A stretch of 64,000 bases of DNA, from the NCBI RefSeq assembly GCF_008831285.2, contig NC_045149.1, forward strand, positions 1,428,001 through 1,492,000, read 5' to 3'. The stretch's first letter is position 1. Each line of letters starts with the position of its first letter. The translations under genes and the position numbers were made by a program. Positions 1 through 64,000 of the stretch are shown piece by piece. This DNA is from Nymphaea colorata (taxonomy: Eukaryota; Streptophyta; Magnoliopsida; Nymphaeales; Nymphaeaceae). The notes beneath the pieces were generated by a model that did not search any database, was not told the origin of the DNA, and saw only the letters and a list, made by a program, of their open reading frames with translations.

Positions 1-1009
1 TTGTAAATCATATAATTACATTATATATGTAATGTAAGTTTGAAATTGGAATTGAAAATCTAATTTGGAATATGAAACATTGAATTTGAAATGGTCATTG
101 GAGTCCATATAGATTGGATTTTGAAAATAGATTTTGACCCATGTGTTAGAGAACCCTGTGTGAATGCAAGATTTTGAGGATGAAGTTGAAGGGCAACTTT
201 GAAATAACATTAGAAATGAAGTGTGGAAATTGAAGTTTGGAAACTAAATTTTGAAAACTAAGTGTAAAGATGGTTTCAAAGCCATGATGCTAGTTTGAAT
301 GTGTATCTAAAAGGACACCAAGGTTTTTCAACTTTCACCACCCAAAAATCTTTCAGACTACTATATGGATCATGTTGAACTTTTTTGGTCGCCAAAAGAA
401 TGGTGAGTATGTTGAATAGCATTCATTTTGGCTAACTTGTGTGGATTTGAAACGAGCAAGTGTGTGTGATGCATGACAAAATATTTTGCATATGCTTCCG
501 TGAAAGGTAAACTATATGCAACGCAAGCTACATTAACTCAAATAGCATAATAAAGAAAAACTGAAAAGGGATGTGTATGTAATTTGAAATCGCTCTATAG
601 CATAGAAAAGTTGTAGAGAAGTCTTCATACTTTACGCATGATTTCTGAATGAAGATCTAGAAGCTAAATGCATGCATGAACTATACCAAACAACAACTAC
701 AGGAACTAAAATAATGAAAGTCCATGAAAACCACATGTTAAACTGCTTATCACGCCTAAAATGCACTAACAAATAATGTTATGTAAGAACATATAGTAAA
801 TGAACATGTTATGTAGGTATGCTATGCATGCATTATTATGTTTGTTATAACCCATGTTATAATAGTACAAGACTTAAAAATACTGAGACTAAAAGAGGAG
901 TGTTGGTTAAGAGTGAGACCAAATGGGATGACAGCCTGTGAGTCAAATGGAAAAGACTAAACCCAATGGTAAGAAGTGGAAGTTCCACCCAAAACATCGA
1001 TATAAGAAA
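1..1009. other. AT-rich non-coding DNA
   Basis: I see no gene, RNA or clear element here. The sequence is AT-rich, with short open frames only and no splice-like exon structure. It runs into the tandem duplication that starts near 1010. Confidence 0.5.
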
Positions 1010-2126
1010 TAAGAAAAATGACAGACTAAAAGACTTTCATTTTTAATGAAAATGTGACATAGTAAGTTATCAACACCATGACAATGCAAAACATGGTCCA
1101 ATTGTCAAGAAACTTAATGTCACCCTTCCTTATACATCGCGACTTATTATTGAAGTGTTAGATTATGTGAAACTCGCATAAACGACCAATTTGAAGTTCA
1201 GCCACCTACTTAGAACATGCTTTTCATCTGAAATTATAAACTGTAAAGTGTAAATGTTTTAAGTTGCAAGTTTAAAAGTGTGAAAACCATATCAAACAAA
1301 ATAGTTGGGAGTTTTCAAATATGTTTTAGTGTTATTTGCTTTTGAAAAACTAACAACATTCCTGTTTTGCAGCAACCTATAGGATGTAGGAAATTAGGGA
1401 ATATGACATGAGCTCAATATGAAATTTAGACCTTGGACACTTTGGATAAAGGATAATCTACCAGAGGTGACAGATTGTGGAAAGACATTAGGTTGGGAGG
1501 TATGACATGACAAACATGGAGCGGAAAACTAGTTATAGCAGAAAAGAAGAATGTATCATAATTAGGTAAGAAAAACGACAGACTAAAAGACTTTCATTTT
1601 TATTGAAAATGTGACATAGCATGTTTATCAACGCCATAACAATGCAAAACATGGTCAATTGTCAAGAAACTTAATGTCATCCTTCCTTATACATCGCGAC
1701 GTATTATTGAAGTGTTAGATTATGTGAAACTCACATAAATGACCAATTTGAAGTTCAACCACCTACTTAGAACATGCTTTTCATCTGAAACTATAAACTA
1801 TAAAGTGTAAATGTTTTAAGTTGCAAGTTTAAAAGTATGAAAACCATACCAAATAGAATAGTTGAGAGTTTTCAATTATGTTTTAGTGTTATTTGCTTTT
1901 GAAAAATTAACAACAGTCCTGTTTTGCAGCAACCTATACCATGTGGGAAATTAGGGAATATGACATGAGCTCAATATGCCATTTGGACCTTGGACTCTTT
2001 GGATAAAGGATAGTCTACGAGAGGTGACAGATTGTGAAAAGACATACTAGGTTGGGAGGTATGACATGACAAACATGGAGCAGAAAACTAGTTATAGCGG
2101 AAAACAAGGATGTATCATAATTAGGT
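1010..2126. repeat. Two-copy tandem duplication, unit about 558 bp
   Basis: Unit 1 (about 1010-1567) and unit 2 (about 1568-2126) both begin at 'aagaaaaa.gacagactaaa' and both end at 'gtatcataattagg'. The copies align along their full length, with scattered substitutions and small indels that suggest several percent divergence. Neither unit has a significant open frame. Function is unknown. Confidence 0.85.
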
Positions 2127-4398
2127 TTTAGAGAGTATTGATCTAGGGTCTTAGCTAACATGTTCTAACTGTGTTACATGGGTGCTGGTGTGGGAGAAGA
2201 TGTCACAGTTTTCAAAAAATTTTAGGTGTGGGTGCAGTAAAAACGTATATTTATGTAAATTGTAGAAAACTAATTTCTGAAAATCGAATGTGATAGACCA
2301 AAACAACTCCAAATCCCATGAAAATTGGCAACAAACTAGACACGTAGGAGAAACTTCTACTTTGTACGGATTTGAAAAAAAGCTATGGTTTGGTTGAACT
2401 AGGTTTCTAAATGTCAAAAAATCTGTAATTTTTCAAATATACTTTTTAGTTCAAACTAAAGATCTTATGGTCCCAAAATTTAGAAAAAGAAAACAACTTC
2501 GACTACATGGGGAACCTATGTTTTATCAAAACAAACATGCATAAACTATAATTAACACATGGGGACAATATAACATACAAAACCCATCCTAACACCTTTA
2601 TAACATAGTGATAACGTGCCTAATATGCATATAACAACCTAAATAGCTAATATACAATACATAATGCAACTTGTAATGCACTAGAATCATTAAATATACC
2701 AAATCAAACATGTCCTAAGCTTAAACTAAAATGAATAAAATGGAATGCATGCAACACGTAAATCAAAAGATGACACATTTATGGCAAGCATAATCACCTA
2801 ATATTCAAAATCAACAACTGAAATGAGAATCTAAACTTGCCAATGATTATAATTAATTTTAATTATTAGGATATACTCACACCATTGCCAATGGGAAAAT
2901 CTATAAGCAAGCAAAATAAACTCTTTATGCACAACACTCTACACTTGAAATTTAACACTATTGAGAAACCTAAATATGAAACCACCTTTCTAAAACAACT
3001 TATATCCTTATGCACAAGACTCTATTTACATGAAGCACGCTAATGATTTAGTGATCATGACTTCAAATCTAAACTAATCAAGCAAATAACATGCCATCAG
3101 TAGAAACGAAAGAAAAGGATGCCAGCCAAGGGAAAGCCACATCCATATAAGGGCCTTAATTTCTTTTAACGACCTTTTACCCAATGATCATGACTCCACT
3201 TATGAAGAGAAAGAAATATAGCGAACATGAACATGACTTTAGACACTTACAAAATGCAGGACACCAGATACCAGACTCAAAATTTTTGTGCTAGACACTC
3301 ACCTTAATTATCAAAAGTATGCTATGCTTTTATCATCATTTAGATTTCTGCTAAAATATTGATTGCAGTAAAGCATTCTTTGTAATTCAACTAGAAAATT
3401 TGGTCAAAAGACATTGGAAACATGTAAAATAGGACTTGTTGGAAAGCTAATACAAACAGAAACAATTACCATTTGTAAGATAGTAAGATTCTTCTTGGTT
3501 TGTGGGCTATACAACAAAAAATAGAGGATAGATTTTTGCAATCTGTAATACTACCTACAAAAAACAATTTGCTGTATTTTGTCAATAGACATAACAGAAA
3601 TTTTATCTTTCTTGCATGGCGTGTGCATGCTCTATGTGCATGTGAGGGTATGCAACTGAAATTTACGATTCTGAACCTAGGAAACAAACATAAAACAAAA
3701 CCAAATATGCTAAATATGTCCACTATGCATGTTAATGAATATGCGAAAGAAGCATGAAACTAGATCTATTTGTTGGGCTTTCGGTGAAGAAATTTTTCAG
3801 TAGGTTTAGCAGAATGAGATCTATAAAATAGCATCTTGTGGGCTTTGGCTTCTAAATTTGGTAGGGTCGGGTGTTACCTTTGCAAACGTAGCCAGACTTG
3901 GACAGAGTCGAAAATAAACTTCCACAGTGGTTAAGGAGCCAGTTTTCCTAATACAATGGGGTGGGGCCCTCAAGCTAGAGTCACAGACCCAACAGGATGT
4001 AAAACCGTTCAAAAATAGTGATAAGACAATTGATGTATGGATAAAATGGTTATTTTGCAATGTAAAAAAATTGTGCTGTTCACAAAATCCAAAACTGAAT
4101 CTAAATTATGGATCCAAATCCATCGTCCAATTTCTTATTCAAAAGTTGAAGATTCAAAACTGGATTCATGGTCCAGGATCAACATCTAAATCAGGGCCAT
4201 GATTTGACTCGTGAACCAAGACACCAATCCAAACCGGATCATGAATCGATCATTATGTGAAATTCATTTGAAAGCAAAGGCGAAGATTCAAAATTAAAAA
4301 GGGAATTTAAAATATTATAGTAAAATGAGGAGAAAAATAAGAAGAATAAAAAGAGGAAGCAAATATAAAAACATATGGGAATATAAGTAAGGAGACGA

Positions 4399-4453
4399 GC
4401 CATGCATTGGCCAATGCATGGCCGGCTCATTGGCCACCCGACCAGATCTGGTC
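4399..4453. repeat. Two adjacent perfect palindromes (24 bp and 14 bp)
   Basis: Positions 4399-4422 form a perfect 24-bp palindrome centred on TTGGCCAA. Positions 4440-4453 form a second perfect palindrome, GACCAGATCTGGTC. Both lie in a short GC-richer island within AT-rich DNA. They may be the remains of a foldback element, but no flanking duplication was found. Confidence 0.85.
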
Positions 4454-4688
4454 AGGCCCCTTGGGCTGAAACAAACGACCAGCTTAAAAGCTGGAGTATT
4501 GTCACCTTTGACCCATGCCAAAAAAAAAAAAAAACCCTCTCTAGACATTTTAATCACAAAATTCTAAAATTGAAGGTCTAAAATTCAAGAGAACGCATTT
4601 CAGCTGAATTAGGGATGGGATCCAAACATGAAACCCCAATCTTATAATTCAAATTGAATCTTCAAGGAAGAAACTTTGCAAACCAAAA

Positions 4689-4690
<2 letters not shown>

Positions 4691-4727
<37 letters not shown>
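4691..4727. repeat. (TA)n microsatellite
   Basis: An uninterrupted alternating AT/TA run of about 37 bases lies directly before the GC-richer stretch that begins 'accaaccggccc'. Confidence 0.97.
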
Positions 4728-4728
<1 letters not shown>

Positions 4729-5696
4729 CCAACCGGCCCATATATGGCCCGCGGTCTGCTCAAGCCGCCCATCATGGACTGACCAAGCTGGGCCATTGGC
4801 CCGAGCTGGTTGAATCAACTCGCCCCAAATGGGGTAGCATGGCCTGACCTAGTTGCTAGCCGCCTAATCCCAAACCATTGGCTCGGTTGGTCATGACAAA
4901 ACTGGCCATAGGCCTAAATTATGAGGAAGTTCTAATGATTCATCATGATTTCAAAGAGACTCATATATAAATTGATCAATGGACATGTGCAAAATTGTGT
5001 GATCCATGATCATTTTTTATTAAAAAAAAAGTATTTTAATCATGGCAAGATTTTTAAGATAAATGGCTCAGCAATAATAATATCCATTATAAAACTTTCG
5101 GTCGATTAGAGAGGAAAATTTGTCAATTCTTCTATTTCATGATAAACATTGTCTTAATTTACTATTGGTCATAAACAACCTTAATCCAAAAATATTTTCT
5201 CCACCAGAAAAAGAAATTCTTGCATGAAGTGCTATTTGACACACCCTCTTGCGACAGATCTCTCACCACTATTGGTAAGAAAATTCTATATATCCCCCTT
5301 GAACCTCTAGATAGATAATCTGTAGCACATTTTAGGTATTCTAATTCTATTAAATTTCTAGCTTCCACACCATCATCTAGCCAACCAACCTTCTTTTCTT
5401 AAAGATCTTGGAGAAGGCAAGCTCCAACCCAGCTCTTGGAGATCACTCTTCGAGTCTGATCACTATGATCCATCCATCCAAGCAAGCAAGAGCCGGCCAG
5501 CTTTCTCTTCCATGAACAAGAAGTTTGGGTGAGATCCTTGCCTAAGGGATCATCACGTCCAGCATTGGGAGGTTACGAACCAGCCCTTTGGAGGTCATTA
5601 TTAAAGATTGTCTCTTGAAGAAATGCTGCTGTCCCAATCTTGGAGCAGTTTCCCCTTCATTCCTTGGCTGAAACATCATCTACGAGTAAAGTTAAG

Positions 5697-8195
5697 AAGA
5701 AGGAAAATAAATTACCTGAAACTGGCACACAAAGTCTGGTTGGGTCTAGTTTGAGAGCTAATGCAGCCCAAACCAAGACTTAGATCAAGATTCTCTTAAA
5801 AAAACTTGTTTTGAACTTGACCCCTTTTTTGAGTACCTAGTTGGAATTTTACCAACTTTTTGGGCTTCTCAAGGAATAGATCAAAGTACGTGTTGATAAG
5901 GGGGTATGAGGCCATATTTATAGGAGATAGAAGGGGCAAATTCCCTTCAGATTTTCGATCTAGCACTAAATTTTTAGCATTCTCTCCCCTCTTCAACACT
6001 CCGAACCATAGGTTAAAAGTTGGATTGACATTGAGTGTGGAAAATGAACTAAGCAATAATATGAAGAAGAGAAAACACACTTCTAAAGCTTATTTTAAAA
6101 CTTGAATAAATCAGAAAAATGTTTGTCCCAACCACATATAGTTATCGATTTCGATTCTATCTATGCAAGGGCATTCAACTAAAAATTCCACATGTTTCAA
6201 TGACATACATGCGAATGGACGTTAAGCATGGAGTGTGAAAATCATGATAAATTTTTGAGATATAATGTGCATTAAGCTCACATGTGGATCTTGAATCTAG
6301 ATTTGATGCTAAGATCTATATCTAAGTCCAGATCCAAAGAAAATTCTAGAAGGTGGATCCAGATGTGGTATTAAAATTTGAATTATGATTCAATATCCAA
6401 GATCTAAAAAGAAAGTGTTGGAACTAGATCTATGAAGATAGATCAGATCTGAGACTTGGATATGAGATGCAAACATAGAAATAAGACTTGGATACATAAT
6501 CTGAATAAAAAATATGAAAAATGAAAAAAATGAAAATAGCAAGAACCGAGACATGGATAGAGTAGCACTTGGTGGGTTCAAGCTGTATGACATGGGCAGG
6601 ACCTAGGTCATGTTCAGTTACTGAAAAAAGACTTTGTACAAACTCAGGCTGAGCGCAGGCTCAGCCTAAGTGCAGCCTTCGAAAAATTCAATTGTATGAG
6701 GAGGAATTGGGATAGGTTGAGCATAGGCTTAGACCTACTAGATACGTGGAACATTTATGAAAAACTAACATAAGTTCATGTAGCTCATAAGTTAGATTTA
6801 TGAAAAATACATGCATGGTGACAAATGACCAAAATACCAATGTGTATGATTGTGGGCTCAAATGTGTTTGAATAAAATGATGGGCTTCTACTAAGGATCT
6901 GGAATCAAAGAAAATCATTAACCAAGATCTATGTGACTTACACCCTATGTTTACGTAGAAAAATATGGCTAAAAAAGAAAATAACCTTTTGCCCCTAAAT
7001 AGAATCTGATTAAAATCTTGTTGGAAGATTCCAAATGAATTCTCTTGATCTGAATGTACCAACTTGCGTTTAGGTTCCTAAATAGGTTCTGGTTAAAATC
7101 TTACTAAAAAAATCTTCCTAGATAGCTCCAAAAATTAAAAATAAATTTTTACCAAGCCGTATACAACACATTTACAAAGTGAAATCAAGGAACACTATAA
7201 ATATCAGATTCTTATTGAAATTTTCATATATGCAGTTGAGGACACTTGGGAAAGCTACTTACCTATAAGGACATCTTGAAAGATCAAAGAAATTCACTAT
7301 AAGGACATGTTGAAAGATCAAAGAAATTCACTTTAATTTTGTAGTATTGAGCTCGACAACAATTTACAGAACGTAGCAACTACTAGGAATGAGTGAATGA
7401 ACTTAAACTAAACTAAAGGTGTATTAATTTACTCACGATAAACATAATCCCAACTCAATTTTGGCTCGCTCTATTAGGTTGAACTCAAATTCATCTCAAA
7501 CCCCTAAAAAATAGTAGAGAGAAAGCACTCAGAACTAAATTGAATTCAAACTGAGATGAATGAACAAACTAAACTAATGAAAACTTGATTTATATGTGAT
7601 AAACATGGCCCTAGCTCAGTTTTAGCTCAATATTCTAGGTTGAATTCAACTTCTGCTCAAACCTCTCGAAAATAGGAGAGAAAAGAGCTAGTAGAAATAT
7701 ATGCAAGTTAGTATATGATTAAAACTTGGGCTGAGTGGCTTAAAATCAGAAATGAAGCTTTTCTCCATTAAGGTAAACGTATTTTGACTTGGTTGAGCTA
7801 AACATCATCGTTTTAAGTTCTCTGAGCTGATCTAAGCTATAGGGAAGCTGCCTACAGACTAGAATGACTTTGATGAGCTAACTCTAGCGACTCTTGGGTT
7901 CGTGTAAAATGGAGAAATCACCTAATTGCTTAAATGTTAGGCAATTATTAGAAATGTTGGTGAAAATTCATATCTTTTGGGTGCAATGCCAGGATGTAGG
8001 GGCAAAAGAATAATTTTTATATTGGCCAACCTAGGTGATTTGGGTCTAGATGTTTAATGCTAGTGTAAAAAATGCTTGTTTGGCTCAAAAATGTCTCCTT
8101 GTCTATGAAATTTGATCATTTAAAATCTATTTGAAAATGTCATGGTTGAGGGTAAAATGGTCATTTGAACTTGTAAAAACTTTGAGTGTTCACAA
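5697..8195. repeat. Old direct repeat, unit U1 (about 2.5 kb)
   Basis: This segment matches a diverged second unit, U2, made of 9855-10612 continued at 23732-25435. Shared landmarks include 'aagtctggttgggtctag', 'ttggattgacattga' and 'aaataagacttggata'; both units end in 'tgagtg.tcaca'. Once the insert and one host copy are removed, the spacing is about 4.15 kb. U1 contains a 34-bp tandem pair (7263-7330) that U2 lacks, and a diverged tandem pair of roughly 160 bp (about 7390-7700). The U1/1.7-kb/U2 layout could be a degenerate long-LTR element. I found no primer-binding site, target duplication or coding domain, so it stays an unclassified repeat. Confidence 0.75.
7263..7330. repeat. 34-bp tandem pair
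   Basis: Two head-to-tail 34-bp units start 'ctataaggacat' at 7263 and 7297 and differ at one base. The same pair is present in duplication copy B (20382-20449). It is absent from the equivalent place in U2 (near 24520). Confidence 0.9.
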
Positions 8196-8574
8196 ATGCC
8201 CCTCTTTAATATTGAACTGGAAACTGTGCTTAGTACCAAAGAACGAACACCCATCTTGAGAATGACAATATTTTTGAAATGAAAATTTCAAAAATGAAAT
8301 CCATTTTGAAATTAAAAAAAGTGCCCCAGTGTGAATAATGATGTGATGCTTGTGAAAATGCATGATTATGCTTGTGAAATATATGCAGTGGAGTACTTGT
8401 TTGCATTGTGCACCAGAGTGTGAAAATCTCACATAAAATGTAAGTGCTTGTGAAAATACTTGGAGTTCTCGTGCCATAGTGCGAGTGCTTGCATGCTTGT
8501 TTGTGAAATTGTGAAATGTTCTAAATTAAAATAGGAGATGTCACGAAGATACAAAATATTATATCATGTTAGAC

Positions 8575-8935
8575 AACTTCAAAATCCAAAATCTAAGATT
8601 TGAAATTGTGGTTCAATATCCACGATTTAATATTTGAGATCCAAAATCCAAGACACAAAATCCATAATCTAGTTTCTGAAATTTGATATCCAAATCTGGA
8701 ATCATAAATCCAAAATCCAAGATCTAAAATCCAAAATCCAGAATATAAGGTTCAAGTTGCAAAAGTCCAAATATCCATGATCTGAAGTTAATGATTCGAG
8801 ACTCATATGCGAAATCTGATTTTAAAACCAAAGTTTAAAATCTGAAATCTAAAATCTAAGATGTGACATCCATATTCCAAGATCCAAAATCTAATTCTTG
8901 GTATCCAAAATCCAATACTGGACATCCAAATCTAG
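8575..8935. repeat. Degenerate short-period array (ATCCAAAATC-type)
   Basis: A long run of variants of 'gatccaaaatccaag' and 'atctaaaatcc' with no fixed period. It reads as a decayed minisatellite. The same array lies at 21694-22054 in copy B. Confidence 0.75.
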
Positions 8936-9854
8936 GTAGGTAGACTTGGGTTAATGTCATGGTTTATATCAAGATAAAGTTTATGATATGAATTCAATTC
9001 TTGGAATTGAAATTCAACATCCAAATGGGCTAGGGAGAAGCTGGTCAAAGTGACTAGGTTCAGTCTTACCTACACTAGGTTTGAACATACTTGGTATGGA
9101 TTTGACTGTAAATGTGTTCGGTCTTAGTCAAATCATGTGATATAAGATAGATATCATTCATTTCATATGAAAGAGTGTTTAAAGATGTTTGACTAGACCT
9201 AGGCTATGGGTCTGGGTTGATAAGAAATAGGCTCTAAGACCATTCTATGCTAAGCCTTAGAGAGGTGTGCTAGGTTTGGACTCCATACATGCATGGTTTA
9301 GGGTTTTTAAAATCATTTAAAGAAGTTGATTTCCAAATATGTTTTGGAAAACTATGATTTTGAAATGGTTTTGCATGAGGACCAAACTAGATACAGGTTT
9401 TCACATACCTAGGCTAATGCACAGATGGTATGCCATTAGGTTGACTCAGTTTGATTTCAAACAAGAGATGCATGTGGGTGCAAGGTGACTTAGTGTAAAT
9501 TAAAACATAAGTGCAACGGATGATTAAAACAAGCATGAAAGAAAATTGTATTATATATGCATGCTTTAAGCAAAACTAAGTAAACAAAAGCAAAGAATTT
9601 AAAAGAAATAGACAGGGAAGAGAGGGGCATACCTGACCCCTATGTCTACCCTAAAGACATTAAAATAGATATAATCTAGAAAATAAACATGCTAAATTTA
9701 ACAAGAAATAGAATAGAACTAAACATGTTATATAGAAAAAGAAAGCTAAACACGCTACAAGGAAAAAGAAAATTGAACTAGACATGTTGAAGGCAAAACT
9801 AAACTAAACATGCATAAGAAAAAGAACTAAACTGGTAATAAAAGAATAAAGAAG

Positions 9855-10612
9855 AGGGAAAAAGAAATTACTCGAACAGTGCCCTGGCTGAGCCCACTTG
9901 CATGACCCCCACATTAAGTCTGGTTGGGTCTAGATTGAGTGCTAATACAGCCCAAACCAAAACTTAGACGAAGGATTCTCTTAAAAATTTAACTTGTTTT
10001 GAGCTAGATTAACACTTTTGGTATTCTCTCTCATCTTCAACACCCTAAACCATAGGTTAAAAGTATATTTTCAATAGTATTTTGTTTGTTGTGAACTCAT
10101 CCGAACTTAGACTTTGATTCTGTAAAAAGCCTGTGTGCATGGAAAAGTGCTATTTGCTTCTTCATAAAGTATTTGGATTGACATTGAATGTGCAAAATGA
10201 ACAAAACAAAAACAAACAAAGGTGAAAACACACTTTTAAACCTTATTCTATAACTTGATATAAATAAATAACATGTTTGTCCCATCCACATACAAATATC
10301 GTTTTTGATTCTGTCTATGCCAGGGCACTCAATTAAGAATTTTACACATTTCAAATGGTTATGTGTGAATGGACATTAAGCATGGAGTGAGAAAATCATG
10401 ATACATTTTTGAGATATAATGTGCATTAAGCTTACATGTGGATCATGGATGTAGATTTGATACTAAGAGCCAAATCCAGGTCCAGATACAAAAGATTCTA
10501 GAAGATGGATCTAGATATGGTATTGAAATTTGGTTTATGATTCAATATCCAGGATGTAAAAGGAGAATGATGGATCTGATTTTCTAAAGATAGATCAGAT
10601 TTGAGACTTGGA
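9855..10612. repeat. Old repeat unit U2, left part
   Basis: This is the first part of the diverged second copy of 5697-8195, aligning from 'aagtctggttgggtctag' onward. It is cut at 10612 by the plasmid junction. The matching continuation is found only at 23732, after duplication copy B. A purine-rich run (about 9838-9870) sits at its start. Confidence 0.75.
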
Positions 10613-10964
10613 CATTTTCCGATAGATCCATAGTCTGATTTTGGCTTTTATCCATCTTGTACTCATTCAATAATTTAATAACTTGGATATTAAACCTGGA
10701 AGGATCTTCATTCTCTATGCATTTAGCTTCTATATCCCTGTATAAATCATCCCAAAACTCATTAATGATAGTCTGACTAGAATATCTTACAATTCCATAC
10801 CTCATATTCGACAACTTTAATATAGTATCTCTTAAATTTTGCCTTTTACGAGCTAAGGCATTGCCCTTACGATCGGTGATGATAATCATGATAGGATCCG
10901 TTTCGGGAACGTTGGATAAATTCAGAAAGAATATTGATGAGGAAAGAAAAAATAAATACCTCAT
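10613..10964 (-). pseudogene. Truncated RNA polymerase gene start (first 117 codons)
   Basis: The inverted copy of the first 117 codons of the RNA polymerase at 11661. It differs from the full copy at two residues (Ala for Thr and Arg for His near residues 35-38). After codon 117 the frame runs into host DNA at 10612 and stops nine codons later, near 10584. None of the polymerase motifs is included, so it cannot encode a working enzyme. It is a by-product of the head-to-head plasmid-end structure. Confidence 0.93.
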
Positions 10965-11293
10965 GATTATCTACGAAATTTGATATCAAGGTCTTTTGTT
11001 GAGTACATGTTATAAACACATATGAAGGGACAGTCAAGGAGCGGGGGGCCCCATCTCCTTCAATCAATGAGTAAGTGAGTAAAAGTTATAAACAAAATGA
11101 CAAATGGAGCGAGGGGCCCCATCTTTGGAGCGAGGGGCCCTATTAATGAGGATGATTGATAGTTAGTAATTACCATAATCCTAACTCTATCTCAAAACAC
11201 TCCTTCAATCAATGAGTAAGTTAGTACAAGTTATAAACAAAATTACCAATGGAGCGAGGGGCCCCATCGACAATTTCCAGAATCCTAACTCTC
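10613..11293 (-). repeat. Left arm of 681-bp head-to-head inverted repeat
   Basis: This is the reverse complement of 11332-12012 with no indels; position x pairs with 22625 minus x. There are six differences, all transitions. It contains a truncated start of the RNA polymerase gene plus its leader. The outer edge at 10613 is the exact junction with host DNA. The 38-bp spacer (11294-11331) is not symmetrical. Confidence 0.97.
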
Positions 11294-11331
11294 TTTTGAG
11301 GCCTAATACTGAGCTTCCCCCCTCCTGAGCC

Positions 11332-12012
11332 GAGAGTTAGGATTCTGGAAATTGTCGATGGGGCCCCTCGCTCCATTGGTAATTTTGTTTATAACTTGTA
11401 CTAACTTACTCATTGATTGAAGGAGTGTTTTGAGATAGAGTTAGGATTATGGTAATTACTAACTATCAATCATCCTCATTAATAGGGCCCCTCGCTCCAG
11501 AGATGGGGCCCCTCACTCCATTTGTCATTTTGTTTATAACTTTTACTCACTTACTCATTGATTGAAGGAGATGGGGCCCCCCGCTCCTTGACTGTCCCTT
11601 CATATGTGTTTATAACATGTACTCAACAAAAGACCTTGATATCAAATTTCGTAGATAATCATGAGGTATTTATTTTTTCTTTCCTCATCAATATTCTTTC
11701 TGAATTTATCCAACGTTCCCGAAACGGATCCTATCATGATTATCATCACCGATCGTAAGGGCAACACCTTAGCCCATAAAAGGCAAAATTTAAGAGATAC
11801 TATATTAAAGTTGTCGAATATGAGGTATGGAATTGTAAGATATTCTAGTCAGACTATCATTAATGAGTTTTGGGATGATTTATACAGGGATATAGAAGCT
11901 AAATGCATAGAGAATGAAGATCCTTCCAGGTTTAATATCCAAGTTATTAAATTATTGAATGAGTACAAGATGGATAAAAGCCAAAATCAGACTATGGATC
12001 TATCGGAAAATG
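11332..12012 (+). repeat. Right arm of 681-bp inverted repeat (plasmid end and start of RNA polymerase)
   Basis: The partner of 10613-11293. It covers the leader of the RNA polymerase gene and its first 117 codons. The centre of symmetry near 11312 most likely marks a former plasmid end. The duplicate may have arisen by fold-back copying or by end-to-end joining of two plasmid molecules. Confidence 0.95.
11357..11660 (+). promoter_or_regulatory. Repeat-bearing leader of the RNA polymerase gene
   Basis: A segment of about 70 bp beginning 'gatggggcccctc.ctcca' and ending 'ctcattgattgaaggag' occurs at 11357-11427 and again at 11502-11570. A third start, 'gatggggcccc', lies at 11570. GGGGCCCC or GGGCCCC cores occur near 11360, 11485, 11504 and 11573. 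The phrase 'tgtttataac' recurs near 11388, 11530 and 11608, the last about 50 bases before the start codon. This would suit promoter or origin elements near a plasmid terminus, but no experimentally known consensus is matched. Confidence 0.4.
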
Positions 12013-14618
12013 AATTATATGAGTTACAGAAGAGGATTGAAGATATAACTAGTAATTTCGATGAATATAGTATATTTAAGGAGACTCCAAACTTAATCAA
12101 CCTATTAGTAGGAAAGGATCTTATAAGCGCTAAATATTATTTATATAAATACCTACCTCAAGATATTTATAATAGTAATATAGATCAGTTTGGTCAATAT
12201 ATGCTGGAGGCTATCATTATATATGTCCTAGGGGTGTTGTACAACTGTATTCAAGAGTCCTCGGTTGTGAGGGTATCTACATTGGTGGACCGGCTAGATA
12301 GCACAGTTCGAACACAGGCTAATATAATCAATAAGAAAAACATGGTTAGTAGTACAGCAACAAATAGTCGAGTTGATAGTAGTAAGGAAGGTGATATCAA
12401 GCATAAAAAAAAAAATGAAATAGGTCAAAGATTGTTCGAGTTCATGATTGATAGAAAGTTGATCCATATTGAAACCTTTGCAGATGATGATAAGAAAGCT
12501 GTAGTGAAAAAGAAAGGAAATGGTTATTTAAAATCCAATTTATTCGCAGTATGTAATTTTAACTTAAGTCTAATCCCGTTGAAACTCAATCTTCCAATGG
12601 TTTGCAAGCCATTAAATTGGGAACACATATCGGAAAAATCATTTCATTTTGACTTTGAGATAAGGAAGCCTTTTCTGTTATCGGATATGATAGGCGGTTA
12701 CTTAAGCTGTCCTACCTTAGATATATATAATAGTTTTCGTCTGAATTCTTCCTTAAATAATAGTTTTCGTCTGAATTCTTCCTTAAATAATAGGTTTAGT
12801 CTGATATCATCCCGTAACCTTAGCAATTTTAATATTGAATTAGAAGATGATAGGTATAAGGAAATGTGCAACATATTGAATGGGCTTCAGAAACAAGGAT
12901 TTCAGATAAATCATCAAATATTTGAGTTCATTAAGAACAATTGTGCTACTTTAGAAAAAAGAGGTCTTCTTATGCCTGGAATACTAGCACACGTGAATCT
13001 GAAAGAAGCCTACGATCTTCTGAGGAGAAAATATTACCAGAATGAGGATATAAAGACAGTTTGTAGTCTGAGTGTTCTCTTAAAGGAATTAGCTAATAGG
13101 GTGCAGACTGCTAGGTATCAAGATTTAATAATCAGGCTAGTGTCCGCATACGAGGATTATGTATTTTATCTGCCTGCCTTTATGGACTTCCGTGGTAGAA
13201 TCTACCGCTCAGGTATTTTGCATTTTCATGAGCGTGATTTAGCTAGAAGTTTAATAGTATTTGCCAATAATCATCAAGAAGGAAGCAACCTGTCGGCTAA
13301 GGACACAGTAGCCTATTCAGCAGCCTTTAAGTATAAGAAATTCTATCTTTATGATGAAGCTCTTCAATGGTATAAGGAAAAACAGAGTTTGATCTATGCT
13401 TCTGATGATAGTTTAATAAGCTTCGCAAAGGGCGCTAGTGATCCATTTCAGTTCATAGCCAAGGTCCTGTGTGACGATAGAGTTCAAGAATCTAATAGCA
13501 TACCAATAACTCAAGATGCTGTTGCCAGTGCTTATCAGATCATGAGTTATTTATTGCTTAACGAAGAAATGGCTAGGAGAACGAATCTGATTCCCCACCC
13601 TGATGGGAAAATACAAGATGTATACATGTACTTGCTATATGATTTTAAGGAATTTTTGCATCATCGAATAAATAATAAGTTACAGATGGAAATCATTGAA
13701 TCTAAGTTAGATAGAAAGCTCATCAAAAGTCTATTCATGCCATTGATCTATGGGAAGACATTTATCAGCATGGAAAAGGATATTAGGCAAAAATATGGTG
13801 AATTGCTTAGTCGAAAGGATAGCTATAACCTCGCTATACTGAGCAATGAATTTTGGATCCATAAATATCCAGATATAGTCAATATTATGAAGTTGATTAC
13901 CATCATTAGTTGGTTTTGTTCAGTAATGGATAAAGCGGTTGTCTACAGTATACCATATTTCACTACAAAACAGGATTATATGTCTTTCGTCAAAGAAAGG
14001 ATAATGGTTTATGAAAGGACTAGCAAAAAGAGACGACAGGTTACTCTAAGTGTACCTACTATGAATAGGGATAAGCGAAAGACTCAATCCTCAGCATGCG
14101 CTAACTTTATTCATCAGAAGGATGCATACATTGCCATTCAAGTCGTAGAATCATTATTGAGAGAAGGAGCCCCTATATATACCGTACATGATAATTTTAT
14201 AACTACTCCGCCTTACGTCAGAATTGTACCTGATATATATACCAAGGTCTTTATTAATATGGGTCCTCCACTTAAAATTATTAATGAATTTATTAGGATC
14301 AATCTGATTACATCATACATTCGAGATAGTCATAACTCATCACCCTTATACTATAACCATAATTATCCTATGCCATCTGATTATCTTATTGAGATATTGA
14401 ATTCACTTTTACCTGATAATTCATCAACTAAAGATAAAATCAAATGGAAGAAAAAGGTATCAGAATTTGTTCAGTATTACAACAACTATGTAGATGCTGT
14501 ATGCAGTAATCAAGTGATTGATTCAGAGGATCTTTCTCCTTTCCTTATTCAAGAGAAGTGGAATCAATTTAAGAAACTTCTAGAGAACAGAAGTCATAAT
14601 TACAGCGTGCATTACTAA
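11661..14618 (+). CDS. rpo: Phage-type (single-subunit) DNA-directed RNA polymerase, linear-plasmid family
   Basis: The 985-residue frame is uninterrupted. Known family landmarks are in order: DFRGR (residues 509-513), motif A with catalytic Asp619 in QDAVASAYQ, motif B with Lys689 and Tyr697-Gly698 in KSLFMPLIYGK, the NFIHQKDA segment before the end, and motif C with His843-Asp844 in VHDNF. These match T7-like and mitochondrial RNA polymerases, and the DAxASAYQ form of motif A resembles what I recall of plasmid-encoded members. Length fits the family. It would transcribe plasmid genes in mitochondria. The first ATG is used; residues 1-18 are unusually hydrophobic, so Met26 (11736) is a possible alternative. 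The downstream gene starts 106 bp later on the same strand. A 30-bp duplication lies inside. Whether anything expresses it in the nucleus is unknown. Confidence 0.93.
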   Translation: MRYLFFLSSSIFFLNLSNVPETDPIMIIITDRKGNTLAHKRQNLRDTILKLSNMRYGIVRYSSQTIINEFWDDLYRDIEAKCIENEDPSRFNIQVIKLLNEYKMDKSQNQTMDLSENELYELQKRIEDITSNFDEYSIFKETPNLINLLVGKDLISAKYYLYKYLPQDIYNSNIDQFGQYMLEAIIIYVLGVLYNCIQESSVVRVSTLVDRLDSTVRTQANIINKKNMVSSTATNSRVDSSKEGDIKHKKKNEIGQRLFEFMIDRKLIHIETFADDDKKAVVKKKGNGYLKSNLFAVCNFNLSLIPLKLNLPMVCKPLNWEHISEKSFHFDFEIRKPFLLSDMIGGYLSCPTLDIYNSFRLNSSLNNSFRLNSSLNNRFSLISSRNLSNFNIELEDDRYKEMCNILNGLQKQGFQINHQIFEFIKNNCATLEKRGLLMPGILAHVNLKEAYDLLRRKYYQNEDIKTVCSLSVLLKELANRVQTARYQDLIIRLVSAYEDYVFYLPAFMDFRGRIYRSGILHFHERDLARSLIVFANNHQEGSNLSAKDTVAYSAAFKYKKFYLYDEALQWYKEKQSLIYASDDSLISFAKGASDPFQFIAKVLCDDRVQESNSIPITQDAVASAYQIMSYLLLNEEMARRTNLIPHPDGKIQDVYMYLLYDFKEFLHHRINNKLQMEIIESKLDRKLIKSLFMPLIYGKTFISMEKDIRQKYGELLSRKDSYNLAILSNEFWIHKYPDIVNIMKLITIISWFCSVMDKAVVYSIPYFTTKQDYMSFVKERIMVYERTSKKRRQVTLSVPTMNRDKRKTQSSACANFIHQKDAYIAIQVVESLLREGAPIYTVHDNFITTPPYVRIVPDIYTKVFINMGPPLKIINEFIRINLITSYIRDSHNSSPLYYNHNYPMPSDYLIEILNSLLPDNSSTKDKIKWKKKVSEFVQYYNNYVDAVCSNQVIDSEDLSPFLIQEKWNQFKKLLENRSHNYSVHY
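12731..12790 (+). repeat. 30-bp in-frame tandem duplication in the RNA polymerase gene
   Basis: Two identical 30-bp units start 'tagttttcgtctg' at 12731 and 12761. Because 30 is a multiple of three, the frame is kept and the protein repeats NSFRLNSSLN. It lies upstream of the conserved polymerase motifs, in a region likely to tolerate length change. Confidence 0.97.
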
Positions 14619-14724
14619 TTATGTAGATAATTATGTGAGGAGAAGCTATGGAAATAGCAGATAGGTAGGACTACTTAAGTAACTTAGTGCAAGGAGTATA
14701 TGAAATGAAATTCAAACTAAATGG

Positions 14725-15609
14725 ATGAAAAAACGACTCATGACTACCGGTCCTATGGAATTGGAGTTCTTTTTTGATGTAATGGAGCTTAACTATAAAC
14801 TGAATAATATTGAATATCCCAGGATTTCTAGTGTTGATATCAAATGTTTTAAAAATCGAATGATCAGTAACAATGATATTGAAAATGATATGCTATATGA
14901 TCCTATAATGGAACCATTGATTCAATCGTCGTTGGCACACTTCCTTTACATGAAAAAGAAGAATATGGATATGGATGACGAAAATAGGGAACAAACCCCA
15001 GATATCAAGAAATTCCATCCTAATTACATACGTTTTCAATTTCTGGATAACTTAATAGCAAATAAAGCATCAATCACACTAGGATCCTTTAAGCATTATG
15101 AATTGACACCAGATACATCATATATGGACAGAGGGAGACTGATGCAAAAAGTTGATGCTTTGTTACAGAATCCAATTCTAAAAAGATTGGTTGATTCCTT
15201 TATCAATAAACTACAGGTCAATGGTGATCAGGTTGATAGAATCTTAGGATTCGTTCAAACTCAAAGGAAACCAACTAAAGGTATAGGCTTGCTATATTTT
15301 GTACTGATGGACTTGTATTTAGAGCATCTTGATCATTTCATTTATGATACTATAAATCAATCTGGATTAAACTGTTTTTGGGCTAGGTGCCTGAATACCG
15401 CAATCCTTGGATTTACTGATGAGAAAACTGTATTCAAATTGAATGAGATTTTGCAGTTACACATCGTACTTCCAGCATGGGGTTTGGTTGCTAAAGTACG
15501 TTCAGGCACCAGGGGTGGTACAGTTCTTAGACCTTGGCAAGGTAAACTCTATATTAATATGGAGGGGCATCTACAATGGGAAAGACCTGAAAGTATCATA
15601 GAGATGTAA
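14725..15609 (+). CDS. Unknown linear-plasmid protein, 294 residues
   Basis: An intact frame lies 106 bp after the RNA polymerase on the same strand, ending 136 bp before the convergent DNA polymerase stop. I recognise no domain. The protein is rich in Asp, Asn, Lys and Ile in its first half. It has a hydrophobic segment around residues 184-205 (GLLYFVLMDLYLEHL) and a C-terminal part with several Trp and Gly residues (RSGTRGGTVLRPWQGKLY). There is no clear signal peptide, zinc-binding Cys/His cluster or nuclease motif. Its position in a plasmid expression unit suggests a role in plasmid upkeep, such as a DNA-binding or end-associated protein, but that is only inference. The start ATG at 14725 is the first in frame; the second in-frame Met is residue 6. 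Confidence 0.75.
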   Translation: MKKRLMTTGPMELEFFFDVMELNYKLNNIEYPRISSVDIKCFKNRMISNNDIENDMLYDPIMEPLIQSSLAHFLYMKKKNMDMDDENREQTPDIKKFHPNYIRFQFLDNLIANKASITLGSFKHYELTPDTSYMDRGRLMQKVDALLQNPILKRLVDSFINKLQVNGDQVDRILGFVQTQRKPTKGIGLLYFVLMDLYLEHLDHFIYDTINQSGLNCFWARCLNTAILGFTDEKTVFKLNEILQLHIVLPAWGLVAKVRSGTRGGTVLRPWQGKLYINMEGHLQWERPESIIEM

Positions 15610-15745
15610 TGATCACTCAGGTCTATGAGAGTGTTTATGATTTGTCAGGTTCTCTTGTGTCTGAGAATATAGTATGGTGTTAAAATGGACCGGTCTGACG
15701 GATGAACCGGAGAGTAGGGAGGTATGGAAGGGCCCACTCAAGTTC
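15610..15745. other. Convergent intergenic spacer of the plasmid
   Basis: This 136-bp gap separates the stop codons of the unknown protein (+) and the DNA polymerase (-). It has a GC-richer patch near 15688-15712 with repeated CCGG words that could form a weak hairpin. A shared termination site would be expected here, but no clear terminator is visible. Confidence 0.4.
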
Positions 15746-18601
15746 TTATTCATTTGGTTTTGGTCTATAGGGTGAGCTATTTTCATTGTCCTTCTTAGCC
15801 TTAGCCTTCTTAGCCTGACCTTTGGTTTTGTAGAGAGTTGGTTGAATAGTAGTGGTCTTTTGACCTTCAATAGTGGACTTACTGACTGATTCTTCATTTT
15901 TCTTCAAGAGTTCATATTGTAAAATAGTATTAGCATCTGGACTTCCTATGTCTATTACATCTATAGGTCGTGTGTCTATCCAGACATGATTGGAATCATA
16001 GACATTCTGTCTTTTATGACTATGTGGTAGTCGTAGTTTGATGAGAATCTCTTTTTTTCCAATCAGGAGTTTGTTCCAGTTGATTCTAAAATTAGCTACA
16101 GTGGGGATCTGACCCGTTAGAGATAGATCTGCTAATTGCTTTTTAAACCATTCAGATGTGACTAAATCTTTAGCTGGACCTTTGTGTTTAATAATTTGTC
16201 TATCATCTTCTATGTCTAACATATAACTTTTAGGTGCTAAGAAGATTCCTCTCTTGACATGGTCTTCGAGTTTAAACTTACCCAATTCAATGGAAGAGAT
16301 CAAATCGTCAGGAAGAGGACTTCCTAGAACTATTGAGTCAGTATCAGTATAGTAATAGTCAGGTCTGGAAATGTATGGGTACATATGAATACGAGCACAT
16401 GCAGTGATAGCAGCAGCCAATTGAACAGCCGACATCTTAGGAGCTTTCCATTCATCGTCGTCAGCAAAGCTACTATTGCTACTGTAATTGACCATATAAT
16501 AATGATCGGTCAGCTTCTCTGCAGATTTAAAATTATCCTTCCTCATCAATTCTTCATATTTCTTTTGATTGCAGATCTCTGTTACTGTACTTTCAGGATT
16601 CATACCAAATCTACCATATATGGAATTCATTAGAATCTTATAAATGTATGTCATAGCTTCATCACCAGCTTTCTTGGCTTCTAGTCTGCTTTCATAAAGG
16701 TTTGAGATGAAGCCTTCAAAAGGACTTGACTTCTTCTCAAACAAATAACCCCTCAGAGGAATGACATGGTAACCTAAATCGCGTGCAAACTTCAACTCTT
16801 CGCTATAAAAGACTCCAATGAATTTACCTGTAGGAAAGAGTAAAGTACCATATTTATCCTTATAGGGCAAGAATGGACGTGATATCTTAGTAGGACATAC
16901 TACATAGGCCTCAATAAAGCCAAACAAGCTATCCAATCCAACGCGCTCCAAATTATTCTTCTAGACAGGTATACCACAAGGCATAGGATAGGATTTCATA
17001 ATATGAGGATATAATGAGTTCACATCATAATAGTAAAGATTCTCACCATAGGGCTTATAGACATCAACATGACCCCCATAATAGCCACGCCTAATAAATG
17101 TGTCTTGGTTTCTTGTAGGTATATTAATATGAAAGGTCTCATCATCAAAATAATTCTTACGAAAGATTTTCAAGGCAAGCGATGATATTGTCATCACATC
17201 CTCGACATCAATACTGTATTTAGACCAATTAATCTCTTGAGCCTTCAACATCACACCACCTAAGATCAGGATATCTTGGCGAAGATATTTGATCAAATCC
17301 ACACTATTCAACAGAAGATTAGACACAGACAAATCCGCATGTGGGATAGAACCTTTGGATCCTAATTCAGGGCATAATGTCTTTCCCAATGTTTCCAGAG
17401 AGCTAGGCAGTAATGTGCAAGAATCTCTGAAACGAAATAATAACTTATCGCCAAGATAAACTTTCAACTCATAAAGTTTATGATTCCTCAACAATGTTTT
17501 GATTTTATACTTATTACCACGATCAACATAATACCTCTTACTGAAAATGCCATCAAATCGGGCAAAATTATGGAAATATACTGTTCGAAGACGAAAACCA
17601 CTATTTTTTTTCACATATTCTTCCAAAGTGAATAAAAACTCAAATAACATTTTTTCAGTCCTCTCTTCAAAGGTAGGATAAGCATTAATGTGGTTTTCAC
17701 TGAAAAAGGTTTGAATAGAATAGGAAGGTAGGGATGTTAGATCATCACCTGGCTTAACCACTAAGAAACCTGCAGCATAAGGAACATGAACATAATTCAA
17801 GACTATAGTCTCTAGATCGGCTACAATGAAAGGACGACATTCTTTTTGATGACCTTTGATAGCGCTGATTTTAGAGGGAATACGAGTTTGTTTATACATC
17901 AGTGATAGGACTTCGGGTAGATTACCACTGACGATTTCAGAATCCATAACATTTCTGATTCTTCCAAGAAGATTTGATATCTTAGGAAAGTCTAATGATT
18001 GACTGGAATCCTTAGATTCATAATAGATACGAATAAAGACACCTTTAATCACAGCATCATGATATTTCTCACCATTTAACCTAACAAATTGTTCAATCAT
18101 ATCATATATCCTCTTTTTGTGAAGTCTATTACCTACAGGATCACACAATGGAATAGCATGACCTAAAGTCAAGGATATATCATAGGATGCTGGTAATTGC
18201 ATAGTATATCCAATTGTAAATTTCACATACTCAGAATCAATATTGTAAGCGTACTGTTCGACCAACTGTATGAAGGCTAATGTTATAACTTCAAAATCAT
18301 TAGTTCGAGGGTATGGCTCTACAAAACTCATAGAAGCATAGATAGATCCAGGATAAAGAAGTGTAAATCGAACATAATCTGTAATACTTTGCAAACTTTG
18401 CCAAGAACTATATAAAGCATAATTGGTGAAATCAGAATAAAACCTCTTCTTGGTGAAATCAGAATAAAACCTCTTCTTGGTGAAATCAGAATCAAACCTC
18501 TGATTGGTGAAATCAGAATCAAACCTCTTAGTCACATATGACCTTTCATAAAACATAATACTAGACGCACGATTAAATAACATCATACTCACGCTCTCCA
18601 A
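15746..18601 (-). pseudogene. dpo: Family-B (protein-primed type) DNA polymerase, broken by one in-frame TAG
   Basis: The frame runs 951 codons with a single stop, TAG at 16963-16961 (codon 547). Before the stop: exonuclease motifs ExoI Asp262-x-Glu264, ExoII Asn345...Phe349-Asp350 and ExoIII Tyr439...Asp443, then YYGG (507-510) and polymerase motif A with Asp526 in DVNSLYP. After it: motif B KxxxNSIYG (Lys at codon 655), motif C YTDTDS (Asp codons 753 and 755) and a KxGPAK-type segment. This is the protein-primed organellar/plasmid/phage subclass. The roughly 255 residues before ExoI may include the terminal-protein region, as proposed for related plasmids. The C-terminus is Lys-rich. The stop falls between motifs A and B, so any product ending there lacks the catalytic core. 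Readthrough, or a recent mutation such as C to T, could explain it. Confidence 0.93.
18423..18530 (-). repeat. Four 27-bp in-frame tandem repeats in the DNA polymerase N-terminus
   Basis: Units begin 'ttggtgaaatcagaat' at 18423, 18450, 18477 and 18504. They encode four nine-residue blocks of the form (K/Q)RF(D/Y)SDFT(N/K) at about residues 25-60. Two units carry Asp and two Tyr in the variable place. The array keeps frame and lies well before the exonuclease motifs, so copy number could vary among plasmid copies. Confidence 0.97.
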
Positions 18602-18995
18602 TCAATGTGGCCTGGAACTGATCTAGCACCTCCTCCTCTTCCTATTCTTTATCGGTCCTCTTCCCCGTATTCTCGGCGGGTTCTGAACTTCATGGTACCG
18701 GGTCTCTACTACCCGGGTCTCTACTACTCTACTACTCTACTACTCTATTATTTAGTCTACTACTCTATTATTTAGTCTATTCCCCTAAAAGGGGGTATGA
18801 TATACAGGGTGGGTCTCTACTACTCTACTACTCTACTACTCTATTATTTAGTCTACTACTCTATTATTTAGTCTATTCCCCTAAAAGGGGGTAGGGGTTT
18901 TGGGGTGGGTCTCTACTACTCTACTACTCTACTACTCTATTATTTATTCTACTACTCTATTATTTAGTCTATTCCCCTAAAAGGGGGTAGTGGTT
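18602..18995. repeat. DNA-polymerase-side plasmid end with 96-bp tandem repeats
   Basis: Three units start 'gggtctctactactctac' at 18715, 18811 and 18907. The first two are 96 bp; the third is cut after about 89 bases by the host junction at 18995/18996. Each unit has internal 'tactactctattatttagt' subrepeats and a CCCCTAAAAGGGG hairpin core. A partial 'ccgggtctctactac' lies just before, at 18698-18714. The segment 18602-18700 forms the leader of the DNA polymerase. The array may be part of the plasmid's terminal or promoter region. It does not visibly match the leader at 11332. Confidence 0.93.
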
Positions 18996-21900
18996 TAGAT
19001 CAAAGTATGTGTTGATAAGGGGGTATGAGGCCATATTTATAGGAGATAGAAGGGGCAAATTCCCTTCAGATTTTCGATCTAGCACTAAATTTTTAGCATT
19101 CTTTCCCCTCTTCAACACTCCGAACCATAGGTTAAAAGTTGGATTGACATTGAGTGTGGAAAATGAACTAAGCAATAATATGAAGAAGAGAAAACACACT
19201 TCTAAAGCTTATTTTAAAACTTGAATAAATCAGAAAAATGTTTGTCCCAACCACATATAGTTATCGATTTCGATTCTATCTATGCAAGGGCATTCAACTA
19301 AAAATTCCACATGTTTCAATGACATACATGCGAATGGACGTTAAGCATGGAGTGTGAAAATCATGATAAATTTTTGAGATATAATGTGCATTAAGCTCAC
19401 ATGTGGATCTTGAATCTAGATTTGATGCTAAGATCTATATCTAAGTCCAGATCCAAAGAAAATTCTAGAAGGTGGATCCAGATGTGGTATTAAAATTTGA
19501 ATTATGATTCAATATCCAAGATCTAAAAAGAAAGTGTTGGAACTAGATCTATGAAGATAGATCAGATCTGAGACTTGGATATGAGATGCAAACATAGAAA
19601 TAAGACTTGGATACATAATCTGAATAAAAAATATGAAAAATGAAAAAAATGAAAATAGCAAGAACCGAGACATGGATAGAGTAGCACTTGGTGGGTTCAA
19701 GCTGTATGACATGGGCAGGACCTAGGTCATGTTCAGTTACTGAAAAAAGACTTTGTACAAACTCAGGCTGAGCGCAGGCTCAGCCTAAGTGCAGCCTTCG
19801 AAAAATTCAATTGTATGAGGAGGAATTGGGATAGGTTGAGCATAGGCTTAGACCTACTAGATACGTGGAACATTTATGAAAAACTAACATAAGTTCATGT
19901 AGCTCATAAGTTAGATTTATGAAAAATACATGCATGGTGACAAATGACCAAAATACCAATGTGTATGATTGTGGGCTCAAATGTGTTTGAATAAAATGAT
20001 GGGCTTCTACTAAGGATCTGGAATCAAAGAAAATCATTAACCAAGATCTATGTGACTTACACCCTATGTTTACGTAGAAAAATATGGCTAAAAAAGAAAA
20101 TAACCTTTTGCCCCTAAATAGAATCTGATTAAAATCTTGTTGGAAGATTCCAAATGAATTCTCTTGATCTCAATGTACCAACTTGCGTTTAGGTTCCTAA
20201 ATAGGTTCTGGTTAAAATCTTACTAAAAAAATCTTCCTAGATAGCTCCAAAAATTAAAAATAAATTTTTACCAAGCCGTATACAACACGTTTACAAAGTG
20301 AAATCAAGGAACACTATAAATATCAGATTCTTATTGAAATTTTCATATATGCAGTTGAGGACACTTGGGAAAGCTACTTACCTATAAGGACATCTTGAAA
20401 GATCAAAGAAATTCACTATAAGGACATGTTGAAAGATCAAAGAAATTCACTTTAATTTTGTAGTATTGAGCTCGACAACAATTTACAGAACGTAGCAACT
20501 ACTAGGAATGAGTGAATGAACTTAAACTAAACTAAAGGTGTATTAATTTACTCACGATAAACATAATCCCAACTCAATTTTGGCTCGCTCTATTAGGTTG
20601 AACTCAAATTCATCTCAAACCCCTAAAAAATAGTAGAGAGAAAGCACTCAGAACTAAATTGAATTCAAACTGAGATGAATGAACAAACTAAACTAATGAA
20701 AACTTGATTTATATGTGATAAACATGGCCCTAGCTCAGTTTTAGCTCAATATTCTAGGTTGAATTCAACTTCTGCTCAAACCTCTCGAAAATAGGAGAGA
20801 AAAGAGCTAGTAGAAATATATGCAAGTTAGTATATGATTAAAACTTGGGCTGAGTGGCTTAAAATCAGAAATGAAGCTTTTCTCCATTAAGGTAAACGTA
20901 TTTTGACTTGGTTGAGCTAAACATCATCGTTTTAAGTTCTCTGAGCTGATCTAAGCTATAGGGAAGCTGCCTACAGACTAGAATGACTTTGATGAGCTAA
21001 CTCTAGCGACTCTTGGGTTCGTGTAAAATGGAGAAATCACCTAATTGCTTAAATGTTAGGCAATTATTAGAAATGTTGGTGAAAATTCATATCTTTTGGG
21101 TGCAATGCCTGGATGTAGGGGCAAAAGAATAATTTTTATATTGGCCAACCTAGGTGATTTGGGTCTAGATGTTTAATGCTAGTGTAAAAAATGCTTGTTT
21201 GGCTCAAAAATGTCTCCTTGTCTATGAAATTTGATCATTTAAAATCTATTTGAAAATGTCATGGTTGAGGGTAAAATGGCCATTTGAACTTGTAAAAACT
21301 TTGAGTGTTCACAAATGCCCCTCTTTAATATTGAACTGGAAACTGTGCTTAGTACCAAAGAACGAACACCCATCTTGAGAATGACAATATTTTTGAAATG
21401 AAAATTTCAAAAATGAAATCCATTTTGAAATTAAAAAAAGTGCCCCAGTGTGAATAATGATGTGATGCTTGTGAAAATGCATGATTATGCTTGTGAAATA
21501 TATGCAGTGGAGTACTTGTTTGCATTGTGCACCAGAGTGTGAAAATCTCACATAAAATGTAAGTGCTTGTGAAAATACTTGGAGTTCTCGTGCCATAGTG
21601 CGAGTGCTTGCATGCTTGTTTGTGAAATTGTGAAATGTTCTAAATTAAAATAGGAGATGTCACGAAGATACAAAATATTATATCATGTTAGACAACTTCA
21701 AAATCCAAAATCTAAGATTTGAAATTGTGGTTCAATATCCACGATTTAATATTTGAGATCCAAAATCCAAGACACAAAATCCATAATCTAGTTTCTGAAA
21801 TCTGATATCCAAATCTGGAATCATAAATCCAAAATCCAAGATCTAAAATCCAAAATCCAGAATATAAGGTTCAAGTTGCAAAAGTCCAAATATCCATGAT

Positions 21901-23731
21901 CTGAAGTTTATGGTTCGAGACTCATATGCGAAATCTGATTTTAAAACCAAAGTTTAAAATCTGAAATCTAAAATCTAAGATGTGACATCCATATTCCAAG
22001 ATCCAAAATCTAATTCTTGGTATCCAAAATCCAATACTGGACATCCAAATCTAGGTAGGTAGACTTGGGTTAATGTCATGGTTTATATCAAGATAAAGTT
22101 TATGATATGAATTCAATTCTTGGAATTGAAATTCAACATCCAAATGGGCTAGGGAGAAGCTGGTCAAAGTGACTAGGTTCAGTCTTACCTACACTAGGTT
22201 TGAACATACTTGGTATGGATTTGACTGTAAATGTGTTCGGTCTGAGTCAAATCATGTGATATAAGATAGATATCATTCATTTCATATGAAAGAGTGTTTA
22301 AAGATGTTTGACTAGACCTAGGCTATGGGTCTGGGTTGATAAGAAATAGGCTCTAAGACCATTCTATGCTAAGCCTTAGAGAGGTGTGCTAGGTTTGGAC
22401 TCCATACATGCATGGCTTAGGGTTTTTAAAATCATTTAAAGAAGTTGATTTCCAAATATGTTTTGGAAAACTATGATTTTGAAATGGTTTTGCATGAGGA
22501 CCAAACTAGATACAGGTTTTCACATACCTAGGCTAATGCACAGATGGTATGCCATTAGGTTGACTCAGTTTGATTTCAAACAAGAGATGCATGTGGGTGC
22601 AAGGTGACTTAGTGTAAATTAAAACATAAGTGCAACGGATGATTAAAACAAGCATGAAAGAAAATTGTATTATATATGCATTCTTTAAGCAAAACTAAGT
22701 AAACAAAAGCAAAGAATTTAAAAGAAATAGACAGGGAAGAGAGGGGCATACCTGACCCCTATGTCTACCCTAAAGACATTAAAATAGATATAATCTAGAA
22801 AATAAACATGCTAAATTTAACAAGAAATAGAATAGAACTAAACATGTTATATAGAAAAAGAAAGCTAAACACGCTACAAGGAAAAAGAAAATTGAACTAG
22901 ACATGTTGAAGGCAAAACTAAACTAAACATGCATAAGAAAAAGAACTAAACTGGTAATAAAAAAATAAAGAAGAGGGAAAAGGAAATTACTCGAACAGTG
23001 CCCTGGCTGAGCCCACTCCCATGACCCCCACATTAAGTCTGGTTGGGTCTAGATTGAGTTCTAATACAGCCCAAACCAAAACTTAGACGAAGGATTCTCT
23101 TAAAAATTTAACTTGTTTTGAGCTAGATTAACACTTTTGGTATTCTCTCTCATCTTCAACACCCTAAACCATAGGTTAAAAGTATATTTTCAATCGTATT
23201 TTGTTTGTTGTGAACTCATCCAAACTTAGACTTTGATTCTGTAAAAAGCCTGTGTGCATGGAAAAGTGCTATTTGCTTCTTCATAAAGTATTTGGATTGA
23301 CATTGAATGTGCAAAATGAACAAAACAAAAACAAACAAAGGTGAAAACACACTTTTAAACCTTATTCTATAACTTGATATAAATAAATAACATGTTTGTC
23401 CCATCCACATACAAATATCGTTTTTGATTCTGTCTATGCCAGGGCACTCAATTAAGAATTTCACACATTTCAAATGGTTATGTGTGAATGGACATTAAGC
23501 ATGGAGTGAGAAAATCATGATACATTTTTGAGATATAATGTGCATTAAGCTTACATGTGGATCATGGATGTAGATTTGATACTAAGAGCCAAATCCAGGT
23601 CCAGATACAAAAAATTCTAGAAGATGGATCTAGATATGGTATTGAAATTTGGTTTATGATTCAATATCCAGGATGTAAAAGGAGAATGATGGATCTGATT
23701 TTCTAAAGATAGATCAGATTTGAGACTTGGA
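18996..23731. repeat. Right copy (B) of 4,736-bp direct duplication flanking the plasmid insert
   Basis: A near-identical copy of 5877-10612 at an offset of 13,119. It begins right after the truncated third 96-bp plasmid repeat and ends at 'gagacttgga', where old unit U2 continues without a break at 23732. This shows that copy B keeps the original right flank while copy A keeps the original left flank. It contains the same 34-bp tandem and short-period array as copy A, and no gene is recognised. Confidence 0.95.
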
Positions 23732-25435
23732 TTTGAGATGCAGACATAGAAATAAGACTTGGATATATAGTCTGGATAAAATGTATGAAATGGAGATATG
23801 AAAATAGCAAGGGCCAGGACCAAACTCAAGCTGCGGTAGGTGGGTTCAAGATCTATGACATGGGCAGGACTTGGGTCAAGTTCTGTTACTGAAAAAAGAC
23901 TAGGTTTAGGCCTAGGCTGGGTGAAAGCTCAGCTAAGGTGCTGTCTTTAGAAAATTCAGTTTTGATGAGGAATTGGGATAGGCTGAGCTTGGGCCCAGGC
24001 TTACTAGATCCATGAAATGTTTATGAAAAACTAACTTAAGTTCATGTAACCCTTAAGTTAGGTCTATGAAAAATATGTACATGATAGCAAATGACCTACC
24101 ATTGTGTGTGATTGTGTGATGAAACAGGTTCAAATAAATACATGGGCTTGAACTAAGGATCTGGAATCAAAGAAAATCATAAACCAAGGTCTATGTGACC
24201 TATACCCAATGTTTATGCAAAAAATATGCTTAAAAAGGAAATGACCACATTGCCCCACTGTGTACATTCAATGTTTAGAATGAATTCTCTCAATTCGACT
24301 AAACCAACGTATTGCCAGGTTCCTAAATAGGCTATGGTTTAAATTCGTGCTGAAAAATTCCACCTGGATTGCAATGAAAATCATAAACAAATTTTTACGA
24401 AGCTGTATGTGGCACATTTGTAAAGATAAATCAAGGAAGGCCATAAAAATTAGATTTTTATTGGAATTTTCATAGGTGGAGCTGTGGGCATTTGGGAAAG
24501 CTATTTACCTGTAAAGATATTGAATGATCAGAGAAATTCACTTTAATTTTACAAAATTTGACAACAGTTTGTACTGTAGCGAGTACCAGAAATGAGCTCT
24601 ATGGCCTTTATAATTGAATTGAACTCAAACAGGAAGTAATGAACTCAAATCAAAATAAGGGAGTATAGATTTACTCATGATAAATATAATCCTAACTCGA
24701 TTTCAGCTCACTCTATCAGGTTGATCTCAAATTCAACTGAAACCGCTACAAACTAGATAGACAAAGCACTCGAAACAAAATTGAACTCAAAATAAGATCA
24801 ATGAGTTCAAAATGAACTAATGAACACTTGATTTATACATGATAAACATGATCCTAGCTCAGTTTTAGCTCAATCTTTCAGGTTGAACTAAAATTCAGTT
24901 CAAACTCCTAAAACAGGAGACAGAAAGACAAGTAGAAATATGCAAGTTAGTATATGACTGAAACTTGGGTTGGGTGACTCAAAATCTGTGCAATAAAACT
25001 TTCTCTTCATTAAGGCAAACTTGTTTGACTTGGTTGAGCTAAACATCACAGTTTTAAGTTCCTAGAGTTGATATGAGTTACATGGGAGCTAGTTTTAACT
25101 GGAATGGCTTTGGTGAGCTAACTCTAGTGACTCCTATGTTTATATACAGAGAAATCACCTAATTGCTGAAATGGGCAATTTTCAGAAATTTTGGTGAAAA
25201 TCCCTACTTTTTGTGTGCAATGGTCAAATAAAGGAGCAAAAGGGTCATTTTTAGTTTGACCAACCTAGGTGATCTACGTCTAGGTGTTCAATGCTGGTGT
25301 GAAAAGTGCTTTTTTGGCTCAAAATGGCCCCTTGTTCTTGAAATTTGGTCATTGAAAATCTATTCGGACATCTCATGGTGAAGGGTAAAATGGTCATTTG
25401 GACTTACAAAAAATTTGAGTGCTCACAATAATTCT
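23732..25435. repeat. Old repeat unit U2, right part
   Basis: A diverged match to 6461-8195, starting at 'ttgagatgcagacatag' and ending 'tttgagtgctcaca'. Divergence includes many substitutions and small indels, so it is far older than the A/B duplication. No coding frame of note. Confidence 0.75.
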
Positions 25436-27465
25436 AAGACAGAGGTCTAATCCACGTAAGTTCATATATAGTGGAGACTACATAGAGGTACAAATATTGC
25501 TAAGTGCCTCTGGATTGGGAAATATTTTAATGGAAGGAAAACTCTAGTGATGCTAACATTGGTATAAATCTATATTGGTAACTTGGATTATGGATATAAA
25601 TAAAAATTTCTACTACAGCTATTATTTTTACTACTATAGTCACAAAATCTTATACTTGTGATTGTGGCGATTAGTATGCATATCCTTATAAGTCAGGAGT
25701 TCTTCTTGCCTGGAATCTATGCCTAGAAAGATGCTCATCGTCTTTTTCTTAATGATGCACCCCCATCGCTATTGTAGCAGCTAGTTCCATTCCCAATTTT
25801 GTTGACACCATGGCTGTAGTAGTCAAGGCAACGCTATAGCAGCCGTTGTCAACAATGCTACAACATTTATCACCAAAGCTTGCCTTCTGCTCCCTCCTCT
25901 CTCTCTCCAATGCTATAGGTATCAATTGTGGTGAAGAGTACATTTTGTCAAAGTGTAAGTGATTCCATTGCAAAGGAGCGAAGAGCTTATCCATCTCAAA
26001 TTGTTGATTTTTTTTTTGTAGTTCATTTCTTGATTTACTTAACCTTTAACCAACTTAGCTATTAATTCATCAATGTTGATTGATAATAAATGAAAATATG
26101 AGAAAAGGATAAGTGAAGAAATCCTGATTGCATAGAGATAAAAAGAAATGGTGTGTTATCCATACCTGATCTTAATTGCTCCTTGTGTCATAATTTCTTA
26201 TCCTTCTAGAAATCCTGATTTTACATTTAGAAAATTTTCAGTGCTTTGGAATTACAAAGTATGAATCCAATCTTTAAAACATACCCACCCACTACAGTGA
26301 GATCAGAGGTCACTTTGGATCATGTGGTTAAGAACATATTCAGTATCATCCAAGAGGCGTTGTGTTGTAAATAAATTGGTGCCACTAGACTTCTTATATG
26401 ATTTTGTCCAACTCCCCTGCTTCTTATATTTTTCATGTATCATACTTTGAGATTTATAATGAGGTGAATTTAGCCACTTTAATATTTCATAATCAATTGT
26501 GGTCTCTTTGTGTTTCAATCTTAATGTGATTGTCTTATCTTTATATGTATATAAATAACACAAATAGCCATGCTTCCTTATTGTTATTTTTTCATATTCT
26601 ACTATTAGCAACTTGATTTAACTGACAAGTTAAAAAAATATGTATTGGCTCCTTGTTTTCCTAGTTCATTCCTCTTGTAGTTAAAGTATCTTAGATCATT
26701 GCAAGACTGATAAAAATCAACAGTTTCATCTCGTGGTTTGATTTTCTTAAACATTTTAATTATTACTGTATCATAGCTTCCTGAAATTTGAGAAAATTCA
26801 GTCCTATCTAACTTCATATTTATATAAAATGGCTCCTTAATTCCCTTGATGTTGGAGTTTCTTTGATTCTTGTACTCAAATGACATTGTTCTTGACCTTA
26901 TGATAAAAGTTCTTACCTTTTTTGTGATTGTTACTTATATTGTTGCTTACTTCTGGAATAAAAAAAGCTAGATAACCATTTATGCAGAAGTTGGGATCTG
27001 ATTTTACTTGCATATGTTGCATGTCATTTTGGTTGGTTCAACATGATCTAAACCAAGTTGATGCACTATATACCTTGCAATATATTCTAACTTTTTATGC
27101 ATGACCCGAGATATGTGAACCATCACAATTATAACTTCAATGACAGTCAGTAAAAGTTAGATGATGCATGGTGAACAATTTTCCTTGAAATGCTTAAAAT
27201 CCTCCAACAATAGCTTTTCAAACATGTCTCTCGGGCCTATCTGCATAGTCAAATCCAAGTTCCAACAGACTGAAAAAAGTTATGCAATTTTGTAAATTTT
27301 CATGAAGAGAAATTGTACACTTTCTGTTGTGGGTAACATTTTCGTGGATATATGTGTTGTTTTTGTGTAGCATCTCTCTTGCATGTTATGGAAGTTTGTT
27401 CTCTCTCACTTTCTCTCTTTCTCTCTCTTCCTATGGACCTTGTTTCATATGCATAATTGACATCT
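25436..27465. other. AT-rich non-coding DNA
   Basis: Nothing recognised except the pair of unidentified open frames at 26303-26886. The stretch 25740-25990 carries a short minus-strand frame rich in Ala and Thr with no family resemblance. A short pyrimidine-rich run (CTCTCTTTCTCTC) lies near 27400-27430. Confidence 0.4.
26303..26886 (-). other. Two overlapping unidentified open frames (possible decayed gene)
   Basis: A 93-codon ATG-led frame (26886-26605) runs a few bases into a second, 102-codon frame in another phase (26611-26303) that starts at TTG. Both are rich in Lys, Tyr, Ile and Thr, and together resemble a roughly 195-residue protein with one frameshift. I recognise no family. In AT-rich DNA such composition also arises by chance, so this is a weak call. 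No splice signals were identified. Confidence 0.2.
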
Positions 27466-28850
27466 AGACATTCTACTTTAGTTTCTTCCTATTTGATATC
27501 TCCCATTTTGGCAATTGTGGGTGGGGATATTTAAGGGCTAAAGGTTAATAGTCACAACGGTTATTGGCACAACAGACCAAGCAACATGGCATGGCAAAAG
27601 CCATGGCTGAAAATGGTTTCAGCCATGGTTTTTGGGTCTATTAGCAAAGGTAAAAGCCATAGATAATTACTTTTTCTTGTAATGATACACATGCATATAG
27701 TATGATATCGATATACGATAGTTGTAAGCTTGTCTACAAGTTGGGAATCGCTTATGTATCACAGCCCATGCATTAGACAACATGATATATTAATAATTGT
27801 AAAGGACAACTATTCACAAGCCATGAACAAAGAATACTCTATGAAGTTTTATAAATGTGCCTGCATTTACAAATTAATTCATTTGGAAGTATTGGAAACC
27901 CTAATTAAGTTATGACACAATGAATACTTGTATAACCCAAGTGAACCTAATATGTACACAACAAATTAAGACACCTATCCCAAGTGTAGAATTCAGCAGC
28001 ATGGATATATGAGACCAACAATAGAATTGAATGGCTGAATTATTGATTGACAAGGTACTATGTTTGTGTTAATGTAAAAGATGCTTGACTGAGACAACAT
28101 CTAACTAATATGATCACAAATTGATTGTCGTCAATCCCTATTCATGCTATGTGAATGAATAGTATTTTTAGACATGCCACTTTGGTTTTTTCTTATTTGA
28201 TACCTCCCGTATTGGCAATTGTGGGGAGAATATTTAAGGGATAAAGGTTAATGGCAAGAATGGTTACTGGCACAACAACTCGAGCAACCTAGCATAACAA
28301 AAGTCATGGCTGAAAATGGTTTCGGCCATGGTTTTCAGTTCCATTAGCCAAGGACAAAGCCATGGATAATTACTCTTTTGTTTTTTTTGTAGTGATACAC
28401 ATGCATATAGTATGTGTATGATAGTTGTAAGGTTGTCTATGAGTTGAGATTGACTTCTGCACCATAGCCCATGCATTAGATAGCATAATATATTTATAAT
28501 TGTATAGGACAACTATTCACAAACCATGAATTTCATAAATATGTCCACATTTATGAACTAACTCATTTGAAAGTATTGGAAACCCTAAAACATTATGACC
28601 AATGAATACATGTAGGATACAAGTGGTCCTAATAACATAACAAATTATGACATCTACCCCAAGTGTGTAATTCAACAGGCATGGATATATGAGGCCAACA
28701 ATATAATTAAATGCTTGCATTATTGATTGAAAAGGTACTATCTATGTTAATGCAAGGGATGCTTGACTAGGACACCATCTAACTACTATAATTCCCAACT
28801 ACTTATCGGCAATCCCTAGTCATTGTGTGTAATGAAAGTGATGGTGTGTA
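27466..28850. repeat. Diverged tandem pair (about 710 bp) with CACTA-like ends
   Basis: Unit 1 starts near 27466 and unit 2 near 28172; shared phrases include 'ttggcaattgtggg', 'atggctgaaaatggttt' and 'gacaactattcacaa'. Each unit contains a sequence that, read on the minus strand, starts like a CACTA transposon: CACTACAAAAAAAAC ending at 28394, and the decayed CATTACAAGAAAAAG ending at 27684, followed by similar subterminal words. No matching opposite end or transposase is visible. The copies differ widely, so the elements are old. Confidence 0.6.
27601..27628. repeat. 12-bp-arm perfect hairpin in CACTA-like subterminal region
   Basis: CCATGGCTGAAA and TTTCAGCCATGG flank a 4-base loop. The equivalent site in the second unit (28305-28332) has lost perfect pairing. 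Short inverted subterminal motifs are usual in CACTA elements, where transposase-related proteins bind. Confidence 0.7.
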
Positions 28851-29640
28851 GGCTTATTGCCATGTGTTATATTGACATGAACGATCACATAAATGCAATA
28901 TAATTTTCTTTGACCCACACCTAAAATTAATTATTTAGCCAGATGGATGGGCACTTCGTGTGGGTGCACCCCTATTTCTTTGAGTAGGCTAGGCAGCTGA
29001 AGGCTCCAAGATATCTTCCCTTATTGTGTCTTAGAGCATAATGCTTCCACCTTCCACACTAGGCCACCCTAAGGGAAGCCAAGCATCACTACTTGTGGAT
29101 GCATTCCTAATTGGTTGCTCTACTGCTGCAATATATAAGGATCTGTAGTATTTTGGGCCATTACAAGAGTTTCTCCTAATATAGAGATTTCTTGTTGTGT
29201 GCATTCACTAATGATTTATGCCCACAACATCTAAAAATGAAAAGTGGAAATGAGAAAATAATGGTAACATAGGAAGTAAGCCAGGTTAGTAGGTAGATCA
29301 GAGGACATAGCTCACAGCGCACCATAAATGAATGTTTTGTGTGAAGGCACGTCCTTTACTGATCCTTCCTTTTTATTAGTCTTGTTAACCTTTTGAAAAA
29401 GTGTCATAATACTATGTCTATTTTATACGAAAGTGATTGTACATATATGTTCTGTATATAGGGAATTTGAATGGCCCCAATGGTGCTCTATGTTATATAT
29501 GAATTCATTAATTGTTTGACACATCTATTGTGCTTTGTGTATTTTCAAAAACAAAATTGGAGTGAAGATTTTTTGTGTGATAATGTTGGTATTAAAGCAA
29601 GACCTGGTTTGGATGTGAGCAAATGCTTGTTTGGTTAGCT
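27730..29640. repeat. Segment related to 38380-40440 (old dispersed duplicate)
   Basis: Landmarks in the same order in both places: 'cccatgcattaga', 'aggttatgaca' / 'aagttatgaca', 'gggtgcaccc', a 'gtgtcataata' / 'atgtaataagg' stretch and 'tacatatatg'. Divergence is heavy and full of indels. It is probably two copies of one old repeat family. No coding frame was identified. Confidence 0.5.
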
Positions 29641-30899
29641 TTGCTTCCTAAGTATGTATATCATGAATAAACCTTATTTTATAGTATTGAATAGAGTAGT
29701 GGTTTTCCATTAGAAAAAGATGTATTTACATGGATCCTAATGGAAAGACTTGGTTTCATATTGTTATTGTTAGGAAATACTGAGGTTTTTCTAGGCATAC
29801 AAGTATTCATTCTTTAGGTCAAGATACATAGGATAGTGTGTTTAAAAAAGAAAAATTATAGTGGCAACACCTTTCTAGTATCAAAGATATCAATGTAAAA
29901 TCCATCAATTGGTGATCACATAGATATAATTTTAGGAATTGCTCTCCCACAAGAAATTGCATGTTGCTGGCAACAAAAATGTCAGTGCCAAGCATAAGTG
30001 GTTTAGTGCATGACCTTATACCATGGAAGAAGTAAATCTAAGGAACGGGAAGATATGATATGTAAATATTAGATACCATGCACCAAGGATATCAGTTTTT
30101 TAGAAGGATAGAATATGCTAAAAACTATTAAAAGGTGATAGAGGCCAATAAAACTGATGAAAATGAAGTATCCGATTGGAATGAAGGGCAGCTTCCATGC
30201 CTTTTCATGATGTTGGGTGTGCCAATGAACCTTGGCTCCTTCTCAAAGATAAGAGAGACAACTACAAATGACCATAAAATTGAGAAAAAAAGCGATCAGT
30301 GAGCTCATAGGATCCCATTACCCAACGACCTAGAGATGGAAATGTTGATTGAATAGGAAATAAATATGGGTGTACCTGAAGTTGCATTGACGTACATAGA
30401 TGAAACAATATTATATAAATTTAAATGATACAATGGGTAAATGTAGGGTCTACAGATGTGTGTTTGAAGAAAGATGGAATGCTTTTGTATGTTGTATCCA
30501 CAAGTATGTGAAAGTGAAATGAATAAAAATTTTGGTTGCCTATCTATATACATTTTGATGCATGCTTTTAGTGTCAATTATGATTCTTACAATATGATGT
30601 AATTATGTTAAATGGATAGATAGAGTACCAAGGAAGGGGCAAAAAATGTGATAGATTGGCTAGCACCACACTACCAAATTCTACCTTCATCCACCCTAAT
30701 ACATGAACCCCATATTAAAGATCAAGTTCTAAAGCATCATACAGGATAGGAAAATGTGGATGCTCAAGAACAAATTAGACCAAACTTGATAGTAAATCAA
30801 CAAACATTATTATTAATTGTTGTTCAAACACTAACTCCTTGATACAGAAGCTATTGGCTGACAACTGAATGGGTGTTGAATGACTTGTGGCTGAAATTA
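29641..30899. other. AT-rich non-coding DNA
   Basis: No gene or element recognised. The stretch leads into the gypsy remnant. It may include that element's worn upstream part, but I cannot show it. Confidence 0.35.
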
Positions 30900-32440
30900 G
30901 TGCAACAAACATGGAGGGACCAATGCAAGTGACATACTAGTAGTTGAAGGCCATGCAAGGGTCAGTTCATGAGGTGGAGTTTATTTTCGAGCTTCTCAAT
31001 GCTAGAGGAACAGAAGATGCATAATGACATGTAGTTGCTAAAGGATCATTCCAAGCAATGGTTCCTGTGAAGTTGTGTCTTTTAATTTGCGAATCAACTA
31101 CGAATCATGTGGGCACAATGTAAATTATCCTTTTTAAGCACTTATTTTGCCTCTCATGCAAGAGAAAGGAAGATGAAAGAGTTCCTTGAATTGTAGCAAA
31201 ACAATTTTAGTGCTGAGCAATATGTGACCAAATTTTGGCACTTACAGTACAAACAAACAAATTTGTTCCTAGTCTACTAAGAAAGTGACATATAGCAAAC
31301 CTTGAGATCTTGATGAGGTTATTACAATGGCATCACAAATAGAAGAAGCTTCGGCTTGCATATAGAAAGATTATTGGCATGGATTGGGCCAACATATGTA
31401 GAGTGTTCATATGGAGGCATGCTGGGGTGATTCAGGTTTAATTCTGGGGTAACTCATTTGATTATTTCTAGTCAATTTTATGTTTATTCAATGTGCCTAT
31501 GAAGAGTATGCCTTATACTTTTAAATAGCTAGTCCTATTAATGTTCAAGATTCATGTAATTAGTATTTGCGAAACATTGATGTGGTGATTCATGAACATC
31601 ATGTAGATAGCTACTAATTATGTATTTAAGTAGTTTTGATGATAATAAATTGATCAATTTTATGTGTATGCCACCAATATAAATTGCAAAAAAGAAATAA
31701 TACAACTATTTCCCCACATGATGCAACCTATAGAATGCCAATAAAAAAAAGTAAGGTAAATAGGATAGTAATATCTACTTTGAAGGCACAACATCTTATG
31801 AACAAAGGAAGGATAATGTTCCTAGTCAAGATCATGTAAAATGAATGTAAAATATTGACACTCAACGATGTAGAATTTTCAAAGAGTATCCAGTTGTATT
31901 TCCTAAGGAGTTGCCTAGATTAGCTCCTGCATGAGATGTAGAATTCAAAATATATTGCAATACTAGAACCACTCCTATATGTAAGGGACCTTATCGAATG
32001 GCTGCAGCTGAATTCGAAGAATTAAAAAAGTAGCTACAAGAATGGATGGATGAAGCTTTAGTTCAAGTTATTGTATCAACATGGGAAGCACCAATATTGT
32101 TCGTGAAAAAGAAGGATGGGTCTTTGTGATCATGTATAGACTATCAAATGTAGATAACTAAAACTCGTGAGAAACACTATCCTATGCATATTGGAACTAG
32201 TTTGCATTGAAAATATGGACACTACCTCTATGGAGAAAAATTTGAAGTATTTATAGACCACAAATTGCTTAAATACGTATTCTCCCAAAAAAATTGAATC
32301 AAAGACAAATGAGGTGGTCAAAATATTTGAAGATTATGACCTCAAAATATTATACTACCCATGATGGTAGCATATCCCTAAGTAGAAATATAGATGCAAC
32401 AACAGGTAGCCTCATGATTTACTATGGGAAATGAAAAAGG
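30900..32440 (+). pseudogene. Ty3/gypsy retrotransposon gag-pol remnant
   Basis: Conceptual translation with stops and gaps gives gypsy-type landmarks. Near 31150-31250 a gag-like 'MKEFLEL...SAEQYVTKFWHL' segment appears. At 31880-32150 there is the start of reverse transcriptase: VFPKELPRL, GPYRM, LFVKKKDGS and CIDY. From about 32200 the sequence jumps to an RNase-H-like 'YLYGEKFEVFIDHK.LKY' and 'HDG'-like text, so the catalytic YxDD part is deleted. Several in-frame stops remain. It is a dead plant retrotransposon; no LTRs were found around it. Confidence 0.8.
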
Positions 32441-33476
32441 AAGTATGATTACATTCATAGATAACCAGCTAGTGATGAGACACACAAAAGCAAAAAAAGA
32501 TTATATATAATACTCTAATTATTTTTTTTCCATGCCAAGTATATGAAAGGACACACCTATGGATGAGTTGAGCTGACAAAGTTATGAAAAATCCTGAAAT
32601 GCTACAAAAAAGTGAGTCACAAGAAAGCAAACATGTTGGAGAATCTACTAAATCCATTTTTTTTCTGCCACGCCAATTATCTGAAAGGACAAATTAATTA
32701 AAAAAAGGAGGTAGAAACTGTCTTGTGATGGGCTGACAAAGTTATGAAAAATCCCAAAATATTGCAGAAAAATGTGACAATAGACATCGGTTTTATAGTT
32801 TCTTAAAGCATGTGCAATAGACATCATTTTTATACAGCATGTGCAACAGATATCAGTGTATAGGTGATCTATTTCTAGTTATTAGTCTCTTGTTCTACTA
32901 TTACTTCATTAATCACCAAAAAGTTCAAAAAAAAAGACCACAATTGCTGAAGAGTATAAGTAGATGTAATCATATATGGAATCTACACACTAAAGAATGC
33001 CTAAACAATCACATGCAAGGCACTAACCTTTACAGTGTCTAAGAGATAATTAGCAACATGAGGAAGATCATTTCATCCTTCTTCTTGTATTCTCCTGAAT
33101 TGCAAAATCATTCCAAGTAAACTTGAGGCATGTTCACAACTTGCAGCAAGAAAAAACGTACCATATTTACCATAGAAATGTTATCCAGAAGCCAGCCAGA
33201 AAAGTGCTTGAATCTCGACTTTGAATATTAAAAAGTTTTATTCTTTCATCTTTACTTGAATATAGTTATCCATCTAATAAGCTAGATATTAGCAAAATCT
33301 TATTCAATCTTGCATAAGATCACTCAAAAATAATATACAAGTATCCAATCTTTATGCATAATGAGTACTTTTCCAACCCAATCACAATGCCAATATGTCA
33401 AATCTTAAAAGAAAACAATGATTTAGAAAGACAGTGACAAAGCTAAAAAGGAAAAAAATTTGAAGTTACCCATATC
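32441..33476. other. Non-coding DNA with a diverged short repeat pair
   Basis: Stretches near 32520-32615 and 32660-32785 share 'gctgacaaagttatgaaaaa' and 'atctgaaaggaca'-like words at a spacing of roughly 160 bp. Phrases such as 'aatagacatc' recur near 32776-32860. No gene recognised. Confidence 0.45.
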
Positions 33477-33674
33477 ATGTAATGTAGAGAGGTAATTCTC
33501 CATTGACAGTGATAGTCAATCCCATTTTGCCTTATCACCAAAAAATACCTACACAATTTCAACATTGTAATGTCAAAGAGCTTGCCATATTGAATGACTC
33601 ACATGCTTTTTCATGATCAGGGAAAATGGGATTGACTATCACTAGAGAAGAAGAGTTACCTCTTTGCATTACAC
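33477..33674. repeat. Foldback: about 62-bp imperfect inverted repeat with a loop of about 75 bases
   Basis: The left arm (33477-33538) and right arm (33612-33674) are imperfect reverse complements. The core is 19 paired bases with no mismatch (TGATAGTCAATCCCATTTT and its complement). The arms also pair 'atgtagagaggtaa' with 'ttacctctttgcat'. It is MITE-like. A transcript would fold into a long hairpin similar in size to plant small-RNA precursors, but expression cannot be judged here. Confidence 0.75.
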
Positions 33675-33709
33675 GAGCCAGTCAATACCTCCTGCTAAAT
33701 TTCTCTTAC

Positions 33710-33810
33710 TACTTAGTGGTACTGGAAAACTCAACGTCAAGTTTTTTGCCTTTGGACCAATCAAAATCTGTATCATCATGCTCCATAGGATCAAGAAAAT
33801 TATTGATAAC
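33710..33810 (-). pseudogene. Possible exon 3 of a broken gene
   Basis: On the minus strand an acceptor-like CTTTTAG precedes a frame reading about 33 residues, including NNFLDPMEHDDTDFDWSKG and KKLDVEFSS. It ends beside a donor-like GTAGTAAG, with two stops following in frame. The acidic, low-repeat composition looks like real coding sequence. It may belong with 34600-34860 and 36549-36845 on the same strand. I do not recognise the protein. Confidence 0.35.
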
Positions 33811-34026
33811 CTAAAAGAAATGTGGAAAATAAAGATGTATAAGATAAACATAAGAACACTAAAAGCATGTTTTGGAACAAAGTGTAACATGAGCACTAGC
33901 TCGGAAAGAAGCTATATATAACTTCAGAATGCTGGCTGAAAAAGTGAAGGAACCTATAGAAGCAAAAGCAACGTCTGTAGGCACTTCCACATTTCAAACA
34001 TCTTATACTAGACAAAGCTGAAGATG

Positions 34027-34057
<31 letters not shown>

Positions 34058-34058
34058 A
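34027..34058. repeat. (TA)n(TG)n microsatellite
   Basis: A run of TA pairs passes directly into TG pairs, ending at 'gtgtac'. It lies in the AT-rich DNA upstream (minus strand) of the possible exon 3. Confidence 0.95.
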
Positions 34059-34599
34059 CATTCTTGAATTTTCTCTTATGATCTCCTGCCTCATTTAGTG
34101 GCTTATTAGTACCTTTCTTTTCTTTAGAACTATTTACCTACCTTTTCTCTCTCCCACTTTCTTTCTTACAAGGCTATAAAGCAAAATCTTTGGTTTAAAT
34201 CATAATTTAACTTTGGACACCCATACTAGAACCAAAGGAACTTATCCCTGGATATGGAAAGCTCAGTTGTGAAACCAGAATTCCTCATACAAGTACGAAC
34301 TAGTATATCTAGAATTTCAAGGAATGCTGAGAACCAATCCCCAAATTTTTTGCTGTGTGTAAATTGTCAAAATTGAGTGCCACATCAAACTGACTTTTCT
34401 AGACATCTTCTTTAGTAAGATCCCATGGGTAGCCTCAGAACTAAAGGTGTGCACTAGCGCTTGCGGTCGACAAGATCACAACTACTTGAAGCAGGTGTAA
34501 CAGGACTAGTGTCTCCATCTCTTGAAGTTTTGGAGAGTTCATCAGTTGCCCAATGGGAAGATCCATTCTCAACAAAATCTTGTGTGGGAAAATCTGTTC

Positions 34600-34860
34600 T
34601 CAACAAAATCGTTTGTTGTACGAGCCACATGGTTAGCCAAATCGATTAATACATTTTGTGCTGAATCACAATCCGAAGACACCCCTTCAGTACAATGACT
34701 AATTGAACCGTTGCCACCATCTGTTCCCAATCCAATAGCTGTAGAAAGAGAACTAGGACTGCCTCGATCATCCAGGTCAGCAGCTTAGTTGCACTCAACA
34801 TTCCCTTCATCAAGAACAATAGCCTTTTCATCAGAATCTTCTTCATCTTCTTCCAAGATC
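34600..34860 (-). pseudogene. Possible exon 2 of a broken gene, with an in-frame stop
   Basis: A CATAG acceptor at 34861-34865 is followed by an acidic frame (EEDEEDSDEKAIVLDEGN...DLDDRGSPSSLSTAIGLG...). It is broken by a TAA at 34787-34785 and reads on for about 60 more residues. Such composition is typical of a disordered plant protein region. The stop suggests a pseudogene. No family recognised. Confidence 0.4.
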
Positions 34861-34865
34861 CTATG

Positions 34866-36548
34866 GTTGTCAAAATTCATAGGTAAGAATGCCAAATAAC
34901 ATCACTGCTATAGTATGTAACTCCAAAGATCTAAAAGTCCACTAAGGAACATAGAAACTTCAAGAAAATGACCAAAAGAGGCAACAAGATGCAGCAAGTG
35001 GTGCACACAAAGTGGAACGCATATTACCTCCAAAAGCCTGAAATTAGGAGATTGTAATAAAATATAAAGCTTAAATCTTCTTGTCGTAAAGGCATATGGC
35101 TAAGATTAAACGGATATATAGTACGTTGAATGTTTTTTTTGTCAGTCACTCAAATAAAGCAATTAAGTCATTTAGGTAAAAGAAAGGAAAGTGTTGATGA
35201 CTACATAATTCCCCATAGCTTTTGCAATTCTGAAAGTATAATAGCTGAAGAGTTCAAGTGATTGTTCAAAATTGAATTCTTCGAGCTAGCATATCTCACA
35301 TTTTTTTCCAACCCAAGAAGCATATGTTTTGTTAACTATCAAGTTTAGTACTCACCCCATGCTCATGTGAGCCAGAATCTAAACTTTCATCATGTTAATG
35401 TTACACCACAATCAATACCTTATTTACATGTGCATAAACCACAACACATACCCCAAACACAACACAAAAGCAAATGATTTGAAACTCAATATGCCTATTC
35501 CATGAGAAGACAAAGATCACAATCTTCCAAAATAGAAACATACTGATAATTGTTATTTTCTTGCCCCATCACAAGATGAATCATCCTACCACTCTCCTTA
35601 GTTGCTGTTTAGCATTTAACTTTTTCACTAAGTTTTTTGCCAACATTACAGAGCAGGAAATCATTCAAGGTCATGAGAGAAAAAATGTAAGAGGAGCTTT
35701 GACACATAATCCACATAGATATGCTTGATGCTGGAAAAGCTTATTTATCAAATAAATTAGTAAAAAAAATAATAGAACCATGTGAAAGATAGATTTTTCC
35801 AGACCCTATTAACGGCAGGAACATTTTTTTTGTGAATTTTGGAAATACAAACTAATGTACTGGTTTCAATACATAATCTTATCAAAAAATGAAAAATATA
35901 TAAAATAATATAATACCAGCAAGATTGGAAAAAAATGTCCATGTAGACTAAAATATCAAGATAGAAAAAGCATGGTTTTCACAATGAAGAAAATGAAGGT
36001 TGAGTAAAAGCTAGGCGAGTTTCCTAACACATTTATGGACATTGAATGGAGCTTCATGATCACATTACAAAATTAAAAACTTTGACCTTGCACATGACAT
36101 ATACAAAGTTCAAAATCAAAGAATAGATGTTGTAGACTAGCAGCAACTAGTTAGGAACAAATTAAAATGGAATGGATTGGTAAACCATTGATAACAAGAT
36201 GGAAGAAATACACGACAGGGAAGCATGGAAGCCAAATTTTCAGTAAAGTAGTACATTATGATGTGACATGAATTTGGTGAAGATGGTTTTCATGGTAACT
36301 AGATGAGCAAAAACACTCTAACAATCAATGACTCTGCATAAACATGAAAATCCATTAGCTTTTTCACATACCTGCCAAAAGGTACCCCTAAAATCATCAA
36401 AAGGATAAAAACAACAAAGAAATCCTCTTAAAAATAAATGATACACTAGTCACCCATGTACAAGACAAAAAATTTACTAATCAGAGAACAAAGGCGCAAA
36501 TCTACAAAAAAATTAGAAGAAACAGATGATGAAAAGTTAGAATCTTAC
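34866..36548. other. AT-rich DNA, possible intron
   Basis: It lies between the two likeliest exons of the broken minus-strand gene. There is no other feature. A mixed TA/TG microsatellite occurs outside it, at 34027-34058. Confidence 0.3.
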
Positions 36549-36845
36549 GGTGAAATCGACGTTTGGCTGATTGGAACTATAGAAGGTATTGTGATCTATG
36601 AGATCAAAGAAGATGTTCTCGCCTTCATATAGGACATGCTCACAGAACTTGATGTAGTTAATGGTGACCAACAAAGCTGATGAATAAAATACAAGGTTTG
36701 AGAGAAGGCCTAGCAAGAGGAAGGCAAAAATGGAGACAATCGCCTGCTTCCCTCCACTGATTTTTGCTTCAATGAGAAAGGAAGGAAAAGAGACTGGAAA
36801 TTGATTCTCTTTCCTTTTCCCTTCAAGTTTCTTCCCACAACACAA
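36549..36845 (-). pseudogene. Possible first exon: membrane-protein fragment of a broken gene
   Basis: An ATG at 36845 opens a 99-codon frame that meets a good donor, GTAAGATT, at 36548. It has a basic start (GKKLEGKRKE) and one strong hydrophobic span (IVSIFAFLLLGLLSNLVFYS), then an acidic tail (ENIFFDLIDHN). A membrane protein is likely if real. The two possible downstream exons lie 1.7 and 2.7 kb away. A CACTA-like end (minus-strand CACTACAACAAATGC, ending at 37238) lies 0.4 kb upstream, so a gene piece captured by a transposon is possible. Not identified. Confidence 0.35.
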
Positions 36846-37238
36846 AATAGTCTTCTCGTTGAGTATTCTCTCCTCATTTATCTAGCTCCTCGTCTTCTCT
36901 ACTGCCTTCATGTTTCTAGAAGATGAGATGAGCCTCACTTCCTCAATGATGCTCAACTTCCCCCTACTTTTGTCAATGTGGACGAACAATGGGAGATTGA
37001 TGGTGGCAGCATGGCTGAGGATGACAACCAGCTGATAGATCGTGATCTAAATGAAAGAATCTTGCTCACTTCCTCTAGGGTTAAAGAACAAGAGAGAATG
37101 GGAGAAGGAGTTTTTGTTGTTTACACAAGTGGCTAGGTGGATTTAGGACTCGTATGCTTATACATGTTCAACCAAGGACCCGTAAGGACTATGAACGGTT
37201 GGCCACTGTTGCCAAAAAACAGCATTTGTTGTAGTGCA

Positions 37239-38379
37239 ATGATACAAATGAATGACCTAAATCTCCTTAATTCGTTACATACTTGTGATTACAACCAATC
37301 AAATGAATTGCTCTAGATGTAGTTAGAAACAAATCTCAATAGATGAACTACAATTAATCAGATGAAGTGCCAAATTCTTGTTCAAATTATCATTATACAC
37401 TTGTGATTATAATTTTTTAAGTGAACCTCTATAGATATAATTACAAGTCAAATTCATTGGATTAACTATGGATATGCAAATGAAGGACCTAAATTTGATT
37501 CATTTCATTATACTTATGATTACAATCAATTGATTGAATCTGTGTAGATCTAATTACAAGTTAATCTCATTAAAGAAACTATAACTGAACAAATTGAAGT
37601 CCCTAAATCTCATTTGTATCATTACATGCTTGTGATTAGAATCATGTAAATGAATCTCATAAATGTAATTACAAGTTAAAATCATTAAATAAACTATAAA
37701 TCTCGTTCATTTCATTACATATCTCAACCTAATTAAAAGAGTCAAAAGAGGAAGGATGGGGTTTTATAGAGAGAAAGGGAGGAAAGAATGGGGTTGAGAA
37801 ACGAAGAGAGAGAAATAGAGAAAGGGTGAGGGGGGAGAGAGAGAGAGAGAGAGAGACTATGTGGCATGGCAAGTCAGTAGAAGAATATAAAGATGGGTGT
37901 CACAACATACAACAATGTAGAAAAAAGAGAAAGTGAAAAGACAAAAAAAAAAGAGTTATGAGAGAACCAAGGAAGGGGGTTGCAGTTCAATAGCCAACAT
38001 AAGTGAGGAAAAAAAGAAAAAGTAGAAAGAAAAAGAAAGAGAAAATAAAAAGGGGAAAAGGAAGAAGGAGAAAATAGAAGAAAAGAAGAAAAGACACTTG
38101 CTACATTAACAATACTGCTGTTGAGAAGAGTGAGCTAGTTGTGGCAGTTTCAATAGTAGGGATAGTTAGGTGGTCTTATGTAGAGGTTTGAATGAAAAAT
38201 TTTGACTGCATTATAGCATGCACCACAAGTATGGTGGCTTTTCATTTAAATTCTTGCTCAAACTTTGTATATTGAAATATATCATCTAATTCAACCAATT
38301 GAATGTGCACTCTTGGAGAAACATGATTGATATATGAATGCAACTGATCGATTTGAATGAATATAAACATGCACATATA
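37239..38379. other. Non-coding DNA with a purine-rich tract
   Basis: The first half repeats short phrases such as 'cttgtgattacaatca' and 'aattacaagt', which suggests an old degenerate tandem. The stretch 37740-38100 is strongly purine-rich on the plus strand and holds a (GA)n run at 37835-37856. No gene recognised. Confidence 0.5.
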
Positions 38380-40440
38380 GTATCACATCTGTTTAGGATA
38401 GTTTGAGGTGTGTCTATGAGATAAGATTGACTCTTTGAGCACAACCCATGCATTAGATAGCATGATAGATTATTAATTATATAAGATCATTTTTTGTTGA
38501 CTACACATGGAAAATGCTCTCCGTGGGTTTTGATAGATGTGCATGCTTTTACAAACTAAATCTACTCTAAAAGAATGAGGACCTCTAATTAGGTTATGAC
38601 ATAATGAACCTACCTAGGATCCAAGTGAACCTAGAATGTACATAACAAATTAGGAAAATATGTCTTGAATGTCGAACTCAATAGGAGTTAGTATTTGATG
38701 CTACTAGAGTTGAATGCTTGAATGATTGACTGATAGGATATTATGTTTGTGTTAATGCCAAGGAGGCTCCATTGGGTACCATCTAACTATTGTGGTCCAA
38801 AATTGATTATGATTGAATTTTGAGTAACTGTGTGTGAATTAAATTTATGGGTAATGTGTTATGCCGACATGAATTATCAAATAACTGCTCGTATGTTTAT
38901 TTACCCAACATCTAAAATTGATAATGTACTAAATGTGTGTCTGGCTAGTTGAATGAACACCCCATGCAGGTGCACCCTATATCGTCTAGTGGCTAGCTTA
39001 ATTGAAGGGTAGGTGATGCAAAGCCCTAGGATATTGTATTGCATTATGTTGTGGAGAGGAACAATCTCACCTTTCTGACCTTGTATCCTAGGGCAGATCA
39101 AATATCTCTACTTTTATCATTCCCAATTGGCTTATCTATTGCAGTATTTGTCAAGATCCATCATGTTTCGAGCCATCACATGGGTTTCCCATGACTTGAA
39201 TATTGTTCGTGGTACACACACACCCTTATGCTTTAATCTAGCATAACCTATAATAAAAAAGTGGAAATGGAACAATCTCACCTTTCTGACCTTGTATCCT
39301 AGGGCAGATCAAATATCTCTACTTTTATCATTCCCAATTGGCTTATCTATTGCAGTATTTGTCAAGATCCATCATGTTTCGAGCCATCACATGGGTTTCC
39401 CATGACTTGAATGTTGTTCGTGGTACACACACACCCTTATGCTTTAATCTAGCATAACCTATAATAAAAAAGTGGAAATGTGAAAGGAGTGTAATATAAG
39501 ATGGTTAAAAATTGGTAATACCACTTAAATTAATAGTTCAGGACTTTGAAAGTAGATTGCACTTAACCGCATCTTAGTATACAGCTTAAGGGGTAAACAT
39601 ATTAAAACTCTTAAATGAATGAGGGTTACATTTATGTGATATAGAAGGGTGTTTATAGTGGTCCAAGCTATTGAAGCAATAATATGTATACTTGAAATGT
39701 TAAGCATTGAAAAATGCATACCCTGGTTGTATGAAAACTTGTTTTAGTTAGCTGATAATACTCCCATTGTATATACCCTTTAAATGAAACAAAAAGATCA
39801 AGTGAATGGTTGATCAAGTCTATTGTGATCAAGTGTATTGCGATCGTATAAATGTTTGATTGAGTATATTATGGCATATGATTTTGTGGAATTGTATATG
39901 ACATGTGAATATACTTAAAAAGCTGCAAATGATGTGGAATGCGTAATAAGAGTCTGCAATGTATTGTGAAATGTAGCAGGAAAGTATCATTGTGTTAGGT
40001 AATGTAATGCCTTAAAACTTGATATGATGCACACACACTATGGGTTAATATTTGGTTGGTTATCCATCATTCCTTGAAGGTTCAATATTGTATTGGTATT
40101 TTTTGTTTTGAGGTCTTTGTAGGCTAGAGCAGCAGGCAAATTGAATAACATAGTTCAGATCCTATTGAGAAAGAGCTTTTTATATGTTAGAATGTCATTT
40201 ATTGTGCTAGCCTTCCTTATGATGGTCTTGGGAACCTTTTTGAAAAATGTAATAAGGATGCATGTCTATTTTCTATAAATGTATTTATACATATATGGTT
40301 TGTGTATAAGATAAATGAATGACACAAATAGTGTTATGTGTTTTATTTAAATTGATTAAGTGTTTGTAAGTGTTTGTCACATTTTCAAGTTTTTTATAAG
40401 TTGTATGTATTTATCAAAATAAAGTGAAGATTGAGGGTGT
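38380..40440. repeat. Segment related to 27730-29640 (old dispersed duplicate)
   Basis: The partner of the segment at 27730-29640, with the same order of landmarks. It is expanded here by the 211-bp tandem duplication at 39060-39481. No coding frame identified. Confidence 0.5.
39060..39481. repeat. 211-bp tandem duplication, nearly identical
   Basis: Units start 'aacaatctcacctttctg' at 39060 and 39271. I see a single internal mismatch (A/G in 'gaat.ttgttcgtgg'), so the duplication is recent compared with the surrounding repeat. The related segment at 27730-29640 has no such doubling. Confidence 0.95.
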
Positions 40441-43400
40441 GATGTATTGGTTGAACCATTTTTCCACATTTCCTTAATTAAACAACCTTGTCTGAGGTTT
40501 GATTAAAAACCCTTCCTTTTAAAATTTCCCCTTTGAATAATATTGTTTCTTATTGAAATTGCCTTTGGTAGAAATAAATGCAGCTTGGAAGGTAATATTC
40601 TATAAGATTTCTAGTTTTATAGTTTTGAAGAAGTGGTACAATATCTCAATCAATGGACCCGTAGGCTTCAACATGCTGGTTACAAGGGGCTCATAACCAA
40701 TTTCGAGTCCTTGTAGAATCCAAACAACTTTAAGCTTGTCATCAACATGCTTTCAAATAGCACCAAGACCATCACACAAATTCTTGGATTTGCATTTCTA
40801 CTTTTTTCTACTCATTTAACTCCTCTCATAATGGAACGAAACTATCCTTCTTTGGAGTCCTGAGAAAAAGATTCAAAGTATGACAGTCCATATCTCTTTG
40901 AAGGTGTCAAGTATGACAACTAGTCCTAAAATCAGTTATCCAAAACAGTGAGAAGACTATGATTTTTTCCAAGAAACATATGCAGGATGGGAACAAAAGG
41001 CTTATCTATTGTTTGCTAGAACAGTCCTTCACATGCTTCGGAGACATGCCAGTCTCTCCCAAAAGGAGTCCATCCATATCCTAGCTTCAATCAATAGCCA
41101 AAATTTGTGCATCCTATAAGAGAAAATCGTCACGAGTCAGCTTCAAAGAAACAAAGAGAATTCAGTTGATAGCACAACAGGTCTTCTTTTATGAAGAAAA
41201 TGAAGGAAACACAATAAGGCAAGTTCATAGGGAATTTATGTCCACGGGAAAGAGAAAGTGCCTCTTATTCAGTCAAACTGAAAAGTTGTATTTGACCAGT
41301 AATGGTAAATCAATATATTATCACAGAATCCATGATTCATATAACTAATTCACTCATTCTATAAGTTAGTTGCCACTATGCCTGCTGTTCCTGCCACTTT
41401 CTGCATTATCACCATTAGATCTGCTTTGGTCATGTATATTATGACCATGTTCAATACCACTACCATTCGTCATGACCGTCATGTCTACTATATATTACCA
41501 CATTAAAATACCATCATGTTAGAATGGTCTAAAACCAGGTTTCAAAAATAGAATAGTTTATGAGAGTACTTGTTCTATAGGGTTTGAACTTTGAAGCATA
41601 ATCAGGGGATGGTCTAGGACTTCATTTGGTTCAAAAACTTTCGTCCTGGTCCACATGGGTTTGTGGCCTCTTTAATATTTTTTTTTTTCGGGAAAGTGTT
41701 TTTTCTACCACTCTGGAGAGAGGTCTTTGGCCTTTCGTTGCGTCTCTTGTCTTTAGGGTTCACAGTGCATGCTTCGGGACCTGTATAGTCTCGGGTAACA
41801 ATACATTGGAACGTGACAACAGTGAGCAGAGGGAACATAACCTAGACCCCCTTGTTAGTGGACTAGTGGATCACTTTGCTGCCCAATGCGCTACCCACCC
41901 CTCCACCTCCCTCTCGTCCTGGGTCAGGTTTGCAGCCTCATGCCAGGACTTTTAAGTGCCAGTAAACCATAAATTTGGAAAAAGTATAATAAATCTAAGT
42001 AGAAATGAGTGAAATTGGAATAATGACTCCGCAGGTTTGAAAAACAATCAAATGATTTTCGTAAGTAGTTTCACCTTTCTAATTTTAGTGATAGATTTTT
42101 AATAAGATAAAAAATCATGACCCATATGTTTGAAAAACTCATGTGACTGACGTAGTTTCTTAAGCTAGTGATGGCCAACATGATAAACAACGGATTTCTT
42201 GGTCAAGTAAGGTGTATGGGCACCAAGCTGGATACTTTTGGCCTAAGCCTTGACCTTTTGTGTGCATATACTTGGAATATTTGACTTCAGTGCAGGCTAT
42301 GTAGTTTGGCTTTTGATGGTGAGGTCACGTGATCCATCAAGGTAAAAGATCCTGGCTTGGCTTTTTTTATTTTTTTGCATGTTTTATTGAGCTTACAAGT
42401 GCTTGATTTATCATATTGACTTGTGGAGTTTGCTATGAAAATTCATGGTCTTGAAGGTTACTCGGGCGTAGCTCTACATTTGGCATTCTCGGTCAGTGTT
42501 GGTTGGAGACTTGTTGCGTAATTGCTGAAATCAAATAACTAACATTACTTGTGGTTTGAATGTCGTTAGTGTGAATTTCTAGTGTTTCAATGCAAGTAGA
42601 TTGGATGTTTTATTTGCTGTCAATGATGATGCCTGGTCGTCTTGTTTTCTTTAATTTCACTTTCCAGAAGCTCATTAAAGGTTAGGGTTGTTACATACAT
42701 GCTACCTTGCTGGTGAAACTCAAAATAGGAAAGTGCGAATTGAGTGAAAGGAAGTTAGATTGAACTCAACAATATCATTTTCTTAATGTCAAATGAAGGA
42801 TGGATGTTTTTAGACAAAATTTTGATATCCAAATAAAATCGGATCGGATTTGGTTTCTAAAAGTGACATCTTGTCAAATTTGGATTAGGATTTGGTATCA
42901 AATAAGTATCAGATCAAATAGTAAATATAAAACATAAAAAATGGATTTATGAATCTAATTTATATATCTGAATCCGAGTTTAAATGTCCAATTCCAAATT
43001 TATATATTTGAATCAAGATTTGAATATTTAAATCCAAAACCATTAGCAAAAATCAAAATTTGAATACCCAATTCATGACTTTCAATCACCAACCGGGTCG
43101 GTGTCTAGTCCAAGCTTAATCAAAGTCCAGGACTGGACCAAGTGAGAATAAAATGCCAGCTCTTGTGCTTTTATAGATGCATTCTCTCACCCACTTCCAC
43201 GCACCTTTATGATACAAGATTAACTAAGCATAACCTGGAAAAGTAACACAAAAAGGAGTGGCATACAACTGCGTCTCATTGTTGTTGTGTGAGTCAAGAG
43301 ACTTGGTAGAGGGAAGGAATCCATAAAGGCACAAGTGCCCGCAATCGCCAGCTGGGTCAATCTTGTTGATTTATTAGGGAGGTCATTTTTGGAGGGCCGG

Positions 43401-43754
43401 TTACGTGCTCGGCATGCAGCCTTTAAGAAAAAGACAAGCGGCCTTCTGGCCCATTTATACTGGAGCCCTAACCCACTTTTGGTGGAACTTGACATGCATA
43501 GAAGCCTGTGCATATATCCAGTTTTCTCGTTCTTGTTGGACACAAACATGTTGTTTGTGTCACTCCACCATGCAGTCAAACTCCAAATGCAGGGGAGAGG
43601 AAGTACCAAGTCTTAGGTTGTCTTTTTTTCTTTTGATCAGAGGGCTCTCCTTCTCAAGGCACAACTTTCTTTTTCTATATGTCTAAATGACAGATATCTC
43701 GGGTTTGAGATATTGGACCAATTCTCGCAAGTTGGTGGAAATATTTTTTCCTCC
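40441..43754. other. Non-coding DNA, no recognised gene
   Basis: A 109-codon plus-strand frame at 41626-41955 and a 129-codon minus-strand frame at 43220-43609 are the longest. Neither resembles a known family, and each has long rival frames on other strands. The DNA near 42840-43080 repeats 'gaatttatatatttgaat'-like words. Confidence 0.4.
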
Positions 43755-46700
43755 GGTTCTGTTAGGACTTATCCCGACTTAGACCAAATCTAGGCAAAGA
43801 TCAGCCCTAATAGCCAGGATCTCCGAGTTCGAGCCTATCTAAAACCGAAACCTAAGAAAGTTAATTACAAACAAGCTACCTGGCCGGACAGACACCCCGA
43901 TGCAAAACCCTTAGGACAGAGATACAGGTAAGTTTTCTCAACCCGAGAGGTATAACTTACTACAAAGACCAAAGGATAAAGGCTTTACAAAACGCAACGA
44001 TACAACAAGACACTCACAACTCACTCAACATATATCCACAAACCATGCACACCACAACTAACGTCACAATCCACACCCAGAAACCCAGTAGGTGGCTAGC
44101 TGCCCTTCGGTTGTGTCCTTGGCCATGGGCCTCAGAGGAACCGTGCAGGGTAGCGATCGCTTGTGCCGGGCTAAAGCAGTAAATACAAAAACAATAAAAC
44201 AAATACTACCGCCCCGGAAACTACAAGGGGGAGCAAGAGAGTTGCCGGCCGAGGTGATCTCGGCAATCTGCAAGTGACTCTAGGGGAAAACCAGTGGCAA
44301 GCCGCTCCCTGAAGTATCTCAGCTTCGGGGGTAGAGGGGATGAGAAGGCTCGGTCCGCCTGACCAATTGGAAGAGATGAGTTGAGGAGACAGAGGTCTCG
44401 GCCCACCTGGCTGAGGGAAGAAGAAGTGCAGAAGCAGAGAGAGGTCTCAGCACGCCTGGCAGAGAGGAGAGCTGCGTGAGGCACGATCAAGATGCCGACG
44501 CCAAGAGGAAGCAACTATGGCCGGAGGCAAGACTGGCAGGGACTGGCGCTGCAAGGTTCGGCCCGCCTGGCCGAGCGTTGGCGACGAAGGCTGACGAGTG
44601 GCAGCCCACCTGGCCGCAAGGACTAGCTAGGCAATGATTGCCTAGAGACTTGATTCGATTGGACCTAGGCTAGACTTGGGTATGACTAACTAGGTTCGGG
44701 TGGGAGACTAAGGGATAGGGGTAGGTCACTGGCCTTCTTATTCTGGATCCTCTCACAAGGGAGTGAGGTCGAGAGGTAGACTCAAGAAGGTTCAGACCTA
44801 GGTTGGTCTAGACCGGAGAAGGCTAAGTCAAGGTTAGGGGTTGACTAGACCGATTGGGTTAAGAGGGTAGGTTGGGTCCGATGGGGTTTGACTTGGAATA
44901 GGTTTGACTGGGTTCAGACTTAGCTTGAGGTGGGCTAGGTCCGGGCTAGGGTTGACCGAACAAGGTAGACTAGGGTTTGACTTAGGGTTAGACTCGGATA
45001 AGGCTAAGGTTGACTCTTGGCGATATGGCAAGGGGAGACCTAGGTGGACGGCGGCTATGCTAAGGTAAGGGCTGCCGTTTCCTAACTAGGGAAGTTACAC
45101 GAGAGGGGGGGGAATGAATAAGGAAGGAAATGGCTCCAAGGGGACAAGTGGCGCTCAAGAGGAGGGCCCTTATCCGCGTGTGACCGTTAAGTAAAGAAGA
45201 GGAAGGGGTTGGCGCTTTGGGAGCATCGGTTACTAAAGAGGAAAGCACATGGGGGTAGAGGCGTGTGATAAGAAAGGAAAGAAGAGTTATGAGGCGCACA
45301 AGGAAGGTTATGGATAAGGAAAGAGGAAGGGTTGGCGCTAGAGCTTACCAAAACGGCCAAGGCCTTGCGTTAGGGAAGTTACGCACAAGGCAAGTGGTGC
45401 AATTAAGGAGTTAGCGCTAGGAGGGGAAAGTGAGGCTAACGGGCACCGGTTACCAAATAGGGAGATTGGCGCGCCCATTAGGGAAATGAATGTTATGGCA
45501 AGTAGATCACGCAGCCTGGCTAGAGAGCTGGATGCGTGACACGTGGCACAATGACCGGTGAGGATTGAGAAGATGGAGGCGAGAAGCTTACCCTAGCTCG
45601 CTATGGTGTTAATGGATAAGGCAAGTGAAGAGGCAGCCGGTGGCTAGGGGAACTACACCCTAAATGCCGAGCTGAAATGGATGAACTTGCCCTTGCTCAA
45701 ATATACTTAATTCAACAAATAATAACTCAAGCAAGGGGCAAATCAGGCAAAGGAATCCGGTAACTTCCGATGATCGGAATACTAACAACGGCGGCGGAAT
45801 AGAGAGGGATCCAGCCGAGGCTAGTTCTCCCACGAAGGTACTCCAACAAACACCCAAAGTATACCGAAATGAACTTTGGCTTCGGGCGATCACTTGTGTA
45901 TTGTTTTGACACAAGAATCTAACCCAGAGCAAGGATGAAGACACCGATTTCTTGGCTGATTTCCGGCTGGTTGAGCAGGCCCAAAACTGAGAAGACAAGC
46001 TCCTGATTTAGGACTAACTCGTCACGAATCCGAACATCCAACCGGTAAACAAATCTAGATTTCGCTTGGCCAAGATCTAGGGGCTTTTCGAAGGAGTTTC
46101 ACCTTGATTTTGTGGCTGTGGCTGAGACCAACCTCTCGGTATTGCCGAGGGGTAAACCTAGCTTTTATGCCTTGGATCTTGCTAATACTCCTTCTTAAGA
46201 TTATACCCAAATAACTTAAACCAAGGAAATCGTGTACTTGCCTCTAGAAGGACGACAGGGATCGATTTTCTTCTTTTGAAGGAGCCGGTGCTCAAGAGTT
46301 GATCCGTCGTCTTGGTGACTTATCTCAAGCGAGTGCTGGCCTCTAATCTCCCGGCTGGTTTGGGAAGATTGCACCGTGTACACTAGCTTTTGCCCTTGGG
46401 GGACTTGCAGGGAAGAAGAATCGGATGCTATCAGAGACACCCGAAACTCCTAACTTCGTAGTTCTTTGGACACGCGATTTGGAGGAGGAGGTTGATGTGC
46501 GGGATTGAGAAGAAGAAAGCACCAAGATCCTTTTGCTTGTGGGAAAACGTCGCTCACCACGTTGGAGAGGAATAGCTCCTCGGTTGGCACCGAAGAGGGT
46601 AATGCAAGAGGAAGAAGAAACACACACTCGAAGATGGGTGTGAGAGAGCAAGGACGATAGATAGAGAGGAGAGAGAATGTTGATGCTCCAAATGATTTCT

Positions 46701-47211
46701 CTTCAATTCAAAGCATACGAAATACAAAGAACGGAAACAATTTATACTTCCTAATGTGGATTGGGTCCTACGTGCTTGACCCACCCACGACTCAAATCCA
46801 AATGCAAAAGCAAACAGCACGAGGCCAAATGTCTTGGAAGTTCAAACACTAAAGCAAACAAAGCAAATATTGTCTTTCGGCCTTGCCGCTAGGCTTAGCC
46901 ATTAACTCACCTAGGTTCGGTGCTAGGCTCACCCGAGTGACCTGGGTTGGACTAAACTCTTGACCTACTTGGTCTAAAACCGGGAATAAGTCCTCTTAGC
47001 CCTGTATATCAGTCCTCTGATGCTCGTGTCCAGCCCTTGGTGCTCCGCTCGCTGTGCCCTCAATAGCACCTTAGATCACTTTCTTTACCTCCTTAGGCGC
47101 ATCTATCCCTGCGCCTAAGCTAGTTATTGCCCTGGCCTCTGCTGTATGACTGGTTCCTGCCCCTTTGGCCGTGGATTTATATCTCCTCGCAGAAAGGTAT
47201 CTAACAGGTTC
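43755..47211. mobile_element. LTR element (solo LTR or non-autonomous), perfect 5-bp target duplication
   Basis: The element runs from TGTTAG (43760-43765) to CTAACA (47201-47206), 3,447 bp, with 6-bp terminal inverted repeats of the TG...CA type. It is flanked by GGTTC at 43755-43759 and 47207-47211. It is clearly GC-richer than its surroundings. I could not find a second LTR, primer-binding site or gag-pol text inside, so it is best read as one large LTR left by recombination, or a coding-less element. Tracts of G-rich and CCTGG-rich subrepeats occupy the left half. Short frames inside are not convincing genes. Confidence 0.82.
44347..44620. repeat. Degenerate subrepeats inside the LTR element
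   Basis: Variants of 'ggtctcggcccacctggc' occur near 44347, 44393, 44443, 44555 and 44599 at uneven spacing of about 45-110 bases. After them, 44630-45010 is dense in 'gactagg'/'ggttgac' words. Such arrays are common in long plant LTRs. Confidence 0.6.
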
Positions 47212-47471
47212 GAAGTATTTCTTCCTTTTTAATTCCCTTCCACTTTGATTCTATATTTTCCTCTCCACACTACGCCATTTTAGATAAGCGCCGACAGGCA
47301 GCCAACCGTCCGCAATAAGAATGTACATTTGCCGTCGACTGAAACCATCGAAAGTGAAGGTCGTAACATCAGTCTACAGTAGAGACCATTGAGCGCCTGA
47401 GAATCAATTTCTCCCCAACATCAGCGGCACCATCGAGCTCCTCCACACAAACCCTGATTTCACCTTTCTCA

Positions 47472-47505
<34 letters not shown>

Positions 47506-49650
47506 TCTCTCTCCCTCTCCTGTGCATAGTCAGACTTTTGAGTGCTTTTATGTGGTAGGCCCTCGGACGTCACAGGTAAACCGCCCCTCGTCGCCTGCCA
47601 GAAGCTTCGCTTTCGGGAACTGTTGAAATTGTTGTAGTAGTAGATGGAACATGAAAAATTCCCATTCTCCGATTCATAGAAAAAGTTTAGTTGCTTTGCT
47701 AATAAAGATGTTGCGGTAGTAAAATGACAAATTTTTCCCTTGTGATAGTGCAACAGTGCTATTTCTATGCAGAGTTTCTTGGATTACAGGTACTTGCCAA
47801 AAGTTGTGATTATTTCTCTTTTAGTGAGATGTACATATTAGACTATCATTGAATCTAGAAGAAGGACGCTCTGGAGATGTTCCAGTTTTCTGAATCTTGA
47901 TTTTCTCATAACCTTTTTTTTTATGAAAGACAGGGAGGGGGTTCGAATGGCCGATGGTTGTTCACTTAGAGATTTTATACTTTTTATTTGATTATTTGCA
48001 TGTTCATGGAGATATGACTGTTTATGATTTACTTATCATGTTGGACGTTGAATTGAGTGTCACAATTTAAAATGCTAAGTATAGCAAGGCTTTCAGTAAT
48101 TATTTATTTTGCATGTATATTTTTAGGGAATGGTTCACGGGTAATCTTCTATGTGAGCCAAATAGAACTTTTAAGGGTAACCTTCTCTTTGCTTTACTTC
48201 TGTGAAGCTATACTGCCAGAGTACATACTTTGTATATTCATACTTGTAATTTCGTCTATATGTCAAACCTTTAAGAAGTCTACAACTTCTCATCTTTCAT
48301 TTCAAGCGTATGGTTTTTTGCAGGATGTTGTTGGTGAGGGTATGACAAAATGTGGATCTTTGTTTACACTGTAATCCTTTGCTGCATTGTCATTGCCAGT
48401 AAGTAGTTAGCATACATTTCAAAAGTATGCTAGCATCTCCATCCATGTGACATTCTGTTACAGCTCTTGTGGCCAAATCTGGATTCAACATAACTCACCA
48501 TACCCATACACCAATCCATAACCGTGCCCATGAGTTAGCAGTTAGGTCTTATATCAACCAAACTTACATTTGGTTTAAAAATTCAGCTCCGAGGAGAGCT
48601 TAGGCAACAGAACGATAAGAGTAAAATAGAATTTGGCCTTGCGGCCATCAACTAGACTGTCTTCACATTCTCTTTCTACATCTAAGTAATAAAGTGCAAT
48701 CTTGAATTTTGAATCTAAACCATGTTGCTCAAAGTAAACTATAATTCAACTTTCTTCAAACTTAAAACATTTTCTGATGTTGTCCTCTTAACATCCAGAC
48801 CAAATACTAACTAAACTTTGTCGGTTGACAGATGTTGTCGTCATAACATGGTGGTCAAGAATATTCAACCAAAGTTTTCTAACCGGTATAGGAGCATATC
48901 TGATAGTGTTGTGTTGCATAAAAAGGCCGTGCTCCATGGAGTTCCACAATATGGTGGGTCCTACAGGGCATTCGAAACATCAGACTGAGGAACAAGAGGA
49001 GCCCTCCGCACAAACAGCGGCGATATGCGTTGCCTTTCTGGCATACTCCTGTAACATGAAAGAGAGAATAGGGCATTCCCTGGCTACATGTTCATGAGAT
49101 TCTCACATGTTGCTGCATTCAATATTCTTATTCTGTTATAGTTTATTAAATAAGCAGAAATAACGTTGTTTTTTATTTGTTATATAATTCCAGGTTATTG
49201 ATGCCTTTCACCATAAACTGGAGGCCGGTAGGCATGGTAGGGAAGAGGAGGGTGTCGGCCTTGTCTCCTTGGCAACTGAAGCTCAGACCAGGGAAACCAC
49301 GTGATGTCAGATGTAGAGGAAAGGGAGAAGGGATAGTTGACGGGGATGCCATTTTAGGACTTTAGGCCATAGACCATGTACTGTTGCCTGTCTGCTGCTG
49401 TGCAGAGTGGGAAAAAATAGATCGACAAGAAGGAGAAGGAGAAGGAGAAGAAGACATATTTCAACTGACTTGCGAAAAATGGTCCAATATCTCAGGCCGG
49501 AGACATTCTATTAACAGAGATAGAGAGAGAGAGTCGTGTATTGAGAAGGAAAGCTCTCTGATCAAAAGAAAGACAAGCTCAGGCCTCGTACTCCTCTCTT
49601 TGGAGTTCGACTGCTTGGTGGAGTGACGCCCACAACATGGTTGTGTGCAA
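47212..49650. other. Low-information DNA with possible worn exons
   Basis: A (CT)n microsatellite lies at 47470-47500. Several plus-strand frames (48057-48374, 48825-49097, 49177-49365) overlap acceptor-like sites. One example is 'ttccag' at 49190, followed by a frame reading VIDAFHHKLEAGRHGREEEG. None could be assigned to a family, and the frames do not join cleanly. A CACTA-like word (CACTACGCCATTTTAG at about 47268) has no visible partner. A decayed host gene is possible but unproven. Confidence 0.25.
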
Positions 49651-52252
49651 TAAGAAAGACCTCCCTAAGAGATCAACAAGAAGATTAACCCGGCCGTGAT
49701 TATGGGGACTTGTGTCTTTATGGATTCATCCCTTCTACCAAGTGATCTCGTGAATCTCCGCATGCGCAACGATGAATCTCCGCATGCGCAACGATGAGAC
49801 ACTTGTGCCTCCATTGATTCCTTCCCTTCTACCAAGTCTCGTGATCTCTGTACACATAACAACGACATCCTTTGTATGCTTCTCATTGTTTGTGTTACCT
49901 TTCTAGGTGATGACAATTGGTCCTGTACAACAAAGGTGCATGAGAGATGGTGAGAGAATGCATCTATAAAACCACATGGCACATGAGAAATCTCTCTCAC
50001 CTAGACCGTTCCTGGACTTTGGCTAAACCTGGACCGACTTGGACCAGGTTCTGATTGAAAAACACAATCATGAATTGGGTATTCTAATTCCCATAGCTAA
50101 TGGCTCGGGATCACTTAGATATTTAAATTCAGATTCAGATTTATAGATTTGGTTTTGGATGTCTCCTTTTTATTTATGTGTGCCCAATTGGGTTTTCAAT
50201 GTAAAAATTTTATGAATTTTGAAAAAGAAGAAACTGACAAGGAATAAGTTATGAAATTCAAGAAACAATTTCAAAAGGACAAACCAACTCCTGAACTGTT
50301 TTTTTTCTCATCAGATGAATTTTCATCGTTGCAATTGTGCATTAAGTTCTATGTTGGTATAATAACAGACCAATCTACTGAAGGTTTCCAAAAGTAAAAC
50401 CAACAAGTATCAAGAAGTGCCTTATTAGATCTAGACCGGAACTGAGTCCTGTTTCCTTAAATTCCCCTGTTTTGTGTCTGGGTCTGTTGGAGTTATTTGA
50501 GCATTGCCCAAATATCAATTGTGCTGATGGATCGGGCGGGGATTATTTAGTTGATAACAAACCTGACCATCTGGTATAGATGATATATACTTACTCAAAG
50601 AGGGAATCAAAACCCAAACGACGATGAACATGCTCTTTTAGAAGCTGGGCTTCAAGTGAGAGCGTGTGATCCATGTTAGCCAACACTAGCATCCATGTTT
50701 CCCTCCACCGGTTCTTCAAGTTCTGTAGCTGCCATTTTGGATAATCATCTGTCACTGCGTAATGATCTGCCGTTCTTCAAAACGTGCCGATTTGCTCTGG
50801 TTTTTAGGTTATGATTGTGTAAAAGTTTACTATAAATTTCCTTAATTATATATATATATATATATAATGCTTGTTTGTCTGGCCTCTTGCTTAGGTTATG
50901 CTTCAAAACCTCCAATTTTCCCTCTTGCTTATGCCATTGCTGTTAATTTTTGCATAATCTCACTATGTTGTTAAGTGTTAATCGTTATGCCCTCATAGTT
51001 CTCTCTATTATGCAACATAAGTACGTCTTCCTATTATATTTGTGTTGCTTGTTTATTTAGTTAACGTTGTTTGTAGTATTTTTGTTTTTTTAACTTAAAG
51101 TCGATTTATGTCTTAACTTAAAGTTTATTTATGTTTTTATGAGATTATACATATGATTTTTTTTTTTGGAATTTATAAATTTTACCATACCACCGTACCA
51201 AGATTTTTTCAATTCACCATATCTGTGTCTGCTTACTCATACCCATACCTATGCGACAGGATCCAGGCCATCATGCCATAAAAACTGCGTAAATTGATGG
51301 ACTTGATTTCCTATCATTATAAACTATCTGAAGTGAAAAATTTGTGAATATAAACATACCACAAAAGACATTAGGAGAAAATGGAAAAACCATGCGGATC
51401 CTCCAAACTATGACAGAAGTTAAAATTGGATCTTACTGAAGAAAAAACCAAAATGCAATAGCAGTTCAATTTTTAGAGTCTTTCGCTCAAGCAAGAAGCC
51501 AGGTGTCGTACCAAACACAGTTGACATGTATATCAGTAGTTAACATTCCTTCCAAATCAACTAGAATTTATCATCTTTTTGCATGTAAACCACAATTTCA
51601 AACTCTTTTTTCTCCAGCAACAGGCAAAAGTTTGAGAGATTGAGCTAAACTGAATTTGGAAGAACAACAGCACCAAACCCACTCCTTGCAGTGCTTTGAA
51701 TCAGACCCTCTACATTCCACGATCCCCAGAATAAGACTAATGGAGAAAAAAGGGAAAGGAAAGCAATTGAACGGTTAATTGCAGAACATGTTCCACATGT
51801 TGCCATACTTCAATTACAGTAAAAACAGTATGCGTAAAGCCATGATGGGAGTTATAACTTTTTGAACATACAGTTTATTGGTTTTTGCCACATGGAGACG
51901 ATGATTTGAATCAATTTATGAACCACTTCTCTTGGTTTTTTTTAAGAACAGTTTGTCAACACACATAACAACAAACTATTCTAAAAAATTTCCATTCAAA
52001 ACTAGATATGCACAAAAATCAAGATAATAAAGGCCAATATCTTCACTATAAATCCTGAAACCACAAAATTAGGAACCAAAAGTCAACGTTTGCAAAGGAA
52101 AACGAAAGATGGAAAAAATCTAAACAAAATACCTCAATTGATATATATGATTGTTGTTAACTTGTTATCGAAAGGAACTCAGCTAAATTCAAACAAATCT
52201 GGTATAATTCATGGAATCCTAAGAAGAAAAGGAAAAACTCCAGACTGTTCAC
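49651..52252. other. AT-rich non-coding DNA
   Basis: No gene recognised. A short (TA)n run lies at 50847-50867. A 22-bp tandem pair is annotated at 49751-49794. Confidence 0.45.
49751..49794. repeat. 22-bp tandem pair
   Basis: Two identical head-to-tail 22-bp units start 'tgaatctccgcatgcgcaac' at 49751 and 49773. Each contains the palindromic word GCATGC. Confidence 0.95.
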
Positions 52253-52680
52253 CTAAAAATCAAAACAACATGATATAAGACAGAGAGAGGGAGAGGGAGA
52301 GAGAGAGCCAGCGAGAGAGAAAGAGAGGCCGGAGTGACCTCTGCCCAGGACGTAGTGGGACGAACTATCCACCGAAGAAGATGATGTTGCTGGTTTTTTT
52401 TTTTTCTTTTTCTTGTAAGGAAAAAAAAGGACTGAAACCCTTTTTTCATCGCCTAAGGTGTGCAAGGTAGAGAGAAGGGCTTGAAGCCCTTTGCTGAAAA
52501 TAGAGGGCTTCGGCACCTCTTCCTACCACAGAAAAGGGAGTCAGAGCCCTCATTTTCGACAAGGAAAAAGGGCTTGCTGGTCAGTAAAAGGGCTTCGAAG
52601 CCCTTTTTTCCAACCGGCCAAAGAAGGAGAGAGTGGTTTGAGGAGAAAAATAGAAACCCTCTGCCCAATCGAAGGCTTGT
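52253..52680. repeat. Purine-rich tract with repeated GGGCTT/AAGCCC hairpin words
   Basis: A GAGA-rich run (52280-52330) leads into a stretch with several 'agggcttgaagccct'-like dyads near 52478-52500 and 52570. A perfect 22-bp palindrome lies at 52586-52607, centred on CTTCGAAG. Open frames on both strands here are by-products of the repeated words. Confidence 0.7.
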
Positions 52681-52839
52681 GAGAGGGAACGGTACACGAA
52701 TCTAAACCCTAACTTTCACTCTACACACACCCTCTCTCTCGCGTCATATTTGCTGTTCATTACCGTGGTTCAGTTTCTTCTTTATTATTACATGGGAATG
52801 GGTCCAACTGATGCACCCGATTCCATTGAGCTCTAGGCG

Positions 52840-53470
52840 AGGTTCTCATGCTGTAGCTAGAGTTGATATTTCTTGCAGTGGTTGCTCAACAATGCCATTT
52901 TGTTCAGGCATGTGAGGATATGACAATCTATGCACAATGCCATGGTCTCTAGGAATGTAAAGAGGCCTTGATGTATACTCTCCTCCCCAATTAGAGTGGA
53001 GATATTTGAACCAGAACTCAGCATGTGACTTAAATTTATGAAAAACGTGCAATATATCCAAGAACATTTTGAGAGAGCATCAACAAACAAAACACAGTTT
53101 CAAAACCCATCACAAGTAGGGACTAGAGCTGAGATCTGAATAAACAATATCAGGCAGTCCAATAGCATGCAAGAAAGTCTTGTTGAATGGGAGATAGTGA
53201 ATTTTTCCCAGTTGACAAGATTCACACGCTTTATTTTCAACTAAGTTTTCAAATAGCAAACTAAATTTATGTAAAACAATTGTTCACCAAGAATAAGGCC
53301 AGATGCCCCAACTGCTTATGTCTAGTATCCAATGAAACCTTCTTGGAGATATTGACTCTTTCTTGCTAGTTAATGACACCTTATACAGTGCATTTTTACT
53401 TTCCTTTGAGAGGTCTTTTGATTGTTGTCCATTGAAACATGATAGACAAAATGTCCTATCCATCACGCTA
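52840..53470 (-). pseudogene. Ty1/copia retrotransposon remnant (gag-pre-integrase and integrase)
   Basis: Minus-strand translation from about 53470 gives a zinc-binding-region-like part (DRTFCLSCFNGQQSKDLS... with HKQLGHLA). It then gives integrase core text at 53070-52860 (FVDALSKCSWIY, VFHKFKSHAE, NWGGEYTSRP, HRLSYPHMPEQNGI). These are standard copia polyprotein landmarks. At least two frame changes and several stops break it, and no reverse transcriptase follows. No LTR pair found. Confidence 0.88.
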
Positions 53471-53489
53471 TTGTCCTGTCCTCATGGAC

Positions 53490-53770
53490 AATAATGTTCC
53501 TTGTCTACCTTTTGATGATTTTAGAGACAACATACTACGTTCTTCTTATCTGGCATTTCTTTCGCATATGTCTATTCTGCATATTCTGTCTGTGTTGTTT
53601 GACGTTTGTTTTTATTCTGTCTGATCTATTTGTTCTGTCCGATGTTTGCATCTTTCATGGTCAGTTCTATCTGTTATGTTTGTCCTGTCTGGTGTTTGTT
53701 TATGTTCGGTTTGAACTATCTGTTTTATTCGGTGTTTATGTATTCTATGATCAGTTTTGTCTATTATATT
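53490..53770. repeat. Degenerate T-rich minisatellite
   Basis: Loose repeats of 'tctgtc.g.tgtttgt', 'atggtcagttctatctgtt' and 'atgatcagttttgtctatt' recur at irregular spacing of about 50-110 bases. Long frames in both directions (60-114 codons) are a side effect of the repeat. Confidence 0.65.
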
Positions 53771-54508
53771 TGTTTTGTCCGCTATATGATGACAAAAGTA
53801 TCTCATTTTTTGAATCTTTTATATCAAAACAAATATAAAATTCATAACATGTTATATGCAAATCAATACATTCGATAACACGATCCATAATATTATAGCA
53901 AAATCAACTCTTTCAATAGATTCATATATATAAGAAAAACATCATTACTGTTAAATGTTCAAACATCCATATAGTCACTAGTCAGTATCAAGTAAAACTA
54001 CAAAATACAAATAGTCTAAAATGTTCAACTGTTGTGAGCCATATGTTGGAGTACATTAATACAAAAAAGGCATAAAAGTTTAGACTGAGTTATAAATACA
54101 AAAATAGCTATGACAACTCGTATTATATAACTAGTCTTTTGTTTTGTCTGCTATATGATGACAAAAGTATCTTATTTTTTGAATTTGTTATATCAAAACA
54201 AATATAAAATTCATAACATGTTATATGCAAATCAATACATTCGATAACACGATTTATAATATTATAGCAAAATAAACTCTTTCAATAGATTCATATATAT
54301 AAGAAAAACATCATTACTGTTAAATGTTCAAACATCCATATAGTCACTAGTCAGTATCAAGTAAAACTACAAAATACAAATAGTCTAAAATGTTCAACTG
54401 TTGTGAGCCATATGTTGGAGTACATTAATACAAAAAAGGCATAAAAGTTTAGACTGAGTTATAAATACAAAAATAGCTATGACAACTCGTATTATATAAC
54501 TAGTCTTT
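53771..54508. repeat. 369-bp tandem duplication, nearly identical
   Basis: Units begin 'tgttttgtc.gctatatgat' at 53771 and 54140 and match at a period of 369 with only a handful of substitutions. The second unit ends just before the possible small gene at 54513. Each unit is AT-rich and non-coding. Confidence 0.93.
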
Positions 54509-54512
54509 TGTC

Positions 54513-54866
54513 CTACACACAACTCTTCCCATCGAAACCATGCAATACTTGAGAAGAGGCGTCACCGTCTGGTTTCTGTATTTCAGAAATTAAAAAGACA
54601 AACAAATAATTAGATTATCACCATAAAGTATTAAAATAATCAAATATAATTAAAACAATGACATATAATATAATGAGAATGTTAGACAATGAGTATCTTA
54701 CTTGAAACATAATTATTCCACATTGTTGAAGTAATTTGTTCATGAAGTTCATTGTTGCTACCACATATTTGGTTTCTTTAGTATTTTCATCATCATTTAT
54801 AATTTCACTTACTTCACTATCATTTATATCATCAGAAAGATATTGGCTTTTAGAAAAAGAGACCAA
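54513..54866 (-). CDS. Possible small two-exon gene or gene end (75 residues)
   Basis: The exon at 54866-54702 (55 codons, acidic, DDENTKETKYVVATMNFMNK) ends at a GTAAGAT donor in phase 0. An acceptor 'gaaatacag' at 54576 opens a second exon, 54575-54513 (20 codons), ending in TAG. The two splice cleanly in frame. The product is small and matches no family I know. It could be the last exons of a longer broken gene. The adjoining 369-bp duplication may have disturbed the locus. Treat as a weak prediction. Confidence 0.25.
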
Positions 54867-55799
54867 AAGAGAGAGAGAGTGCTGAAAAGAACTATAATAA
54901 ATGAGACAACATTCAAAAGAGAAATGAATGCCAATAAATGAATAAAAGAAGAAGAAAAAGTGTCACAATGAGTAAAAGCTGGTGGCCAAAAGCCTTGACC
55001 ACAGCTAAAACGTTTGATCGAAGAGCATGTAACAAACGAAAAAAATCAAAATGCATCCCATTTCAGCCCAAGCCCATTGAGCCAATAAAAGGAGATATAG
55101 GAGGCCATGGGCAGCCCAAAAAATATGGCAACACTTGACTTCATGCAATGAACAAGTGAGATGACCTACATTAACATGCTTTCGGCCATATTTGTTTAGT
55201 GATGGAGTTTTTTTTTTGTTTTTGTTTTTGTTCCACCATCAAATTTTCATGTGATCCAAGTCACTGACTTCCACCTCTTTAAAGCACATAGATATAAAAT
55301 GTAAAGTCATATATTCATACATGTCTTCTATTAAATACAACATCACATTTTATATATTTATACTTTCAAATTAAACAAAATTGTTTTCCAAGAAGTGTTT
55401 ATACGTAATAAAATAAAATCCTGTTTGGATTTTCTATGCTACAATGTAAAATTGTTTCTTGTCTCAGTTTTGTAGCTTAATTTCTCTCACTAACTACAAC
55501 AAAAGAGGCCAGCAAGGACTCTAAGATGGCAACAAAAGAGGCCGGCAGTGTCTTTAATATTTGGACCATAAAAAAGAAAAAGCTAATAAAAGTTGGAGCT
55601 GGCAAATTAGAGTATGATCAATCTGATGGTGTTCTTGGAATGGGTAGAACATGACGTCGAGAGGACGTCCTTTTTGTAGTAACTATAGACTAATAGAAGT
55701 AGCAGAAACATTGTTCTTTCTTCACATGTCTGTTCTCCCATGTATTTGGTTTTTCTATCATAATTCATAATAGTTTAGACAATGCGCGGATGGTGCATT
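54867..55799. other. Non-coding DNA
   Basis: No gene or element recognised. There is a short GA-rich run near 54870, and a 'ggccggcag'/'ggccagcaa' pair near 55507-55550. Confidence 0.4.
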
Positions 55800-56290
55800 T
55801 TCTGCATTCTGAATTCAATGTTACTTGTGTCATGGGCACCGTATCTGTGTAACATCATTTTGACACAGTGGCTGCACGAAGTTCTTAAATGTGAAAGGGG
55901 GTTTGAATGCTATGGACAATAGAAAATGGTAGAGTACGAAACCCCAAAACAGTAATGGAAGCAAAATGGCAGAAGTCCAAAGCAGCATATAACAACTTTT
56001 GAAAATAGAATGTGGCTGCACAAAGAATATCATCACCATGAAAGGAAATACCATAGTTATTAAGGACCGAAGAAGGTTATGTGCATAATTTTGTGAGGCA
56101 ATTTGGTTAAAGAAACGTGTGTTGGCATCGTCTAATTTCAATAGTCTGACTCTAGATCGCTGCTTTTAGTAGCTTTCATTGCACGATCTATGGAAAGTAA
56201 ATTGACTAGCCAAAGAAGCTTGCTGTATATGGAGTTGTTCCAATTCCGACATCTTAAGTGGCATGGAGGAGAAGAGAAGAGACTGAATAT
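55800..56290 (-). pseudogene. LINE ORF2 fragment (between endonuclease and reverse transcriptase)
   Basis: Minus-strand translation in patched frames gives 'QRSRVRLLKLDDANTRFFNQIASQNYAHNLLRSL' followed by 'GISFHGDDI'. This is the usual linker between endonuclease and reverse transcriptase in plant L1-like elements, where the pattern is WxQRSRxxWLxxGDxNTxFFH. It is a separate, older scrap from the larger LINE at 56906-62300. Frameshifts and stops are present. Confidence 0.8.
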
Positions 56291-57097
56291 CATGAAGCTC
56301 AAAAAATGAGAAACATTTGTTTATATGATGTGTTTTGATAGTATATAAGAAGTGAATAAACTTTAAGCCGCTATCATTCTTAGAATACGTGTATGAGAGT
56401 CATGTCCATATTGACCACATGGTAATTGTGAAAATATAATTTCTTGAATCATGGAAGTAGGATGCTCAATGAAAAAATACTTGCTCAACTATAAAAGACA
56501 GACAACCATGATCATCATTTTTTTAATTTAACAAATACATAGAATACTTAAACCAAGCAAACAAAAAGAAGCACTAATGCATATATAAAAGTCCACTTAG
56601 TATGTTAATATTAAATTAAATAATATATTTCTAATATTTCATAGTCATTTAAATCTCAATTAGTCTCACACTTAACCTTTAACCAATTCAATTTTAGATT
56701 GTGACATAAATAGAATAGGTCATGAGACAAGCTAGAGCAAGCTAAGTTGACTCAGTGATGTAGATCAGCCTAGTCCTGCACTAACCAATGGTGAAGCTTC
56801 AAGATGGGGTTTTGGATTCGATGCATTTAGATCCACATAGTTAAATATGGATCTCACCATTTAGATACTTTGACTTTCATTAAGAAGAGAGAGAGAGAGA
56901 GAGAGCCGAGAATGTATATCAAAATTTAGGGACAAGAAGTCCCTTAGATACTCCCTAGATACTAAAATTGGGGACAACAAGTCCCCAAGTTACAGTAACA
57001 AACTGCAAAAAAGAAGCAAAAGAGAAAATATACAATACAACTCACAAAAAACGAAATAAGAGGGGTGGGAAGAGAGTGGAAGGACGAAACGATATCA

Positions 57098-58127
57098 TCA
57101 CCCAGCCATAGAATGAGGACACCGCCGCAGCCGAATGGCAAAATGAGCATCTCCCTTCACAAGCCGAGCGACAGACTGTGGCGAAAGGAAGGTGCCCCTG
57201 AAGACCCTATTGTTGCTCTCTTTCCAAATGCGCCACCAAGCTGAAATGAGCTACAACCTCCAAACACGATCTCAGAAAACAGCCAAGTTGGGGGAAGGAC
57301 ACAAGAGAAAAAGAAGACGAATGGAAGGTGGGTTTGGAAGACTACTTACAAGGGAAGGCCAGACAGAGGTAAGGACACTAAAAAAGAATGGACAAGAGGT
57401 AAAAAGGTGGACCCGAGACTCAGCCACGGCGAGACAGAGGGGACACTGGTTAGCTAAACTGATGCCAAGGCATTGCAAGTGGTCAAAAGTGTTGATGTGG
57501 CCAGCAAGAAGAAGCCATGTAAAAGCAATGACATGATGAGAAGGGCCAGGGGACCAAAGGGATCGGGGTGGGAGCGACGCCACGGAAGAACCAAAGGAAG
57601 CCAGGTAGCAAGAGGAAAAAGTGAAACTCCAAGAAGGTGAAAGAGGCCAGGAAGGGAGTGCAAACGTTGGGAGGTCAGCAAGGCAGAGGAAAAGAGGAAG
57701 GGCGGAAAGCAGGTCGCACCAAAAGTGAGAGGGAGATGGAACCATTCCAAACACTAGAGGAAGACAGGTCAAATTTGGAGCAAATGAATAGGGTGATGAG
57801 AGAGTGATCAGTTGGTAGACGCCACCACCAAGAACACAGAGAAGACTCACAAGCCCGACTAAGGTTGGTAATCCTAGCACCCCCAAGAAGACGCGGAAAG
57901 ACAACCATATTCCAGCGCGTAAGGCGATCTGAAGGCCGATCACCATCCCAGATGAAATTACGAATAATTCTGTCAAACCTATTCAGAAGAGCCATAGGAG
58001 GTCGAAAGATCACCAGAGCATGGAGGGAGACAAACGCAAGATAGTGTTTAGCAAGAGTAATACGACCTGGGAGAGAAAGCAGCTTTCCCTGCCAACACTG
58101 AAGGCGATTAACATACTTCTGCTCCAC
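57098..58127 (-). pseudogene. LINE ORF2 C-terminal region with zinc-finger-like reverse-transcriptase tail
   Basis: The 58127-57675 part reads NRLQCWQGKLLSLPGRITLAKHYL and RIIRNFIWDGD...GGARITNLSRA, a standard stretch after the LINE reverse transcriptase. After a frame change near 57690 it continues in 57976-57272 to HVIAFTWLLLAGHINTFDHL...CPLCLAVAESRVHLFTSCPF, the zf-RVT pattern with paired Cys and His. The final frame ends at a TGA at 57100-57098. At least two frameshifts. Confidence 0.85.
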
Positions 58128-58324
58128 TCCATCTCAAAAGAGGGAGCAGGAGAGGACAACGAAATCTAAAGACCTAAATAGTCCATAGGCAGGCCAGCAG
58201 CCATACACCCAAAGCAAGCTTCTGCAAGAAGTACCATGGCCGGATCCGCATAGATGAGGTAAAGATGACACTTAGAAGAATTAATAGAAAGACCTGAGAT
58301 GAACTCAAAAACCCGAATGATGAG

Positions 58325-59304
58325 CTAAGTTCTCACAATCTGTTGGCGAGAAGCGGTGCCAAACAGGAGAAAGTCATCAACATACTGAATGGTGGAAAGG
58401 TCTATAAGTGGGGGAGTGAATGCGGTGTGAGGAAGTAAATGGCTGCCGCGTGATGCAATAAAGCAGAAAAGCACTCGGCAACCAAGTTGAAAAGCAAAGG
58501 CGATAATTGACAACCATGACGAAAGCCACGACCAAGACAAAGGAAATCACCACACAACCTATTGAAGGAGACCGCAAGCAGGGCCCCAGTAACAAGCGAA
58601 AGGATCCACTGCCTAAATGACAGACCAAAAGTAAGACGAGTAAGGAGGTCAGAAAGGAACTCCCAACTAACCGAATCAAAGGCCGTAGAGATGTCCAACT
58701 TCAGGATGAAGGAAGGAAGATGCAAACAGTAAAGGGAGTGAACAACCTCATTAGCGAGGACAACCGCGTCATGCAAATGCCGACCATTGATGAAAGCAAC
58801 CTGGAAGGGGTTAATGATAGAAGGCAACACAGACGCAAGCCGTAAGGAAAGCAACTTAGTAATAATCTTATAAGGTGTGCCTAAGATGGAGATCGGGCGA
58901 AAGTGGGTGACGTCCGTAGGGTTAGGACGCTTAGGCACCAAGACGTAGGTGGCTTGATTAAATTCTTTAAGAAAGACAGAGTTGGAGGCAAATTTATCAC
59001 AAAACGTAAACACATCAGTGCTACAAGCCTCTCAAAATATGCGAAAAAATTCAATAGGAAAACCATCAATGCCGGGTGCTTTACCAGAACCAAGGGCCCA
59101 GACAACGTTTTTGATCTCTTGGTGCAGAAAGGGCCACTCAAGAGAGATTGCACACGAGACGGAGAGGGAGGAGAGGTGAAAGTCTGGCAATGGGGTACAA
59201 AAGCGAAGAGGCTTAGAGTAGAAATCTAAAAAACGAGCAGTCAAAGCTGGGAGAATGTCATTACCAAGAAAAACCCTTTGCCCGATAACCATGGAATGGA
59301 GCAA
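58325..59304 (-). pseudogene. LINE ORF2 reverse transcriptase domain
   Basis: Motifs in order: SGKAPGIDGFPIEFF (about 59080), HFRPISILGTPYKIITK (about 58890), NPFQVAFINGRHLHDAV, LKLDISTAFDSVSWEFL, GCQLSPLLFNLV and QYVDDFLL (about 58380). The catalytic YVDD is present but in another frame from the preceding block. Frame changes lie near 59030 and near 58460. It copied the element's RNA when active. Confidence 0.9.
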
Positions 59305-59556
59305 CGCCTAGCGGTGCCTTTGAGAGGCGGCCAAGTGGAAGAATCTAGAATTCTGGTTTCCATTCGAAAGCAAACCCAACCTAGAACGCTGCTGCCAATG
59401 GATGGACTCCCTAACCCGCCACTCCTGAGCAAGACACTAGAGACAGAGGAGATGAGAAGACTGATCCGTAGAAATATTGTCAGAAGTCTGAATGGACAGG
59501 ATCTCCTCATCCCAAACGGTCACCTCAGAAAATTTGCCACTCCAAAAAATGCGTTT

Positions 59557-60400
59557 CTAGGTGAATACCTCCTTCCTGATGGAGTGCAACTTCCGTGAGA
59601 GCGTAAAAGCAGCACACCTACCATTGATGGTGCGAGCCCACCATTTAGGGACGGCGGCCACAAAGGACTCATCACAGAGCCACCAAAATTCAAAACGGAA
59701 CCTGGCAGGCCTGGTACCAGCCCTACCTCGAAGAAAGAAAATGAGCAGCGAAGCATGATCAGACAAGTGCCTCGGTCTTAGAACCAAGGAGGACGAAGGA
59801 AAAGTAGAGAACAGCTCAGGCGAGAGGAAGACACGATCCAACCTACAGAGAATGGGAGGATTCCTATTGTTGGACCAAATAAACTCACCATTATTTAGAG
59901 GCACGTCAAAAAGACAAAACTCTTCAACGAACGAGCGAAAAACAGACATAGACGGACCAGAAGTGATAAGGGAGGAAGAATCAGCAGGGCTAAGCAAACA
60001 ATTGAAGTCTCCTGCCAAAAGCCAAGGCGAAGGAGCAAGCTCAGCCCACAGCTAGTCCCGCAAAGCCCCAATGCAAGGGCCATAGACCGCAGTAACTAAG
60101 ACCGGGCCATTGGGCCAGAGACCATTGAGAGAGGCAGAGATAGAGTACCTACCAACATGCACAACCACCCCTATAAGAGCTGGAGACCAAGCAAGTAGGA
60201 TGTGCCGCCAGTGGCCTCATTAGTAGGCAGGAACCCAAAGGACAATTGACGCAATAACGTATGAACACAAGCATGAAAGATCAACAACAACTTGGTCTCA
60301 ACCACGATAAACACTGAAGGTCCATGTCGACGGACCCAAGATGAGAGATATCTACACCGATAACGGCACTTAGGCCCGCACATTCCAGCATGCAACCCTC
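59557..60400 (-). pseudogene. LINE ORF2 AP-endonuclease domain
   Basis: In the 60018-59557 frame: AGDFNCLLSPADS, RSFVEEFCLFDVPLNNGEFIWSNNR, CRLDRVFLSPE and RPRHLSDHASLL. These are the GDFN and SDH active-site motifs of the endonuclease/exonuclease/phosphatase fold that nicks target DNA. The upstream text WSPALIGVVVHVGRY...GPVLVTAVYG lies in other frames towards 60400, with a stop in between. The domain is therefore recognisable but broken. Confidence 0.9.
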
Positions 60401-62300
60401 ATGGGGAAACCACGCGAAGCGACGTACACCTGGTGTCCTAGCCGCATCGGGGGGGAGGATGGAGGCTACAGAAGCCCCAATCCTACGCAATTTCCTCCGC
60501 AACCTAGCGAGGCTGGAGTGGGAGATCGGCGTAATAGCGGCAACAAAAGAAGAACATAGGAAATCAAGTTGTTCCTGTGGGAGTGAAACCTTAAGAGCGG
60601 CAAGCGCATCTGGAAAGGAGATGCCTAGCTCAATATCTAACAAGGGAGAGACAGGTGGCAACCCATTGGGCAAGGGGGGACTAACAACAGGTCCAGTGGT
60701 GGGACCAGACAATTGAGCAGGAGAGAAGCGAGGACCGGGGGAGGGGGGGCAGTGGACAAAGAGTCAGGATGCAGGGCAGGGGAAGAAGTGTCAACATAAG
60801 GGAAGTGGGGGAGGCCAGGGCTAACATTGGGAAGGGGTTTGCAGGCGGGGTTGCAAGGACAACCACGACTGAGTCCAGAGAGCAGTACGTGTAGGGAAGG
60901 CAAGGCGGTGGTAAAGCTACAGCCAAAGGAAATAGAAGAAAGCCTGAGTAGGTGGGCGAAGGAGGTGGTCCTGGTAGGTAGAGGAGGCAGAGGGGGGCCA
61001 GTAACCAGGGTAAAGAGCAAGGAACAGGCAACAGATGGGTATGGGCTAATTGGGGGTGATGAAACACTAAAGGTCAAGGCAACCGAGGCCGTAGTAAAAA
61101 AAAAGTGAGCAACAACAGCAACCTCAAGGGGATGACCCCAGCAAACAGGCGGGCAGCCGGCTGTGATGGTGCAAAAGACCAGACATAGCCAAGATCAGAC
61201 TGACCAGCGAGCAGCGCCGTGTCGGGGAATCCCGAGGTGGACACGCGCGAACCCCCAGCACACAAAGAACAAAAAGGAAGGGACGAGCAAGGTACCTCAG
61301 GGGAGTGCAGCAGAGAGTAGGCAGGACTCCATGAGAAGGCGAGGCTGGTTCCAGTGGTGAAGGAAGCAAGGGCGGGAGCTGTGACGACAGGAGCTCGGCA
61401 AGCAAAGAACACTGGTGCGATAGACCACATGGGCTGAAGATCTGCGAGACCTCTACTGAGAAAGGCAGACCCCGTGTGCCAGGAAAAGCAGGCCCAGGTC
61501 AAGGAAGTTTGATAGAGCAAAAAAAATAAAGCTAGCATCTGAAGAAGGCGACAGAGGAGCAGCTGGCACAGGAACCCAGACCCAGAAGGAGGAAGCAACA
61601 GCTGCAAAGCCATGCCACTGACCAAAAAGTTACAGATCATTCTGACAAGCAGGAAAACGACAGCGAGAACACGTAACGGCCCGACGGCCGTTCAAGGTAG
61701 CACACCTCTGACACCACCACTAGCACCATCTGACGCGAATAGAAACGACAGACCGAAGAAGGTGACGAAGCCTGGAAGCACGACAGGAAGAGGGGACACA
61801 CCAAGGCGAGGGGGTTGGCCTACCGACTGAGACCACCTTAGGCTGCCTCTGCTGCAAGGAACAATCACCCACTTGCAAAAGGAGAAACCAACAGCGTGTA
61901 GGAGGCCGTGAGCATCTTGCAGCTGAAGCGAGCCGGTGAAGACACAACTGAAGATAGTAGACTGCCAACTGAAAGACAACATGAAAGCCTGATGGGCCCT
62001 CTCAGCTGAACAAAGAAAACTGACCGCAGCATGACAAAGTAAGCGATTAAGGGGGAGGGAGTTACTCGGCTTGATACCATGGAGACTGGTACCACCAACC
62101 CAAGCCCCCTACTATGGACGCAAAGGCGGAGGAGGAGGGAGGGTGGCCATTACACCAACCCCACGCAAGAACAAAGTGGTCGGTCCAAAACAACGAAGTC
62201 AATCACACGTGTGTGCCCACCCACTGCCAAGGCAGCTACGTTGGACCCACTCAAAGCCTAAGCTGAGCACGGTCCCGTAGGTTGGTGAGACACAACTTAG
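60281..62300 (-). pseudogene. LINE ORF1-like region (proline-rich, broken)
   Basis: The 60712-60281 frame includes 'GVRRFAWFPHEGCMLECAG' and a helical 'SLARLRRKLRRIGASVASI' segment. Upstream, 61077-60637 is extremely Pro/Leu/Ser-rich in two frames. From 61100 to 62300 the reading is broken many times, and I could not find a certain zinc knuckle. Position fits ORF1 of an L1-like element, which encodes an RNA-binding protein. Confidence in limits is low. Confidence 0.5.
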
Positions 62301-62402
62301 CACAACGTGAAAGCAAGACACCGATAGAGGACTAGTCAGCTAACAAAATGATGTAAAAGACAATTCATCGAACAGTTGTCCTACAATTCCAAAGAGGTGA
62401 GA
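62301..62402. other. Short spacer
   Basis: Plain sequence between the LINE and the G-rich minisatellite, with no feature seen. Confidence 0.4.
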
Positions 62403-62632
62403 AGATGGGAGATGAGCAGATGGGCGGGAGGTGGGCAGGCGGGAGGTGAGCAGACAGGAGGAAGGAGACGAGAGGTCAGTAGGCGGTCAGGCGGGAGGTG
62501 AGGAGACAAGCAGGTGGGAGAGACGGGTGATCAGGCGGGAGGTGAGGAGACGGGTGGGTGGGAGAGACGGGCGAGCAGGTAGGGAGGCAGGTGAGGAGAT
62601 GGGCAGGTGGGAGAGAGAGAGAGAGAGAGAGA
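62403..62632. repeat. G-rich minisatellite followed by (GA)n
   Basis: Variants of 'ggcgggaggtgaggagac' and 'gggcaggtgggagagac' repeat with a period near 18-20 and 36-40 bases from 62403 to 62610. They end in a (GA)n run at 62611-62632. Runs of GGG on one strand suggest possible four-stranded DNA. A matching (CT)n run lies at 62764-62779. Confidence 0.88.
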
Positions 62633-62940
62633 AGCTTTGAGATCTCAATAATTCCTACAACAACTGTGGTGTAAGTACTAAATAGTGATGAGGGCTTACA
62701 CAGTAGCAGTTTAAATGGCACCAACTGTGACAAGTAGCAGGTGTTTGAACAGTACCCCAAGTTGCTCTCTCTCTCTCTTACATTCATTGTTTCTTTCAGT
62801 AGTTGTACCCATTGAACTAGAGGAAATCATGAACGAACTTCACTTGTACTAAACGATATTAATTGTAAAAACGGCCAATGGAGCAAAGGGAATCTATCAT
62901 TTAGTTGGGGAAAAATTGAACTTGTAGTATCTATTGGAGC

Positions 62941-63652
62941 CAGGGTTGTACGATATGTACAATACAAGGCCATACGTGCGATACGTATCTTTTACAAAAT
63001 ACGATACGATACACGCCCCGTATCGTACAATACAGGCTAATTTCAAAAAATGGGGGCTGGAACCCTCCTTTTTGAGTTTTTTTTATAAAAACACGGCGCT
63101 TCTTCATTTTTAACCTAGAGATTGTGCTGCTGCGGAGGGAAATTATCGATTTTCATCGTTAAATCATCGATTTTCAAAATGAAATCATCGATTAAACCAT
63201 GGATTTGTGCGTGGGTGGCTGATTCTCGTGGGGAGGATAGAGGTTTTTTTAAATCGTAAAGATGAAAATGAAGAAGATGGAGATGAGGATGAGAATGAAT
63301 ATGATGAAGATTATGAATGAGAGTCAAGAGTGCTTTCAGTTTATATGTATTGACATTGAACATTTTCATAATTTCATTATCATCTTGTGTTGTAATACAT
63401 AACATCTAAAACTTGTTTTTTGATGTGGTATCTCATAGACTTATAGACCTTATGACTTATAAATCTATGTGTTTCTATGAAGAACATATTATTCTTGTTT
63501 TTTACTGATTTTTTATGATTTTTTTGAATTTTTTTCCTATTTTTTGATTTATTAAAAAAAATGATACAGTTACGATACGTTACGATATTTTACGATACAG
63601 TGTATCTTAAAGCCAGACCGATACGGCTTACGATACGCTTTTTACAACATTG
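62941..63652 (+). mobile_element. hAT-like non-autonomous element rich in CGATACG motifs
   Basis: The left end CAGGGTTGTA (62941) and the right end TACAACATTG (ends 63652) form imperfect terminal inverted repeats of the CA..GTTGTA type. The flanking 8-mers ATTGGAGC (62933-62940) and ACTGAAGC (63653-63660) match at six of eight places, as expected for a worn hAT target duplication. Subterminal parts (62948-63030 and 63560-63635) are dense in 'cgatacg' words. Near 63255-63320 a frame reads ENEEDGDEDENEYDEDYE before a stop, like the acidic tail of a hAT transposase. It is probably an internally deleted derivative. Confidence 0.7.
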
Positions 63653-64000
63653 ACTGAAGCTATAATTCTTGAGCTTGCGCAATAATACGAGGCACCGACA
63701 TGAAGTGTTTGAATGGCAAACTATAAACCCTAGAATGACATAAGTTGGACATGCTAGATAGCCTTTTTCACGTAGACAAGCCATAAATATGAGTACCACC
63801 TAAATAGTAGAGTTACAGAAAGAACAGAGTTATATGCACAGTGCTGACTTCTTCAAATCACAAGAAGATGCCAATATATATATATATATACTTTTGATTT
63901 TATTTATATCTGGTAAGGATGTGCTTGATGCATTAATAATTTTTGCCTGGTGCTGCCATATGCGCTTAAAACAGTGTTTGGCCTTCCCTCCTCTCAAGTT
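63653..64000. other. AT-rich non-coding DNA
   Basis: No gene recognised. A (TA)n run lies at 63873-63890. Confidence 0.4.

Follow-up and report, generated by a model that had tools for sequence, protein, structure and literature searches.

Probable capture of a mitochondrial linear plasmid between the copies of a nuclear tandem duplication in Nymphaea colorata

How a block of plasmid-type genes came to lie, largely open, between nuclear repeats is the question raised by a locus on chromosome contig C12 of Nymphaea colorata. The insert, which occupies positions 10613-18995 of the window (the whole 64,000-nt stretch of DNA that was analysed), carries genes for an RNA polymerase, orf294 and a family-B DNA polymerase. 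The original prediction held that this is an almost intact mitochondrial linear plasmid, with two frames of 985 and 294 codons free of stops and a DNA polymerase interrupted by one; the frames and Pfam matches confirmed this gene content.

Coding content of the insert

The longest stop-to-stop frame elsewhere in the window spans only 236 aa, so the frames of the insert cannot be attributed to chance. The RNA polymerase matches Pfam RNA_pol (PF00940, E=3.8e-22) and a PHROG RNA polymerase (3e-47), aligns with mitochondrial RNA polymerase chains, and retains the motifs MDFRGR (aa 508), RKLIKSLFMPLIYGKT (aa 685) and VHDNF (aa 842). Both halves of the DNA polymerase match DNA_pol_B_2 (PF03175) in Pfam, with E=4.7e-51 and 1.7e-40. 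Its in-frame stop, the codon at 16961-16963, falls between the motifs DVNSLYP and KILMNSIYGR, and the aligned codons are not stops in either of the two other copies that cover this site (on C1 and C4). Catalytic residues are recognisable in both polymerases, as had been proposed. The product of orf294 had no match in Pfam and NCBIfam profile searches and a weak PHROG match (E=0.017), and its AlphaFold structure model (pLDDT 34) was not usable. Neither the RNA polymerase nor orf294 had a relative among viral contigs, nor did the RNA polymerase have one in a bacterial plasmid set. Applied to the genes, the term "almost intact" is fair, but a stop breaks the DNA polymerase between two of its catalytic motifs, and on the DNApol side the insert halts inside a repeat, with no matching terminal repeat.

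Table 1. Features of the C12 locus, in window coordinates.
Feature	Position	Strand	Description
Host segment A, left copy	5877-10612	+	4,736-b direct duplication; self-BLAST and alignment
Left palindrome arm	10613-11293	-	Inverted copy of plasmid 11332-12012, 681 b; joined to host at 10612/10613
Asymmetric spacer at palindrome centre	11294-11331	.	38 b; putative hairpin loop of plasmid end
Plasmid terminal/leader region	11332-11660	+	Upstream of RNA polymerase; GC-rich repeats
RNA polymerase	11661-14618	+	985 aa, ATG start, no internal stop; phage/mitochondrial-type, single-subunit
orf294	14725-15609	+	294 aa, no internal stop; protein of unknown kind
DNA polymerase	18601-15746	-	Family B, organellar/viral type; 546 aa open, one stop, then 404 aa open
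27-b in-frame tandem repeats	18396-18556	-	Near N-terminus of DNA polymerase
Three ~96-b tandem repeats	18715-18995	.	DNApol-side plasmid end; third reaches host junction
Host segment A', right copy	18996-23731	+	Same 4,736-b segment as 5877-10612

Mitochondrial origin of the plasmid

Plasmid coding DNA was found at twelve other nuclear loci. On C4, where the copy is scrambled and adjoins a COX1 NUMT, the plasmid concatemer turns, 10 b on, into mtDNA 98% identical to C782:98279-99006, and on C1 the copy is flanked on both sides by pieces of a mitochondrial high-copy repeat. These fusions and borders support the original view that the nucleus captured a linear plasmid from mitochondria. A search for a free plasmid, using insert DNA and proteins against 783 contigs, gave no coding match on any small contig, and only a 92-b match was found between the mitogenome and the plasmid; both results count against the explanation preferred below. 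The Nymphaea mitogenome paper (PMC6092842) reports zero horizontal transfer events, and plasmids go unmentioned in its available text.

The mutation spectrum of the plasmid was compared with that of nuclear DNA. A:T<->C:G transversions make up 107 of the 175 differences between the C12 and C4 copies and 21 of the 49 between C12 and C1, whereas the corresponding count for seven nuclear duplications within the window is 88 of 530 (P=5e-28 and 6e-5, respectively). Polarised plasmid branches, with 2 ambiguous sites left out, showed 10 A:T>C:G changes versus 2 G:C>T:A, and on the mitochondrial chromosome A:T>C:G accounted for 8 of 11 changes, these polarised counts being small, with a one-sided P of about 0.02 each. 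Since the transversion excess, the polarised branches and the mitochondrial chromosome agree, the plasmid had a mitochondrial spectrum before transfer; together with the C4 fusion and the C1 repeats, this indicates an organelle origin of the kind seen in NUMTs. After transfer, C>T-type changes account for 10 of 14 in the C4 NUMT. The NUMT comparison used 20 loci taken from the matches listed, one of them (L041) without an alignment; a second NUMT was present at 1,427 of the 3,075 C4-aligned sites, and sites at which other NUMTs disagreed were left out of the mitochondrial and C4 counts. Two spectra in one sequence, A:T>C:G before transfer and C>T-type after it, therefore separate the mitochondrial and nuclear lives of this DNA. 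The A:T>C:G excess is not a general plant expectation, since transitions dominate the mitochondrial spectrum of Arabidopsis msh1 mutants, judging from the available text of PMC12225983.

Duplicated flanks, age and mode of capture

The ends originally given for the insert proved exact, the host repeat stopping at 10612 and resuming at 18996. The insert is flush between segments A and A' (in one assembly, without N in the window), and therefore marks a tandem-duplication breakpoint. Neither this duplication nor the palindromic left end of the insert had been noted in the original prediction. There is no microhomology at 10612/10613 and at most 1 b in common at 18995/18996, as expected of NUMT-like end joining without long homology. 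A and A' are 99.56% identical, differing by 21 substitutions (13 of them transitions) and 0 indels; the absence of indels beside 21 substitutions seems low for noncoding DNA and counts against the explanation preferred here.

Segment A includes a dispersed nuclear repeat family, arranged here in a ~4.15-kb tandem. This family gave at least 110 matches, self included, from 40 of 452 candidates scored. A search with 5700-7700 found, among the matches listed, no third copy near the A/A' identity, the next best reaching 76% over its length and 86% for a short piece. The earlier description of the locus as full of nuclear retrotransposons holds only in part: a LINE-type reverse transcriptase relic is present at 57.3-59.0 kb of the window, and the immediate flank consists of this dispersed family. 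A reading of segment A as a giant LTR was rejected, since its left edge at 5877 is off the starts of the family matches (about 5726 and 6020).

An assembly artefact is an improbable source of this arrangement. Two haplotype copies of A would have been joined through plasmid or chimeric sequence, making the duplication, and perhaps the insertion, false; the identity of A and A' is such as alleles might have, again with no indels, and duplication and junctions alike rest on a single assembly. Against this, the window is free of N, and both junctions are non-homologous, so that each would need a real or chimeric molecule. The transfer itself is not in doubt, because the twelve other nuclear loci hold plasmid coding DNA.

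The open frames had been ascribed to recent transfer or to selection keeping the genes open, and of these recent transfer stands. From flank divergence, unselected frames should have gained 0.35-1.17 stops among the three of them; the single stop observed requires no appeal to nuclear selection. Before transfer there were 0 stops versus 10.6 expected, C12-private changes having been removed first from the stop and synonymous counts, and selection keeping the frames open acted at that stage; it is visible in the mitochondrial phase only. Of the three groupings of changes that were tested, the pooled A:T<->C:G class alone gave an excess, with 19 synonymous changes versus 11.7 expected (P=0.019); all changes grouped gave P=0.19. 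Separate tests detected no purifying selection, with P(syn>=obs) of 0.88, 0.37, 0.69 and 0.86 in four DNA polymerase comparisons, 0.86 for the RNA polymerase and 0.19 for orf294. Domestication, in which nuclear selection holds the RNA polymerase and orf294 open, is very unlikely: two of three frames are open and catalytic motifs are kept, but the DNA polymerase is broken, its one stop accords with the number expected under no selection, synonymous changes are not in excess once the A:T<->C:G class is set aside (12 seen, 15.0 expected), and dN/dS between C12 and C1 is 1.14. The open genes seem to reflect the youth of the insertion rather than usefulness, and the capture seems to have occurred by chance.

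Least credible, and already disfavoured, is active insertion of a Polinton-type transposon with the flanking repeat as its target-site duplication: an organellar/viral family-B polymerase is encoded and direct repeats flank the insert, but the four frame pieces matched no integrase or transposase among Pfam, PHROGs and NCBIfam families and did not show the Polinton/Maverick gene set (an integrase, with a capsid or protease in many), the insert has no matching terminal repeats, the C4 copy is scrambled and fused to mtDNA, and we know of no precedent for a 4.7-kb target duplication.

The evidence strongly favours a different course of events, in which a mitochondrial linear plasmid of N. colorata, whose genes comprised an RNA polymerase, a family-B DNA polymerase and an unknown third, was trapped as filler DNA while a break on C12 was being repaired. 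What was captured would have been a molecule of the plasmid severed close to the DNApol-side end, and its RNAP-side end would have become a palindrome by unfolding or copying. Repair would have attached the right side of A to one end of the plasmid, and to its opposite end the left side of a further copy of A; the outcome would be a 4.7-kb tandem duplication whose breakpoint holds the plasmid. At a rate of 7 substitutions per kb per My for the flanking duplication, the insert would since have drifted neutrally, with no visible constraint, for roughly 0.2-0.5 My. In this way the nucleus would document a rapidly changing mitochondrial plasmid, with the duplication that flanks the insert supplying the date.

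Plasmid ends and comparison with known systems

The palindrome at the RNAP-side end has arms that differ at 6 positions, all transitions, and its left arm takes in the opening ~117 codons of the RNA polymerase. The arms have diverged by 0.88%, compared with 0.44% for the flanks (P=0.14), which counts against the capture explanation. A 34-b core of the spacer recurs with 1 error in a palindrome at C4:1.266 Mb, with 4 errors at C10:4.859 Mb and partially on C2, and this recurrence led to rejection of the spacer as filler DNA made at the C12 insertion. Missed-adapter palindromes are an artefact of long-read sequencing; such an origin is disfavoured by the 6 arm differences on C12 and 4 on C4 and by the recurring spacer. 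Circularisation, with the left plasmid end joined to the right, is disfavoured because each palindrome has one end present twice as its two arms. The half copies cease to match inside the spacer (C2) or some 10 b past it (C10), and the spacer in them faces opposite ways with respect to the arm. Palindromic or arm-bearing loci on C6, C16, C246, C329, C96, C7 and C5 have other centres or none; the C5 copy departs from the arm at the spacer edge and continues as a separate short inverted repeat.

No inverted repeat of at least 20 b (12-b seed) joining the left and right ends was found, so the insert does not represent a whole plasmid whose ends match. Repeats related to the ~96-b tandem units at its right end are present on C1 and C8. 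In the C8 copy, arm sequence of the C4 palindrome comes after the DNApol-side repeat; in that palindrome the terminal ~43 b of each arm, together with the central spacer, match the C12 RNAP-side end. This arrangement may be an indirect sign of a common terminal sequence at both ends of the source family. Although the family-B polymerase type of such plasmids is protein-primed, the source plasmid may, tentatively, have had hairpin-like telomeres, either covalently closed or self-priming, with a single short inverted repeat and its ~34-38-b loop present at both ends; the nuclear copies would then be unfolded hairpins. Of the features described here, the palindromic end carried by the plasmid, which may be a hairpin telomere, is the newest, and its recurrence means that the kind of telomere borne by a plant mitochondrial plasmid can be tested directly.

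Among pPolB-type linear plasmids are maize S1/S2 and the 11.6-kb plasmid of Brassica; the type is characterised by free molecules in mitochondria with protein attached at the 5' ends. Nuclear copies of such plant mitochondrial plasmids, occurring in land plants, have already been published (PMC10583447), and the earlier statement that nuclear traces are usually described as fragments is not supported; Nymphaea does not occur in the main text of that paper. As in the plasmids described there, the C12 copy combines a family-B organellar/viral DNA polymerase gene (PF03175 in both halves) with a single-subunit RNA polymerase gene (PF00940 and alignment), the latter usual but not universal in this type, and the C8/C4 arrangement hints at a terminal sequence common to both ends. 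Unlike them, the C12 copy lacks terminal inverted repeats at both ends, lies inside a flush 4.7-kb duplication, and has as its RNAP-side end a palindrome whose asymmetric spacer recurs elsewhere. NUMTs are described as organelle DNA captured at breaks, frequently as concatemers (PMC7037861), and the present loci resemble them in the 0-b and at most 1-b C12 junctions, in the scrambled C4 pieces joined to mtDNA, and in the prominence of C>T-type changes after transfer, as counted above in the C4 NUMT. They differ in that the C12 source is a plasmid missing from the mitogenome except for the 92-b match, and in that its capture coincides with a 4.7-kb host duplication. With the "clothespin" mitochondrial plasmids, such as Fusarium pFOXC (PMC3035579), the Nymphaea plasmid would share a terminal fold-back, if the proposed reading of the palindrome holds; the pFOXC type is described as replicating by reverse transcription, whereas the Nymphaea plasmid encodes a family-B DNA polymerase and has a putative hairpin end.

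Gene content and junctions of the insert

The window spans positions 1428001-1492000 of contig C12. The original prediction of an RNA polymerase, orf294 and a DNA polymerase with a single stop in the insert was borne out, as listed in the table. The motifs kept in the RNA polymerase, which we take to be catalytic, line up in alignment with those of the mitochondrial RNA polymerase. The stop in the DNA polymerase lies past DVNSLYP (aa 526) and ahead of KILMNSIYGR (aa 655) and YTDTDS (aa 751), all presumably polymerase motifs, and the product as read would therefore be without two of them. No stop occurs at the aligned codons of the C1 (10.82 Mb) and C4 (9.67 Mb) copies, the two others that cover this codon.

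Plasmid genes of the insert and nuclear loci carrying plasmid coding DNA (C, contig)
Feature	Location	Remark
RNA polymerase	in insert 10613-18995	985 aa
orf294	in insert 10613-18995	
Family-B DNA polymerase	in insert 10613-18995	one in-frame stop splits frame
Coding loci, C1	10.82 Mb, 10.08 Mb, 18.29 Mb	
Coding loci, C3	12.14 Mb, 3.97 Mb	
Coding loci, C4	9.67 Mb, 27.66 Mb	
Coding loci, C12	window insert, 9.42 Mb	
Coding loci, single per contig	C5:13.02 Mb, C7:19.47 Mb, C13:11.53 Mb, C14:1.17 Mb	

By alignment, host sequence 18996-23731 (A') repeats the 4,736 b of 5877-10612 (A), the two differing by 21 substitutions and by no indels, and both copies abut the insert exactly. The simplest ancestral arrangement is 5876, a single copy of A, then 23732. 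At the left junction plasmid and host have no bases in common, and at the right one they share 1 b at most. The arrangement matches end joining in which filler DNA is left at a tandem-duplication breakpoint.

A dispersed nuclear repeat family occupies 5726-10612 and 23029-25428 as tandem units of ~4.15 kb, about 78-82% alike. A relic of a LINE-type reverse transcriptase with zf-RVT (57272-59031, minus strand) lies within a GC-rich region (57-63 kb) of strong AT skew.

Reading frames and base changes before and after transfer

Given a plant nuclear rate of 7 substitutions per kb per My (PMC7037861), the 21 A/A' differences place the insertion at ~0.32 My (0.20-0.48 for 13-32 differences); the true age would be greater if A and A' underwent gene conversion. 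From the same divergence, the three frames are expected to gather 9-23 substitutions and 0.35-1.17 stops without selection, and one stop was observed. The open frames are thus no evidence of nuclear use, and the suggestion that they signal selection in the nucleus is not upheld.

The C12 and C4 copies show 152 differences in the 3,707 coding sites compared, and C4 has no stops versus 10.6 expected by random placement, an outcome reached in 0 of 4,000 simulations. Within the A:T<->C:G class, synonymous changes exceed expectation (19 vs 11.7, P=0.019), which is not so outside it (12 vs 15.0); all classes together give 31 vs 26.7 (P=0.19). Counting against selection are a dN/dS of 1.14 between the C12 and C1 copies and the detection of purifying selection in none of six separate comparisons. 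The evidence is most fairly read as frame maintenance in mitochondria with only weak constraint on amino-acid change, followed by none that is visible after transfer.

A:T<->C:G transversions are over-represented among differences between plasmid copies, at 107 of 175 between C12 and C4 (non-overlapping pieces) and 21 of 49 between C12 and C1. The seven nuclear duplications within the window, used for comparison, give 88 of 530 (Fisher, P=5e-28 and P=6e-5, respectively), and A/A' taken alone as the reference gives 4 of 21 (P=3e-4 for the plasmid excess). Taking C4 as the outgroup, the C12 and C1 branches together have 33 changes, among them 10 A:T>C:G, 2 G:C>T:A and 15 of C>T type. Changes on the mitochondrial chromosome, polarised with the C4 NUMT (nuclear mtDNA piece) and one or more others, are A:T>C:G in 8 of 11 cases; C>T-type changes account for 10/14 in the C4 NUMT and 57/133 in other NUMTs. 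These spectra indicate that the plasmid had the mitochondrial spectrum before transfer and the nuclear one after it, the numbers being small and the C4 outgroup imperfect. By contrast, the Arabidopsis msh1 spectrum is transition-rich, according to PMC12225983.

Other nuclear copies and the plasmid ends

Contig searches located plasmid coding DNA at 13 nuclear loci, the window included and a 34-b match on C10 left out; searching with plasmid end-region sequence reveals more. The second large copy (C1:10818076-10820773, L002) has a DNA polymerase frame open over 949 aa and is flanked on both sides by fragments of a repeat that abounds in C782, the mitogenome contig, which bears COX1. Single stops in the C4, C1:10.08 and C3:3.97 fragments fall at the last, last and fourth residues of the matches, at or beside fragment edges. 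At C4:9.67 Mb, a scrambled set of plasmid pieces is followed after 10 b by mtDNA (98% to C782:98279-99006), and this concatemer adjoins a COX1 NUMT. The NUMT (C4:9675890-9682581) carries COX1 in pieces and is interrupted at ~C4:9.677-9.682 Mb.

The insert has a single match to C782, a 92-b stretch lying upstream of the DNA polymerase (window 18614-18705, C782:532728-532819, 88-89%). A ~140-b repeat family occupies much of C782 (e.g. 1-2800 of locus L003); one nuclear copy gave 1590 matches, and among the matches listed nearly all are on C782. Repeats form nearly half of the mitogenome according to PMC6092842.

The left (RNAP-side) end of the insert consists of 681 b of plasmid and an inverted second copy of them, separated by a 38-b spacer, the arms differing at six sites, all transitions. 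A 1,506-b palindrome, L042 (C4:1265384-1266889), with 723-b arms that differ at four sites and lie 60 b apart, contains the 34-b core of this spacer at its centre with one error. Its similarity to C12 is confined to the final ~43 b of both arms plus one 34-b piece farther in, the remaining arm sequence being other and without polymerase. Since C8 joins the DNApol-side repeat to L042 arm sequence, L042 is suggested to represent the plasmid's other end. In half copies, similarity ends within the spacer on C2 and ~10 b past it on C10, with opposite spacer orientations relative to the arm. The RNAP-end palindrome of the C4:9.67 Mb concatemer has a different, 12-b spacer, and several further loci with arm sequence have other centres or none. 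A plasmid end formed by a hairpin, closed or self-primed, fits these structures; alternatively, they may derive from a plasmid-borne palindromic dimer. Filler made on the spot was rejected for the spacer because it would not recur, and joining of left to right end is disfavoured because it would not yield one end twice.

Large palindromes at C6:25035649-25036843, C16:933986-935165, C246:517-1932 and C329:682-2094 have arms of L042 arm sequence and centres unlike that of L042; these palindromes are much alike across the four contigs.

Relation to known insertions

Organelle DNA serves as filler with 1-7 b of microhomology or blunt ends, as stated in PMC7037861; within partial literature coverage, no description was found of a duplication as large as 4,736 b. 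A title search, likewise of partial coverage, found no report of a Nymphaea mitochondrial plasmid, and the word 'plasmid' is absent from the available text of the mitogenome paper (PMC6092842). Linear plasmids of plant mitochondria are already known to have nuclear copies (PMC10583447). On the basis of those published copies, and of the literature covered in part for Nymphaea, we rate nuclear plasmid insertion as known as such and the anatomy of the C12 insert as a variant of it.
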